The notes under the pieces are model-generated. The model did no database searches. It worked only from the letters and a program-made list of their open reading frames with translations, and was not told the origin of the DNA. Shown here piece after piece: positions 1 through 64,000 of a DNA stretch of 64,000 nucleotides. The stretch is taken from positions 31,030,001 through 31,094,000 of the forward strand of contig NC_134025.1 in assembly GCF_964204645.1 (NCBI RefSeq), given 5' to 3'. How positions within the stretch are numbered: the first letter of the stretch is position 1; each line of letters opens with the position of its first letter. The translations under genes and the position numbers were made by a program. This DNA comes from Tubulanus polymorphus (taxonomy: Eukaryota; Nemertea; Palaeonemertea; Tubulaniformes; Tubulanidae).

Positions 1-495
1 CACCCCGGAGACTATTAAATGGCTGCGGCAATAAAACCGAAAAAGTAAAGCGCTCTGAGCAGCATCTGGATTTAGGGCTTTATTAGACACATAATATTAT
101 TATTTTTATTATCATCGAACAGAGCAATACCATAAAAGGCAAAACATAAAAACAACATTACATCTTTATTCCATCGAATTGAACAGATTATACCAGATAT
201 AGACCATCTACCAGTTTAAGCGAAGTCTACAGTATCATTAAGGGCAAAAAATCCAATAAAATGCGATACATTTGAAAATATGTTTTTGTAAAATGAATTT
301 TAACCGAATTTTAGTTCGAAAAATTGTGATATTTCCTTCGAGTACTGTACATTTCCCTATATGGTTTTTGCTAAGTAAGTCTAATTCATTTTCATTTCAT
401 CACAAACAGAAAATGGACACGAAAAATTTCATTCAAATTTCTTCTGTATTTTCTGTATTTTCATCATCAATCAAAAAAACTTAAACTTTTACTTT
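1..495. other. AT-rich intergenic DNA, no gene seen
   Basis: AT-rich sequence with stop codons in all frames apart from a 70-codon open stretch of biased composition. No splice-supported exon or recognisable repeat unit was found. Confidence 0.6.
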
Positions 496-1022
496 CAGAA
501 ACAACCGCCAGGGGTAAGATCCATTTCACTCGACACTATTCGCACCTGTACCTTCAGAAACAACCGCCAGGGGTAAGATCCATTTCACTCGACACTACCC
601 GCACCTGTACCTTCAGAAACAACCGCCAGGGGTAAGATCCATTTCACTCGACACTACCCGCACCTGTACCTTCAGAAACAACCGCCAGGGGTAAGATCCA
701 TTTCACTCGACACTACCCGCACCTGTACCTTCAGAAACAACCGCCGGGGTAAGATCCATTTCACTCGACACTACCCGCACCTGTACCTTCAGAAACAACC
801 GCCAGGGGTAAGATCCATTTCACTCGACACTACCCGCACCTGTACCTTCAGAAACAACCGCCGGGGTAAGATCCATTTCACTCGACACTACCCGCACCTG
901 TACCTTCAGAAACAACCACCAGGGGTAAAAACCATTTCACGTGACACTGTCCACTACTGTACCTTCAGAAACAACCATCAGGGGTAAAAACCATTTCAGA
1001 CGACACTGTTCACTACTGCAAC
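496..1022. repeat. Minisatellite, 57-59 bp unit, about 9 copies
   Basis: Tandem copies beginning CAGAAACAACCGCC at about 496, 555, 614, 673, 732, 789, 848, 905 and 964. The middle copies are nearly identical and the last two are diverged, which is typical of unequal exchange. Each copy contains CTTCAG followed 12-15 nt later by GGGTAAG, resembling a 3' then a 5' splice site. Confidence 0.95.
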
Positions 1023-1789
1023 TTCATACAATCAAATCCATTCACTACAAATTACAGTAAGATTTTTATCTATAAAAATCAAACATCATTAAACAGCGAA
1101 CAATAAACGATATTTAGAATTAGGCCTATTTCACATGAATTCATTAAGTATTTCAAATAAGTCACTACTTACCCTTCAAGTATGGAATTATTCAGTGGAA
1201 TAATTCACTATAAATACAGCTGCAGCCGTTTACAGAAAAAACAATATGAAATGTCACTGTCGAACTTGTAAGGTGTAAAACAGGATAGACCTAGATAAAT
1301 GTCAGGCCTGGATAACGGTAGAGGAAATACTTTTTACTTTAAGAAAATAAAAGAATTCTGAAAAATAAAACATTAAGTCAAAGGGTAGGCCTATCTGAAG
1401 ACATCCTCGCTTGCCAGGGGTCCGGTATCACTCCCGAACTCGCTTCCACCAGCGCTCCCTGGCCTCACGACGCGTGATTTCATTACTGGCGCCGTTGCGC
1501 ATGACGTCATATATCGATTTGCAAAATACTTCCTTGTTCGGAAAAATTCGCTGATTGGTCCATTTAAATGGAAAACCAACAGAAGTCTACTGTCGTTTGT
1601 TACAAGCGCTGTGATTGGTACGACCGGATTCTGGTCGGCTAGTAACGACTCCAACGACTCGTGAGGTCAAGGGGTTCGGGGAACAGCTTTAGCTTAGTAG
1701 GTTCGAATCCCTTGACGGGTGAAGATGATCTGAAGAAAAGCTAGGAAATTTAATAAAATCTGGTCTCAGAACAAAATGAATCACACAGT
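1023..1789. other. Intergenic DNA with a B-box-like tRNA remnant
   Basis: No gene seen. At about 1702 GGTTCGAATCCC matches a pol III B box, and GTCAAGGG upstream pairs with CCCTTGAC just after it. The enclosed stretch is only about 50 nt, too short for a tRNA, so this is probably part of a tRNA-derived repeat. Confidence 0.45.
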
Positions 1790-2335
1790 TCCGTTACTGA
1801 GTAAACTGTCATCCGGATACTGAGTAAACTGTGGTCCGGATGCTGAGTAAACTGTCATCCGGATACTGAGTAAACTGTGGTCCGGATGATGAGTAAACTG
1901 TGGTCCGGATACTGAGTAAACTGTGGTCCGGATGCTGAGTAAACTGTGGTCCGGATACTGAGTAAACTGTGGTCCGGATGCTGAGTAAACTGTGGTCCGG
2001 ATACTGAATAAACTGTGGTCGGGATGCTGAGTAAACTGTGGTCCGGATACTGAGTAAACTGTGGTCCGGATGCTGAGTAAACTGTGGTCCGGATACTGAG
2101 TAAACTGTGGTCCCGACACTGAGTAAACTGTGGTCCGGATGCTGAGTAAACTGTGGTCCGGATACTGAGTAAACTGTGGTCCCGGCACTGAGTAAACTGT
2201 GGTCCCGACACTGAGTAAACTGTAGTCCGGATGCTGAGTAAACTGTGGTCCGGATACTGAGTTAACTGTGGTCCGGATACTGAGTAAACTGTGGTCGGGA
2301 TACTGAGTAAACTGTGGTCCGGATACTGAGTAAAC
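1790..2335. repeat. Minisatellite, 23 bp unit, about 24 copies
   Basis: Unit CTGAGTAAACTGTGGTCCGG plus ATA, repeated with scattered variants (TCCCGACA, TCATCC). The apparent open frames on the minus strand are products of the repeat. Confidence 0.95.
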
Positions 2336-2914
2336 TCACTGTATAAGACTCAGTACCTAACGAGGCACCAACCATTGACCGTAATAATGAATCCGTTAGA
2401 AATAAATCGTGTGTAAACTGTATTTGCCGCACGGCCGCAATATCTAGGATTCGCCAACAATTAGACGATGAAGATTTGGACTATGAGCCGAGCTAGTGTA
2501 TGACATTCGTATCAAACATCATATCCTTAGTTTAGATCTAGTATAAACATTGAGTGGGTGTGGCTTTAGAATAGTTAGCTGAATGATAGCAGTTGCGAGG
2601 TATACCTCCTTCCTGCCATAATCTCCGGATCTCAAACTGTTTTGAGCAACTACCTTGAGATACGAGGAACAAAGTTTAACCAATCAATCAAAAATAGTGA
2701 TCCTGAATTTCCTGACGGTTGATGAACGATTAATAAAAAAAGAAAATCACATGTTTTCGGACCCTGGAGTCGCAGAGAAAAACGAAAGTAACGTAAATAC
2801 TAGTTCTACTTTTCAACGGTATCTAAAATGTTGGTCCCATAATGTGACGGGTATCTGGGACTTAACAGCTATCCGGTTCCTGTCTAAACTATCAACTAAA
2901 CCCGGTCCAGTTAT
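2336..2914. other. Intergenic DNA, nothing recognised
   Basis: Contains an 88-codon open frame at 2655-2921 on the plus strand. It has no recognisable domain and no supporting splice context. Confidence 0.5.
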
Positions 2915-3115
2915 TGACTAAAATATGGACTAAACCGTAGTCCACTAAAATATGGACTACACCGCAGTCCAGTTAGTGACTAAAATATGGACTAAACGGT
3001 AGTCCAGTTATTGACTAAAATATGGACTACACCGCAGTCCAGTTACTGATAAAAATAAGGACAAAACTGCAGTCTGCTTCCTGACTAAATGGACTGAACC
3101 GCGCAGTCCAATTAC
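2915..3115. repeat. Degenerate minisatellite, about 35 bp unit, about 5 copies
   Basis: Repeats of GACTAAAATATGGACTACAC followed by CGCAGTCCAGTTA, decaying toward the 3' side. Confidence 0.85.
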
Positions 3116-4805
3116 TTGATTTATTAAACATAAATCAGGATTTTCTATGAAATGCATTGGTCTGGAGGCCTACACAGTTTAAATTATTTATGTTGTAACT
3201 TATCTCTATTGACTGGAATATGAATAACATGATGAACATTTCACAATTTGGACAATATTTGGAACCGAAACCAGGAAATGAAGTTACTTCCTCGAGTTAT
3301 TTCTCATCCACCAGAGCCTCTACTCACTATTCAATTCAATTCAATTCAAACTTAATTCACCATAGATTCGATAGCAAATTCAATTAAGTTTAAGAGTTTT
3401 CCAAAATTAAAAAGAGAATTAAAGAAATTGACATTAGATGATATTAGATTTTTTAATTGATGATATTCGAAATAATTGAGATTTAGACAATTTGAGATTT
3501 AGGAAATCAAATAATGCGGAGATTTGAGATCAAATAATTTCAGATGTTGGAAATCAAATAATTTGAGATGTTCATCAAAAATAATCGAGAATTTGAGATA
3601 CCCAAGATGAACTAATTGAGATTGATGAAGTAGACTTTGTACTTACTCAAATCAAAAAACGCGCCGAGGGTTTCAGGGTCTAGAGTCAGCACCTCGGCGC
3701 GAACCAGCTTCAACAGTCCCGAAAAAAGGTCATATTTTGTAGACATATTCAAAGTTGAAGTTCAAGTTTTAATTGTTGAAGTTGTAATTGTTGTAGTTGT
3801 CGTTGTACTGCTGCTGTTGCTTTTATAACTGTTGCTTTTTTAACTGCTGCTGTTGATGCTGCTGCTGCTACTGCAATGTAAAAACAATCTTATTAAAATC
3901 AAGAAAATCGAAAATTATTGACTCTAAGAAATAGCTAAATCGAGTTTCTATTAAGTAATAATAATAATTAACGTTAAATTATTGGGTATCATAATTTTCT
4001 AAATATTAAATATAGAAGCCACCAGAATTAAGTTGAACGACGCTTCGAATGAAAGGTTTCTATGGATTCGAGTCATGGTTGAATAGACTGAGCTGTCTGT
4101 GTATTACACCTAGGCATGTCAACTAGCCGCTTTAGCGCGTAGATCTGAACAGCAGAAAAACTGCTTCCGAAAATTTCATAAATAAATTTTATCAATTTCC
4201 ATTTCCTCAATAAAATCACAATAACGTCTTCATTATTTATTTCTAAATATTTAAAACGCCATTTGGGCAATTTTGAGCAAAAAGAACGTCAAAATGGAAA
4301 TGTCATAATTAAACACCTATATAATATAATCCGAACTTTCGGAACTTTGGAAATTGTCTTACGTAAAACCGTATGCGAAACCTAAGGGGTATGTATGCAA
4401 TTTACAAGTAAGATTAATAAATAAATTCCATCGAAAGAAATAAAATAAAATGGATGACGTTCGCTTACCTGAAAAATGGCCGAACTGGAAGGAGGGATCA
4501 GCTGACCTGGGTTTTTATACTGCCAGTGTGACGTCATTATCCTGACCAATGAAAAGTGCTGATATTCGCGCCCAGTGTAGAAAGTCAAAATTTTCTAATG
4601 GGATTCGAACCCGATTAACGCTACCAAAAGTATTTCGATCAAATCGACGAATTAAATAAAATTTATAATCATTATGATGTGCCCTCAGTAAACCCGACTA
4701 GAGCTGTTGTTTGCTCATCCGTTTGAAAAACTGTTGGCGATTTATTCTGAAAATCGCAGACCCATACAAAGTTGCATAGCCAAAACTAAACTTAAAATCC
4801 CCTGA
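3116..4805. other. Intergenic DNA with low-complexity patches
   Basis: Contains an AATTC-type pentamer run near 3326, TTTGAGAT-rich degenerate repeats at 3480-3600, and TTG/CTG trinucleotide runs at 3760-3885. A B-box-like sequence on the minus strand lies at about 4602 (GGATTCGAACCC read on the plus strand). No gene supported. Confidence 0.55.
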
Positions 4806-4807
4806 GA

Positions 4808-4882
4808 CTACCACGGGTCTATGGTCCAGTGGTTAGTGAGCTCGTCTGAAGAACTGACGGTCGCGGTCTCGAACCCGGCTGG
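4808..4882 (+). mobile_element. tRNA-derived SINE head
   Basis: An A-box-like TGGTCCAGTGGTTAGTGAGC and a B-box-like GGTCTCGAACCC are spaced as in a tRNA. The anticodon arm does not pair well and the B box has an inserted base, so this is a SINE promoter or tRNA pseudogene rather than a working tRNA. Confidence 0.6.
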
Positions 4883-5835
4883 AAACAATCATTCTGGTTT
4901 GGCCAAGTATTTTATTCTTTTTTATGTTTCAGATTGTAATGCGGGGGTGGCTTCAGGATGGCTAGAAAATACGGATTAGATATTCTACGGGACTGTATCC
5001 ATGGTGCATTCCAAAAGGGCAGAGTGACGCCCTTTCTTTCTTTCTTATCTTTCTTCGTATCTTCGGCTTAATAGGCAGCCAACCAATAAGTATTCGTACT
5101 TATTGTAGGTATATGCCGAGTTGGTACTCTTAAGGTTAAAACTTTTAAAAACTTTAAAAAGTTTGATCAAAACTAAATGACAACACTATTCAAAAGCGTG
5201 ACTTTTAACCAGCAGTTTTTTCACTCTTTCTCGATGAAGCCTAGGTCATTGATCCACATAATTTCCTTGATTTTTCGGCTGCAGATACCTGCTATCACTG
5301 CTGCAGTTTTCTCTAGTTAGTGTCCTCTTCGTATTAGTTAAATACTGTTGTTAACTAGTTAACCTATTGAGTAATATATGTTCTACGTTTTACTAAGCTC
5401 GGTGATGATAATGATTTAGAATGTCTATTTTTCGTCTGGGATAAATTTTTTTAGATATCTCGCATAATCTATTGAAATTGCCCTCGCCGAATTCGGTCTT
5501 AATACGTCACCTGCTCACGACCTGCGAGCCTTCAGGTTACCCCCTGCGATACCAACGATACCGAGGATACCTGTTTCGCGGCCAGTGAGATCCCAGCCCG
5601 CCACAGGTTACGCGCGGTCTCGATGAACGCCGATACCGAGATACCGAGGATACCTGTCAGTCTCACGGCCTGTTGTGAGCCTCCAAGTTACCTGCGATAC
5701 CGAAGATACCGAGGATACGTCCTGTCTCACGGCCTGTGAGCCTCTGGCTACCTAACCGCGATACCGAGGATACCCACGATACCTTGGAGTTACCGGCGGT
5801 TCCCGAAACCTGGACGGAGCACTCCCGATGTCCTA
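4883..5835. other. Intergenic DNA with GATACCGAGGATAC degenerate repeats
   Basis: From about 5507 to 5800 the motif GATACCGAGGATACC recurs irregularly with CACGGCCTGTGAGCC blocks. The sequence is GC-richer than its surroundings and looks like an old, decayed minisatellite. A CTTT microsatellite lies at about 5030. No coding support. Confidence 0.6.
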
Positions 5836-5905
5836 CGTTTGTGAAGCTATCGTATTGTGGCGCCCTCTTGTAGAAACACCATCTTGAATCTGTGTCAAAT
5901 TACAC

Positions 5906-6075
5906 CAATTCAATTCAATTCAAAATTTATTTCATCCGTATAACGACAAAATTACATAGGACAGACACGGCAATAAAATATTAATACAAAGAGACACTGA
6001 CAAATGATAACAAAACATAAAAGGAGAGAGAAAACCACGGCTTACTACAACCGTGCTCGGGGTTAATGGCACCAA
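5906..6075 (-). mobile_element. Probable 3' end of a non-LTR retrotransposon (LINE)
   Basis: Read on the minus strand, an AT-rich segment ends in GGATGAAATAAATTTTG and a run of GAATT pentamers. This is the typical tail layout of CR1/L2-like LINE 3' ends, truncated at its 5' side. No reverse transcriptase sequence remains. Confidence 0.5.
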
Positions 6076-6444
6076 AGCGGTGTCTTGTCGGGACTTTATT
6101 GATTGCAATCGTTTACCACAGTAAATAGTGCAACCAATGGCGGATAATTCAAGTTTGAAGTTAAAGTTAATAATGTTTGGAAGTTAATTCAGCGACAGAT
6201 AATACTAGATCTGAATAGAATAGTAAGTATCGTTTATGTTTTCCTGCTAACGTTGTTAGACCTAGTGCTGACAATAATTCCACTTACTTTAATAAATCAA
6301 ATCAGACCAAAAATAAACCACGAATTTAATAATTCAACCACAAGAATAAGATTAAAAGAAGCCAGCCAAGGAAGGAAGAATGAAAAGAAGATGGATTCTG
6401 TGAATGTGTGTGTATCACACAATAAACCAGACTGGATAAATTTT

Positions 6445-6658
6445 GGTAAAAGTGCAGATCCGCACCTCTCGTGATTGACGCAATCTGCTGAATGACAGAA
6501 TCCAGGCTAAAATCTCAATACTCTCTCTAGTGAAGATATCTTAAAATTAGCCATTGACAATGTACTGAATTGCTGATGACATTTTGAATCTTAAACAATG
6601 ATATTTAAGTAATTGATTGAACCGTTTACGCGGAGAGGTGCGGATCTGCACTTTTACC
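6445..6658. mobile_element. MITE with perfect 26-bp terminal inverted repeats
   Basis: Positions 6445-6470 (begins GGTAAAAGTGCAG, ends CCGCACCTCTC) are the exact reverse complement of 6633-6658. The 214-bp element has no coding capacity. It sits 193 bp upstream of the TTK start codon. I see no clear target-site duplication. Confidence 0.85.
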
Positions 6659-6851
6659 TAGAGTTTCAACTCACTGGTTTCAATGAAAAAAAAAGATTGA
6701 ATCTGTTTCTGTGAAATACGTGCAGATTTGGCATGTGCAACGGAAAAGAGAGATGAATAAAAGTTAGGCGCTTGAGTCTGGCGTGATATAAGTAAGAATT
6801 GTGTGGTTTTATTTAGGGAAATCGAGTGAAGGAAGGAAGGCTGCTTACGAA

Positions 6852-9800
6852 ATGACTAGTTTGAAAAAATTAAACCAACGTCTTCAAGAACTGCGAGATA
6901 AGAAATCATTATCAGTCGCCGCTGGGGTAGAATCAGAATCAGTTTTACCCGATGATACAACAGGTAAGGACTGACCAGTCTAAACAAAGAAATATGGGGG
7001 AAAAGAGTGAGGAGAGTGGAGGAGGGTGGGAATGAACTGGATAGAATGGCGCCAGTGGGTTTTGTTGCATTCAGTATCTGCTGGCGATCATTTGAGCTCT
7101 GGGTGGTTTTTAGTAGGAGCCTGGAAGTAGATGGGGAGAGAGGGAGAATAGGATATGATGCCTGTATTGGTATAAAATTTGTTGTATTTTTTTTTCTAGA
7201 TCAAGCATTTCCGCTTATACAGAGTTTGTATAATCATAGAGATGATCCCAGTGTATGGTTGCAATATATTTCATCTTATGAGAAACAAAATGGAGGAGAC
7301 AAATATGAAAAACTATGTCGTCTTTACAGCAGAGCTTTAGAGGTATCAGTCTCAGTCTCATGTGTAAATCTGTATGGATCCAGTTACTCAGTTGTGAGTT
7401 TATTTGAATGAGTCAAATCTTAACTCACAACTGTGGAACTGGATCCTGAGTTCAGAGTTATCTCTAAACTCACAACCGTGTAACTGGATCCTGAGTTCAG
7501 AGTTAACTCTTAACTCACAACCGTGGAACTGGATCCTGAGTTCAGAGTTAACTCTTAACTCACAACTGTGGAACTGGATCCTGAGTTTGGAGTTAACTCT
7601 CACAACTGTGGAACTGGATCCTGAATTCAGTTAACTCTCACAACTGTGGAACTGGAGTCTGAGTTCAGAGTTAACTCTTAACTAACAACCGTGGAACTGG
7701 ATCCTGAGTTCAGTTAACTCTCACAACCGTGGAACTGGAGCCTGAGTTCAGTTAACTCTCACAACCGTGGAACTGGAGCCTGAGTTCAGAGTTAGCTCTA
7801 ACTTGCCACCGTGGAACTGGATCTTGAGGTTAAGTTAACTTTAACTCACAACTGTGTAACTGGATCCTAAGTAACTCTAACTTACAACAGTGGAACTGGA
7901 TCCTGAGGTCAGAGTTAACTCTTACAGTGGAACTGGATCCTGAGTTCCGAGTTAACTCTTACTAACAACTGTGGAACTGGATCCTGAGTTCAGAGTTAAC
8001 TCTAAACTCACAACCGTGGAACTGGATCCTGAGTGTTTTTATTCAATGTTTCTGAATATTTTGATTTGACTCTTTGTGTTTCAGGTTATAACAAATTCAA
8101 ACCAGAAGAAAAAGGAAGATTACGCAAAACTGATGGTCAATTTTGCCAAACTAAAAAGGTAAATTTCCCACTTAGCACTGAGTGAATTGCCTCTGATTAT
8201 TGTGTTCTGTGGAGAGTGAATTATAAACAATATGATTGTGTTTTCAGTACAGATAATGAAGTGTTCAGTGAGGAATTATTCCATCGAGTTATTACTGAAT
8301 GTAAACAACATCCATTTGTACATATTGAAGCCGCTCAGTTTTACTGTGATAAAGGTATTTATTATTATATATAGAAAAAATGAAAAAATGCTTTATTTGA
8401 TCTGTGATGATTTATAAAGTGAGTATTCTACCGCACAAATGATTTCAACCACCTCCTCATACTCCCTCTCCTCCTCCCTCTCCCCCTTTCCTCTCCCTTT
8501 TCATATGCAATTTTAAGCACAAATGTACTTCAGGATAAGTAAAAAATTCCTGAGCCCAGAACCCTCTCCGACCGTGTTCATACATTGAGTTGATTTGCAC
8601 CACCCTTACCCATATATCCGTAGGCAATTTTAAGTTAAGTATGAAGTTGCCAATTTTTGGCCCCTAATTCCCCCTACGAATGTACACGTACTTTATGAAT
8701 TGCCTCTTTTGGATGAGTTGGTTTTATAAGAAAATATGTTTACTTGTTTTAGGAAATCCGACGAAAAGTTTAAGAATTCTGGAAGATGCTCAGAAGTTTC
8801 ATATGGATGATACGATCGTAACTGCGATGAATAATTTACGACTTGGCAGAAAATTGATCGAAAATAAACACAACGCAAAACCAGGTAAAATACTGAATCT
8901 CGGACAATGAGAACACCAGAGATGATGAGAGATTTTGAAATGATGCCTCATTCGGTAAGATAGATAATTAGAGATTGTTCGTTTCATTTCAGGTTTGAAT
9001 CCAATTGAAGAATCGTCGGTCGCGGAATCTTCTGGTAAAAGATGTCGTCACGTTAGTGATTTAAGCGCAAGACAACATCAAACACAGCAACAACAACAAC
9101 AAAAACAACAAACTAGTTCATGTCATAATTATACCCTGTAAGTGTGTCATTTTACTGCCTCCAGTTATTAAAGAGATTTCAATATTTTAAAAACTGATGT
9201 GTTTCAGTAATTTATTATAAATAGAATATGTAATTTATTTTAGGCCGAGTCTGAAAAAGCAGGAATTGAAATCGATTACTCAGAGTTTGAAAGATTCTTC
9301 AATCAGGTTCGTTATATCTTTCAAGTTTCATTTTCTCAAAGATGATTCGATACATTTGATCAAATCTTTATTTTTCGTCCAAAGTTTTTCTCTCAGTATT
9401 TGATGGGAAAACGTTTCGCTTTTCTAGTTGTAAGCAGGAACAGAAACAGCAACAGCAGCAGCAGCAGAAACATACAGATCTATCGAACCCAGTGGCGTTA
9501 CGATCCTATCACAGTACACCTGACTGTAAAACTGTCGGTCCTTTGAGCACCGTCAAAAAATCTACATCTAAACGGTAAAAATCACTGTTCAAATTTTATA
9601 GTCTGATTACAACTTCTAACTTCATTGATACAGTTAAAATTAAGTCATCACATGAGTGAATTCATCATTTGAATAAGTCCACATAACTGAAGTCATCTCT
9701 ATTTTTTACTCCCAATTTGTATTTGCCAATTCTATTTATTAATTGTTGTAAATCAATATTTGGACTACAACAAACAGCTAGTTTCACTGTATCAGATTGA

Positions 9801-12800
9801 TTGGAATCGATGTCTGTCTGTTGTTTTTAGTGTGATGTTGAACTTCAAACCGATGCGAGTACCAGTTTCACAGTTGGGCCAGTTAAAAGAGATCAACTCT
9901 AAGTTCCATGACGACGATGATGAAGATGATGATGATGGATTGTCTGGTATAATACCGATGAGGAAAGGTATGATCTTATCATCATTTATGAAGGGGATGT
10001 CGATAGACCCTTCCTTGACCTCTTAGAAACCCAGTACACCTCTTGCCCATAATGAAACATAGTCAGGACCCATTTGGATTTAGATTTTAGCCCACCGTTG
10101 TATCTATGATTTAAATCAAAACAGTTCATCATTGTAAATGTTTTGGTTGATCCTCTTGATTGCGGTCAATTTGGGGATCACTCATTATTTCAATTAATAT
10201 GAAATATAAATGAATGCTCCGTGTCTATAGGTTCTGTTACTTCTGATACCGGTTACCTATCTCAATCGACGACAACTCAACCTACTCAACCTAGAAAATA
10301 TTCATTGATGGAGGTTGAAAACGGGAGTCCTGAAGATGCAGTGGCAGCAGCATCCAAGAATATCGAGATGAAACGTAAATATTCGCTGATGGATATCGAT
10401 ATATCACCGGAGTCATCTCGTCCTCCTCCGAGTAACTCCAATCACGCATCATCGGATAAAGAAAATCATCCTCCAGCGACCACCGAGAAAACGTCGCAAG
10501 ATTCGAAGGGAGTTCGAAACGCTGGAGCGCCAGGTTCCGATAACGTGTTTACAGAGCCCTCTACCGGCCAGAGTCGAACACTAAAACCAGTTCTATCCAT
10601 TCCACAAACAGCGGCGACTCACCTGCCACAGGTGACTCCGATGAAATACATCATAGAAAACAATTTGTCTAGTCATAGTTCGATACCGTATCACCAGGTG
10701 GCGGCGCGTGCCACAGTTGAGAACACGCCCGCGGCACACGGTTCATTAACGCGAGGCACACCAGCGGCACACTTATTACCATTCAAGTGTACTCCTCTCA
10801 CCGTGAGTTTATCTTCTAAACGATTTGTCATTACGAGAATGAATGAATTTTGTATTAATAATCGTAGTCGTTGTTGTTTCTATAGAAACCGAAGACGAAT
10901 CAAATAATGGTTGTTAATGATAAATCGTACGAAGTGTTGAATATGATCGGTCGCGGAGGAACGAGTAAGGTATGTTATATACGACACGGTTCCGTTTAGA
11001 TTCAATAAATCCTCGAAACCCTCGAAACTCAACCTGAATTAAACGTATGTTATTGTAGGTATATCAGGTGTTCAGCGCAGAGTATAAAAAAACATTAGCC
11101 ATAAAGAAAGTCGATCTTGAAGGTTGTGATGAGGCGACTATTCAAGGATATCTGAATGAAGTCAATATATTATATCAGCTCCAGGACTGTGATAGTGTAG
11201 TTAAAATGTATGATTGGTAAGTTAATGCAGGGTATATTTGTTGCTGATCATTTTAGCATTACCTCGTCTCAGTTCAATAGTTCTAAGTCAACAGTTTCAA
11301 AATGTTGTAAATGAATTGAACCAAATGGTCTTAAATTCTAAGGTTAGTTATGGCACAAGATTTCGCTTAGACTGACTGGTCTTAAGTTGTTAGATTGGTT
11401 ATAAAACCAAAGTGAGCTTAAACTGGTCTTGTTAGATTGGTTATAGAATCAAAATGAGTTTAGACTGGTCTTAAGTTGTTAGATTGGTTATAGAACCAAA
11501 ATGAGCTTAGACTGGTCATTATTAGATTGGTTGTAGAACAAAAATGAGCTTAGACTGGTCTTAAGTTGTAAGATTGGCTAAAGAACCAAAATGAGCTTTG
11601 ACTGGGCTTAAATCTAAGCCATAACTGATGGTAAATATGATATTGTTTCTATTAATAGTGAGTATAATACAGATGACAGTATATTATCAGTAGTAATGGA
11701 ACGTGGTGATACTGATCTGTCTCGATTGTTCTACAACCGACAGAAAAAACCATTCAGTGAAAACGCGATCATGTTCTATTGGCAGTGTATGCTAGAAGCA
11801 GTTCAATCATTACATCAAAGAGGTATGATAATATACAACAAGACATCGGCAGATCCAGGGTGGGTCCATGGGTAGATCGAGGGGTGGATCCATCGGCAGA
11901 TCCAAGGGTGGATCCATCGGCAGATTGAGGGGTATCTGCCCCTCAATCCAGGGTGGGTCCATGGGTAGATTTTGATAGAAGCAAAATTGTCATTGTTTTG
12001 GAAAAGGGCTCAGGCCACAAATATGATTAAGGCCTAAATCGATTTAAGATAAACTGGATTGATGGAGAAATTAAATCGATTTAAGAGTTAAACCTTTTTG
12101 TGAAACTGGGCCCTGGAAGATTTACGTATCGACCGGTGATATCAGTGGTAAAAGATCAGTTAATTCGGGCCATGGTGATTTTGTATTCTGTAATTATTGT
12201 TTATTGTGTTTTTCTAGGTATCGTTCATTCAGATTTAAAACCCGCTAACTTCCTGTTAGTTGCCGGTCATCTGAAACTAATCGATTTCGGAATAGCCAAC
12301 GCGATACAACCGGATAAAACTAGCGTTACTAGGCAACAGCAGATCGGTACTCCGAATTATATGAGTCCGGAAGCGATTTATTCACGAGGTCATCACACGG
12401 ATTCTACGGGAAAACATACACCGAAATATAAAGTATGTTAAAATCACGGGCCGTGAAACTCACTGTTTAAGTCTTCGTTGTTTGGACAAGCATTAGTTTA
12501 GACAGCATTGAAAACTTAATGAAATACAAATTGAGACTTAAAGTAGATGACTTCAGTAACATGACTTATGGTATACAAATGATGACTTAAGCCATGAGTT
12601 CAACTGTATTTTGATATCTTATTTAATACAAAGTTGAATTTGTCACTGATTAAAAATGATGGAAAAGAACCTCGAACAAGATGTGTTTTTTTTTTCAGTT
12701 AGGAGTAGCCAGTGATGTTTGGTCTCTTGGATGTATTCTATACAACATGGTTTACGGATATACTCCGTTCCAAAGTTATAACGATGTAACCAGTAAACTA

Positions 12801-13690
12801 CAGGCGATCGTGAATCCTGAAATCCCGATTCCATTTCCTGAAATCAATGATCGCAATGTCATGGATGTTTTAAAGGTAATAAGACAATAACTTATTTGAA
12901 CCCAGTTCCACAGTTCTGGATCCACTTCCACAGTTTGCAGATATTTGACTCTTACAAGTTGAAAACATCAGAAAGGAACTGTGGAACTGGCTCCAGAACT
13001 GTGGAACTGGGTCCTAGTTATCTGGATGTTTACTGAATTAAAATATAATTCTATGAATTATTTTTGCATATTTTAGAAATGTCTTCAGAGGGATCCAAAA
13101 AAGAGACCATGCGTTTCTGATCTGCTCCGACATCCCTATCTCGGAGGCTCCAAACCTGCAGGTATTGTATATATCCCTCATCTGGAGGCTCCTGTCTGTG
13201 ATTATCGGTTTATTTGATCAGTTTATTTGTGATTTGTAGATTCAGTATCGAGTCAGGAGGAACTGTTAATGAAATTGGGGAAAGTAGCATTGAATCAGTT
13301 ATTGGCTAATAGTTCACCGGGACACATGAGTCGTGCTTTAACTGTAAGTATTTTACACTGAAACCCAATGGGACCTACTGAGAGCTAAGTGGCCCAGTGA
13401 GACAGAGAGTGAGACCCAGTGAGTGAGACCCAGTGAGTGAGACCCAATGAGCCAGTGAGACCCATTTCATCTCATTGTCACCCACGACAGATTAGAACCT
13501 GATGGCGTCATGAGACATACTCACCTCATCTGTATTAAACTACTGTTAAACTCAGCGTCAGAGACATTGGAGTTGTTGAATTAAGAAATGAGAAGAGTTA
13601 AGTGAATTACTGTGCAGTACATTTCAATATTTAAATCTATGCATTATTTATCAATTTCAGGAGTTGATGACAAAACAAGGACCTAAATAA
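6852..13690 (+). CDS. TTK: TTK/Mps1 dual-specificity spindle checkpoint kinase, 18 coding exons, 882 aa
   Basis: Exons: 6852-6963, 7200-7342, 8085-8158, 8248-8354, 8753-8884, 8993-9137, 9244-9306, 9428-9574, 9831-9967, 10231-10802, 10886-10969, 11059-11216, 11659-11822, 12218-12432, 12699-12875, 13077-13161, 13240-13343, 13661-13690. All have GT-AG borders and sum to 2,649 nt. Exons 2-5 encode the helical TPR-like N-terminal region of Mps1 ([15 protein letters not shown]) that in the family targets the kinase to kinetochores. Exons 6-10 are a low-complexity linker with polyQ (about residues 215-230) and an Asp/Glu run in exon 9. The kinase domain starts near residue 550: glycine loop GRGGTSKV, lysine in AIKKVDL, catalytic loop [10 protein letters not shown] (the family's HSD variant), DFGIAN, YMSPEA, and [10 protein letters not shown]. 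Family role: it phosphorylates the KNL1 kinetochore scaffold to recruit Bub1 and Mad proteins. The human protein is 857 aa, so length fits. The start is the first ATG of exon 1; a non-coding upstream exon cannot be excluded. Introns 2 and 12 hold minisatellites. Confidence 0.95.
7390..8035. repeat. Minisatellite in TTK intron 2, 45-46 bp unit, about 14 copies
   Basis: Units contain GTGGAACTGGATCCTGAGTT and GTTAACTCTTAACTCACAAC. It fills nearly all of intron 2. The core GTGGAACTGGATCC recurs in other arrays in this window (31190-31500 and 47680-47960). Confidence 0.95.
11343..11635 (+). repeat. 47-bp tandem array in TTK intron 12, about 6 copies
   Basis: Unit TTAGACTGGTCTTAAGTTGT then TAGATTGGTTATAGAACCAA plus AATGAGC. 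It is the reverse complement of the array at 32745-33225. The flanks (TTAGTTATGGC and TAAGCCATAACTG) are inverted, as in the short element at 34739-34879. Confidence 0.9.
11855..11970. repeat. Short tandem repeat in TTK intron 13, about 24 bp unit, 4-5 copies
   Basis: Variants of GGCAGATCCAAGGGTGGATC plus CATC. Confidence 0.8.
13400..13465. repeat. Short degenerate repeat in TTK intron 17
   Basis: Several copies of GTGAGACCCAGTGA in the last TTK intron. Confidence 0.7.
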
Positions 13691-13899
13691 ACCTCACTTA
13701 CCAGTGGATGTGTCGCTATATAAACTATTGTGGATATTGTGTAATAATACTTTTGTTGTTTTGATGGACTACTTCTATAAGAGGACTACTATCGTAAAAG
13801 GACTAGTATTCTAAAAGGACTACTATCGTAAAAGGACTACGATAGATATTCATTCAAACCTTGGTGCTTTGTTTTCTATATGATATTTGTGGTGTATGC

Positions 13900-14325
13900 C
13901 AGTAAAGTTACTTACAGTAGTACAGGTCTGGACTCTGAGTCCATGTTACATGTTACTTACAGTAGTACAGGTCTGGACTCTGAGTCCATGTTACATGTTA
14001 CTTACAGTAGTACAGGTCTGGACTCTGAGTCCATGTTACATGTTACTTACAGTAGTACAGGTCTGGCCCTGAGTCCATGTTACATGTTACTTACAGTAGT
14101 ACAGGTCTGGACTCTGAGACCATGTTACATGTTACTTACTTACAGTAGTACAGGTATGGACTCTGAGTCCATGTTACATGTTACTTACAGTAGTACAGGT
14201 CTGGACTCTTGAGTCCATGTTACATGTTACTTACAGTAGTACAGGTATGGACTCTGAGTCCATGTTACATGTTACTTACAGTAGTACAGGTCTGGACTTG
14301 AGTCCATGTTACATGTTAATACTGA
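13900..14325. repeat. Minisatellite in TTK 3' UTR, 45 bp unit, about 9 copies
   Basis: Unit TTACTTACAGTAGTACAGGT then CTGGACTCTGAGTCCATGTT plus ACATG. It lies between the TTK stop (13690) and the AATAAA at 14364, so it is probably transcribed. Each unit holds the palindromic stem GGACTC-TGA-GAGTCC in overlapping form. Confidence 0.93.
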
Positions 14326-14363
14326 ATTTTCTGGTGTCTCTATTGTAATTTTGTAGTTTTTCT

Positions 14364-14397
14364 AATAAAACTTATTATCATTTCGTGCTGTAATAAA
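14364..14397 (+). terminator. TTK polyadenylation signals
   Basis: Two AATAAA hexamers (14364-14369 and 14392-14397) are the first good candidates downstream of the stop codon, giving a 3' UTR of about 0.7 kb. Confidence 0.6.
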
Positions 14398-14399
14398 AA

Positions 14400-16321
14400 A
14401 TTATCCGCTTCAAATGGAGTTATAGTTGTTGAATGTGATTTCTAGGGCTGCTAGTTGCTCAAAAGTTGTTCAAAACTCGTGATCCAGTTCCACAGTTGTG
14501 AGTATCTGAGAGTTAAGTGCACATGTAGTTCATTTTCGATGCTTGATCTTGAAATATGGAATTTTCCCATAAATTTGATTGATGAATTTTGAAAACTCCT
14601 TGAGTCCTTGGTCCTGCTGCTGCTTCGAGAATAAACCCTACAAATAGTCATCAGTAGTTCGGAGAGGATCGCAGTGTTAAAGGTTCAGGCAGACTTATCT
14701 ATCTTACATGACGTCATGCACAGAAGTAGATTCCACATTAGTGTGGGTATCACCTACCCGCAACTACACCACTGCCTAGAAACCTTTGAAATTAAAAAGA
14801 AATTAAATGTCAAATTTTAAAGATCGCCATCACCAGAATCCGGGCCCAAATGGTCAGTAAAGAAACAGGAACTTTTATTTTTTTTTCAAAATCCGAGGTA
14901 GTGGATCTTGTCTTCGACAAGCAAACATTATCAAATGAAATGATTCTTCACTTCATTACTGAATAAGCAAAGTTAAAACCCGAGGATTCGCTCTGAGAGA
15001 TATCAGTCGTCTGCCGACTGGTGGTTAGTTACTGAACTCGTAACGCCTCTGTGATAGATGACATTACGCAATACAAATAGTGGCCGTATTTTGACAACAC
15101 TTTCCCGTGAAATAGATTTCAATTGTATTTCTATTACTATGGGAGGAAGATCTACATAATTCATATAAACATGAAAATACAAGTTTCCTGAACTCGGGGG
15201 AACAGTAGCCTCAGTAATTACGACCTGTACCTCCCTGGGGCCACTGATCCTTTGATCTCAGTTGAAACAATAAGTCCACAATCAAGAACCGTTTTAATTA
15301 CAATTTACAAAAGACCAATTATATATGCAGAAGATGGCTGGATTGAATCTTGTAATATCGATGTACGCGAGTAACCGTAAATATGGCCGGATTTTCTCGA
15401 ACTCTGTCCATGTCTGAACCAATCTTCGATTACAGTTTCTATAAATCCAAATCGGAACTGTGAATCCACAATTTCTAGGCTACACTTTTTCCAAAATCAA
15501 GATGTAATCTGCCCGTTTCGGCAGCTGATGAAGTCTGAATCCTGGACACTAAAACGTGAAGTCCATTCCCGAGGAATCGTTTTAAATTCATTGCCAGAAT
15601 CAATCTCGGAGTCGATCCAACTCGGCGGAACTTTGAGACTGAATCCAATCCATGATTTGTCGTATGCTAGTCTCTCAAACGAGTAGTCAATGGTCGTTCA
15701 CAAATGAGTTTGTACTTTTTCAAATCAAGATGACTCAATACTTGGATTGACAGTTCTGGCAGCAAAGCTAGTATGTTGAATGTGACCGAGGATGATTTTG
15801 ATATTTGTAAAATCTCTTTATTCACATCTGTCTTCAAAGATTTGCGTGCGTGCGGATTTTTAAAAGTTTCACCATCAAACGAGAATTTGAATATAATAGC
15901 GCCATGTGTTTGGTTAGTGAAGGGATTCGCATCTCAGGGGAATAAAGAATATCTCGGAGGTCCCTGCGTGCTCGGTCAAAAACAGTCATAAACTTTACAA
16001 ATATTACTGTGACGTAGAGGTGACAACTAACAAATATTGGCCAATCAGAATGGCTTATAGAGTGCCGAGCATGTTCGGTCAACAAAACGCGTAACAATAG
16101 AAAATGTGAAGAATTCATATCAAACGACCGCCTCGAGTCGGCGACTTCAAAGAAACCGCAAAGAAAACTCGGGGTGTTAAATTGTCACCATTCTGTCGAC
16201 CAATCGTCGGTTGAGATCGGTAGAAAAGTGAAAGTTTAGCGGATTGACGCGAGTTCGGGGGTCAGTTTAGATCAGGCCATCTCGCGGTTACTCGTTAAGA
16301 ATAGAACTAGATCACACGTTA
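14400..16321. other. Intergenic DNA and putative Brachyury upstream region
   Basis: No gene found between TTK and Brachyury. Isolated pieces of the CAGTTCCACAGTTGTGAG family occur near 14487. An in-frame TAG at 16268 limits the Brachyury start. The region presumably contains the Brachyury promoter and 5' UTR, but I cannot place a TSS. Confidence 0.5.
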
Positions 16322-19300
16322 ATGTCAGCTGTCAAAATGAAATCGGTAAAACAGGAAAAAATTGTCGTGAAACTGGAAGAACGAGATTTGTGGAACAAGT
16401 TCAAGGAATTCACGAATGAAATGATCGTCACAAAAAGTGGAAGGTAAATCAACATCACGCGCGCGCGACCTCGATTTATACTTTTTATTTGAAAATGTTG
16501 TCAGCACGAGAAGCAATTATCAACTTGTCACTAAAAATGTCTCAACATATAAAACATGAACTCGCTCTAACTGACAGCGTTACAGGATTGGTTTATCTCT
16601 GTTGTTCAAGTGCATTTTAACTTAAAAAAGATCCTATCCTCACTCAGAAAACAACCAGTACGAAAAGGTTTTCTATATAGTCGATTATTTATTTTCGACA
16701 TTTTTCGACTATATCCTATAATAGTCATCTTCAGTAATACTGTTGGAGCCAGTTCCACAGTTCTGAATTATGGTTAAGCTCTGAGTTATCTCTGTGGAAT
16801 TGGGTCCTGAAGAATTATGATTAGGGCTAATAGGATAAAGTCGAAATGTCGAAATAAAACGTAGTATATTTTAGATAAATCTCATTTATTGAAAATCAAG
16901 CAAAATAAAACGTAGTATATTTTAGATAAATCTCATTTATTGAAAATCAAGCAAAATGGAAAAACATCTCTCATTGAAAAATCTCTGACCATAAATAAAA
17001 ACAGTTTTCGAAAGTAAAAGGTTCTAAAATCTTCTAAAATCATTCAATTTGAAACTAAAAAATCAACGGTAAATAATTTAACAGAATCTATATATTTATA
17101 TCTTAGAAGTTTCATAACTGAGAATTTATTTCATAAAATCATTTTCATCAAATTACATCAACAAGTGAAATCTTCAATTTTGGAATCTCTTTTTCCTTCC
17201 AATTTTACAATATGCTACCTGCTTCTAATCAATGGAAATATTCTACGAAAAGTTTTGTATCTATTTTCAGGCGGATGTTTCCAGTTTTACGGATCAGGGT
17301 TCAAGGTCTCGATCCGGCAGCTATGTACTCGTTGATGTTAGACTTCGACCCGGTTGAATCTCATCGGTGGAGATACGTGAACGGAGACTGGGTCCCGGGA
17401 ACTAAAGTCGATTCCTCCCAACAAACATCTAAAGCTATGTACGTCCATCCGGATTCGCCAAATTTCGGATCGCACTGGATGAAAGAACCGATTTCATTTT
17501 CTAAAGTGAAGTTAACGAATAAAAAGTCGGACGGGGATCAGGTAATGAAATACTTGTCATTTAAATGTATTCAGAATTATATCTGAATGAAAGAAAACTA
17601 AATCGACAGAAAATAAGCGAGAAAATCCCATATAAAAGTTAATATTCTGTAAAGAATAATTTTTTTTCACATATAATTAAATCTTGTTAATCAAAATCAA
17701 GACAATTCCATATAAATGTTAATGTTCTATAAATAATATTTTTTTTCAAATATAAATAAATCTTATTAAACAAAATCACATAAAATGAATACCTGCTTAG
17801 GTCCAAATGAACAGTAATTCTTACTAGCAATAACGAATTAAAATGATCATTCATCTAAAACACTTTATCCCGCTGATAAAGTTGGAAGTTCATGGAAAAA
17901 GAAAATTCCATTTTTTATGGTCCTCGATTTTCTAAATAGAATCATAACATATTTGATAACGTTGTTCTAATAATACGTGTGTCCTCTTACGTGTTTTGTT
18001 TAAATTTTGTGATAATTTTGTGATATAAAAATTGATGAAAGATTTGAAGAAAATATTCCTTGAGTTTCTAGAAAAAATATAGGAATTTCACGCTGAATTT
18101 CAAGGCAAAATTCTTTAACTAAGTTTTCAACACAAAATATTTATTGGCTCCTAAACATTTTAATATTTTATCTGGAAATGAAGCGCAGAAGCATAATATT
18201 TTAGCCTAACTGATTTACATATTAAATTCGTCTCAAAATGTTGATGATGTTTCCTAATGTGTTGAAATATTGTTTTTAATCAGAAAATCTTATTCCACAA
18301 AGTATCATATTTTTAAGTGGCTTAATATTCTAAAAATAGGCTATAAATGAAAATGAAATTCATCATTACTATCAACATTACGATATCTAAAAATTGATTT
18401 ATGCGTTTGAAAATGAAGGATAGGTTCGGTGTTTCAGGGGGCCCCTAACAACGAGCGATAATTCTCAGCTAAACAAGCGATTTAACGCTGTCTCACTTCT
18501 AACGCTTCTCTCTTAGACATCTTACAAAATCATCGAAGCGTCTAAAAACTGAGAAAACATCATCGCCTAACATTAAAAAGCTTCCCGTTAAACCAGCGAA
18601 CAATCATTCTTTCATCTCTATAACTTCACACACAGCTATTTACCGATATCTCACTCCCCCGTTCGATGTTTACCCTACAACTCTGTGACGTAATCTAACT
18701 CGTAATGAAATAATACGGACACTTGTTGCTGAGCCGGTCGCTCACGATTCTACTCGAGTCGAAACCGCCTCCGTTTAATCAGCTATTCTATATTAATTAC
18801 TATTACATTGAAAGAGTTTGAATCGGTGTAGAATGCGTAATATTACCATTAAATAAACAGTTATTGGTTCTATAAGAGACGGCGTATGACTCCGACTGAC
18901 TGACTGTGTACCAGTTAATGCGATTACACATGAATAATTGAAATGGTTAAGTTCGTTCAGTTTCAAACGAGAGAAGAATTCTGAATATTTGTAACAACGG
19001 ATGAAAGCCTTATAAGACTCGCAACAGCTCAGATCCGCTGGTTCTAGAGTCGGAATTTTAGTTTAGATGTGACCATCGCACGTACTCCCTTCCTAAGCAT
19101 GCACCAGTCCACAATATTGTCAATTCCCAAAAATGATATAAATCAGATTAACTCAATTGAAATGAATCGATTTTGGAGTTTAAAATCAGACTCACTCAAG
19201 CTCGAATGTGTGATTTAGCAAAACATATTTCTAAATTTTATACATTTTTTCTTTTTCAGATAATGTTGAATTCGTTGCATAAATACGAATCACGAATTCA

Positions 19301-22300
19301 CATCAATAAATTCACACCTGACGGAAAACTGAAAACAATCGTCACTAAAAGTTTTTCTGAAACACAATTTGTAGCTGTAACTGCTTATCAAAATGAAGAG
19401 GTAAGTTTCACCAGGGGTAAAATGAATGATCCCACAATGATCAACGGCTCTATCCGACCGTTTGTAATATCATAGTTTTCAAGATAAATTTCTTTAGCTG
19501 TTCTGGCATGATCAGATTTTGCATAAATCTCGGCTAAACTGTCACAAAAATCAACTTTGGAATATCATCATCATCAATTGCATTTCTACCTCCAAAATCT
19601 GGGTTGCCCTGCCGACACAAATTCTAATACTTTACGGGTGAGGGTTGCACCCGTTACTAGTGCTGGAAGTTTTCTGATGACAGATGGCTATCTATTACCG
19701 CATTGTCTTCGACAAGTAGTTTGAACCAGGGCTGGACGCGTGCGGGTGCGGGGGCTATGTTTGTGTCGTCAATTTTGGACGGATCCAATCAGTTTTAGAC
19801 GGGTTGCCTTTATTTTACATTTGAACAAAGTAAATTTAGATATAATGTGATATAAATATGAGTAGTGTATTGAGTTTACACAGGTGTATCGCCGTGCTGT
19901 GTGTGTGTTTAATCAATACCTTGCTTTATCTAATAACTTTATAGTTTGAAACACATTCAGATTCATCTAGCATAAAATCATTCCTCTATTTGTGATGAGG
20001 AACTTACATCTACAAGTTCTGATTAATCTATACAGCAAGACTCACAGTTCCACGGTTGTTCATTTAACTCTAACTTAACCAACACCTGGAAATGAATCCA
20101 GCTCCCAGTTCTACAGTTGTTGCGTCGCTAGAATTGAATCAGTTTATTTTCGATGTTTGAATCCTTGAGTCTAATCTTACCCAGAACAGTGTAACCGGAG
20201 TCTCTAAGATTAATTTTCTCACTCAAAATCGCGAATAGAAAATTGCAAAAAATGGCAAATCAATCGAATCGTTCGTAAAAAATCGGTAATTGTTAAAACT
20301 CACTAAATACAAATTAAAAAGACGTCAATTAAGAGACAAAAGGCACAAGAAGCGATCGTCAGGTGTGACCTAATTATTCCCAGGTGAAAATGAACGGCGA
20401 TGTGTTGAACCTATTTCCGGTGACGGCTCCACATCAAACGACCCCCTCTCACTCCCTCTCACCCACTCTCACTTCTTCACACAATAACTTCTTACTTCTT
20501 ATAACACTCAATTTGTAAACGCGTCTGAGAGTTTCATTGCGGTGTGTTTATGAGCTACGATTTCAAAATAAATATCAACATAATTACAGCCTTCGAGTCA
20601 ATTAAGTTTATATACACTTTACAATTGACCACAGTGGTCAGAGTCATGGTCTCAGTTCGTGCGTGTGGTCAATCTATAACTCAGTTTACTGTTTTACAAA
20701 ATTTCGTGCTGTTATTAGAAATAAATTAAGTTAAACAAAAGTTTGAATTTAACGCTCGTAAATTCAATAAGTAGAGCTCAATCACGTATTGAGGGAAATT
20801 CCACGTATGATGATTATGATGGGACAATTATTGTAAGAAATTGATTTCGAACAAAACAATCCGTAGCTTTCAGACTATATGTGTATTATGGTTAACAGAA
20901 GACAGTAATAACGATCAATCATTTTATTCCCAACGAATGAAGATATTTAATTGAAACTGTTTATAAATATTCATTTTAAAAAATTCCCTATTGTGGTCGA
21001 TATCGAAATAAATTACCCCAAAGCCCATTATCATGATTAAAGTTAAACTCAGAATTTTAGTTTGTGAGCACTTCACGCTGTCAATGAGAACAATTCAAAT
21101 TTAACGGTTATAAGCTGCCGTTATAAGCTTAATCTTTTTCATGAAACTCGGGACCCTGGAGATGTAACTTGAGGGAAAATATAGGTCTAAGTATCTTAAG
21201 ATTGGTTATAATGAATAATTCTAAAATCAAATTGACTCGATTGTGGCTCATCGCCTTCCCTCCCTCGATCTCTTTATATGTGTGTGAGGTCTGATGTTTA
21301 TGAGTTATTTATGGTTATTTTACAGATCACCGCTTTGAAAATCAAATACAATCCATTCGCGAAAGCTTTTCAAGACGCCAAAGACAGGTAATTATATCCT
21401 CTAACACCGGTCATCATTCGCCTCCTTTAACCTCTAAAGTGTGCGTCCTCTTACACACGGTGTAACGCATTGGCGCCTAATCCGAAAATCTAATTTGTTT
21501 TTCAAATTAATCCTCAAAGTTAATCTAATCGATATTGCGTCACTTGAGGCGTGAAGCAACGGCTATAGATTACTTCCGGTCTATTGAACAGCCTCTTATT
21601 CGTCGCCTGTGACGTCACACCTGTTCTGAATATTCGTTAAATCGATCGGTCAACAATGTATAGAAAATCAATAACTTCTCAAATTACGCGGCTGTATTCA
21701 AATGAAGCCTCTCTTCAGATGTGAGACAATAAGGAAGTTCATATTGTACTAAAATCTCTTATCCTTGCGACAATAACGTGTTTGTTCGGTTTCGCTGATC
21801 TTTTGACTTTTAACAGTTTAAACCATGACCTCTTCATCGACTAAACTCTTACACAAATCTTTGAAGTTAACGTTACTTATTTAGACGGAACTATAAAACT
21901 ATTCCTTACTCAAATCCAATGTCTGCTGCTAATAATTTAAGTAAACTATGTTTCTATTCATAATTTACAGACCGGATCAAAGAGATTTGATCGAAAGTTT
22001 ACAAGAGACACAGAAACATGCAATATCTAGTAAGTATTCAACCGAAAACCAATCTTCTAAAATGCAATGTGAAATTCTGGTAAAAATCATCTGATCTACG
22101 TAATGACTTAAACACTGCGGGTTTTTGCTCAGATGTTGCTTAAAGTGGTTTAAAGTAGGTCATCTCTGAGGACTGCCTACTTTTCTAAGAAAAACTGTAA
22201 ATGCGAGACGTTTCGACTCCATTCTATGAGCCGGTTTTACTAAAACTTTCATAGTCTTTCTTACTAATATCGTTTGGTATTCTAAAAAAAAAGATAGTCA

Positions 22301-24032
22301 CTTGTCTCTGGAAACCAACCAGGTATCTGTTAGGTCTTATTCTGAGCAGAAAGAGAGATTTCATTCGACTGTTTTTTGTTGAGGAATCCATATGGCGAAG
22401 AGACTCAGTGTGTTATTCATTATCAAATAATGCATAGCTCTCAGTGTTGTTTATATCTCAATGTTTTACGATCATTTTATTACGCGACTGAACAGTCGTG
22501 GGAATAATAGCTACGCCCAGTTTTATGACAATTTCTCTGAGACGTATTTCCTGTGAATCGCGACTCGTCGAGTTCCCCTGAGACTCGGTGAGATTCGAGT
22601 CCCACGCGCGCCCGAGCCATCGAACCCAAAGTCCCACCACGTTGAGTGTGAGAAACTTTATCTACTTTCCAACCAAAATACGTTTTTATGATGTAACCAG
22701 GGGCCTGATTGGAAACTGTTAATCAGAGAATTATAGCGGGCATTGTTAGTGAATAGAGTCACCACACCTGACTGGTCACCAGTCACCACACGTGACCGGT
22801 CACCAGTCACCACACTGACTGTGCCACTGACCAGACGAACAGGGTTTAAACCGTCAGATCCTTGGTGTAATGGTAGCACGCCGGACGGATAGACTTGATG
22901 CCCGGGTTCGAAACTATGGTTAGGTTAAGGACAGATCTAGGATTAGGTTTTTTTGAAAACGTTTCTTTGTAGCCTGGCCTAGATTTGTTTTAGAAAAATT
23001 AGTTTTTTTCTTTAAATAAATACATGAATGATATTATTTTTTCAGTAACGTCTAGTCCTTGGTTTGTGTCGAATCGTCCAACATACCACCATCACCACCA
23101 CAGCGGAGGGCCGTTAATGTCATCAGCATTCAGTAATTTGAGAACGCATAGAACTTCACCTTACTCGCATCCTATACAGAGGCGGACAACTCCTACAGGT
23201 AAATATAACACCCGCCTACAGTTCGACAGTTGTGGGCCCGTGGATCAAACTAGTTTAAAAAAACGTTTACAATTTTAGTGTCAAATTTAAACTTGGGTGC
23301 TAGAACTCTATTTTAAGTCGACGATTTTAAAGTACTTAGGACTGAGGACCTGAGCCCTTTTGTCCCAAGGACAGATGGGGGGTCGGTCAAAAGTTGGTTG
23401 AAGTTAAATATATCGGATGAATATATCATTGCAACGCAGTTTCGATTGTAGTTATGTCAGCTTGTCCACTGGTTACCTTTAACTACCTTTTCGAGCAACA
23501 GACTCCGCCTTTTTAGGCTCATAAAATTTCCTAGCCTCTCTTCGTCTAATTGGAAAAAAGAAACTTCTAACAATGCCCTATGGCGCTCTGAGAACTGAGA
23601 GCAAAAATGATCTTGCATCGCAATGTTTTCTTATGGTTTAAAGAATATGATGTTTCTCTATTTTCAGCTACAGTGCATCATCGTCACGAGGTCCCCGACC
23701 CCTGGTCGTCGACACTAGCGCCCCCTACGTCAACGTGTAACCCCGCACAGATACTACCCCACCAGACGACTCAGTCGCAGTACATGTGGCAACCGTCAGA
23801 TAGTTGTGCCGTATCTCAACTCTTAGGAAGGAATAATTACTACAATTCGACCGGTGTCCAAACACCTCCGAACCCGGTGGACCAGTTCAGTTTTAGTCAT
23901 CAGCCCATGAGTAGTGCCTATGATGGACTCAGTTCTGGCTTGAATTTTACTGATTCTAGTGTTAACCAGACTCAATATAATAACAATATCGTTGACAGTA
24001 ATAAATATTGGTTACAATCGCTGCCAATTTGA
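16322..24032 (+). CDS. T: Brachyury T-box transcription factor, 7 exons, 390 aa
   Basis: Exons: 16322-16443, 17271-17541, 19260-19400, 21326-21387, 21971-22029, 23046-23198, 23668-24032; total 1,173 nt, in frame. Exons 1-5 encode the T-box DNA-binding domain, about residues 17-185: [70 protein letters not shown]. These match Brachyury rather than Tbx2/3/4/5 or Eomes classes. Brachyury binds palindromic TCACACCT-type sites and specifies gut opening and posterior mesoderm. The C-terminal part has a five-histidine run (exon 6), is rich in Ser, Gln, Asn and Pro, and ends WLQSLPI. The start is fixed by an in-frame TAG at 16268 with no ATG between. The N-terminus is short: only about 16 residues separate SAV from LEERDLW, against about 24 in Xenopus. 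The sequence after the T-box ([16 protein letters not shown]) is divergent. Confidence 0.95.
16853..16955. repeat. Perfect 50-bp tandem duplication in Brachyury intron 1
   Basis: AATAAAACGTAGTATATTTT followed by AGATAAATCTCATTTATTGA occurs twice in direct succession, with no mismatch that I see: a recent duplication. Confidence 0.85.
17600..17780. repeat. Imperfect tandem duplication of about 88 bp in Brachyury intron 2
   Basis: Two diverged copies starting TTCCATATAAATGTTAATGT and its variant, each containing a long T run and AAATCTTGTTAAT or AAATCTTATTAAA. Confidence 0.65.
22858..22915 (+). mobile_element. tRNA-like sequence in Brachyury intron 5
   Basis: CTTGGTGTAATGGTAGCACG resembles a D-arm/A box, and CCCGGGTTCGAAACTATGG carries a B box at the expected distance. 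The acceptor and anticodon stems do not pair, so this is a tRNA pseudogene or SINE remnant. Confidence 0.5.
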
Positions 24033-24105
24033 GGTTCACAAGAATTTGTTTTGCCGGCAACAGTCGCGAAGGGGTTTAAGCTTTTCCTTGTGGTAAATTC
24101 GGAAA

Positions 24106-24126
24106 AATAAAGTTTTGTATAATAAA
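24106..24126 (+). terminator. Brachyury polyadenylation signals
   Basis: AATAAA at 24106-24111 and again at 24121-24126, 74-94 bp after the stop codon. Confidence 0.65.
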
Positions 24127-24149
24127 TGATGTATATAGGTTGAAATAAA

Positions 24150-24901
24150 ATATATTATTTTTCTTGATAAATAAATTTTCATTGTTGTAAGTTAAATGTT
24201 TTGTGGAACGTTTCGGACATTGTTGAATGGAGTGGATCCCGGCACAGGAATGCGCGCCCGTTACTCCAGTCTGAATACAAGACGATTTTCAGGCTACCCT
24301 CTCCTTCAGAAGTAACGCTCCGCCCCCCCCCATCTCCAGCTCTGAGATCGCCAATTTGCCAGGATCTTTAACCCTACCCATCGGGCCTAGATCATCAGAA
24401 CTTTATGACAAGATTGATGGCTTTGCAGCCACTGATTGAAGACCCTGCGCAAGGCCTGTTCAAAGATGCGCGATCGGTTGAATCGGCCGCGAGGAAGGTG
24501 CCGTATTATTTAAGAAATCGGGTTCCTGAAATCCTATGATGATGAATGCCACAGTCGGTGTAGAAACATCGGTCACCGCTCACTGGGATGGGGCCTCTAA
24601 AGAACACTGAGTCACCAGACGTCGGGCCTTCTGTGTATCAATAGTTAAACATACATATTATGAGGATCTTTTCTCTGTAAATTATTCTTACTGTGCCAAA
24701 AATAAGATGATACGGCGATTGACCGCCAGGAGCGCGCTGCGCGGGCGCGCGACGAGTCCATGGCTGTTGGGAAAAGGAAAAAAACAGGATTCGAATCTAA
24801 CATGATCGGTGAATATTATTACATCCGCAAGTAAGGAAATTAACGATTAATAAATTCAATTTATTTTTATTCGGACTTTTCACGAAAAAATTAAAATACA
24901 A
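24150..24901. other. Brachyury-DGCR6 intergenic region
   Basis: Unique-looking sequence, GC-richer in the middle (24230-24760), with no open frame of note. It should contain the DGCR6 promoter, but no core element stands out. Confidence 0.45.
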
Positions 24902-25891
24902 ATGGATTCGACTAGTTTTAAGACGCCTACGTCTCCTCAGAAAAGAGAACTGATGCAAAAACGTCATTATTTCATGTTAAGCGAACTTCAAAATATGGCC
25001 CGAGACCTTCCGAGGTATTAAAGTTAGAAGCGATGATCAAATCTTATCAAATTCGTGACTGTCATGTTTGGGCCTCAGTTGATCCTCACTCAAATTAAAC
25101 CCTTAAGTAACCCACAAACTGTTTTTTACTTCCAGTAAATACCAGCAAAGACTACCGTATGATTTACTGACAGGATTAGCGAGTTCATTACTGGACGATA
25201 CAATCGTCGGAATTGTGGGTAATATGAGAGAAGTTCAACAATTAGAAGAACGTCATTTATTCAACTCTAGAGCGAAAATGATTAATGAATATAAAGGTAT
25301 TGATTCAGAGAGTGATTCCCAGGTTTCAATCCCTGATGTTCAGGTTTACTATCCACCAATGTAATGTGATTAATGTCACTGATTAAGAGACCTTTTAAAT
25401 TTATTTTACAGTAAATAAAGAAGAATTGAAGAAAAAATATAAAGAAGATAAAATTCAATCTCAAAGTAAACCACATAATCTACCGTTGATAGAACAGAGA
25501 TTTCAGAAAGACATCGAGGTAAATATATGCAGAATATAAAGCTAAGGTTCGATGCTGTTTGAGCAGGGACAGGTTCCAGGCTCAAGCTGCAGTTTAATAT
25601 CTTGTTTGCGGGGCAATGGGGCATTTGGGTTATCCTCTATTTTAATTAGTCAGATTGTGAATATTATAATTCATGTTTCAGGTTCTTAAACAGCGTCACG
25701 AGGAAGAATTAAAGAGAAGAGATATGAAAATTATCCTTGAACTCGATCAGAAAGTGATGGATCAACAGTCTATATTAGAGAAAGCCGGAGTTCCCGGATT
25801 CTACGTCACTAATAACCCTCAAGATTTACGTTTACAAATGTATTTATTAGACTTTATTACAAGAATCAGTAACATGGAGATTCCAACCTAA
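24902..25891 (+). CDS. DGCR6: DGCR6 / gonadal (gdl) family protein, 4 exons, 196 aa
   Basis: Exons: 24902-25014, 25136-25296, 25412-25518, 25682-25891; total 591 nt, in frame. The protein is small and charged, with probable coiled-coil helices. It matches the DGCR6 family along its length: [17 protein letters not shown] and [19 protein letters not shown] near the N-terminus, [20 protein letters not shown] in the middle, and the hallmark C-terminal block [30 protein letters not shown]. Human DGCR6 is about 220 aa, so this is near full length. In human the gene lies in the 22q11 DiGeorge critical region, and the fly homologue is gonadal (gdl). The molecular function is poorly defined; links to cell adhesion, migration and GABA-B receptor trafficking have been proposed. 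It starts 870 bp after the Brachyury stop and converges with HAUS6, the two stop codons lying 263 bp apart. Confidence 0.92.
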
Positions 25892-25897
25892 ATCAGA

Positions 25898-25903
25898 CAG
25901 CGG

Positions 25904-25937
<34 letters not shown>

Positions 25938-25975
25938 TACAACTGCACCTATAGCAGCAGCACCAGCAGTGTCTA
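25898..25975 (+). repeat. CAG/GCA trinucleotide repeat in DGCR6 3' UTR
   Basis: Interrupted AGCAGCAGCAGC tract starting a few bases after the TAA at 25889-25891, broken by TAG and CTACAACTG interruptions. Confidence 0.85.
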
Positions 25976-26010
25976 CTCACTAACTAGTCATTGATTATAT
26001 ATATTTCTAC

Positions 26011-26051
26011 AATAAATGCATTTTTCACTAATTAATTACATCAGTTTTATT
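26011..26051. terminator. Convergent polyA signals of DGCR6 (+) and HAUS6 (-)
   Basis: AATAAA on the plus strand at 26011-26016 serves DGCR6. Its complement TTTATT at 26046-26051 serves HAUS6. The cleavage sites would fall close together, so the two 3' UTRs should abut or overlap by tens of bases. Confidence 0.55.
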
Positions 26052-26154
26052 TATAGACAATTTGTTTCTTGAATTCAATTATTTTGAGAGATTCACTTTG
26101 ATGAGAGTTTAACCCTCTCATTCTAAGTCAAAATGACAGCAACACATTGGATAT

Positions 26155-29100
26155 TTAAACAGGTTGACTGAATTTTTCTGAGACGACCACAGAGTTTCTG
26201 AGTTGACTATTACCGGTATGAGTTTGCCGTACGAGAGACACACACACTATAGATACGATTGATCTAATTTCATTTTAAGGGAAGTATTCGATTGTTTAAT
26301 ACTGGGTAAAATCACATCGGAAATATTCGATCTGAAAATAAAGAAAATCTGGTATAAAAATAAACTACTAAAAACAGACAATATTCAGAGAGACACGGCG
26401 TACTTACTGTAGAGCTATGAACTGTGCTAACTGATTGTGATGTCTAGAAACTTCCTCTGATAATCTATGTATTTTCTCTGCATTAATTTCCAAATTTTCT
26501 ACAACAACAGATAATTGGGATGACATTAAAAGAGAGGAATATGGAGGTAAAGATTTAGAGGTAGTGAATTACAACAAACCTTCACGTATCTTATTGATAA
26601 CACTCGATAGAGCCATATTGAATAATCTCAAAACACTGAAAACAATCAAACATAAACCGTAATAATCATGATATCTATTGATTACGATTATTTGACCACT
26701 GATTGTTAACTACGAACCTAATTATATTCACTTTTCCCTCAGTGTAAGTATTGGCTTTTCCTCTCTACGGTGTATTGAAAAAAAAAAACAGTGAAATATG
26801 AAACATTTATACAGGAACATTGAGACCTGCAGATTAAGGTATCACCCTGCCACGAGACCTGCGGGCTGCAGATTGAGGTATCATCCTGCCACTAGACATG
26901 CAGACTGAGGTATCATCCTGCCACGAGACCTGCAGATTGAGGTATCATCCTGCCACGAGACCTGCAGATTTAGGTATCATCCTGCCACTAGACCTGCAGA
27001 CTGAGGTATCATCCTGCCACTAGACCTGCAGAATGAGGTATCATCCTGACATGAGACCGGCAGATTGAGGTATCATCCTGCCACTAGACCTGCAGAATGA
27101 GGTATCATCCTGCCACTAGACCTGCAGACTGAGGTATCATCCTGCCACTAGACCTGCAGACTGAGGTATCATCCTGCCACGAGATCTGCGGGCTGCAGAT
27201 TGAGGTATCATCCTGCCACGAGACCTGCAGAATGATTGATTCCTGCTCTGCGAAACATTTCAACAAAATATCACTTACGAGGTGCATCTCATTTTGGAAT
27301 TTTTCCAGTAATCTGTTTGGCACACGTAATGATAAATCTGCAGCTGATATTTGATATCGTTCCATTCCTCCTTGTAATACTGATTGTATTACTGATCTCT
27401 CCTGTTTTATATCAGTAATCACTTTATTCAACTCATTCCACTGTTTTCTAACCTGTAAATACAATAACACTGTTTATTACCAGTTCAAACAATAAAGGGG
27501 CCAGTTTCACAGTCATGGCTTAGATTTACAGTCAACCCCCGATATACTGCCCTCTCATTTACCGCCACCCCCGCCTACCGCCAGGTTTTCTCGATGTACA
27601 TCTCAATACAAATTCACCCCCCCCCCTGATATACTGCCATACTCTCTATACCACCAAAATAATTCTGCACCGATGGTTTATCGGGCTGACAGTATAACCA
27701 ATCTAAAACCAACTTAGTTCTATAGCCAATCTAACTTCTGACTAGTCTTTCAATTTAAGACGACTTTTAGACTAAAGTCAATTGAGCCCTGTCAATACAT
27801 TATTGTAATGTTGTGATGATCATGATGCTGATGAGTTACGCTTAAATCAAACACAATTAAACTTACTTTATTCAATAAAACTTCACTGTGTCGTGATTTT
27901 TGATCAGATAGTTTTTGTTCGGGTGGAATCTTCACAAATCTAGATTCTAACCATCTATAATAAATAACAAGTAGCAATTAGTTTGTATAAATTGAAATTT
28001 AAAAGCGGGTTCAAGTTTTACTTAATCCAAATTTAGGTGTGAAGGACCTTACACCAAGAAACTTTCCCACCACCAGGTTTCAAACCCATGAACCCAGGAT
28101 TGATGAAAGACCAGTGAAAGACTGACTGACTGCTACCACCAGGATTCAAACACATGAACTCAGGATTGATGAGAGACCAGTGAAAGACTGACTGACTGCT
28201 ACCACCAGGATTCAAACCTATGAACTCTGGATTGATAAGAGACCAGTGAAAGACTGACTGACTGCTACCACCAGGATTCAAACACATGAACCCAGGATTG
28301 ATGAGAGACCAGTGAAAGACTGACTGACTGCTACCACCAGGATTCAAACCTATGAACCCTGGATTGATGAGAGACCAGTGAAAGACTGACTGACTGCTAC
28401 CTGCTACTACCAGGATTCAAACCCATGTACCCTGGATTGATGAGAGACTTGGGAAAGACTGATTGACTGTTAGGCTACCACCAGGATTCAAATACGTGGA
28501 CCCTTGATTGATGAGAGACCAGTGAAAGACCTAGATCCACTCATAAAATTGATAATTCAGACAAGTTTTATGAATGTATTTTCACCTGGCAAATTGAGCT
28601 TGTTGTTCTGTTTCGATGATAGAACGTTGCAAAGTCTCAAAATATTTCTGTCTCTCAACGATCATCGCTGACATTAAAGTTTTAGCTTGAACTTCTTTGA
28701 GATTGAATTGAGTATCATTTAGATTAGGACTCAGTGTTCCACCTTTATCACCTACAACAAACAAAACAATTACATCTTCACAAAGAATCCGCGATAAATC
28801 ATTCAATGAATCGTTAAACTCTGTACCTAATTCTTTTTTCATGACTATTTTTAAAACGTATCTGGAGAAATTCGCCAATAATTGATCACATCTCTGACCA
28901 CCGGGAGATAGGAATAACGACTGAGCTATCGTCGGTAAATTCGAATCGGGTTCACTCTGAAAATAGATTCGAATTATAGAACACTCGGCGCTATTCTTCA
29001 ACAAACTTCTCGTTTTCATATTGTTCTTACAGCTATCTGTGTCAGCCAAGCTACGCAAACTTTACGAAATTCCATTTCACGTTTTTTGTCACCAATCGGC

Positions 29101-29737
29101 CAACAATCCCTAAAAAATCAATAATACTTGAAACAACTTCCGGTAACTTGTCGCCCATCAGCGAGGGGCGATCACGCTTAGCCCGTGGGGTACGGGAATC
29201 ACACTGAGCCTGTGGGGCGCGGGGATCACACTTGGCCCATGGGGCGTGGGGAACACACTCAGCCTGTGGGGCACGGGGATCACGCTCAGTCTATGGGGTG
29301 CGGGAATCACGCTCAGCCCGTGGGGCACCATGAAGATTTTACCTGAATTCTTGGTTTGATCTGATTGGATCAAGTTTATCGAGTAAGTATTTAATGACGA
29401 TCTCAAAAGCAGCTCGATTCGGAACTTTGAACATATCCCTGAAAAACATGAAACAATAAAATTTAAATTCATCTGATAAATTAGGAAACAATTCAGACCC
29501 ATGGATGGACCCAGTTTCACATAGTCACAATCGTGACTTCAGTCCAAAAGTGGTGATCTCAAGATAGATAGATAGATAAATAGAAGAGAGAAACTTGGAA
29601 GTGTGATTCTGAAATGAAATCGCTTACTGATGGAAATGAATCCTTGTTTGTGCCTCATTTATTTCAGGGTTGAATCCTAACAACAATAAATTAGTGAAGA
29701 ATATTTTGCGAGTATTTGCCACTTCAGAAAGATCCAT
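26155..29737 (-). CDS. HAUS6: HAUS6 augmin-like complex subunit 6, short form, 11 exons, 356 aa
   Basis: Exons in transcript order: 29737-29628, 29438-29343, 29109-29031, 28956-28827, 28751-28586, 27954-27867, 27452-27279, 26760-26732 (29-nt micro-exon, tentative), 26635-26580, 26498-26408, 26206-26155. The sum is 1,071 nt, in frame only if the micro-exon is included. Family landmarks: LLLLGFNPEI near the N-terminus, KVPNRAAFEIVIKYLLDKLD, FRKVCVAWLTQIA, the strong block AQSLFLSPGGQRCDQLLANF, then coiled-coil sequence VRKQWNELNKVITDIKQERS and LRLFNMALSSVINKIRE. HAUS6 is the augmin subunit that contacts gamma-tubulin via NEDD1 and nucleates branching microtubules in the spindle. Human HAUS6 is 955 aa, but only its N-terminal half or less is well conserved; this copy lacks the long disordered tail. 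Introns 2, 5 and 7 each carry a minisatellite. The last exon is the least certain. Confidence 0.85.
26821..27236. repeat. Minisatellite in HAUS6 intron 7, 32 bp unit, about 12 copies
   Basis: Unit GAGGTATCATCCTGCCACTA plus GACCTGCAGACT, with some longer variants containing CGGGCTGCAGATT. Confidence 0.93.
28060..28535. repeat. Minisatellite in HAUS6 intron 5, 66 bp unit, about 7 copies
   Basis: Unit contains CCACCAGGATTCAAACCTAT, GAACCCAGGATTGATGAGAG and ACCAGTGAAAGACTGACTGA. The first and last copies are diverged. GGATTCAAACC resembles a B box in reverse, hinting at origin from a tRNA-like repeat. Confidence 0.93.
29158..29337. repeat. Minisatellite in HAUS6 intron 2, 27 bp unit, about 6-7 copies
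   Basis: Unit GGGGATCACGCTCAGCCCGT plus GGGGCAC. GC-rich, abutting the 3' side of exon 2 (ends 29343). Confidence 0.9.
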
Positions 29738-31189
29738 CTTCTGTCTTCTTTTCACTCAGTTCCTTCTTTTAAAACTTTAAATAGTTCCCGGGTAGTAGGG
29801 TTTCCCATTGACGTCATTAGTTGGGGGATTCCTTGACGCCGGTGGAGTGACTCGTATAAAGTGGCCTGAGGTAGGCTGTGGTGCCTGTGGTCAGATTACT
29901 CGAGTGATCGCGTCGTGCGGAGATTCCGTCTTCGTGACGTCATTACGGGAAATCCCTCCAACCTGTGGCGCAGTGCAGTGTGTCTGAGATTATTATGCTA
30001 CCATATTTCACGCTCTATGACCGGCGTTGAGTGAGTGGTCATCAGACGTGAGTGGTCATCAACAGATTGAAGGTAATTTAATCGAATTGAGACATTTCAA
30101 TAGACATGACACTCAGTCATCTCTCTCCAAACGTCCCGCCCGGTCACGCACTTGTTGATTTTTTACTACCGTATTGTTTTTCTAGTCTCACACAATGGCT
30201 AATAAATATAGCTGCAGCATCCACGCGGAGGGGGATGTTAAGAGGCTTTTGGGCTGTCAAATTGTATTTATGTTTTTCAGATCAGATTTAGAATTGCATA
30301 ATATTGCAATTGATATGTCTACTCTATTGAAACACATTCTTTTGTTTTACGATCAATGGGCAATGGCTGTATATCATTATCATGACTGAATTGCAGCACC
30401 CATAGGGCAGGGGGGGGGGGGGCGGCGATGGAAGATGGAGAGCTAGGAAGTTGGGTGACTTCCACATATATGATTATTGCAGAAATTTGGGACAGAAGAA
30501 GTAGTATTTATAGTTTGATTGTCTTCAAATTGAAACATGTTACATTGTAGAAGGCTTCATCTCCTGCATCCCCTATTTCTGATGCATTTCATGGCTCATT
30601 TCACAGACAAGGGACTACAAGGGACAGCTCCTTGGGCCAGTTTTTCCACTGAGAGTTTCTAAGCAAAACTAGGACAATAACTAACCCTAACATATATAGC
30701 TAAAAAATTTAGCTTTCTCAAAGCCCCCTAGTAGCTCTCTGCTGGATTTAAACCTGAAACTCTTACATACCAGCCCTCTGTCCTAACCAATAGACCACTG
30801 AGCTGTAGTGATAGTTGAAGTTTTTGTATTTTCTGGTCAGGTGTAGCAATTACTCATGAACAAGTGCATGAACTTTATTGAGCTCCAAGATTTTGACAAT
30901 AAAAACATTTGATTAAAAATCAATAAAGTACGTACAGGTGTGAATCATACAATGTGGAAATGATAGGATGAAATAAAAGAAAGAACAAAATGCAATCAAA
31001 GGGGATGAGAGCGCAGTGGTCTAGATGTAACACACTCTGTGGGCTCCATCATGAGAAAACTGGCAACGGAGGCTAAAAACTAGTATCCTAGCATACAGCG
31101 TTGGCAGGTGAACAGCGGAGCCCCCCAGTAGCGGCCCCCGGTCATAACTAACTAACCGCTGGGTGATCATCAACTCGGTTAATCCTAGT
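29738..31189. other. Intergenic DNA upstream of HAUS6
   Basis: Should hold the HAUS6 promoter (transcription leftward from about 29,760). A run of 12 or so G lies near 30412. Open frames of 60-64 codons near 30106-30389 lack any recognisable domain or splice context. Confidence 0.5.
30741..30812 (-). mobile_element. tRNA-derived SINE fragment
   Basis: On the minus strand CAGCTCAGTGGTCTATTGGT resembles a tRNA D-arm/A box, and GGTTTAAATCC is a degenerate B box at suitable spacing. No intact cloverleaf. Confidence 0.5.
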
Positions 31190-31505
31190 AATCTATCTTA
31201 AACCCACACAACTGTGGAACTGGATCTAGAGTCAAATTAATCCCGCACAATTGTGGAACTGGATCTAGAGTCAAATTAATCCCGCAACTGTGGAACTGGA
31301 TTCAGAGTCAGATAAAACCCACACAACTGTGGAACTGGATCTAGAGTCAAATTAAACCCACACAACTGTGGAACTGGATTCAGAGTCAGATTAAACCCAC
31401 ACAACTGTGGAACTGGATCTAGAGTCAAATTAATCCCGAACAACTGTGGAACTGGATTCAGAGTCAAATTAATCCCACACAACTGTGGAACTGGTTTCCA
31501 CAATG
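31190..31505. repeat. Minisatellite, about 39 bp unit, 8 copies
   Basis: Unit CACACAACTGTGGAACTGGA then TCTAGAGTCAAATTAATCC. Shares the GTGGAACTGGATC core with 7390-8035 and, in reverse complement, 47680-47960. Confidence 0.93.
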
Positions 31506-31599
31506 TTTAACTGGGTTTTTCTTGGTCTAGAGCCAAATGAGATGCTGGGTTTTACAAGGTTTTATAATGTTTCGCTAGTTTTCCCAGAGGGTCGCTGAG

Positions 31600-31830
31600 A
31601 TTGTGAGGTATAACTGGGTATTACTGGGTTTTTGAGGTATTACTGGGTTTTGTGGGGTATTACTGGGTTTTGTGAGGTATTACTGGGTTTTGTGAGGTAT
31701 TGCTGGGTTTTGTGAGGTATTACTGGGTTTTGTGAGGTATTACTGGGTTTTGTGGGGTATTACTGGGTTTTGTGAGGTATTACTGGGTTTTGTGGGGTAT
31801 TACTGGGTTTTGAGGTATTACTGGTTGTTA
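31600..31830. repeat. Minisatellite, 20 bp unit, about 11 copies
   Basis: Unit TATTACTGGGTTTTGTGAGG with a G/A variant at one site. Confidence 0.93.
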
Positions 31831-32735
31831 CCTGATTTAAGTCAATTGTATGAATGTATCATAAAGTGATGTTCAACGCCATCTGTTGAATTATTGATCT
31901 TCTGCTACGACAGTTTAAATACTGTGCATTACTACATTTAACAATCACATCATTTTCTCTCAGAAATAACCAGTTAATCCGCGCTATTATTCATTGTTGA
32001 TTATCCCCGGATTAACGTTAAAACACCGTACAACGATAGGATTTATAATTTTAAAACAATAATATCAGGATTTAAAGCGTATTTCAGGTAATTCAGATTA
32101 TGTTGTAACTGTTTCATCTGAAATCATTTTGTTCGTTGAAGTTTTGAAAAGTTTTTGTAGATGTTTTTTGACCGGAAACAATGAAATATTCATGATGAAA
32201 ATGTGAATAATTTGATTATGAGTTGAATTTGAGGAAGATATTTATTATTCTTGGTTTTTACTGATCGTTTAAATGATCAAGGCTTCGTTGTTTTGTATAT
32301 GGAATATTTGATATTTGCGATGACGCCATTAAATGAAACCCAGGCCCGAGGCCGTTCATTGTATCTCATCATTCATTGGACGATCGGTTTAAACCAATGA
32401 ATCGTCAGAATTCTTTAGCTTTCAGAAATACAAACTTATTCCAGAAATTGTGTCTTATTGTATTCATTCTTGATGCGCATAAATCAGTATTTCTATTTTA
32501 AGCTGTCAAGAAATCAAAATACGATTTAGTAAATATCATGATTAGATTATTAGATAATCAGTAATCATTTGATAAAACTGAATTTGCTAATTTTACCCTC
32601 ATAGAAAAGGCTACTGGTTTTGTAAAGTGATATTAATGTCAATCAGTTGTAGTTTTTGCATAACACCTTTTTTAAGTGATAATACATTATCATGACACGT
32701 TGTTTCAGAAGGCAGATCAGGGTTGTATAATCAAG
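31831..32735. other. AT-rich intergenic DNA, nothing recognised
   Basis: No open frame, repeat unit or RNA gene recognised. Confidence 0.5.
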
Positions 32736-32739
32736 TTTT

Positions 32740-33230
32740 AGACCAGTCTAAGCTCATTTTAGAGCCAATCCAACAACTTAAGACCAGTCTAAACTCATTT
32801 TGGTTCTATAACCAATCTAACAACTTAAGACCAGTCTAAACTCATTTGAGTTCTATAACCAATCTAACAACTTGAGACCAGTCTAAGCTCATTTTAGTTC
32901 TTTAACCATTCTAACAACTTGAGACCAGTCTAAGCTCATTTTAGTTCTATAACCAATCTAACAACTTAAAACCAGTCTAAGCTCATTCTGGTTCTATAAC
33001 CAATCTAACAACTTAAAACCAGTCTGAACTCATTCTGGTTCTATAACCAATCTAACAACTTAAGACAAGTCTAAGCTCATTTTAGTTCTATAACCAATCT
33101 AACAACTTAAGACAAGTCTAAGCTCATTTTAGTTCTATAACCAATCTAACAACTTCAGACAAGTCTAAGCTTATTTTAGTTCTATAACCAATCTAACAAC
33201 TTCAGACAAGTCTAAGCTCATTTTAGTTCT
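32740..33230 (-). repeat. 47-bp tandem array, about 10 copies
   Basis: Unit AGACCAGTCTAAGCTCATTT then TAGTTCTATAACCAATCTAA plus CAACTTA. It is the reverse complement of the array in TTK intron 12. A single unit of the same sequence sits inside the inverted-repeat element at 34739-34879. Confidence 0.93.
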
Positions 33231-34738
33231 ATATATAGCTTTTAATATTAAGTCATAATTATACAACGTGTCGCTTGTCGACTTTTTATAGTACATTTTT
33301 GAAATGTCCTTTTATTCAAAACAGTTGTTTTATATAGTTGTTGATATATTCAAAAACGGCGCCCGGTTTTCTATGAGACGATGATAGTCCACGTAACCAT
33401 GGTAACTAAATGGGTGGATCATATATTTTTTGTGCCCGCGGCATTTTATGAAACACTTATATAATACATACATGTATACATACAGACATACACACAGCCG
33501 TACAGCTGTATATATCAGTGCTGCGTGTATGTTTTGGTTTCTGTCTGTTTTGAGATGATGTTTTTTTTTATCTCGCATATTTGCGTTTTATGAAATGAGT
33601 TGAAAATGATTTCTCTTTTTATTGACGCGTGCGACACATAGTCCTAATAATTAATGAATGAAAATGTGCGGTTGTCATAGAAACTCGTTATTTGAATACA
33701 AACAGATAGAATAGAAGATGATTAATCTATTAACAAAGTACGAGATATAATTATTATGTCAGATATTGAACTAAACTAAACATTTTTTACCAGAAATCTT
33801 ATAACCAGGGTTCAGTTTCACAATTCCGAGAACTGTAGACCTGGGTTCTGAACAGTAGACCTGGGTTCTGAACAGTAGACCTGGGTTCTGAACAGTAGAC
33901 CTGGGTTCTTGAAGTTATGAAAAATTGTCATCCTTATGATGCATGTCATATAAAAAATTTTCACAACAAACAAACAGTAAATTATCCTTTACAATTTCTC
34001 CTTTTGATTCGAGATTTATATCACATGATACATCCTAGCATTACATGATATATCCTAGCATTTAGTGTTGTTACAGACTGATATCTGAAATAACAAACCT
34101 TGATTTTAGAATCAATTTCGTTTTTTGATATTTTTCAGAATGATTACATTTCTCACAAATATGCGGCAACAATCGATCAGTGATTTTATAGTTTAACATG
34201 AATTGAGATTGAGTTAAAGTAAGGTAAGTAACCCCTGAAATTAAACAATTAATTCTAACTACCTCAAATCTTCCTAAACGTTTTGAGAAATTACGCTTAA
34301 AATCCTTAGATTTTGAAAAAGTCCCGAAAAAATGTATAAAAGTCAATTTTTTATGACAATCCGGAAAACTAGATAACCTTGAAATAGGCATAAAAATGAT
34401 GATATGGTATGTGTGTAATGATTGATAGTGACGGAGTGACAGTGAAATGACGGGCACTCACCGGGTGTCAAACTCTGTAAGTAGAATGCAAGTGTGCTAA
34501 CCGGTAACCGGTAGACCAATAGTCCACTTGGCCTGCGGTTATACAGCTCATCACATAGGTGCAACATGTGTCCGTGATGATGGTTCCCAGCCAAAATAAA
34601 TCTATAAGCTAAATTGGTATTATCATGATGTAAAAGATATTTTAGATATTTTCCCATTTAAATGTTTGAATTCTGAAACAGCCAAATTCTTTAATGTCTG
34701 GGAATAATATTAATCGTAATGAAATACTTTTAGTACCA
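33231..34738. other. Intergenic DNA with a short 20-bp repeat
   Basis: Four copies of AGTAGACCTGGGTTCTGAAC at 33835-33910. A degenerate tRNA-like stretch on the minus strand lies near 34455-34545. No gene supported. Confidence 0.5.
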
Positions 34739-34879
34739 GGGGCCCAGTTGCATAGTCATTGCTTAGACTTAAGACCAATTTAAGATCATTTTAGTTCTAT
34801 AGTCAATCTAACAACAAGACCAGTCTTAAGATTTAAAGCCATTTTTGGACTTAAGTCTCAACTGAGGAACCGGCCCCCT
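34739..34879. mobile_element. Short inverted-repeat element, probable parent of the 47-bp arrays
   Basis: Begins GGGGCCCAGTTGCATAGTCA and ends with CAACTGAGGAACCGGCCCCC, imperfect inverted repeats. The interior has AGACCAATTTAAGATCATTT and AGTTCTATAGTCAATCTAAC, a single copy of the unit amplified at 32740-33230 and 11343-11635. Confidence 0.7.
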
Positions 34880-35109
34880 GTTGTCGTTGAGTAGATGATG
34901 GTGAGATTCAATTCAACATATGGTAAAACGACTTAATACCGGTAATACACTGTATTACACTGTATTATACTGTACAAGTGACAACAGTATAAAACACCTG
35001 TTCATACATTGTAGGTACATATATATCTCATGACACTCTGACAAATACCAGAACTGATGAAAATGTATAATGTGCTCAATGTTTTCATATCTACTGAAAT
35101 TACCACAAC

Positions 35110-35495
35110 ACCTCCCTCGGCAGGGATTCATTCTCACCTCCCTCGGCAGGGATTCATTCTCTCCTCCCTCGGCAGGGATTCATTCTCACCTCCCTCGGCA
35201 GGGATTCATTCTCTCCTCCCTCGGCAAGGATTCATTCTCACCTCCCTCGGCAGGGATTCATTCTCTCCTCCCTCGGCAAGGATTCATTCTCACCTCCCTC
35301 GGCAGGGATTCATTCTCTCCTCCCTTGGCAGGGATTCATTCTCACCTCCCTCGGCAGGGATTCATTCTCACCTCCCTCGGCAGGGATTCATTCTCACCTC
35401 CCTCGGCAGGGATTCATTCTCTCCTCCCTCGGCAGGGATTCATTCTCTCCTCTCTCGGCAGGGATTCATTCTCTCCTCTCTTGGCAGGGATTCGA
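35110..35495. repeat. Minisatellite, 26 bp unit, about 15 copies
   Basis: Unit CCTCCCTCGGCAGGGATTCA plus TTCTCA or TTCTCT. It ends in GGCAGGGATTCGAACCTGAT, a B-box-like sequence on the minus strand. It forms the left arm of a larger palindrome (35110-36480). Confidence 0.95.
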
Positions 35496-35707
35496 ACCTG
35501 ATGGCATCGCTACACTACTCAGCCACGGCACGAACCCCTGGCACAGTAGACCGGGTGCGCAGGTTTACCGCATGAGAACTTGAGGCACCAATCAGATTGC
35601 TCATTGTATAATCGCTGAGGTAAATTTCACGGAAGAACTATAAATGGGAAAACCCGGGCTAAAATAAAACGGGATATCTGATTGGCTGATCATGAGATCA
35701 TCTGGGC

Positions 35708-36447
35708 CGCACGTGTAGCTGCGCACCCGGTCCTAGTGTGGCAGGGTTCCGTGCTGTGGTTCAGTCTAAGCTGCGCGTCCGGTCCTAGTTGGGCAGGGTT
35801 CCGTGCTGTGGTTCAGTCTAAGCTGCGCGCCCGGTCCTAGTGTGGCAGGGTTCGGTGCTGTGGTTCAGTCTAAGCTGCGCGCCCGGTCCTAGTGTGGCAG
35901 GGTTCCGTGTTGTGGTTCAGTCTAAGCTGCGCGCCCGGTCCTAGTGTGGCAGGGTTCCGTGCTGTGGTTCAGTCTAAGCTGCGCGCCCGGTCCTAGTGTG
36001 GCAGGGTTCCGTGCTGTGGTTCAGTCTAAGCTGCGCGTCCGGTCCTAGTGTGGCAGGGTTCCGTGCTGTGGTTCAGTCTAAGCTGCGCGCCCGGTCCTAG
36101 TGTGGCAGGGTTCCGTGTTGTGGTTCAGTCTAAGCTGCGCGCCCGGTCCTAGTGTGGCAGGGTTCGGTGCTGTGGTTCAGTCTAAGCTGCGCGCCCGGTC
36201 CTAGTGTGGCAGGGTTCCGTGTTGTGGTTCAGTCTAAGCTGCGCGCCCGGTCCTAGTGTGGCAGGGTTCCCTGCTGTGGTTCAGTCAAAGCTGCGCGCCC
36301 GGTCCTAGTGTGGCAGGGTTCCGTGCTGGGGTTCAGTCTAAGCTGCGCGTCCGGTCCTAGTGTGGCAGGGTTCCGTGCTGTGGTTCAGTCTAAGCTGCGC
36401 ACCCGGTCCTAGAGTGGCAGGGTTCGGTGCTGTGGTTCAGTCTAGCG
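35708..36447. repeat. Minisatellite, 52 bp unit, about 14 copies
   Basis: Unit AGCTGCGCGCCCGGTCCTAG then TGTGGCAGGGTTCCGTGCTG and TGGTTCAGTCTA. GC-rich. A single diverged copy in inverted orientation lies at about 35510-35565, left of the palindrome centre. Confidence 0.95.
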
Positions 36448-36484
36448 ATGCCATCAGGTTCTAATCCCTGCCGAGGGACGATGT

Positions 36485-37524
36485 ATTCTACTATTGTAAT
36501 GAAAACTCTTTTAAATTCAGGAGTAATCAGATTATCTCGGGTCGTGTTTGAGTTTGGAGCAGTTTACTATATTTCAGAGAATCTGAAGACTTATACGAAA
36601 GCAGAAACTTTGTGGTTATAGTTGAGATGATGATTATGTTGATATTTTGTATCCAAATAGTCTAATTGAAAATAGAAATTGAGACTGGAAAAGTGGAGAT
36701 GACTTCAGTAATGTGACGACTGTGACGACTGTGATCCATCAGATTAATGTGATATTGTTTGACCTAGTACCGGCGTGTTGCTGAATAATAACAATTGTTC
36801 AATATTCCCCGAGGTCAAATTCATTTATTAAAAAATCATGATTAGTCATTTATGATATACAGTGATATAAGGGGAGTGGATAATGAATCTCCCCTCAACC
36901 CCCTCTCTCCTCCCTCCCCCTCCTCCCCCTTTAGGCGTATTGTTCCATTGTACACGATTAAAATATAATCCATTGTGTAAAGATTTAATTGTGAGTATTG
37001 ATTAACCTGGTTATGAATGATAATAAGGTGTGGGTATTGTGTATGCCTCGAGCTTTATCTCCGTTTAAAAAATAGAATATTGATTTTTTGGAATTGGACG
37101 CAAGAATTTCTCTCGCCGAGAAATGTTTAAATGAGTTTCGATGAGCAAAAAAGTAATGATCTGAGCTGCTGTTGCTGCTGCTATGCTGCTGCTGCTGCTG
37201 CTGCTGTTTCTGGTGTTTTAGCTGATGTTGATGCTGGTGCTGCTGGTGCTGCAGCTGCTGTTTCTGGTCTTTTAGCTGATGCTGTTGCTGCTGGTACTCC
37301 CATTCTGTAGAACCGAGTCGCAATTTGTATTTCTAATACAATTTGCTGAGCATCATTTAAATAATTTGTCAACACTAATGATCGTCCCCAGTTTTACCAG
37401 ATATAACAAAAAATATCAGCGGTGTATTTCTTATGTGATACAATATGTATGAACCACTGTGAAACATGCGTGCTGTGTGTAGATTATAAATAGTGATGTA
37501 TTTATCTGATATTTCAGAGTGAAG
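36485..37524. other. REV3L upstream region with CTG trinucleotide tract
   Basis: From 37165 to 37300 imperfect GCTGCTGCTGCTG runs alternate with TTTCTGGTGTTTTAGCTGAT. An interior block is duplicated. The minus-strand Gln-rich open frames here are repeat artefacts. A TTTCAG acceptor 7 nt before the REV3L ATG implies a 5' UTR exon somewhere upstream. Confidence 0.55.
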
Positions 37525-40500
37525 ATGTTTTCATTAAGAATAGTCACCACAGATCACTATCTCTCGCCTCCTATCCCCGGTTTAGATGTTTGTCATTCAG
37601 ATTTCCGTGGAACTGACGTGAAACGTGTCCCTGTTTTTAGAATATATGGATCGACACCTGCTGGTAAGTGATTGCAAACATAACACGTATTTTAGAGACC
37701 ATTTTTTCAATATTTATTCACAAACTAGTCGTCCACACTTCACATGTGTTCAGTGCTTCGCCTGAGACATTTCTAATTAAAAATGAATTACAAACACCAG
37801 ATATTAGACATTTTATCAGCACACTTTCAAAAACTGATCGTCCACACTTCACATTACAGTAGTGAATAAGTAAAGGGGTGCAGGTTCCAGGCAGTGGAAT
37901 GTTGCCTGTCCAAATTCTAACAGCACTACTTATTACTTGCGATAAATCATTGAACCTAGCAATAGATTTTGGTAAATGATATTTTTTCAGCGTGTTTTAA
38001 AACTGTAGATTTAGCAGCAGATGTTTCTGTGACTGGTATTTAAATAGTATTATATTCATATAACACTGGATAAATAAAAATGAATTCCACTAATCATTAC
38101 ACAGTATTACTGTGCTGCATACAAATATTTTTTGAGGTAAAATAATTGATAATTTTTCATTCTCTGAACCCATTTTTCATAGTTTATCATAGTAAAGTTT
38201 GACTCTGCGTTGATTGAAGATAAGTTTGTTTAAAATGTATTAATCCTTGAGTCTAACCCAGTGAAACCGTGGAACTGAATCCTGGTGATCTAAATTTCAG
38301 ACCTATCACCAATGATTTACACAGTACATACAAATCCTTCATATCTGTCTATATACTCCATGCCAGTTATTAACATATTCACGAATTCACGAATAAATTT
38401 GAATATCATTACTGTTTATGACCCTTTCTACTTTAAAGTCTGATTCTCATTTCAATTAGATTTAACTTATCTATTATTTACTGAACCAGGGCGGTCGCAC
38501 AAGCCCCCTGCCTCCCCTAAGGCGGGTAGGTTTCTCAAAAGCCCCTTTCTCCCCCTGACTAAACCGGGTCGGTCTCTCACAAGTCTCCTGCCTCCCCCTG
38601 ACTAAAGCGGGTCGGTCTCTCACAAGTCTCCTGCCTCCCCCTGACTAAAGCGGGTCGGTCTCTCACAAGTCTCCAGCCTCCCCCTGACTAAAGCGGGTCG
38701 GTCTCTCACAAGTCTTCTGCCTCCCCCTGACTAAACCGGGTCGGTCTCTCACAAGTCTCCTGCCTCCCCCTGACTAAACCGGGTCGGTCTCTCACAAGTC
38801 TCCTGCCTCCCCCTGACTAAACCGGGTCGGTCTCTCACAAGTCTCCTGCCTCCCCCTGACTAAACCGGGTCGGTCTCTCACAAGTCTCCTGCCTCCCCCT
38901 GACTAAACTGGGTCGGTCTCTCACAAGCCCTCAGTCTGAAAAACAGGTTCATCAGATAAATGATGAATTACCTGATGATTAAGCTACTGTACACTAGTAG
39001 TGAAAGCTCATACTTTTAATAAACCTTCAAAGTAAAATCTGTCTTTACATAATTCAACTCTATGGTCCATTTATCAGCGGGTTTATCTGGGATAATTTTC
39101 TTACTTTTTGGGATATCGTTACCATACCTACCCCACCCTGATCATGTTGTCGTAACCCCACAAGAAAAATAACTTCGTAGGCATGGTGACAATTTTCAAA
39201 TTGAAGATATTTCACAAAAGGTTTTTCTCTTCAATTCAACTTGATTAAACGAGACTCTTTTGTAATCATTGTTATCGATACAGAACTGGTTTATTATCGG
39301 ATATTCAGTTGTTGTCCATGATTTTTAACATTCTGTTAAATACCTAAATGAGGTATCTGTATATAATATATCCCCAAAAAGCATGCGAAGTATCCCAGAA
39401 AAACAACAGGTCTCATTAATTCATAAATGAATTCTTTAAGTTCTAAACATAGTCTTTCGCCCCTAAACTCAAGTTCGACGATCGATTAGCACGTCAGAAT
39501 CGCTACGGACCTCCACCAGAGTTTCCTCTGGCTTCGTCCTGCTCAAGCATAGTTCACCATCTTTCGGGTCCCACCGTGTACGCTCTGGCTCCGCCCGAGG
39601 CGGTCCGGATGAGGTTCACCGTGCCGTCCCACCCAAATATTCTTAACGTAACTCTTCTAATATTGTTGTAATTGTTATTGTTGTTACAGGACAGAAAACA
39701 TGTATGCACGTTCACGGGGTTTTCCCGTATCTATACGTGCCGTACGACGGTCCATCATCGACTCATCGATATCTCAAACAATTCGCTATCAGTCTCGATA
39801 AAGCTATAAACGTTGCCCTCGGTAACGCTTCATCTGTTTCACAACATGTCTTCAAAATATCGCTCGTCTCTGGAATGTAAGTTTCACTTATCATTCAGTT
39901 ATCATTCAGTTATCATTCAGTTATCAATTAGTTATGTGTCTAACTATGGTATTTTTATATTTGGATGTTTTATTTGTTTCAGACCGTTTTATGGTTATCA
40001 CAATAAAGATAAACAGTTTATGAAGATTTATTTGTACAATCCTTCAATGGTTAAAAGGTAATATATCTATCTATCGATGAGTGAGGTATCTCACTGAGCC
40101 TGTAGTTGTCTCATTAACAATTACGTCACGGACATGTTCTAAATTGAACTCTAAATTAATCAGTTCCGTTTGCCTGATCTGATTGCTGTTAAAACGTTGA
40201 GGGTCTCGTGTTGAAAGGTGTCCTGCTCTCCTGTCCTCTGTCATATTGGCCCTGGTCTGGTGACTGGGTCTAGCTTCCCTGGTCTAGTCTGGCTTTATCA
40301 ATGAATTGACTATCGATCTAACCATGTATCCAATATCAATATTCATCCGATGAGAATTTAATGTTCATTTGTCAAATTCATCGTGTTTATATTTTTAGAG
40401 TTGCAGATTTATTGTTAGGAGGTGCGGTTATGAATAAAGTATTTCAGCCTCATGAAGCTCATATGCCCTACTCATTACAGGTAAGTTCAGTTTCATCTCT

Positions 40501-43500
40501 ATATAAACCTAATATAAACTGGATCCAATTTCATCAAAAGTTCAGCTTAAAACAGTTTAGTTTTAAGTTTATTGTCTTCATCGAAAATATGAAGTTGCCA
40601 AAAGTAATTAAACCGAAAATTTTCAGTTAATCTTTGTCGTAAACCTGGGCCTTGGGGGTCTGGGCCTTGCGGTGCAGATTCATGAAAAAGCCAAAGCTTA
40701 AATCAGCTAAGTTTGAATTGTTGTCCTCGGCGAAAACATGAAGTAGCCACAATAGCAATTACACCAAAAAATGCGTCATTTTTGTGAAACTTAGTGCTCA
40801 GTTTTTGAGTTTCAGTTATCAGTTGACCAGAATGAAGGTGACATCAACAACTATGCTGATTCAGAATGCATCATGTTTGTAGTTATGAATTATAATTATT
40901 TTCTCACAATTGAAATCGACATAGATTTTCTGTGATGTCGCTGCTGTGTGTGTCTATATTTTCTCCCTGTGGCAGCAGAAGATAGAGATGCATAATAAAT
41001 GCCTTCTGGCCATGAACTACAGAATAAACAGAATACGATGTGAAGTGTTAGAAATAACTGTATTTCATGTGTATAAATAATTGATTTTATTCAGACATAT
41101 TTTAACCGTGTTCTCTGCGCACATGAGAGTTAAACAATTGAATATATCAATATTCAATATGGGGGCTGTTTTAAAAGTACATACGCATTATTTTGCTGAC
41201 TTTCAAATTTCCGGTCTCCTTCACTTAATGAATTTATGGATGGAAATTGAGCTCTCAAACTAAATCTTGCTGATTTTCACTTTTAATACGTATCGAAGGA
41301 GAACTTACAGATGGCTTTTTCAGTAAAATAAGGTTGATTTTTTAAAATTGATTAACGATAAACAGATTGAACTAATGTAGAATAAGTAACTGTTAATATA
41401 AAGTAGACTTGAGTGCACTCATCTCAGAACCGATAGCCTTGGCTTAATGCGTGCCTCACGTGCCTATTGTCGCTCCAACTGCCCCAGCATTTTAACCATC
41501 ATTGCGCAGTCTACTGTAGATCAGAGGCAAGCCCTCAGTCTACTGTAGATCAGAGGCAAGCCCACAGTCTACTGTAGATCAGAGGCAAGCACAGTGTGCA
41601 GAAATATATACAATCTCCAACATACTGTGTTGTATATTAACTCAATCTTTTTATATCTAATCAATTCCTAAAATCAATATTCTGATTCTGATGGATCTTC
41701 GAATGAACTTTAGATGGGTTTGATCTAATTAATGATATACCGGGTCCCGATGTTTATTATTTCAGTTGTTTATTGATTACAATCTTTATGGAATGAATAT
41801 GATAAATGTTGGAGCCGTGAAATTCCGTAATAAACTAAAAGATCCTTCAGGTAAATTGAATTACAAATCTGTTTTAATCATGTCTCCTCATTAGTTTATC
41901 ATTGATCTGATAGGTTTTAGTTGTAGCAACAGTCAAACTCTGTTCAAGTCTTCGTAAGTTGTGTCTTTTTTCGAGTCCCAATTCATATTTCCAATTCAAT
42001 TTACTTATTGTAAGACGTCATTTGGATAAGTCGTCAAATTACTGAAGTCATCTCAGTTTTTGAGTTCCAATTGATATTTCTAATTCTATCACAAAGTGTA
42101 AGATATGACTGATTTGTATCAGTCGTCGTATATAACTAATAAATCACCTTTGAATCCAAATCAGTCTACTAAGCATAAGTTGTCAATGAAATATCTTCCC
42201 GACTGCTATGACTTGAGCTTGAATCTTGACTCTATCAGAAATCATTTCTTGATTCATTTGTAAATGTTTGATGTTTTCATCGGAAAATAACAGTTATTTC
42301 TGTCCAATGTATTGTACATACTCGCATATATATATATAACATTGTACAACTGATTGGTGTAAATGTTATTCATGTTATTTACAGATGGAAGTTTCCAACC
42401 ACCACCATACAGTCCTTGTTCTAGTGGTGGTAAAGGGTCTCCAGTTGCACCTGGTACTCCTGCGTCTGGTATTATGTCACCAGGAACTCCCTGTTCAGTG
42501 ATGTCGGTGGAATATTACAATCAATGTCGCAGTCCAAACGCTCATCGATGGGATCCGGAAAATATTCCTAGGTATTAGAAAAATCATCTTGTATGAAATG
42601 TATACAGTAATCTCAGCTCAAGTTCTGAGATCATCCACCTCAGATATCACTATCAGAAGATCTGACTCGAGCTGAGTCTACTGTATCATCCAACTCAGAT
42701 ATCACTCTCAAGTCAAAAGATCAGACTTGAGCTGAGTCTACTGCACCATCCAACTCAGATATCACTCTCAGGTCAAAAGATCCGACTCGAGCGGAGTCTA
42801 CTGTACCATCCAACTCAGATATCACTCTCAGGTCAAAAGATCAGACTTGAGCGGAGTCTACAGTGTCATCTAACTCAGATATCACTCTCAAGTCTAAAGA
42901 TCTGACTTGAGCGGAGTCTACTGTACCATCCAACTCAGATATCACTCTCAAGTCAAAAGATCAGACTTGAGCGGAGTCTACTGTACCATCCAACTCAGAT
43001 ATCACTCTCAAGTCAAAAGATCAGACTTGAGCTGAGTCTACTGTACCATCCAACTCAGATATCACTCTCAAGTCAAAAGATCCGACTTGAGCGGAGTCTA
43101 CTGTGCACCATCTAACTCCGATATCACTCTCAAGTCAAAAGATCCGACTTGAGCGGAGTCTACTGTGCACCATCTAACTCAGATATCACTCTCAAGTCAG
43201 AAGATCAGACTTGAGCGGAGTCTACTGTATCATCCAACTCAGATATCACTCTCAAGTCTAAAGATCTGACTTGAGCGGAGTCTACTGTATCATCCAACTC
43301 AGATATCACTCTCAAGTCCAAAGATCTGACTCGAGCGGAGTCTACTTTATCATCCAACTCAGATATCACTCTCGAGTCAAAAGATCCGACTTGAGCGGAG
43401 TCTACTGTACCATCCAACTCAGATATCACTCTCAAGTCAAAAGATCAGACTTGAGAGGAGTCTACTGTACCATCCAACTCAGATATCACTCTCGAGTCAA

Positions 43501-46500
43501 AAGATCTGACTTGAGCAGAGTCTACTGTATCATCCAACTCAGATATCACTCTCGAGTCAAAAGATCTGACTTGAGCGGAGTCTACTGTATCATCCAACTC
43601 AGATATCACTCTCAAGTCAAAAGATCAGACTTGAGCGGAGTCTACTGTACCATCCAACTCAGATATCACTCTCAAGTCTAAAGATCCAACTCGAGCAGAG
43701 TCTACTGAAACTACTGTAAAATCCGACTCGGATATCACTGTTGTGCTGGAGTCAACAGTTGTGTAGAACAGGTGGTATATTTAATCCGATGCAGGGATTA
43801 AAAGAAAAGATCATTGATTATCTAGTATTACTAAGTTAGTGACATATGTAACTCGTCTGTGAACATTGGATGTATTGTATTTTGTTTATTGATTTTGTGG
43901 TATCGCATTTTCAGTAATTTACTATTAGAAGATGTTGCTAAACAGAGCACGTGTGAATTAGAGGTCGATGCTGTTGCTGCTGATATATTGAACAGACTCG
44001 ATGTCGATGGTAAAATTTCAGTTTTATTTAGCTATACTTCCACAGTTGTGAATTATGAGTAGTTCATTATTACTGTTTTGGTTCTTAGAATCAAATGTTA
44101 ACTTACAGCTGTAGGTTAACGGTCTCGGACACGGTTCCACAATAAGTTAGATTTCACTCTGAGTTGAGATATGTTGATTTTTAATGAGTAAAATATAAGT
44201 CGAATTGTTCCAGTTCTACAATAAGATTTGACTCTATAGGGCTAAAATATGAACATTATGTTAATGAACATTATTTCCACCTTCAACTTAACTGAAAACT
44301 TCAGAACTGGATGCAGTTTCACAAAAAAGTTTATCTCTTAAAATCTATTTTGTTAATTGAGCTTATGTTATATCGATTTCGGCCCCAATCATCTTATACA
44401 AACATAAAGTACTTTCTTCTTTTATTTGGCTTTGATTAATTTGTTATTAAGAATTGTATGATATTACAATGTCAACGATCAATAGTTTAAACGTTGTAGC
44501 GTTTATTTATCGGTAGGAACTAGTGGTAATAATCCTGGATTAATGGCATTGTGGGAAGACGAGAAACAGAGACGTCGTAGTCGAGGGCAACAATCGTCAC
44601 ATTTATCACCTCACCAATCGCAAGGTACGAATTATCGATGAATTATCACTGAATTCAATTACAATTCATCAATAGAATGCTTAACCCTTCAATACCCTAT
44701 AGTGCTGGAGATAATTTGAAAATTTTGAATAATTCCACCCTAGTATGTTTAATAACGGGAATACCACTATAGTGCGTCTACACCGCGGCACGGTATATTG
44801 TTATTTACTAATATTTCATTATGTTAGACAGGTGCTGCCATTTTTCAATAGAGATGATTACTGATTAAATCGATACACCGCAGTGCGGTGTACTAGCAAA
44901 ATCCATCACTGATTTATACACCGCACTGCGGTGTAGACGCACTGAAAGGGTTAATCTAACTGTTTCTTTGTATTCCCGTGTGTTGCTGAAGATGATTATT
45001 AGGATATAGTGGAAACATTTAATGAAATATATATGCACAAGGAAACATTTCGGCCTCATTTTTATTTGTATTGTGGGATTATCTTTTACTCTCTCTACGT
45101 ATAACTGTTTTCTATTTGACTTGTTGTTGTATTTGACATTTTGAGATGTTTTGATATTTTAACAGATCGTGGTTTGATTGAACCGACTGATAGCGAGAAA
45201 CACTGGAAATCTCGATATAACGATATCATTCTCCAACAACAGAAAACCCTGTAAGTTTTTACTTTAATCGGGTACCATTTATAAAGGCATGTTCGATTCA
45301 TCTCTTCCAATTCTGGAATTCTCTTTCAACCAGAATACGCCCTACATATTCCAGAATAGCATAACCTGTAAACCGTATAGAAGCAGCTGGTAGTGTGTTT
45401 CATAATCCATGATTTATATTCAAAAATAGGAATACGTTTAATCAAAACCTGCCTAAATATGTAAGCACCCATATGAGGGATGGGAGACTAAATGGGATAC
45501 TTCCCCCTTGCCATGCACCACAATCACGGTTGATGTCTGGGATTGAATTCATTTCATTTGTCGCGTGATTTTATTATTGTTGTTGAAGTTATATTCATTG
45601 TTGACAATATAACGCGATGTATTCTGATTTTTAAGGCATCAATAAAGTTTGTCGTTAGTTTTCTTGTTTGGATCTGCAGTCGTGTTACTAACTGTATTAT
45701 TTATATATCTAGACAAAAAGAATTGGAACAGTTTGAATGGGAAGATACCGTACAATCATTAACTGAATCTGCGACAGCTGCTGCTGGTGCTGATATTGAT
45801 TTTGATAATCCTCCAACCACCACCACTCCTACAGGTATGTGAACGTTATTTGAATATTGAAATAATCTTCTCAGTTATTCATAGTTTGTATAAAATGTAC
45901 AGCAAAAATTTGCCTAATTCTCCCATGAAACTAATCATTTTAGATGTCTATTTCAATTTGCATCAGGTGCCATAACACAGATTGGTTATAAATACCTGAT
46001 ATAAGTGTTGAAATAACCAGCATAGATGTGCGATTATAAATCGATTTTTTGGTTCAGCTGCCCATCTGATCATTTTTAGAGCTTTTAAGAATTATGGCGC
46101 CCCTAAAGTTCATTCAAACAAGTTTCAATAGACATTAGATGTTTGAACTCATGTTTTAGGTTTGGATTTCATTCTCTATCACTGCCGAATAGTTATTCAA
46201 ATTCCCATGGATGTTTTAGTAGTTAAATGCCACATTGATGTTGATATTTTTAGATTCTAGTCCCAGTTCTCAAGATACAGTCCTCGTAGAAGAAAATGAA
46301 AACGCAAATGTTGAACACGATAATCTTCCAGTAATTGATGTTAATTCGATAAGAAAAGTTGTTTCCAGCAGTCAAAGTTTTTCATCCACGTCTCAGTCAA
46401 ACTCGCAACCAGGTAAAATGAAAATTCATATCACCTAGAATTCTAAATAATCGATGAATTGACATCAGTGAAATGTAGTATGTTACTAGTTTTGTATTGT

Positions 46501-48980
46501 GAGATTGGTTTTGAATGTTTGAAGTTAAAACAGCTGAAATTGTTGATCTCCCGGCATCTGGTTACATAGACTGATTACTCAAAAACAGTAACTAGGGACC
46601 TGGGCCCGGTTTCACGAAAAAGTTTAAGCCTAAAACGGTTAAGTTTGAATTGTTGTCATCATAGAAAACATGAAGTAACCAATAGCGACTACACCAGAAA
46701 TTTGAGTTTAACTTTTTCGTGAAACTGGATCCAGGTTTTATAGACTGGGAATCAGTAAATCCTCAATCTGGGTGACAACCACTGTAGTAAATGTGAGAAA
46801 CCATGCTAGGCCTAATATGTGATAAATTTCAAAATGTTCCCAGGGATTATTTTGCTTCCACATTTATGAAACCCAGTCGTATAAAATATATTTGAATTAT
46901 AGTTGAGCAGGAAGACAGCGTATTAGCTGAATTATTGGCGTGTTTGGAGAAAGATCTGCCGTCACCGGGATCAGTGGCCTCGCAAGTGAAAATACTAGAG
47001 GAACAAGACAGTATCCTCGGGAGTAACCCTCAACATGACGACGACGATGAGGAACAAATGACGCTGGAGATGTCTCAGAAAGTTTGGAGCGGCGATCCGA
47101 AACAAATTGATCAGGAAAATACCGATGACACTGAAAAAGAAAAGTAAGATTTACGATTCCCGCATTACCCAGAAATTGGGTAAAGCTTGGCAATTTTAAA
47201 GTGTTATATTTGGGAATTCGATAGAATCCAGGGAAATATTTGGGAAATTCATTTAACGCTTCATGTAGTTTAGTTCTGGAAAGGGTAACTTTCTTCAGCA
47301 ATTTTTCTTAATAATCACTTTTATCAATCAGTCACCTCTAAAATGTTGACTTGCCTGTCGTGTTAGAAGGTATCTGTTCATTTCCATTTGAGAATTGAAA
47401 AATCACCCATGAAAAACTTTGAATTTGAATTCATAAAACTGTTGGAACAATGAATGACAGATACAGATAGTAAAACTAATGATGTATTTCGTGTTGAATT
47501 CACTGTTTAAACGACTGATGTGTTGTAATTGTAGGAATGATATTGAGAAGGATGACTTTGATTTAGCTGGCATGGATAAATCATGGAATAGTTCTCAATG
47601 GGAAGAGGTGAATAGTAAACAAGTGCCTCAGTTAGACGGAGCTGGAGATGAGAAAATACGTAAGTTTCACAGTTTTTGGTTTCATCCTGGGTCCAGTTCC
47701 AAAGTTGTATGAGTTTAATTTAACTCTGGATCCAGTTCCACAGTTGTATGAGTTTAATTTGACTCTGGATCCAGTTCCACAGTTGTATGAGTTTAATTTA
47801 ACTCTGGATCCAGTTCCACAGTTGTATCAGTTTAATTTGACTCTGGGCCCAGTTCCACAGTTGTATGAGTTTAATTTGACTCTGGATCCAGTTCCACAGT
47901 TGTATGAGTTTAATTTGACTCTGGATCCAGTTCCACAGTTGGGTTTAATTCTTTGCGACCCAGTTCCACAGGTGGAACCGGTTGCTGTTGTATTGATCAG
48001 TAAAACTCAGTTGTTTTTACTAATATTCAGGTTATTCACTCAGACAAAAAGAATCCGAGTCCAACAACAGGAGAATAGGATCAGTGGCGTCCCCTAGTGT
48101 CAGTAATTCTTATCAGACAACGCCGAACCCTCAATCTCCGTGGATGAACTCAGTGAACCCTACGATGACTAACAACATGCAAATAGTAATCAATAGTATG
48201 AACGAAAAAGACAATCAGAATAGTGGCGCAGTCGTTACCGAGCAACCGGATATCCTGAGTCAAGCGATAGCCAGTAGCGGATTCCCGTTATCGGGAGAAT
48301 TCTCACCGACCAATCAGGAAGAAGAGACCTTGACATTCATTCCGGAGACGCAACAGAATATAAACATTGTTCCGTTAAATTCGAACAATGAGGTCATCGA
48401 TTTAATGAATATCAATATGAATAACGTGCATAACAATAACATGCATGGATACATAGCTGCTTCATCGGAGAATACAGCGTGGATACAACAATCAGACGGT
48501 TACCAGGTACAAATACCGACGTCGTCGCCGAGGAACCATCGTTTACGCAGAATCGCTCCGTATCCGCAACAACACGGTAATATCGACATGGCAACCACTA
48601 TGCAGATGAATAACGGGCAGTTATTGACGGAGTTTATTCATCAACCTCCGGCGTTTACTCAGGTCGTACCGTCACAGAATCCAAACCATCATCACATCGG
48701 CTGTCCTCAAATGAGTTCGTTTAATCCTCAAATCAATCCTCATTTTCACTCTTCACCTCATCAACTACAAAACATGTACAACGCAAGCGGTTTCGGACCG
48801 ATCGGTTTAAACCAGAATAATCCGGCTTATTACCAACCTCAGCATCATCATCTATCACCGATGGAGATGTTGCATCACAGCGTCGAGGGTCTCGCCGGAG
48901 AGAATCACCCGGGGTTACTGAGTCCGATGAGTATGGCTTACGAGTGTCTGCAACAACAGCAACAACAAGATCGACAACGA

Positions 48981-49016
<36 letters not shown>

Positions 49017-52000
49017 CAACAGAAAAAACAACGTAACACTCACGAGAAAAAGTCATCGAAACGTCGTCAATCGCCGGTGAATAAAACATCTACAAAAAAT
49101 AATCAGAAATCAGCGAATTCTGGAAGCCCAAACTCTAAACAGAATACTGTGTCACCTTTAACAAAAACGGTTCAGAGTCCGAGTGAATCTACTTCATCGT
49201 GTAGTACCGTCAGTCAAACAATACCGACCAGTAAAAATACGGAAGATTCAAATACGCGGAAAATTCAAAAAGATGATCTTTCACCGCACGCGAAATTGAC
49301 CAATCAGAATCAGAGTAACGACGATGAGAACTGTAGCGGTAAAACGGTCGGCAATTACGACAGTTTGTTTCCACGGACACCGGAACCACAGCAGACACAG
49401 ATAGAGAAACAGACGGATTCAAATAACGAGGTTCAATCGAGAACTAAACAAAACGAAATGAGTTCGGTCGATCCTGAAACTACTAAACTATCGGACGAAG
49501 CAATTCGTGGACAACTCGATTTATGGAGGTCGGAACTCGTACAAAGTTTGAAGGAAAGTAAGAAACATTCGGCAGCGGAAAATCAGTCGGAAACTCATCA
49601 GACGTTAGCCTCGATCAGTATTCAAATAGATAACGCTGCAAGTGAATTCCCTCAAAAACAAACAACTCAAACTACGGAGAAAAAGATTGAAGACAAGAGA
49701 AAGATGGATTCTTTACCGAAATCTTGCCGGCAAACGGAACGTAATCCATCGCCGAAACGACAATTTGACGATCCAACTCCGAATTTAGATCCGGAATCAT
49801 TGATTGAACCCGTTACGCCGAATTCCGAGTTTCTAGCGAGTCCCGCGGCTCCGGATATTCCTGAAGAGCACGATCTAGAGAAAGAAAAACAACTTCAAAA
49901 AAAGTCTTCAGAATTCGAAGATTTATTAAAAACTGTCAATAAGCAATCGTCGCATGATTTATCGAAACCGAAGAGAGGAGAGATGTTTATGTCTGATGTT
50001 CGAAATGAACCGCAAATCAGAGACAAACAAATGAAAGAAATTCAGATATCGCATTTGAAAAACTACGATTCAGATGATAGAGGACTGAGGAACACAAGTA
50101 GTTATGGCAATGTGAGGAGTCCTCATGGGAGTTTCCAAAATCAGAACAGCCCTGTGATGCAGAGAAAGATACCTGAGCCATCTATGAGTACAAATAGTTA
50201 TGGCGGCAATGTTAGGAGTCCTCATGGGAGTTTCCAAAATCAGAACAGCCCTGTGATGCAGAGAAAGATACCTGAGCCATCTATGAGTACAAATAGTTAT
50301 GGCGGCAATGTTAGGAGTCCTCATGGGAGTTTCCAAAATCAGAACAGCCCTGTGATGCAGAGAAAGATACCTGAGCTATCTATGAGTACAAATAGTTATG
50401 GCGGCAATGTTAGGAGTCCTCATGGGAGTTTCCAAAATCAGAACAGCCCGGTGATGCAGAGAAAGTTAACTGAGCCATCTATGAATACAAATAGTTATGT
50501 TAATGTGAGTAGTCCTCATACGACCTTCCAAAATCAAAACAGTCCAGTGATGCAGAGAAAGTTAACTGAGCCACCAATGAATACAAGCAGTTATGGCAAT
50601 GTTAGGAGTCCTCATGGGAGTTTCCAAAATCAGAACAGCCCTGTGATGCAAAGAAAGTTAACTGAGCCACCAATGAATTCAAATAATTATAGCAACATCG
50701 CGAGTCCTCATGGGACCTTCCAGAATCAGAACAGCCCGGTGATGCAAAGAAAGTTAACTGAGCCACCAATGAATTCAAATAATTATAGCAACATCGCGAG
50801 TCCTCATGGGACCTTCCAGAATCAGAACAGCCCGGTGATGCAGAGAAAGTTGACTGAACCATTAACGGTTGATGTCGGTAGTCCTATGCAGCAGCACAAT
50901 ATGAGTCGACATGTGAGTCCAATACATCATCAATCTCCAATGTCTACGATGAGTCCGAGTCATCGTAGTAATACGCCACGCGGCGGAGAACGACATCAAT
51001 CTCCGGTTCCATTTCATCATCACTATAAACCCTACTCAAATACAATTCCACAACGGAGTCCGGCCATGTCTAACCGTAATTACAGCAGTCCTTCGCATCA
51101 TTACGCATCTCCGTATCATAGTCCAGCTAAAACAGACAGCGGTCCCACTACTCCGGGCTCTCAATCAGTCAGCTGCATCACTCAAACAGCTCCAAGTAGT
51201 CCGGTATTTAATCGTCCGATATTAAACAGACCTAGTCCTCTTCCTCCGATGTCTCCTCATAGTCCATACCCGGAGCAATGGAAACATTGTACCACTCCAG
51301 CTCACGCTCCTCCGAGATTCGAGTCTCATTCTAGTCGTAATCCGTATTCTAGTCATCGTCAATCTGATCAGAGAGATGTTACCAGCAGCACCAGCAGCGG
51401 CTCTAGCGTTCCTCAGGATTTCAGTATTCGTACCTGTTCACCGTGGTCGGATAGAAACAGACACAATCTACCGCCTCCGAATCAGGGTTTCTATCGCGAG
51501 GGGTCGATGCATTCCTCGTCAGCAGGGTCGGGGGCTGGTAGACCTCATGGGAGATCCTCCTATCATACGGAATCAGTAGGATCTCCGCTGAATCTATCGG
51601 GAGATACATCAGCTCCCGCTTCATATACTTCAAATTATCATTCACCTCAACGTAAAGTAGCACCAGCAGCAGCAGCAGCAGCAGCAGTAGCATCAGTGGC
51701 ATCAGTGGCCAGCCCTGCAAGAGATAAACAGCAATATCATCAAACTAATGATGACTCGGAGTGGACGTATATGTGCAATAAGTCAGGAAGAACATTTACT
51801 TCAATGAACTCTTCTCAACAACAGAACCGTGCTCCTAATACTCACACATCATTTGAGAACTTCCTACCTCCTTCTGCTGCACAGTTACCAGCCGCTCAAC
51901 CTCCCCCTGCTCTCGATACCGGACAAACTCATCAAACTTATCAACCGGGTGAACATCATCTATTCACCGGAGAGACGGGTAACGCTCGACCGGCACAGAG

Positions 52001-55000
52001 CAGTAACCGAGGACGACGTGGAAGACCGCGCGGGCGTCCTAGAGGTAGCAAAACACGCGGGACTCGAAAAACAGACGCAACTTCACGAGTGACGATTCAG
52101 AGCAAGAAACAAAGTCTTCAAAAATCGTTCAACGCTTTGATCGAAGATTTAGAAGAGGAAGCTCAAAAACATAGAGAGATGATGAGCAATAATCAGACGA
52201 ATAGATACCGACCAGTAGTAGATAAACCTGCCCCATCACCGGCTTCATCGGACGAGTTCCCGGCATTCACAGTCCGCAGTCCCGGCCAGAATTATACTCA
52301 ACATTGGACAGAAAAACATCATCATAAAGATCCGAAAAGACCTCACGTTAAAATGAATCAACAACAACAGTTTCTTAATGTAACCACTGAGAAGAATTAC
52401 CCCGGTCAGAGTGGACGCCACGAAGCTCCGAGACTTGAACGTCCTCGCACAGTGAATATCCTTGATGATGAAATTCCTGATATAGACGAACCGCAAGATC
52501 TAACTGAAGTTCATCAACAACAGCAGCAGCAACTGAGAGTAAATACAACTCCAGCTCATGAACCAGTTTACGAGCCTCCATTATCCAGTACAAGAGCTAT
52601 AGATCTATCTGCAGGTGCCACTAATACGACAACAACACCTACATTCGATAAACTCAGACCTCCACCTCCTGAACCTGTTTTACTGAAAGATTTACTGAAG
52701 AGAAAACAGTTGTCTCATATCGCTGAACCAAAACCAGTTCCACCTTCTCCATCGCCTTTACTACTGTTAAATAATCCTCCTCACTTTACCAGCCCGGTGA
52801 AAACATCTTCGAAAAAATCAACATCGAAGCCTCCGCTTAGTCGTAAATCATCAAAAAGTAAAATGGAATCACCAATCCCGCGGATAGAACCGGTAAATCA
52901 AGGAAACATCGGAATCATGGATAAAAACAGTTCGATTCTCGATCGCTACAAACAATTACATATTCCTATAGCAACAACAGCAGACGTGATGGATACCGAG
53001 CCGGAAATCGAAATACCTGGAACTCCGGAAACACCGGGAACACCGGGAACACCAGAAATACCGTCACCTTCCTGTAAACTCAAACTCAGTAAAAAGAAAT
53101 CAAAAGACGGTTCGAATGACGAAGATAGTTGGCAGGTAGATATGATAATGAGTCCCGAGGAAGAACGTGCTGCTTTGGAAAAGTTATACAGTCACGGTCG
53201 ACAGCAAGGTTACTCACCGTTCAAAAATCAAAATAAAACCAGTCCCAGTAAATTCATCTACAAGAAAGATCGACTGAATTCGAAATTGTTCGGGATTTAT
53301 AAAAAAGTTTTCCGCGATTCGGACACCATTTCTTTCCATTGTAAAAATACAGTTAACTATCACCAGAGTCGAGCTGTTAAAAGTGCCGAGCGTAAAACAA
53401 GGGGTATGGATAAAGTGCGGCATCGCGTAAAAATCCTGCGTCAAGATAAAATTAGATATGATTTCACGAAAATCGGCAACGAGCAAGTTGTGTTGAATAA
53501 ACTATCGCCGTGGGAGATACGCGGGATACAGGATGATTTACGATTGGGTGAAACAGTCGAGGACGTCGTACGAAGAGCGGAACGCTTCCGTCGTCATAGA
53601 AACCCTAAACCAACGCGGCGTAGACGGATTTTACCTTCATTCGACGACGAGGACGAAATAATGGAGGTTTCTATCGGTAACAACGATGGTCATTGTTATT
53701 CGTTCGAGGATACAGTTCGAATGCAGCCGTTAAATTATTTCAACGAACCGCAGAAAGTGACGAGTAATTCGAGATTTGAGAAGTTGGAAAGACGATTATC
53801 GGGAGCGAGTCATTCTCAAACGGACGATGAATGGTACGTGGTGACACCTGATGAGAATATTTCGTACTATGCAGACGCTGATTACGTTCCGAATGACTCG
53901 GATGATAGTGACAGCGATTTCGAGATTTCTAAACCCGCGTGCCCGTCGTTGTCATCGGCGAGCGTCAGTCCGGGAAAAAGAGCGGTAAGAGGAATAGCAA
54001 GGAGGAGAATAGAGAAATCATCGATCGAAAGTGATCTGTTCTCGTGTGGAGCCAGCGAACGTACGTCGCCTCTCGTATCGACGTGGTCCAGTAAAAACGA
54101 TCTGACTTCGACTCTAGATAAACCATCGACTCCAAAATTCGATATGTTTAAAGTAATCGATGACAGTAAAGCAGTCGTTATAGTACAACGAGTCGAGCAA
54201 CAATTCCCGAATATATTCCAAGGTCGCGCGGTCCACGAGGTCATCGCCAGCAAGAAAACGATATTGTGTAAAGATATCAACGGTGAAATTGTTCTCGAAG
54301 TCGTCGACAAACACGAGTCGGAAAAACCCGAAGTTAAATACGATAAGAGTTACCCGGTGTTATATCGAAACTTCTTCGATCTGATGGACAACGAGAGAGC
54401 TCACGCGGACGAGCTCATCGCGAGGAAATCATCATCGTCAAAAATTAGAAGTCCGGTGAGTTCTAAAAAGACGACTCCTAAGAAAGGTCTGATACAATAC
54501 AAGAGTAATGATACCGACGATGATGATTTGCAGTTTAGTGACGAGGAGGAGAATAGCGCCTCGAATAAGAGCAGCAGCACGACGCAAGAAGTAGAAGAAC
54601 TCGATCCTGTGACGGGAATTTTAGTAAAACGTCGTAAAGACGGACGAGTTGTTAAACCGAAGAAAAAGAATACATCGCTTCATAAACGATTATCGTTAGC
54701 GTTCTGTAAACCTGTTAAACGGCGTAGAAATAGTTCCAGTCCGAGTCCGAAAGTTCAGAAAATCAACAACGGTTTGTCGGCTTTGCACGAAGCTACGTTA
54801 CGTAATATAATAGCGAAACCGGACAGCTGCGCAGCTGACTGCGATGACTTCATCGTCAGGTACGACGACGTTATGTACAAATTTGCGTTGTTCTCTCCTC
54901 CGGCGTCGGAGCGCGGAGAACTGTCTCCTCCGATGCCGTTATCTCCGGAACAAATACACGAACAACAAGAAGAACAGGAGAAACCGATCGAAAAGTGTCT

Positions 55001-58000
55001 GAAACGTTCGAACAGCGGTTTGAGTACGAGAAGTTTACTGAATTCAACTTCATCGTTGGAGGACTGCGAGATTATAGAAAACGATCGAAATGATTTGATC
55101 TCATTCGCGTCCGGTTTGAACAATAAAACTGGTTCTAAGAGCGGAGGAGCATCGAGTAAACGTTTAGACAATAACGATTACGAGACAGCGGATTACACGA
55201 ATACTGATTACCAAACGCATCAGATCAGTTTTACCGATCAGTTCGAAATGAGAAATAAACTAACTAACGAAGAGGAAGAAGATGATGAAATATTCGTATC
55301 GATGAAATCAGAGGAAACTAAAAAAGTCGAAGATGAAAAGAGGAAAGATGCTGCTACCTCCTCGGATGGTGCGTACAGCGGGTCACATCTATCCGTTCCC
55401 GTATCTTACCAACCTCATCAACTCTCTCCATCAATTCATCACAACGATGATTCATCGCTTTCATTAGACATGTCTAAATCTCCGAAAACAATCATCTACG
55501 CTGAGGACGTTCTAAAAAATCCACATCATTGGAGATCGCCGCAGGGTTCCAGTCCCGAACCCTTATTCATGTTTGATTCTAACGCGACTGATGACGTGAT
55601 ATGGGTCGGAGAGGAACACGGTTCAGTTAAAAGTGGAGCTACATCTCCTCATGGTAGCTGCAATAGCGAAGGGAAGCTGTCTAACTACAGCCGAGCATCC
55701 GGTGTCAGCATATCTAACAATCAACACAGTCCTGTTTATACAGATACAGCTGATGATAACAACGCAAATACACAGTCAATCAATGAAAAACCAGTTATAT
55801 TTCAACCATATAAATTAACTGGTACCGACTCAGTTGAAGAACCCAATCTACCGGCATCTAGTAATTCTGCTCCCAAATTCGAATCCAAACCCGATGCTTC
55901 GTCAAACTTACCCGAAAAAATGGACACTACAGAAATCGGAAAATTGAGCAAAGATGATGATAATTACCAGAATGTCGGTGAGAATGAAGACGGAATTTGT
56001 AGTTTGCAGATTATTGATGTTAGATCTGAAGCTTCTGATCAATCTTACGCTTTGAAGAAGGCGCGATCACCGGCGAGCAGTCAGGGGGCGAGTGAGGATG
56101 AAGATAATACTACGATAAAACAACAAACGAAAACTGATGATCGTCTACAAAGTAGACAACGGTGTAGAAAAGAGAAGAAAGTTTTACTGGCGAGAGAATA
56201 TTCATCGGCGCCGTGTTCACCGAGTTCGCAGTTGAGTATCGACGATAAAGTATCGGTTTATTCCGATTGTATGGGACAAGGACCGAAGCATCGGTGGAAA
56301 CAATGGAATAAATTTCATAAAGAACCGAGCGATGAACCGGCTGATAACGATAGAACCGTCAGACACAGCGACCTCTCCGCTTACTCCCGTAAGTATCATC
56401 TGAACCATCGCATTGAAATATAGAAAATCACACACAGATGAAATATATTATTTTGTAATAGTTTCAGGATTTTGGCTAATTGCCATAATTCTGTGAATAT
56501 GGAATTTAGGCAAAAGCTAGAAAATAAGAATATTTGTCATCGATTGTGGGATTTTTTTTTATTGGAAATCATCAGTTAATCGTCAGACTATTTGATTTTA
56601 TTGATGTAGCGAAAACAATTCATATGTTTGTTTTTCAGACTTGACTCCAACGGATGCAAGTCGGCACAAAAATCTCCTGAAAGTAGACAAGTCAAAGGAA
56701 TGCAGCTCTAAAGAAGTGCTACCGACCTCTAGTGGTTTATCTGTCAGTTTACAACCGTGGTTAAAAGATCAATCTCTATTTATGAACTATCGATGGTCAC
56801 CGTCGCCACCTAATTCATCAAACAGTTCAAACAGAGAAATGAATGATGTTCAATCATCATCTAGTTCTCCACATCGACCTTGGGAGGAACGCAACACTAA
56901 ATCACCAGGTTCTGAGTCAAATGTGACTAGTATATCCGGAAGATCGACCGCTACTAAAATGAAATCTGAATGGAGCTTTCAAGCTCAACTTGAGGAACTG
57001 CGCTTACAGATGGAAAAATCTGCTCGATCGCCAGTCAGAAACACTGACCAGACGCCAATCAGAAACACTGTCCAGACGCCAGTCAGAAACACTGACCAGA
57101 CGCCAGTCAGAAACACTGACCAAACACCAGTCAGAAACACTGACCAAACGCCAGTCAGAAACACTGACAAGACGCCAGTCAGAAACACTGACCAGACTCC
57201 AGTCAGAAACACTGACCAGACGCCAGTCAGAAACACTGACCAGACGCCAGTCAGAAACACTGTCCAGACGCCAGTCAGAAATGCTGACCAGACACCAGTC
57301 AGAAACACTGACCAAACGCCAATCAGAAATGCTGACCAGACACCAGTCAGAAACACTGACAAGATGGTGGTCAGAAACACTGACCAAACGCCAGTAAGAA
57401 ACACTGACCAGACTCCAGTCAGAAACACTGACCAGATGCCTGTCAGAAATGTTGACCAAACACCAGTCAGAAATATTGACCAAATCTCTGTCAGAAACAC
57501 TGACCAAAAGCCTGTTGAAAACAATGATCTAACACAAGTTAGAAACGCTGACCAAACTAAACCTCAGTCTTATTATGAATTAGACATTCAACGACAGTCG
57601 CCTACTTTCATAACATCCATCATCAATGAAACTCATCGAACTGATGTAGTTTCCACTTCAAATAAAGGTACCACACCTATACCTGGTGTAAGTAAGGCAG
57701 AAGATACTAGAACTGAAGCAACTCCAATGACCTCTCTGCGAACTGATACTGATTTCAGTGGGAAAAATGAATGTGACGAAAGCATAAGTACTAATGAAGA
57801 TTTAGATGATAGTAAAGATTTTATCCACCATTCACCGGTCAATGATAATGATATAACATCATCTCCTGTACCTGTGACTGAGCAGCAAAACGAGCAAAGT
57901 ATTGAAGACAATAGTAAGGATGATAGTAAACACTATGAACAAATTAGTTCAGTTGAAGATGAAGACAAAATGAGTGAAAAATCTGAACGGAGTGAATCAA

Positions 58001-61000
58001 AGAATAATTCACCAGTATATAAATCAATATGGTCCCCAGTCGATGATTTGAGTCATGATTTTGCTGATCCTAGCGACATCTTTATTCAAACGAGAAAATC
58101 AACTGTACCAAAAGTCATTCAGCATGATGTCGCTAGCAATGAAATTAACAAAGATGTGGTTTCAACAAAAGCGGTGGAAATAAATTCAATTCCTGGCTGT
58201 TCTGAAGCAGAAGATGTTAGTTTATCTAAAACTGATCGAGCAGAAAATAACCTATTAGTTCAGAATGAGCCTAGTTCAACCCATCATACTAAATCTCCTA
58301 GTCCTATCAGGTCACCATCAGCTAGTTCAACTCCACCCCCTCGTACTAAATCTAGTCCTATCAGGTCACCATCAGCTATTTCAACTCCACCCCCTCGTAC
58401 TAAATCTCCTAGTCCTATCAGGTCACCATCAGCTAGTTCAACTCCACCCCCTCGTACTAAATCTCCTAGTCCTATCAGGTCACCATCAGCTAGTTCAACT
58501 CCACCCTCTCGTACTAAATCTCCTAGTCCTATCAGGTCACCATCAGCTAGTTCAACTCCACCCCCTCGTACTAAATCTCCTAGTCCTATCTGGTCACCAG
58601 CTGCTTTCCTCGATGAACCAGTAACTGCTGAAAACAAAACCAAACCTGTCGATGAGAATGTTATTCATACGAGTACACCTGATTTACAACAGACCGGTAA
58701 GATATGGTCACCGGGTCGAGAGGAGTCTCAGAATTCTGAGAAAAACTCTGAGATCACTTCTGATGAAAATGACGTCGATAAACCTGAAAAACCTGCTACA
58801 AACAGTACACAATTCTCAGAAGAACCCAATCTGTCGACTGTGATTCAAAAATTCCACCCTCTTCATCCGAGGAGATCAATCTGGTCTGACGATGATAAAC
58901 TAATGGATGATTTCGATTATTCGGATTGTCAATCCGAGTACAACAGCTCGCCGAGATCATACTTCTCACCTCAAACTGTAAATAGTCCGTGTTATACAGG
59001 GCTGCATTCATCACCTCATAAAACTGACACAGCTTCAACATCGACTGCACAACCAGAAAACAAAGATTCTGCTGAGAAAATAGAGAAACATCGCGTCTCT
59101 CTGCAACCGAGTTTTACCAGCCCTATAAGTCCAGTTTTGTCGCCAGTTATAAATAAAAATCAAGACGATGTTTCTAACAACAAACAGACTGAATCAGATG
59201 CAACTAAAGACCACCTCAAATCGGATGTTCTGAACACTGCGGTACCGTTAAACAAAAGATTTCAAGTTAATTTACCACAAGTTTTCGAGTCGCCAACACC
59301 TCAAATATTTATGAACAAAAAACCACTTGCAACTTGTGACATTGGAAGACGTTTAGTTGTATTACCGATGGTTTATGATTCTCCAACTCCACAACCACTT
59401 TTGCTAAACGATAAAACAGCTGAAAGTGATGAATCACCTCGAGTTAAAACTGTTTCACTTGATACAGAAAAATCTGGAAACAAAATGAATAGTGATGCCC
59501 AAAAATTAGCAAATATATGGTCACCGTTCAAAATGGAAGAGGAGAGTGAAGAGAAAATAGATACTGAAGAAATAGAAATGTCATCTTCTGAGAGAATAGA
59601 TTTCGATACTCAGTCTATGTCAAGTGAAGATCATGAAAGTAGTGAATTCAGGCTACATTTAACACCGAGTCCGGAAATGAGTCCGTCGTACGAGTCTTCT
59701 GAGAAACCATCGGAAAGTTCAGATCAGTTAATATCACCAGAATCAATAGAACTTCGATCAAATCCATCGTATTCTACTAAACCTAAAATATTGCCATCCG
59801 TTAGATTGACTGAAGTGGAACATTCATCAACAATTTCTGGACATTCACCTGGTGCTTCACCAGTATCAGTTACAGCTTCTCCAGTATCAGTTACAGCTTC
59901 TCCAGTATCAACAAGAACTTCACCAGTATCGGCTAGTCCTTCAATCATCTCTGATACTGACACACGTAGTCCTATATGGTCACCGTATAGAGATTGTGAA
60001 TCTCCTAAAATCGAAGAAGAATTGTCTAGAAGTCCAGTATCTGAACCTGAAAAACTATCACCGCAATCAATTGTTCAACCTTCACCTAAACAGATCTGGT
60101 CTCCTCACAGAAACGAGGAAGATTCAGATGACAAGAGTGACAAGATATCTGAATGTCCTTGTCCTAGGGAATCAACTATGTCACAGATTGAACCTATGCA
60201 ACATTGTTCTCCAGATTCTGTAGTGAATAGACCACAAATCTGGTCTCCTCACAGAAATGAGGATGTTGATGGAAGTGAAAAGAAATCAGAAGATCCTATC
60301 GAGTTAACTATGCAGCTTAGTTCACAGATTAAATCTCTTGGTATGCAACCTGTTTCTCAGATTGAACCTATGCAACCTGATTCTCCTGAATATGTAGTGA
60401 ATAGACCTTCTAAAATCACGTCTCCTCAGAGAAATGAAGATGATGATGTAAATGTAGATGGACAAAAGTTGGTATTTTCATGCCCAATTGAATCAGCTAT
60501 GCAACCTAGTTCTGAATACATAGTAAATCCAACTCCTGGAATCAGGTCTCCACACAGAAAAGAGGAAGATGATGATCCTGTGGATAATAATGAAAAGAAA
60601 GGCCAATGTTCAAGTCCAATTGAATCAACTATGCAGTCTAATTCGAATATCAAACCTATACAGCCTTATACTCTTGAGCCTTTAGTGATGAGACCTCCTA
60701 AAATTTGGTCTCCGCTCAGGAATGAACAGGATGATGATATTGATGATGTGAATGGAAAAATATCTGTATGTCGAAGTCCAGTTGAATCTGAACCTGAAGT
60801 GAATAGACCTGACATCTGGTCTCCTCACAGAAATGATCAGGATACTGAAGACAAAAATGAAAAGGTATCTGAATTTTCAATTCCAACTACGCAGCTTACA
60901 TCACAAATTGAGCCTACACAACCTGAATCTATCCGGATTAAACCAAAGATCTGGTCTCCTCATAGAAATGAAGATGATGCTGATGATGATAAAAATGACA

Positions 61001-64000
61001 ATGAATTATCTCCAGTGTCGATATATGTTAGTGCTGTTGAAACAGTTGAACAGTCGGTGATAGAACCGGAACAAACCGAGAAATCAGAATCTAGTAATCA
61101 GAGAGACTTACAGCAGTCTAAATCACCTGAACGACCTACTATCTGGTCTCCTCATAGAGATCACAGTAGTTCACTTGTCCAATCACCGAGCCAACAAAGT
61201 CCTGCTCAAATCTGGTCCCCCTACAGAGATAGCCCCAGTCCGGTTTATCTAACATGTAAAAGTCCAGTAGATTCTGATCGGTTGTCACCACAACGAAGTC
61301 CGCATTCCTCAACAGTGGACAAATCTCCAACTCGGTCAATATCGAGGAGTCCAATCTGGTCTCCACATATAGATTTGAAATCTCCAAATTCGGTACAAAG
61401 TCATTCCCGATCTCCAAGTCCAAATCCTAGATCTCCAAGTCCAAATCCTAGATCTCCTAGTCCAGATCCTAGATCTCCTTGTCCAAATCCTAGATCTCCA
61501 AGTCCAAATCCTAGATCTCCTAGTCCAAATCCTAGATCTCCTTGTCCAAATCCTAGATCTTGTCCGAATATTAGATCTCCTAGTTCAAATCCTCCTTGTG
61601 CTATTTATACATCTCCCAGTCCAATTCCTCTATCTGTTAGTCCAATTCTTGCCTCTCCTGGTCAAATTCCGGATGAAAAACCTGGGATACTTTCTGAGGA
61701 TGATCTGATCAGACAAAGAAAAAGTCCGATCTGGTCGCCGCATCGTGATTTAGACAATGTATGTGAAATCGCAGAGCAAAGTTCACCAGAACCGGAAAGA
61801 CTGAATGAAACTGGAGCCGACCTTATTGAACAAAATCCAGTAGAGCAGACTGAGAATGGACAGACAGAGGTGAGCCAGACAGACGCAAGGCAGACGGAGG
61901 TGAGCCAGATGGAGTTGAGGCAGACGATGGAAGATGAAGATATGGATTTGATTCCTTGCGCGCAACTTCCTCATCCATCATCACAGAAATGTCTTAATGA
62001 ATCTCTACAGCAAACTGAAGTTAATAAACCTACTTCGAGTAACAGTTCAGATGAAGCTATGAAAATTAATGATTCAATAAAATCGAATCAAAGTCCACCT
62101 GCAAAGTTTCAAATATGGTCACCACATTCTGAGTATGACAGTCCATCACCGCTGCTACAGTGTGGACAGCCAGACAGATCGCAAACACCACTCCGGATAC
62201 CAGCAACGCCTCCAGACATACATCATCAAGATACTTCAGATAATAGTGATGATGGCTCATCATCTCCTCAATATCAACAGAATCCTCCGGAATACAGCCC
62301 TTATAAAGCACCGAAACCTAAAATCATTTCAACAGCTGGCGCACAATACTCAGTTTGGCCTCTGAGTGCATACGTGAGACAAGAGAATAGGACAACAGAA
62401 TGTGAATACAGTAGTGAAAACTCACCAGCTTCTGAAAAACCAGAATCTGAAGAGGAGCTACTACAAAACCACGAAGTTACGTCTAATTCTGATGAAGATT
62501 TGATACCTTGCGCTCAGCCACAATCAGAAAGAAAAGTCTCACATGTGACCCCAAAACCGAAGATTTGGTCGCCGCATCGAGATGAGCTTTCTGAGAGTGA
62601 GGATGGTGAGGAACTAAATTCATCTGAAGTTAAAGAAAGCGAAGAAGTGAATGAATCAGTTTCAGAATTATCATTAAATCTTACTGTTACATCATCATCT
62701 GATGCAAGTGAAAGTTCTAAAAACCACCAATCAATAACATCAGAATATGATGATATTATTCCATGTGGTCAATCAGTATTAGCTGAACCACTGGATACTC
62801 ATCAACATCAAGATGATAATGAACATTTTAATGACGAGCCAGCAATTTCACCTGCATCAAGTGAAGACACTGAACTGTCTCAAGAGGGTTTAGAGCCAGA
62901 ATCTCATATAGTTGTAGAGCAAGAATCTCATAAAGACACAGAATCTCCTGAAGATACAGGACCACAGTCTCCCAAAAATACAGGACCACGGTCTCCTAGA
63001 AAAACAGGCAGACAGTCTCCTAAAAATACAGGACCATATTCTCCTAAAAATACAGGACCACATTTTCCTAGAAATACAGGACCACAGTCTCCTAAAAATA
63101 CAGGACCACAGTCTCCTAATGTTGTCAAACCCGAGTCAGATGAATCTGCTTCAGAGGAACCACCATTTCCAAATGAAGAAGTACCACAATCTTTAAAATC
63201 CCCAAACAATAAGGAATTAAATACTGGAAGAGATGAAGAAAGTGAAACACCTAGAGATAGAAGTTTGATCTGTCAGTCAAAAGACACTTCTTCCTCTGAT
63301 GATTCCCGTGATTCTACTCCGCAGAGAGAACTAGCACGAGCCGTTGCTTTATCATTACAACAACCTGTCAAACCTTACGAAGGAGCTTTTGATTCTAGCC
63401 CTTTGTGGTTTCCAGCGTGGGATCGATTAAAATCACCACCAGAATCGGGTAACAATTCTCCAGTTCAGTCTCTGAATGATCCGATCAGTCCAGTCCTGTC
63501 ACCTGCAAGTTTAAACCAGGAACGAAGAAATTCAAATGACGCCCAAAAATCCGAACTAGAAATTCCGGTCCCCGCGGCGGAAAATTCAGAAAGAAAAATC
63601 TGGTCTCCGATTCAAGAAATGATATCATCTCCAAAACCGACGGCTATCTGGTCTCCGGGATCAGACCATGACTCGAGTAAACCCTCGTCTCCTAGTGATC
63701 ATCAAACCATCTCGCCACAAACAACTACTTCACCTGTTTCATTCTCAATCAGTTCCCTGTTAGAAACAACTCACAATACAATACCAATCAAAGAGGACAA
63801 TGAATTAGAAACTTCAGTAAGTCTGAGAGCAGATGAGTCGAACATAATGAACCCTGAAATATTGCCGAATCAACTCGCCGGTGGTGAGGAAAATACTACA
63901 ACAGAAGATACAAATAAAACCACTGATAATTCAAATAAAGAAAGTGCTGATTCTGAGGAGACTAGTGAGATACCTGCTGCTGTATCGAGCGGTGTCAGTG
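37525..64000 (+). CDS. REV3L: REV3L, DNA polymerase zeta catalytic subunit, N-terminal and middle part (3' end outside window)
   Basis: Coding exons: 37525-37663, 39690-39876, 39983-40057, 40399-40480, 41766-41850, 42385-42571, 43915-44009, 44517-44624, 45166-45250, 45713-45834, 46254-46412, 46903-47143, 47535-47659, 48031-56388, 56639 to beyond 64000; all GT-AG and phase-consistent. Exons 1-5 encode the diagnostic REV3 N-terminal family-B domain: MFSLRIVTTDHYLSPP, HVHGVFPYLYVPYDGP, KAINVALGN, HVFKISLVSGIPFYGYH, KIYLYNPSMVKR, FQPHEAHMPYSLQLFIDYNL. Exons 6-13 are acidic and Ser/Pro rich, with VPQLDGAGDEK in exon 13. Polymerase zeta extends past DNA lesions together with REV7 and POLD2/3. At least 5,803 residues are encoded here, against about 3,130 in the whole human protein, and no family-B polymerase motifs have been reached. 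The ATG lies 7 nt after a TTTCAG acceptor, so an upstream 5' UTR exon is likely. Confidence 0.93.
38490..38935. repeat. Minisatellite in REV3L intron 1, 43 bp unit, about 10 copies
   Basis: Unit TCTCCTGCCTCCCCCTGACT then AAACCGGGTCGGTCTCTCAC plus AAG, highly homogeneous. Confidence 0.95.
39450..39634 (-). rRNA. 28S rRNA fragment (partial, probably non-functional)
   Basis: Read on the minus strand the segment contains conserved large-subunit rRNA core: GGTGGGACCCGAAAGATGGT, GAACTATGCTTGAGCAGGAC, GAAGCCAGAGGAAACTCTGG, TGGAGGTCCGTAGCGATTCT, GACGTGC and GGGGCGAAAGACTA. These belong to the region around expansion segment D3. About 185 bp are present, flanked by AT-rich intron on both sides. An isolated piece inside REV3L intron 1, opposite to the gene, cannot yield a ribosome component. 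It is likely an rDNA pseudogene fragment inserted 56 bp before exon 2. Confidence 0.88.
40518..40805. mobile_element. Two adjacent diverged copies of a MITE-like element, REV3L intron 4
   Basis: Both copies share AAATATGAAGTTGCCA or AAACATGAAGTAGCCA, followed by AATTA-ACC and an A-rich tract. They end in forms of TTTTTGTGAAACTGGGCC. Same family as 46599-46735. Confidence 0.6.
41507..41592. repeat. 29-bp tandem repeat in REV3L intron 4, 3 copies
   Basis: CAGTCTACTGTAGATCAGAG plus GCAAGCCCA, three copies starting at 41507, 41536 and 41565. Confidence 0.9.
42610..43705. repeat. 60-bp minisatellite with internal hairpin in REV3L intron 6, about 18 copies
   Basis: Unit CATCCAACTCAGATATCACT, CTCAAGTCAAAAGATCAGAC, TTGAGCGGAGTCTACTGTAC. 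Nearly constant 60-bp period. CTCAAGTC and GACTTGAG within each unit form an 8-bp stem with a 9-nt loop, so a transcript would carry a row of hairpins. Confidence 0.95.
44685..44950. mobile_element. piggyBac-like MITE in REV3L intron 8
   Basis: The left end after TTAA (44681-44684) starts CCCTTCAATACCC. The right end GCACTGAAAGGG is followed by TTAA (44951-44954). TTAA duplications with CCCTTT-type termini are the mark of piggyBac-family elements. Subterminal CGTCTACACCGC repeats are inverted inside. No transposase. Confidence 0.7.
46599..46735. mobile_element. 137-bp MITE with 28-bp imperfect inverted ends, REV3L intron 11
   Basis: The left end CCTGGGCCCGGTTTCACGAA is mirrored by the right end TTCGTGAAACTGGATCCAGG, with AAAGTTTAA continuing the pairing. 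The interior has GAAAACATGAAGTAACCAAT. Related copies lie at 12007-12117, 40518-40805 and about 44315-44390. Confidence 0.8.
47680..47965. repeat. Minisatellite in REV3L intron 13, 39 bp unit, about 7 copies
   Basis: Unit TATGAGTTTAATTTGACTCT then GGATCCAGTTCCACAGTTG. Begins right after the exon 13 donor and ends about 65 bp before giant exon 14. Reverse-complement relative of 31190-31505. Confidence 0.93.
48031..56388 (+). CDS. REV3L: REV3L giant exon 14 (8,358 bp)
   Basis: One uninterrupted exon encoding about 2,786 residues, entered in phase 1 after AATATTCAG and left at CCC|GTAAGT. Order, in protein numbering: Asn/Ser/Gln-rich start; polyQ at about 866-890; eight 33-34 residue repeats at about 1252-1507; Ser/Pro/His-rich stretch; polyAla at about 1774-1782; double AT-hook GRRGRPRGRPRG near 1888; then a more ordered, basic block at about 2260-2420 (DSWQVDMIMSPEEERAALEK; SPWEIRGIQDDLRLGETVED; RRAERFRRHRNPKPTRRRR). 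That block sits where vertebrate REV3L carries the region shared with NEXMIF/KIAA2022 (DUF4683). I suspect but cannot show homology. The rest is acidic, Ser-rich and probably disordered. Human REV3L also has one very large exon here, about 4 kb, so the architecture is conserved but doubled in size. Confidence 0.9.
48946..49020 (+). repeat. REV3L: CAG/CAA repeat encoding polyGln in REV3L
   Basis: In-frame interrupted polyQ (about residues 866-890), with a pure CAG run of roughly ten codons near 48980-49008 and CAA interruptions. Likely length-polymorphic. Confidence 0.9.
50095..50870 (+). repeat. REV3L: Coding repeat in REV3L exon 14, 33-34 residues, 8 copies
   Basis: Each copy reads roughly NVRSPHGSFQNQNSPVMQRK followed by IPEPSMSTNSYGG or LTEPPMNSNNYSN. 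Copies 1-4 are nearly identical and copies 5-8 form a second subtype, so expansion occurred in at least two rounds. Frame is preserved through 99-102 bp units. Confidence 0.95.
52003..52068 (+). other. REV3L: Double AT-hook motif in REV3L
   Basis: NRGRRGRPRGRPRGSKTRG carries two overlapping copies of the AT-hook core R-G-R-P inside a basic stretch, the pattern that binds the minor groove of AT-rich DNA in HMGA-type proteins. Confidence 0.75.
56639..64000 (+). CDS. REV3L: REV3L giant exon 15 (at least 7,362 bp, open at window edge)
   Basis: The frame opens after TTTTTCAG at 56638 and, as I read it, stays open to position 64000, encoding at least 2,454 residues (from about 3350 on). It joins exon 14 in phase (C|AC gives His, then LTPTDASRHKNLL). 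Composition is Ser, Pro, Glu, Asp, Thr and Asn rich, consistent with a disordered chain. It carries about 18 exact I-W-S-P motifs plus degenerate ones, an 8-residue tandem repeat (57037-57555), a 19-residue repeat (58285-58600), a 7-residue repeat (61408-61570) and another 8-residue repeat (62938-63118). Two blocks share SPTPQ (near 59293 and 59383), and IPCAQ or IPCGQ occurs three times (61951, 62506, 62760). I know of no equivalent second giant exon in vertebrate REV3L. Confidence 0.85.
57037..57555 (+). repeat. REV3L: Coding repeat in REV3L exon 15, 8 residues (24 bp), about 21 copies
   Basis: Consensus T-P-V-R-N-T-D-Q, with variants TPIRNTVQ, MVVRNTDQ and KPVENNDL toward the ends. The frame is kept throughout. 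Open frames on the opposite strand are shadows. Confidence 0.95.
58285..58600 (+). repeat. REV3L: Coding repeat in REV3L exon 15, 19 residues (57 bp), about 5.5 copies
   Basis: Consensus PSPIRSPSASSTPPPRTKS. One copy lacks two residues. The last copy changes PIRSP to PIWSP, joining this repeat to the IWSP motif family. Confidence 0.95.
61408..61570 (+). repeat. REV3L: Coding repeat in REV3L exon 15, 7 residues (21 bp), about 7 copies
   Basis: Consensus R-S-P-S-P-N-P with Ser/Cys alternation at one position. Confidence 0.9.
62938..63118 (+). repeat. REV3L: Coding repeat in REV3L exon 15, 8 residues (24 bp), about 7-8 copies
   Basis: Consensus S-P-K-N-T-G-P-Q. The frame is kept. Confidence 0.9.

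What the first reader, a model, noticed from the sequence alone, without database searches (positions are those of the whole stretch)
48031..64000. A giant REV3: two consecutive mega-exons giving more than 5,800 residues before the polymerase domain
REV3L normally has one large exon (about 4 kb in human) encoding its disordered centre. Here an 8.36-kb exon is followed, after a 250-bp intron, by a second exon open for at least 7.36 kb. The N-terminal domain is canonical REV3 and the exon phases join cleanly. The protein upstream of the catalytic part is about 2.5 times the human equivalent. A polymerase with such a long tether could recruit many partners.
Basis: partly seen in the sequence, partly recalled or inferred. 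Interest (0 to 1): 0.85.

Follow-up and report, generated by a model that had tools for sequence, protein, structure and literature searches.

The report
Giant tether in DNA polymerase zeta
An invertebrate gene for REV3, the enzyme that lets cells copy damaged DNA, appears to carry an exceptionally long flexible arm coded by two very large exons, the second rich in repeated possible phosphorylation sites.

Summary
On the + strand lie 15 coding exons (37525 to the window end) with GT-AG borders and matching phases, giving 5,803 residues without a stop. The N-terminus is REV3. Exon 14 (8,358 bp) carries two blocks of molluscan REV3L in order, one strong and one weak. Exon 15 (at least 7,361 bp) is joined by phase, splice signals and coding bias; no relative was found. 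The catalytic part lies past the window, unseen; the own-genome search did not complete.

The human baseline misleads: 17 molluscs already have 2,611-4,103 residues before the exonuclease block. What stands out is one spacer, 214-1,138 residues in those molluscs and at least 2,929 here.

Exon 15 holds 18 copies of IWSP (shuffle mean 0.024) and 45 S/T-P-x-K/R sites; none of 125 compared REV3Ls has over 18 in the whole protein. Copies of in-frame repeats differ twice as often at third codon positions, so the peptide looks constrained. Best reading: an expanded REV3L tether acting as a proline-directed phosphorylation array. Identity is well supported; function is inferred.

The parts
37525..47659 (+). 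coding exons 1-13 of REV3L (37525-37663, 39690-39876, 39983-40057, 40399-40480, 41766-41850, 42385-42571, 43915-44009, 44517-44624, 45166-45250, 45713-45834, 46254-46412, 46903-47143, 47535-47659): N-terminal domain and start of the insertion
   Evidence: GT-AG borders and phases; REV3_N and POL3_N; 49% identity over 16% of the query to a Haliotis protein with REV3_N and polymerase domains; yeast pol zeta catalytic subunit E 1e-27
48031..56388 (+). mega-exon 14, residues 564-3349
   Evidence: open frame, splice borders, coding bias 36 of 36 windows
53418..53543 (+). block B1 of molluscan REV3L, residues 2360-2401
   Evidence: profile from molluscs, weak: 13 bits, E 3.3e-6 for a search of this one protein
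54657..54962 (+). block B3 of molluscan REV3L, residues 2773-2874; in the 24 orthologues printed it precedes the REV7-binding region
   Evidence: 81 bits, E 2.7e-27 for a search of this one protein; blastp E 5e-13 with Haliotis
50090..50862 (+). in-frame 96-bp repeat, about 8 copies, in exon 14
56389..56638 (+). 250-bp intron between the two mega-exons
   Evidence: donor ccc|gtaagtat, acceptor gtttgtttttcag|a, phase 1 on both sides
56639..63999 (+). mega-exon 15, residues 3350-5803, still open at the window end
57029..57506 (+). 24-bp in-frame repeat, about 20 copies, mostly TPVRNTDQ (T-P-x-R sites)
58280..58599 (+). 57-bp in-frame repeat with SPIRSP sites
58027..63657 (+). dispersed array of 18 IWSP motifs, 12 of them continuing as S-P-x-K/R
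61409..61593 (+). 21-bp in-frame repeat (RSPSPNP)
62944..63119 (+). 24-bp in-frame repeat (TGPQSPKN)

Best explanation
[quoted passage not shown] The insertion between the N-terminal domain and the inactive exonuclease domain has grown to more than 5,200 residues, almost all coded by two consecutive mega-exons. The excess over molluscs sits in one spacer, between conserved block B3 and the REV7-binding region. Part of it is in-frame tandem repeats whose peptide looks constrained (shown for the repeats); how the rest arose is not shown. Inferred: the spacer is a disordered tether that cyclin-dependent or other proline-directed kinases phosphorylate at many S/T-P-x-R sites (IWSPHR, TPVR, SPIR families). 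This would tie polymerase zeta's recruitment or release to cell-cycle phase while the folded parts stay joined.
For: REV3 N-terminus. 15 phase-compatible exons, 5,803 aa without stop. Blocks B1 (weak) and B3 in exon 14 in the order of molluscan REV3L. B3 begins at residue 2773 here and at 1,661-2,671 in 17 molluscs, but the B3-to-B4 spacer is 214-1,138 in those 17, 700-1,056 in the 7 deuterostomes printed, and at least 2,929 here. 12 of 12 repeat arrays in exons 14/15 have periods divisible by 3, against 16 of 35 elsewhere, p 6e-4. Mismatches between repeat copies: 85 of 593 at codon position 3 against 85 of 1,188 at positions 1+2, p 2e-6 (9 arrays); pN/pS 0.50 (7 of the 9 arrays). 18 IWSP against a shuffle mean of 0.024; 18 of the 26 Trp of exon 15 lie in IWSP. 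12 of 18 IWSP have K/R at +3 from the Ser against 33 of 144 other S/T-P, p 3e-4. 45 S/T-P-x-K/R in exon 15 against a shuffle mean of 6.9; the highest count in any of 125 whole orthologues is 18. Human REV3 is needed for DNA synthesis in mitosis (PMC9911744, passages). Single-sequence AlphaFold of residues 4450-5349: mean pLDDT 35, no helix of 4 or strand of 3 residues.
Against: The REV7-binding, exonuclease, polymerase and C-terminal cysteine parts are not in the window. Block B2 was not found. No REV3L block was found in exon 15, and a search with 1,786 of its frame's 2,465 residues, limited to proteins of about 1,356-4,314 aa, found no relative (0 of 6,605 candidates). Recognised tandem arrays cover only 19% of exon 15 and 11% of exon 14. 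No transcript data. 16 of the 45 S/T-P-x-K/R sites are TP[VI]R copies, nearly all of one array, so the count overstates independent events; copies of a repeat share ancestry, so the p-values above are optimistic. 4 of the 12 in-exon arrays have units of 3, 6 or 18 bp and low scores of 55-64. S-P-x-R fits several kinases. The one search for REV3 with CDK and phosphorylation (65 papers, 10 listed, one opened) gave no evidence on the tether. Low AlphaFold confidence without an alignment is weak evidence of disorder.
Confidence: 0.6

Rival explanations
1. The long tether is mostly neutral bloat: a genome rich in minisatellites expands any tolerant disordered exon, selection only keeps the frame open, and the extra length does nothing specific.
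For: 47 tandem arrays in 64 kb after merging overlaps, 35 of them outside the two exons; no relative of exon 15 found and no fold predicted for 900 of its residues.
Against: Amino acids of repeat copies differ less than silent sites (pN/pS 0.50). IWSP occurs 18 times, many copies between unlike flanks and with varied synonymous codons, and Trp outside it is scarce (8 of 26).
Confidence: 0.3
2. Exon 15 is a separate gene, and REV3L's large exon is followed directly by other exons or ends at the stop at 56421-56423.
For: No REV3L block was found in exon 15; the catalytic part is not in the window.
Against: Consensus-like donor and acceptor in matching phase within 35 bases of the ends of the two frames. 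Composition resembles exon 14 (rich in S, P, T, N, Q), and codon bias learnt on exon 14 reads exon 15 in frame in 30 of 31 windows. A REV3L ending in exon 14 would lack all catalytic parts.
Confidence: 0.07
3. The IWSP array is a row of REV7 (MAD2L2) binding motifs, so the tether gathers many REV7 copies.
For: I-W-S-P fits the start of the consensus phi-phi-x-P-x-x-x-x-P-S-R given in PMC6895278, if W is allowed for phi.
Against: Only 1 of 18 copies (residue 4874) meets phi-phi-x-P-x4-P-[ST]. The usual sites lie in blocks B4/B5 of other REV3Ls, which would be beyond this window.
Confidence: 0.04
4. Assembly error: repeat arrays mis-assembled, or a frame kept open by chance over an unrelated piece.
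For: Many tandem repeats; one assembly only.
Against: No stop or frameshift in 15.7 kb; repeats vary between copies and stay in frame. Copy numbers could still be off by a few units.
Confidence: 0.04

Closest known systems
REV3L of gastropods and bivalves (for example Haliotis 4,318 aa, Batillaria 4,982 aa)
   Same: N-terminal domain, blocks B1 and B3 in the same order, long insertion before the exonuclease block
   Different: B3-to-B4 spacer at least 2,929 against 214-1,138 residues (17 molluscs); 18 [ILVM]WSP motifs against 0 or 1; 45 S/T-P-x-K/R in exon 15 alone against at most 18 in a whole orthologue. Some of these gene models are flagged partial or low quality.
Vertebrate REV3L (human 3,130 aa, PMC6895278)
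   Same: N-terminal domain; one very large exon coding the insertion in mammals (1,386 aa, PMC6895278; about 4.2 kb, PMC11446547)
   Different: pre-exonuclease length 2,220-2,815 in the 5 vertebrates printed against at least 5,803; WSP usually once, at block B3 (106 of 108 non-molluscan orthologues), absent from B3 here but present 19 times in exon 15
Yeast Rev3 (PDB 6V8P, 7LXD)
   Same: N-terminal domain (E 1e-27)
   Different: 1,504 aa in all (PMC6895278)

Membership tests
REV3/REV3L (DNA polymerase zeta catalytic subunit) | REV3-type N-terminal domain at the start of the protein | tested here: met
   REV3_N 65.7 bits (cut-off 29.9), POL3_N 98.8 bits (cut-off 24.1); the listed hits carry the same two domains as precomputed
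REV3/REV3L (DNA polymerase zeta catalytic subunit) | large insertion after the N-terminal domain, with conserved blocks | tested here: met
   B1 (weak) and B3 (E 2.7e-27) in exon 14 in order; B2 not found
REV3/REV3L (DNA polymerase zeta catalytic subunit) | REV7-binding region (blocks B4, B5) | tested here: inconclusive
   not found in 5,803 residues; expected beyond 64,000
REV3/REV3L (DNA polymerase zeta catalytic subunit) | inactive exonuclease and family-B polymerase motifs (SLYPS, YGDTDS) | not testable with these tools
   outside the window; the genome search 'own' unanswered 8 times
REV3/REV3L (DNA polymerase zeta catalytic subunit) | C-terminal cysteine domain with iron-sulphur cluster | not testable with these tools
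   outside the window
REV7-binding motif (RBM) array | phi-phi-x-P-x-x-x-x-P-[ST] in each copy | tested here: not met
   1 of 18 IWSP copies
proline-directed (CDK-type) phosphorylation array | S/T-P-x-K/R in the repeated units (consensus recalled) | tested here: met
   12 of 18 IWSP and 45 sites in exon 15
proline-directed (CDK-type) phosphorylation array | the sites are phosphorylated in the cell | not testable with these tools
   needs phosphopeptide data

The most novel reading that the evidence does not exclude
A short WSP element that is present at block B3 of REV3L in 106 of 108 non-molluscan orthologues examined has, in this lineage, left that place and been multiplied into an array of 18 IWSP(H)R docking and phosphorylation sites on a tether of about 3,000 residues. 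This would turn polymerase zeta into a counter of kinase activity that engages stalled forks only at a set stage of the cell cycle.
Probability: 0.12. Interest if true: 0.75.

Novelty: new variant of a known kind. Interest (0 to 1): 0.52.

Why it matters
[quoted passage not shown] A lineage in which one spacer is at least 2.6 times the longest of 17 molluscs, with one motif repeated 18 times, points to which part of the tether may carry function and gives a testable motif. Adding the tail lengths of 12 molluscs, the full protein would be about 7,010-7,290 residues (an estimate), longer than any REV3L in the lists (4,982 at most).

Tried and rejected
Pfam on the two long frames alone gave nothing above cut-off. 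A protein search with residues 680-2465 of the exon 15 frame gave no relative. Search of this assembly for the polymerase domain did not complete, so the catalytic part and the species remain unknown; a taxonomy look-up of one guessed species led nowhere. A REV7-binding reading of IWSP was tested and dropped (1 of 18). PCNA (PIP, APIM) and REV1-binding patterns (recalled) gave no array: 0 PIP, 0 APIM, 1 RIR-like in 5,803 residues; the APIM pattern also gave 0 in the five orthologues scanned, so its absence says little. C-Y-S-F-E-D at residue 2452, which looked like the CYSLED of vertebrate REV3L, was not found in the molluscs printed and lies before B3, where the vertebrate one lies after; it was not used. 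Literature: a search for REV3, polymerase zeta, mollusc and long exon (3 papers with 3 of the 4 terms), one for REV3L with invertebrate, protein length and disorder (53 papers with 3 of 4, 10 listed) and one for 'IWSP motif' (no paper) showed no report of this; that covers only the held open-access library and, only listed titles and abstracts.

Papers: PMC6895278, PMC7181697, PMC6337749, PMC11446547 and PMC9911744 were read as found passages; the others were seen as search listings.

Limits of the statistics: 35 and 12 arrays are my merging, by hand, of 71 rows, keeping the best-scoring period. In one search, copies under 70% identity to their consensus were dropped (5 of about 8 copies of the 96-bp array were used). 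Composition was cut 21 residues late; one search repeats it with the right border.

Full report
What is there. The window is animal DNA (T-box, DGCR6, HAUS6 and REV3L pieces). On the + strand, coding exons run from the ATG at 37525 to the window end: 15 exons, all 14 introns GT..AG, phases joining, 5,803 residues without a stop. Exon 14 is 8,358 bp and exon 15 at least 7,361 bp, with a 250-bp intron between.

Is it REV3? The first 133 residues match REV3_N and POL3_N, the yeast polymerase zeta structure is the best solved relative (E 1e-27), and the listed protein hits (120 of 716; 2,560 candidates scored) are REV3Ls of molluscs, amphioxus and vertebrates, some of the molluscan ones named only 'uncharacterized protein' but with REV3 and polymerase domains. 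A second search open to proteins of about 2,470-7,860 residues gave the same families and no near-identical protein (120 listed of 545; 1,659 candidates scored). On a tree of residues 1-345 with 25 rows, one split separates this sequence plus 17 gastropods and bivalves from 7 deuterostomes (97/95), and another separates those 17 from it (98/96); the root is a midpoint, for drawing only. So it is not one of the gastropod or bivalve groups sampled, but is on their side. Annelids, brachiopods, cephalopods and chitons were not among the rows, so the phylum is open.

Do the mega-exons belong to it? I aligned 16 molluscan REV3Ls, took their conserved blocks and searched the 5,803 residues. B3 matches residues 2773-2874 with E 2.7e-27 and B1 matches 2360-2401 weakly (13 bits), both in exon 14 and in the right order; B2 was not found. 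The REV7 region (B4, B5), the exonuclease block (B6) and the polymerase block (B7) were not found and must lie past 64,000 if the gene is whole. No block was found in exon 15. It is tied to the gene by splice signals and phase, by similar composition and by codon bias (30 of 31 windows).

How unusual is it? Human REV3L has 3,130 residues, and in mammals a single exon codes the large insertion (PMC6895278; exon 13, about 4.2 kb, PMC11446547). The same review says that this exon's variation across species causes large differences in protein size. Molluscs already have 2,611-4,103 residues before the exonuclease block (17 of 17). Of 125 orthologues fetched, 124 have that block, and the longest stretch before it is 4,103 (Batillaria); these are only the listed best hits of two searches, and some gene models are partial. 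Here it is at least 5,803. B3 itself begins at about the usual place (2773 against 1,661-2,671), so the excess sits between B3 and B4: 214-1,138 in 17 molluscs, at least 2,929 here. I could not see the exon structure of the other species, so whether a second mega-exon exists elsewhere is untested.

How did it grow? The window is full of minisatellites. After merging overlaps, 12 of 12 arrays inside exons 14/15 have periods divisible by three, against 16 of 35 elsewhere (p 6e-4). Between copies, codon position 3 differs twice as often as positions 1+2 (85 of 593 against 85 of 1,188, p 2e-6; nine arrays), and pN/pS is 0.50 (seven arrays); copies below 70% identity to their consensus were dropped, and shared ancestry of copies makes these p-values optimistic. 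So the exons take part in the repeat growth seen across the locus, but the peptide looks constrained. Recognised arrays cover 19% of exon 15 and 11% of exon 14, so tandem growth is shown only for that part.

What does exon 15 encode? It is 16.4% Ser and 11.9% Pro. A single-sequence AlphaFold run of residues 4450-5349 gives mean pLDDT 35 and no fold, consistent with disorder but weak. The motif IWSP occurs 18 times (shuffle mean 0.024, maximum 1 in 2,000) and takes 18 of the 26 tryptophans. Its codons vary at silent places (ATA/ATC/ATT, TCA/TCT/TCC/TCG, all four Pro codons); since copies were chosen by the peptide, this alone is not a selection test. Position +3 from the Ser was not part of the choice, and K/R stands there in 12 of 18, against 33 of 144 for other S/T-P (p 3e-4). 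Exon 15 has 45 S/T-P-x-K/R in all (shuffle mean 6.9), 16 of them TP[VI]R; whole orthologues have at most 18 (125 examined). In seven neighbouring units between residues 4502 and 4787, found by an S-P pattern, R at +3 (not in the pattern) is present in all 7 and the W in 5 (read).

A possible ancestor of the motif. 106 of 108 non-molluscan orthologues have a WSP at or just after block B3, nearly always CWSP. Among the 17 molluscs, 6 have any WSP, 7 in all, one of them (Crassostrea, VWSPVK) about 30 residues past B3; B3 here has none. Whether IWSP derives from that element or arose anew is open.

Mechanism. Shown: identity of the N-terminus and exon 14, an open frame with coding bias, constrained repeats, repeated motifs. 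Inferred: that exon 15 is spliced into REV3L, disorder, kinase recognition, cell-cycle control. Human REV3 and its catalytic activity are needed for mitotic DNA synthesis (PMC9911744, passages), which makes cell-cycle control plausible but does not show it here. That S/T-P-x-K/R is the CDK consensus is recalled knowledge. A REV7 array was tested and rejected (1 of 18).

Verdict. A striking expansion of a known enzyme; new variant of a known kind. It is less singular than the human comparison suggests, but it has a repeated motif for which searches found nothing in the held library.

Noticed in passing
7435-8018, 14481, 31216-31409, 47729-47924: A minisatellite family with core GGAACTGGATC (or its reverse complement) recurs at four places in the window, once inside REV3L intron 13.
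   Followed up: partly
42632-43707: About 18 copies of a 60-bp repeat lie in REV3L intron 6.
   Followed up: no
11618-12890 +: Pieces of a kinase gene (Pkinase E 4e-17 at 12085-12441); by recall, neighbouring frames from about 6.8 kb look like TTK/MPS1, but the piece 6968-7411 matched no Pfam family.
   Followed up: partly
17137-19475 +: T-box transcription factor gene (T-box E 8e-30 and 2e-12 on two pieces).
   Followed up: partly
25107-25891 +: DGCR6 gene (two pieces, E 2e-13 and 1e-27).
   Followed up: partly
28582-29061 -: HAUS6 N-terminus on the other strand (E 5e-8).
   Followed up: partly
56985-57563 -: Two long open frames on the minus strand (192 and 174 aa) lie over the 24-bp in-frame repeat of exon 15; they are most likely shadows of the repeat.
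   Followed up: no

Follow-up and report, generated by a model that had tools for sequence, protein, structure and literature searches.

DNA polymerase zeta is a main source of damage-induced mutation. The large insert of its catalytic subunit, REV3, differs widely in size among species, and large parts of it are without an assigned function. In another polymerase, RNA polymerase II, the C-terminal domain (CTD) with its repeat YSPTSPS is phosphorylated by CDKs. The large insert of mammalian REV3L lies within a single exon of 1386 residues, much of which is predicted to be disordered (PMC6895278). REV7 is bound through the consensus phi-phi-x-P-x-x-x-x-P-S-R (PMC4333420), of which the first proline outweighs the second for binding (PMC11747621, PMC10046837). 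Multivalent Trp motifs tuned by phosphorylation have been described for the binding of Puf3 to Ccr4-Not (PMC12819147).

The locus presented here differs from mammalian REV3L in having two giant exons in place of one (PMC6895278), and in the second of them a short Trp-containing peptide, I-W-S-P, is found many times. The literature on IWSP, and on repeats or phosphorylation in REV3, was searched and no description of such a motif was found.

Host gene and exon layout

The window, i.e. the whole stretch of 64,000 nucleotides that was analysed, corresponds to C1:31030001-31094000 of a 268-Mb genome. Searches for COX1 and for molluscan haemocyanin, intended to place the animal, gave no match. Two very long open frames were identified on its forward strand, named exon A and exon B (Table 1). 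The donor of exon A at 56388 (CCC/GTAAGT) and the acceptor of exon B at 56639 (TTTTTCAG/A) have matching phases, so that both exons were read as consecutive parts of one gene. Exon B, with a length of 7.6 kb, runs to about 64239, 240 bp past the window end, with a donor near 64240; the open frame around it (56605-64335) is stop-free over 2577 aa. Jointly, the two exons (48024-56388 and 56639-64239) encode about 5,300 aa of REV3, which greatly exceeds the 1386 residues of the mammalian exon (PMC6895278).

From its predicted features, the gene hosting the repeats is REV3. The frame at 39647 reads GQKTCMHVHGVFPYLYVPYDG, which we take to resemble the N-terminal domain of human REV3L. Exons for a B-family polymerase domain (DNA_pol_B) were located on the same strand at C1:31099953-31102441, 6-8 kb beyond the window end and thus downstream of the insert. 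A Cys-rich C-terminal frame is present in L010 and presumably corresponds to the Cys clusters of the human REV3 C terminus; REV7 motifs, presented below, are also found. Near the 3' end of REV3, L010:1-1480 consists of a long minisatellite in which all three forward frames are open for ~460 codons (TQGLCYYTSLPRVCVTIPHYPGS).

A Pfam scan of the giant exons A and B returned no domain. Exon B is poor in hydrophobic residues (19% WFYILVM, FoldIndex -0.15), so that each Ile-Trp pair forms an isolated hydrophobic island. Tandem arrays are also found in both exons. In exon A, a 96-bp unit is present in 8 in-frame copies at window positions 50090-50862 (SPHGSFQNQNSPVMQRK...), and in exon B, about 20 in-frame copies of a 24-bp unit encoding TPVRNTDQ occupy positions 57029-57506.

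Table 1. Positions of the giant exons and of the IWSP-type copies in the window
Feature	Position	Strand	Remarks
REV3 giant exon A	48024..56388	+	open frame; zero IWSP
REV3 giant exon B	56639..64000 (in window)	+	open frame, splice signals; disordered Ser/Pro/acidic insert, located between the N-terminal domain and the polymerase domain
Dispersed copy IWSPVDD	58027..58047	+	
Dispersed copy IWSPAAF	58588..58608	+	sixth unit of the 57-bp array; units 1-5 are IRSPSAS
Dispersed copy IWSPGRE	58702..58722	+	
Divergent copy IWSDDDK	58879..58899	+	Pro lost
Dispersed copy IWSPFKM	59515..59535	+	
Dispersed copy IWSPYRD	59974..59994	+	
Central cluster	60092..60990	+	7 degenerate tandem units, related linkers; spacing 111-177 bp
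Central unit IWSPHRN	60094..60114	+	
Central unit IWSPHRN	60238..60258	+	
Central unit ITSPQRN	60415..60435	+	ITSPQRNE; Trp lost
Central unit IRSPHRK	60541..60561	+	IRSPHRKE; Trp lost
Central unit IWSPLRN	60703..60723	+	
Central unit IWSPHRN	60814..60834	+	
Central unit IWSPHRN	60949..60969	+	
Dispersed copy IWSPHRD	61141..61161	+	
Dispersed copy IWSPYRD	61210..61230	+	sole copy with Pro five residues past the motif Pro
Dispersed copy IWSPHID	61354..61374	+	
Dispersed copy IWSPHRD	61729..61749	+	
Dispersed copy IWSPHSE	62113..62133	+	
Dispersed copy IWSPHRD	62563..62583	+	
Dispersed copy IWSPIQE	63598..63618	+	
Dispersed copy IWSPGSD	63646..63666	+	

Number and specificity of the IWSP copies

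Exon B contains 18 exact in-frame copies of IWSP, from 58027 to 63657, plus one IWSD, while no copy was found in exon A. About 0.02 copies were expected from the composition. Shuffling the protein sequence of exon B gave no IWSP in 1950 of 2000 trials and two at most, and after masking of the tandem arrays and of the central cluster, 12 copies were counted against 0.018 expected. IWSP and its sub-patterns represent by far the strongest enrichment in exon B, and unrelated gapped four-residue patterns came nowhere near. Extended forms are less frequent (IWSPx[R/K] 12, IWSPHR 7, IWSPHRNE 3, IWSPHRD 3). The first-pass annotation had reported about 18 copies of IWSPHR(N/D)E, a number which holds for the IWSP core but not for the longer form. 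Its spacing of about 70-600 bp was too narrow, as successive IWSP copies are separated by 48 to 1035 bp. The retention of Trp that it had emphasised is seen in all 18 IWSP copies; nevertheless, two of the seven central units and five of those in the 57-bp array have lost Trp.

A search of the 268-Mb genome for IWSPxR[D/N], covering TCN-encoded serines only, gave 10 matches in REV3 and a further 14 outside it. The latter lie in frames of 13-79 aa with no coding signs, some of them representing a repeated short sequence. Outside REV3, the search thus revealed no protein carrying the full TCN-serine motif in a plausible coding frame. At the protein level, no paralogue of the motif region was found; the matches, on C9 and C10, were confined to low-complexity SP sequence.

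Constraint on the peptide in dispersed and clustered copies

The dispersed set was defined as the 14 copies outside 60.09-60.99 kb (13 IWSP and one IWSD), registered on Trp. I, W and S are invariant and P is present in 13 of 14, giving amino acid identities of 0.86-1.0 across the four positions. Identity is at background level (about 0.08) from -2 outward and fades past +5 to +8, and the linkers are as dissimilar as random codons. At +5, a position which played no part in picking the copies, D or E was found in 11 of 14 (P about 2e-7); Ser at +8 (8 of 14) is a weaker signal. The first and second codon positions of Ile, Ser and Pro are fixed and the third positions vary freely: third-position identity, compared with that of random codons for the same residue, was 0.42 against 0.33 for Ile, 0.24 against 0.37 for Ser and 0.35 against 0.36 for Pro. 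Synonymous sites and linkers are thus randomised around a fixed I-W-S-P, which indicates that the peptide is constrained and that recent slippage or DNA copying alone is insufficient. The pN/pS value of 0.07 obtained for the dispersed copies is partly a product of their choice, and so biased low, since the IWS core served to select them. A nucleotide-level element was ruled out because the third codon positions are free.

The serine codons of the dispersed IWSP copies are all of the TCN type (13 of 13), against 44 of 68 for the other SP serines (P = 0.008), a bias more readily explained by common ancestry of the copies than by their repeated independent origin.

The central cluster at 60.09-60.99 kb has a different history. 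Its linkers are related (67-84% in linker family D5), indicating an origin by local duplication. Here the seven units were taken by position, the Trp-less ones included, so that the test is unbiased by the motif. The pN/pS was 0.22 for the motif (0.15 without the Trp column) and 0.81 for the linkers, with pS of 0.43 and 0.55, respectively; as the alignment was anchored on the motif, the linker values are perhaps somewhat inflated. Mean residue identity was 0.80 for the motif columns and 0.35 for the remainder, and only 2 of 20000 random sets of eight columns matched the motif. All seven units retain I, S, P and R.

Differing linkers had been read in the first-pass annotation as a sign of selection rather than slippage, and linkers as alike as the motifs were named there as the mark of plain duplication. 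This argument stands for the dispersed copies, of which the linkers are unrelated. In the central cluster it applies in part, since the units arose by local duplication and their linkers are related, yet less alike than the motifs, and the pN/pS contrast speaks for selection there as well.

An alternative explanation is repeat expansion with little function, where an exon tolerant of minisatellites would have copied a chance IWSP unit, the copies persisting by their youth or by gene conversion. Exon B indeed readily expands repeats: besides the related linkers of the central cluster, it harbours plain arrays of 24, 57, 21 and 24 bp. In the 57-bp array (58280-58599), five units encode PIRSPSAS and the sixth PIWSPAAF, the Trp codon differing by one base, so that with the two Trp-less central units Trp is lost in seven units altogether. 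This explanation is nevertheless considered unlikely, as synonymous sites and linkers of the dispersed copies are randomised but I-W-S-P is not, and the pN/pS contrast is observed inside the young cluster itself. Selection on the peptide within the REV3 gene appears moderately well supported, on evidence that comes from one genome and, for the central cluster, from only seven related units.

Candidate function and comparison with known systems

A basic residue at the third position after the serine (+3, SPx[R/K]) was found in 7 of 13 dispersed IWSP copies against 7 of 68 other SP sites outside the arrays (P = 0.001), and SP-directed phosphorylation of the motif serines would fit this pattern. 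The pattern corresponds to the CDK site [S/T]-P-x-[K/R]: 12 of the 18 IWSP copies agree with it in full and they are clustered in a disordered region. The invariant Ile-Trp before the serine, however, lies outside the CDK consensus, the acceptor is always Ser and never Thr, and six of 18 copies have no basic residue, so that a CDK site would not be universal among them. Docking of Cks1 was rejected. Its motif is [FILPVWY]-x-T-P, while the acceptor is Ser in 18 of 18 copies and every I-W in exon B is followed by Ser.

Multisite proline-directed phosphorylation could also suffice alone, with S-P-x-R/K being selected for bulk control of the charge of the insert and Ile-Trp hitch-hiking. The central cluster, where Trp is kept in only five of seven units and I, S, P and R in all of them, could be explained in this way, and so could the SPx[R/K] enrichment and the acidic residues after the motif. 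However, the majority of SP sites elsewhere in the exon have neither Trp nor a basic residue, showing that bulk phosphorylation would need no Trp, and I-W is present in 18 of 18 IWSP copies when the basic residue is present in only 12. Phosphorylation without any role for Ile-Trp is therefore judged distinctly unlikely.

A relation to REV7 binding was also considered. A probable REV7 site is located near the end of exon B at 64069 (RIYTPKRAPPSR), which fits the consensus provided that Tyr is accepted as the second residue. In the following exon, at about 64954, DIVITPCRVPPK resembles the second human site VIMPCKCAPSR (PMC10046837). A search of the PDB with the REV7-motif region returned no related chain. 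Another dispersed motif is present in three copies in exon B (DLIPCAQ, DLIPCAQ and DIIPCGQ at window positions of about 61945-61965, 62494-62514 and 62749-62769, respectively); this motif bears a faint likeness to the second of the REV7 sites in REV3, which reads DIVITPC here.

The IWSP repeats share I-[W/Y]-[S/T]-P-x-R with the probable REV7 site of exon B, the RIYTPKR of the organism's own REV7-type copy resembling IWSPHR. Like the REV7-binding motif of REV3L (RIR/RBM), they are short peptides in the same disordered insert with a start of the type hydrophobic pair-x-Pro. IWSPxR could accordingly be a half-site for auxiliary docking of REV7 (MAD2L2), providing many weak contacts near the full site, and the weight of the first proline in binding (PMC11747621, PMC10046837) is in favour of it. 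But only one of the 18 copies has the second proline five residues past the first, and none has PSR, so that the repeats are not classifiable as REV7 motifs and the likeness is a lead only. Moreover, I-W-S-P fits the hydrophobic pair only with Trp, which is not aliphatic, taken as hydrophobic, and there are 18 copies here against two REV7 motifs. With 31 hydrophobic-hydrophobic-x-P sites in exon B, a chance likeness is easily obtained. The HORMA search yielded no REV7 gene, which does not show its absence; the only HORMA-domain gene detected, at C11:9753685-9756391 on the reverse strand, presumably resembles the meiotic HORMAD and not REV7. Docking of REV7 through such half-sites is thus regarded as quite improbable.

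The explanation that we favour, at slightly less than even confidence, is that I-W-S-P-x-[R/K]-[D/E] is a selected short linear motif whose copies in the disordered insert of REV3 form a docking array that is multivalent and tunable by a kinase. The motif would have spread by duplication inside one exon, first in an older round, whose linkers are no longer recognisably related, and later in a local one at 60.09-60.99 kb, and purifying selection would then have preserved the peptide. Each Ile-Trp may anchor a partner protein by weak hydrophobic contact, and the Ser-Pro-x-Arg/Lys beside it may be a target of a proline-directed (CDK-type) kinase that makes the hold tighter or looser; binding would then be graded by the number of sites. 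The loss of Trp in two of seven central units and in five neighbouring array units counts against its role as an anchor. Phosphorylation, binding of a partner and the sense in which it would be regulated are what we infer from the sequence. A further-reaching proposal, which we consider rather doubtful, is that this undescribed multivalent motif, IWSPx[R/K][D/E], brings in a particular binding partner, perhaps additional REV7 through half-sites, under the control of a proline-directed kinase, making the recruitment of polymerase zeta graded and dependent on the cell cycle. If true, the repeated selected motif would give a concrete handle on the recruitment or timing of polymerase zeta, and it offers a peptide that can be synthesised and tested directly.

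Among known systems with repeated aromatic motifs, the Argonaute hook, as in the Trp repeats of GW182 or of the Pol V C-terminal domain, shares with exon B the many single Trp residues scattered along a disordered chain. It was rejected, as no GW or WG dipeptide occurs in exon B and the flanks of Trp are instead fixed as Ile and Ser-Pro over a long I-W-S-P context; such a function is extremely improbable. The CTD of RNA polymerase II is likewise an aromatic-Ser-Pro repeat on a polymerase; IWSP differs from it by irregular spacing in place of tandem heptads, and homology is not claimed. Puf3 with Ccr4-Not belongs to another protein class and has another sequence, but like the REV3 insert it presents a short aromatic motif in a disordered region, and in Puf3 the phosphosites grade binding (PMC12819147).
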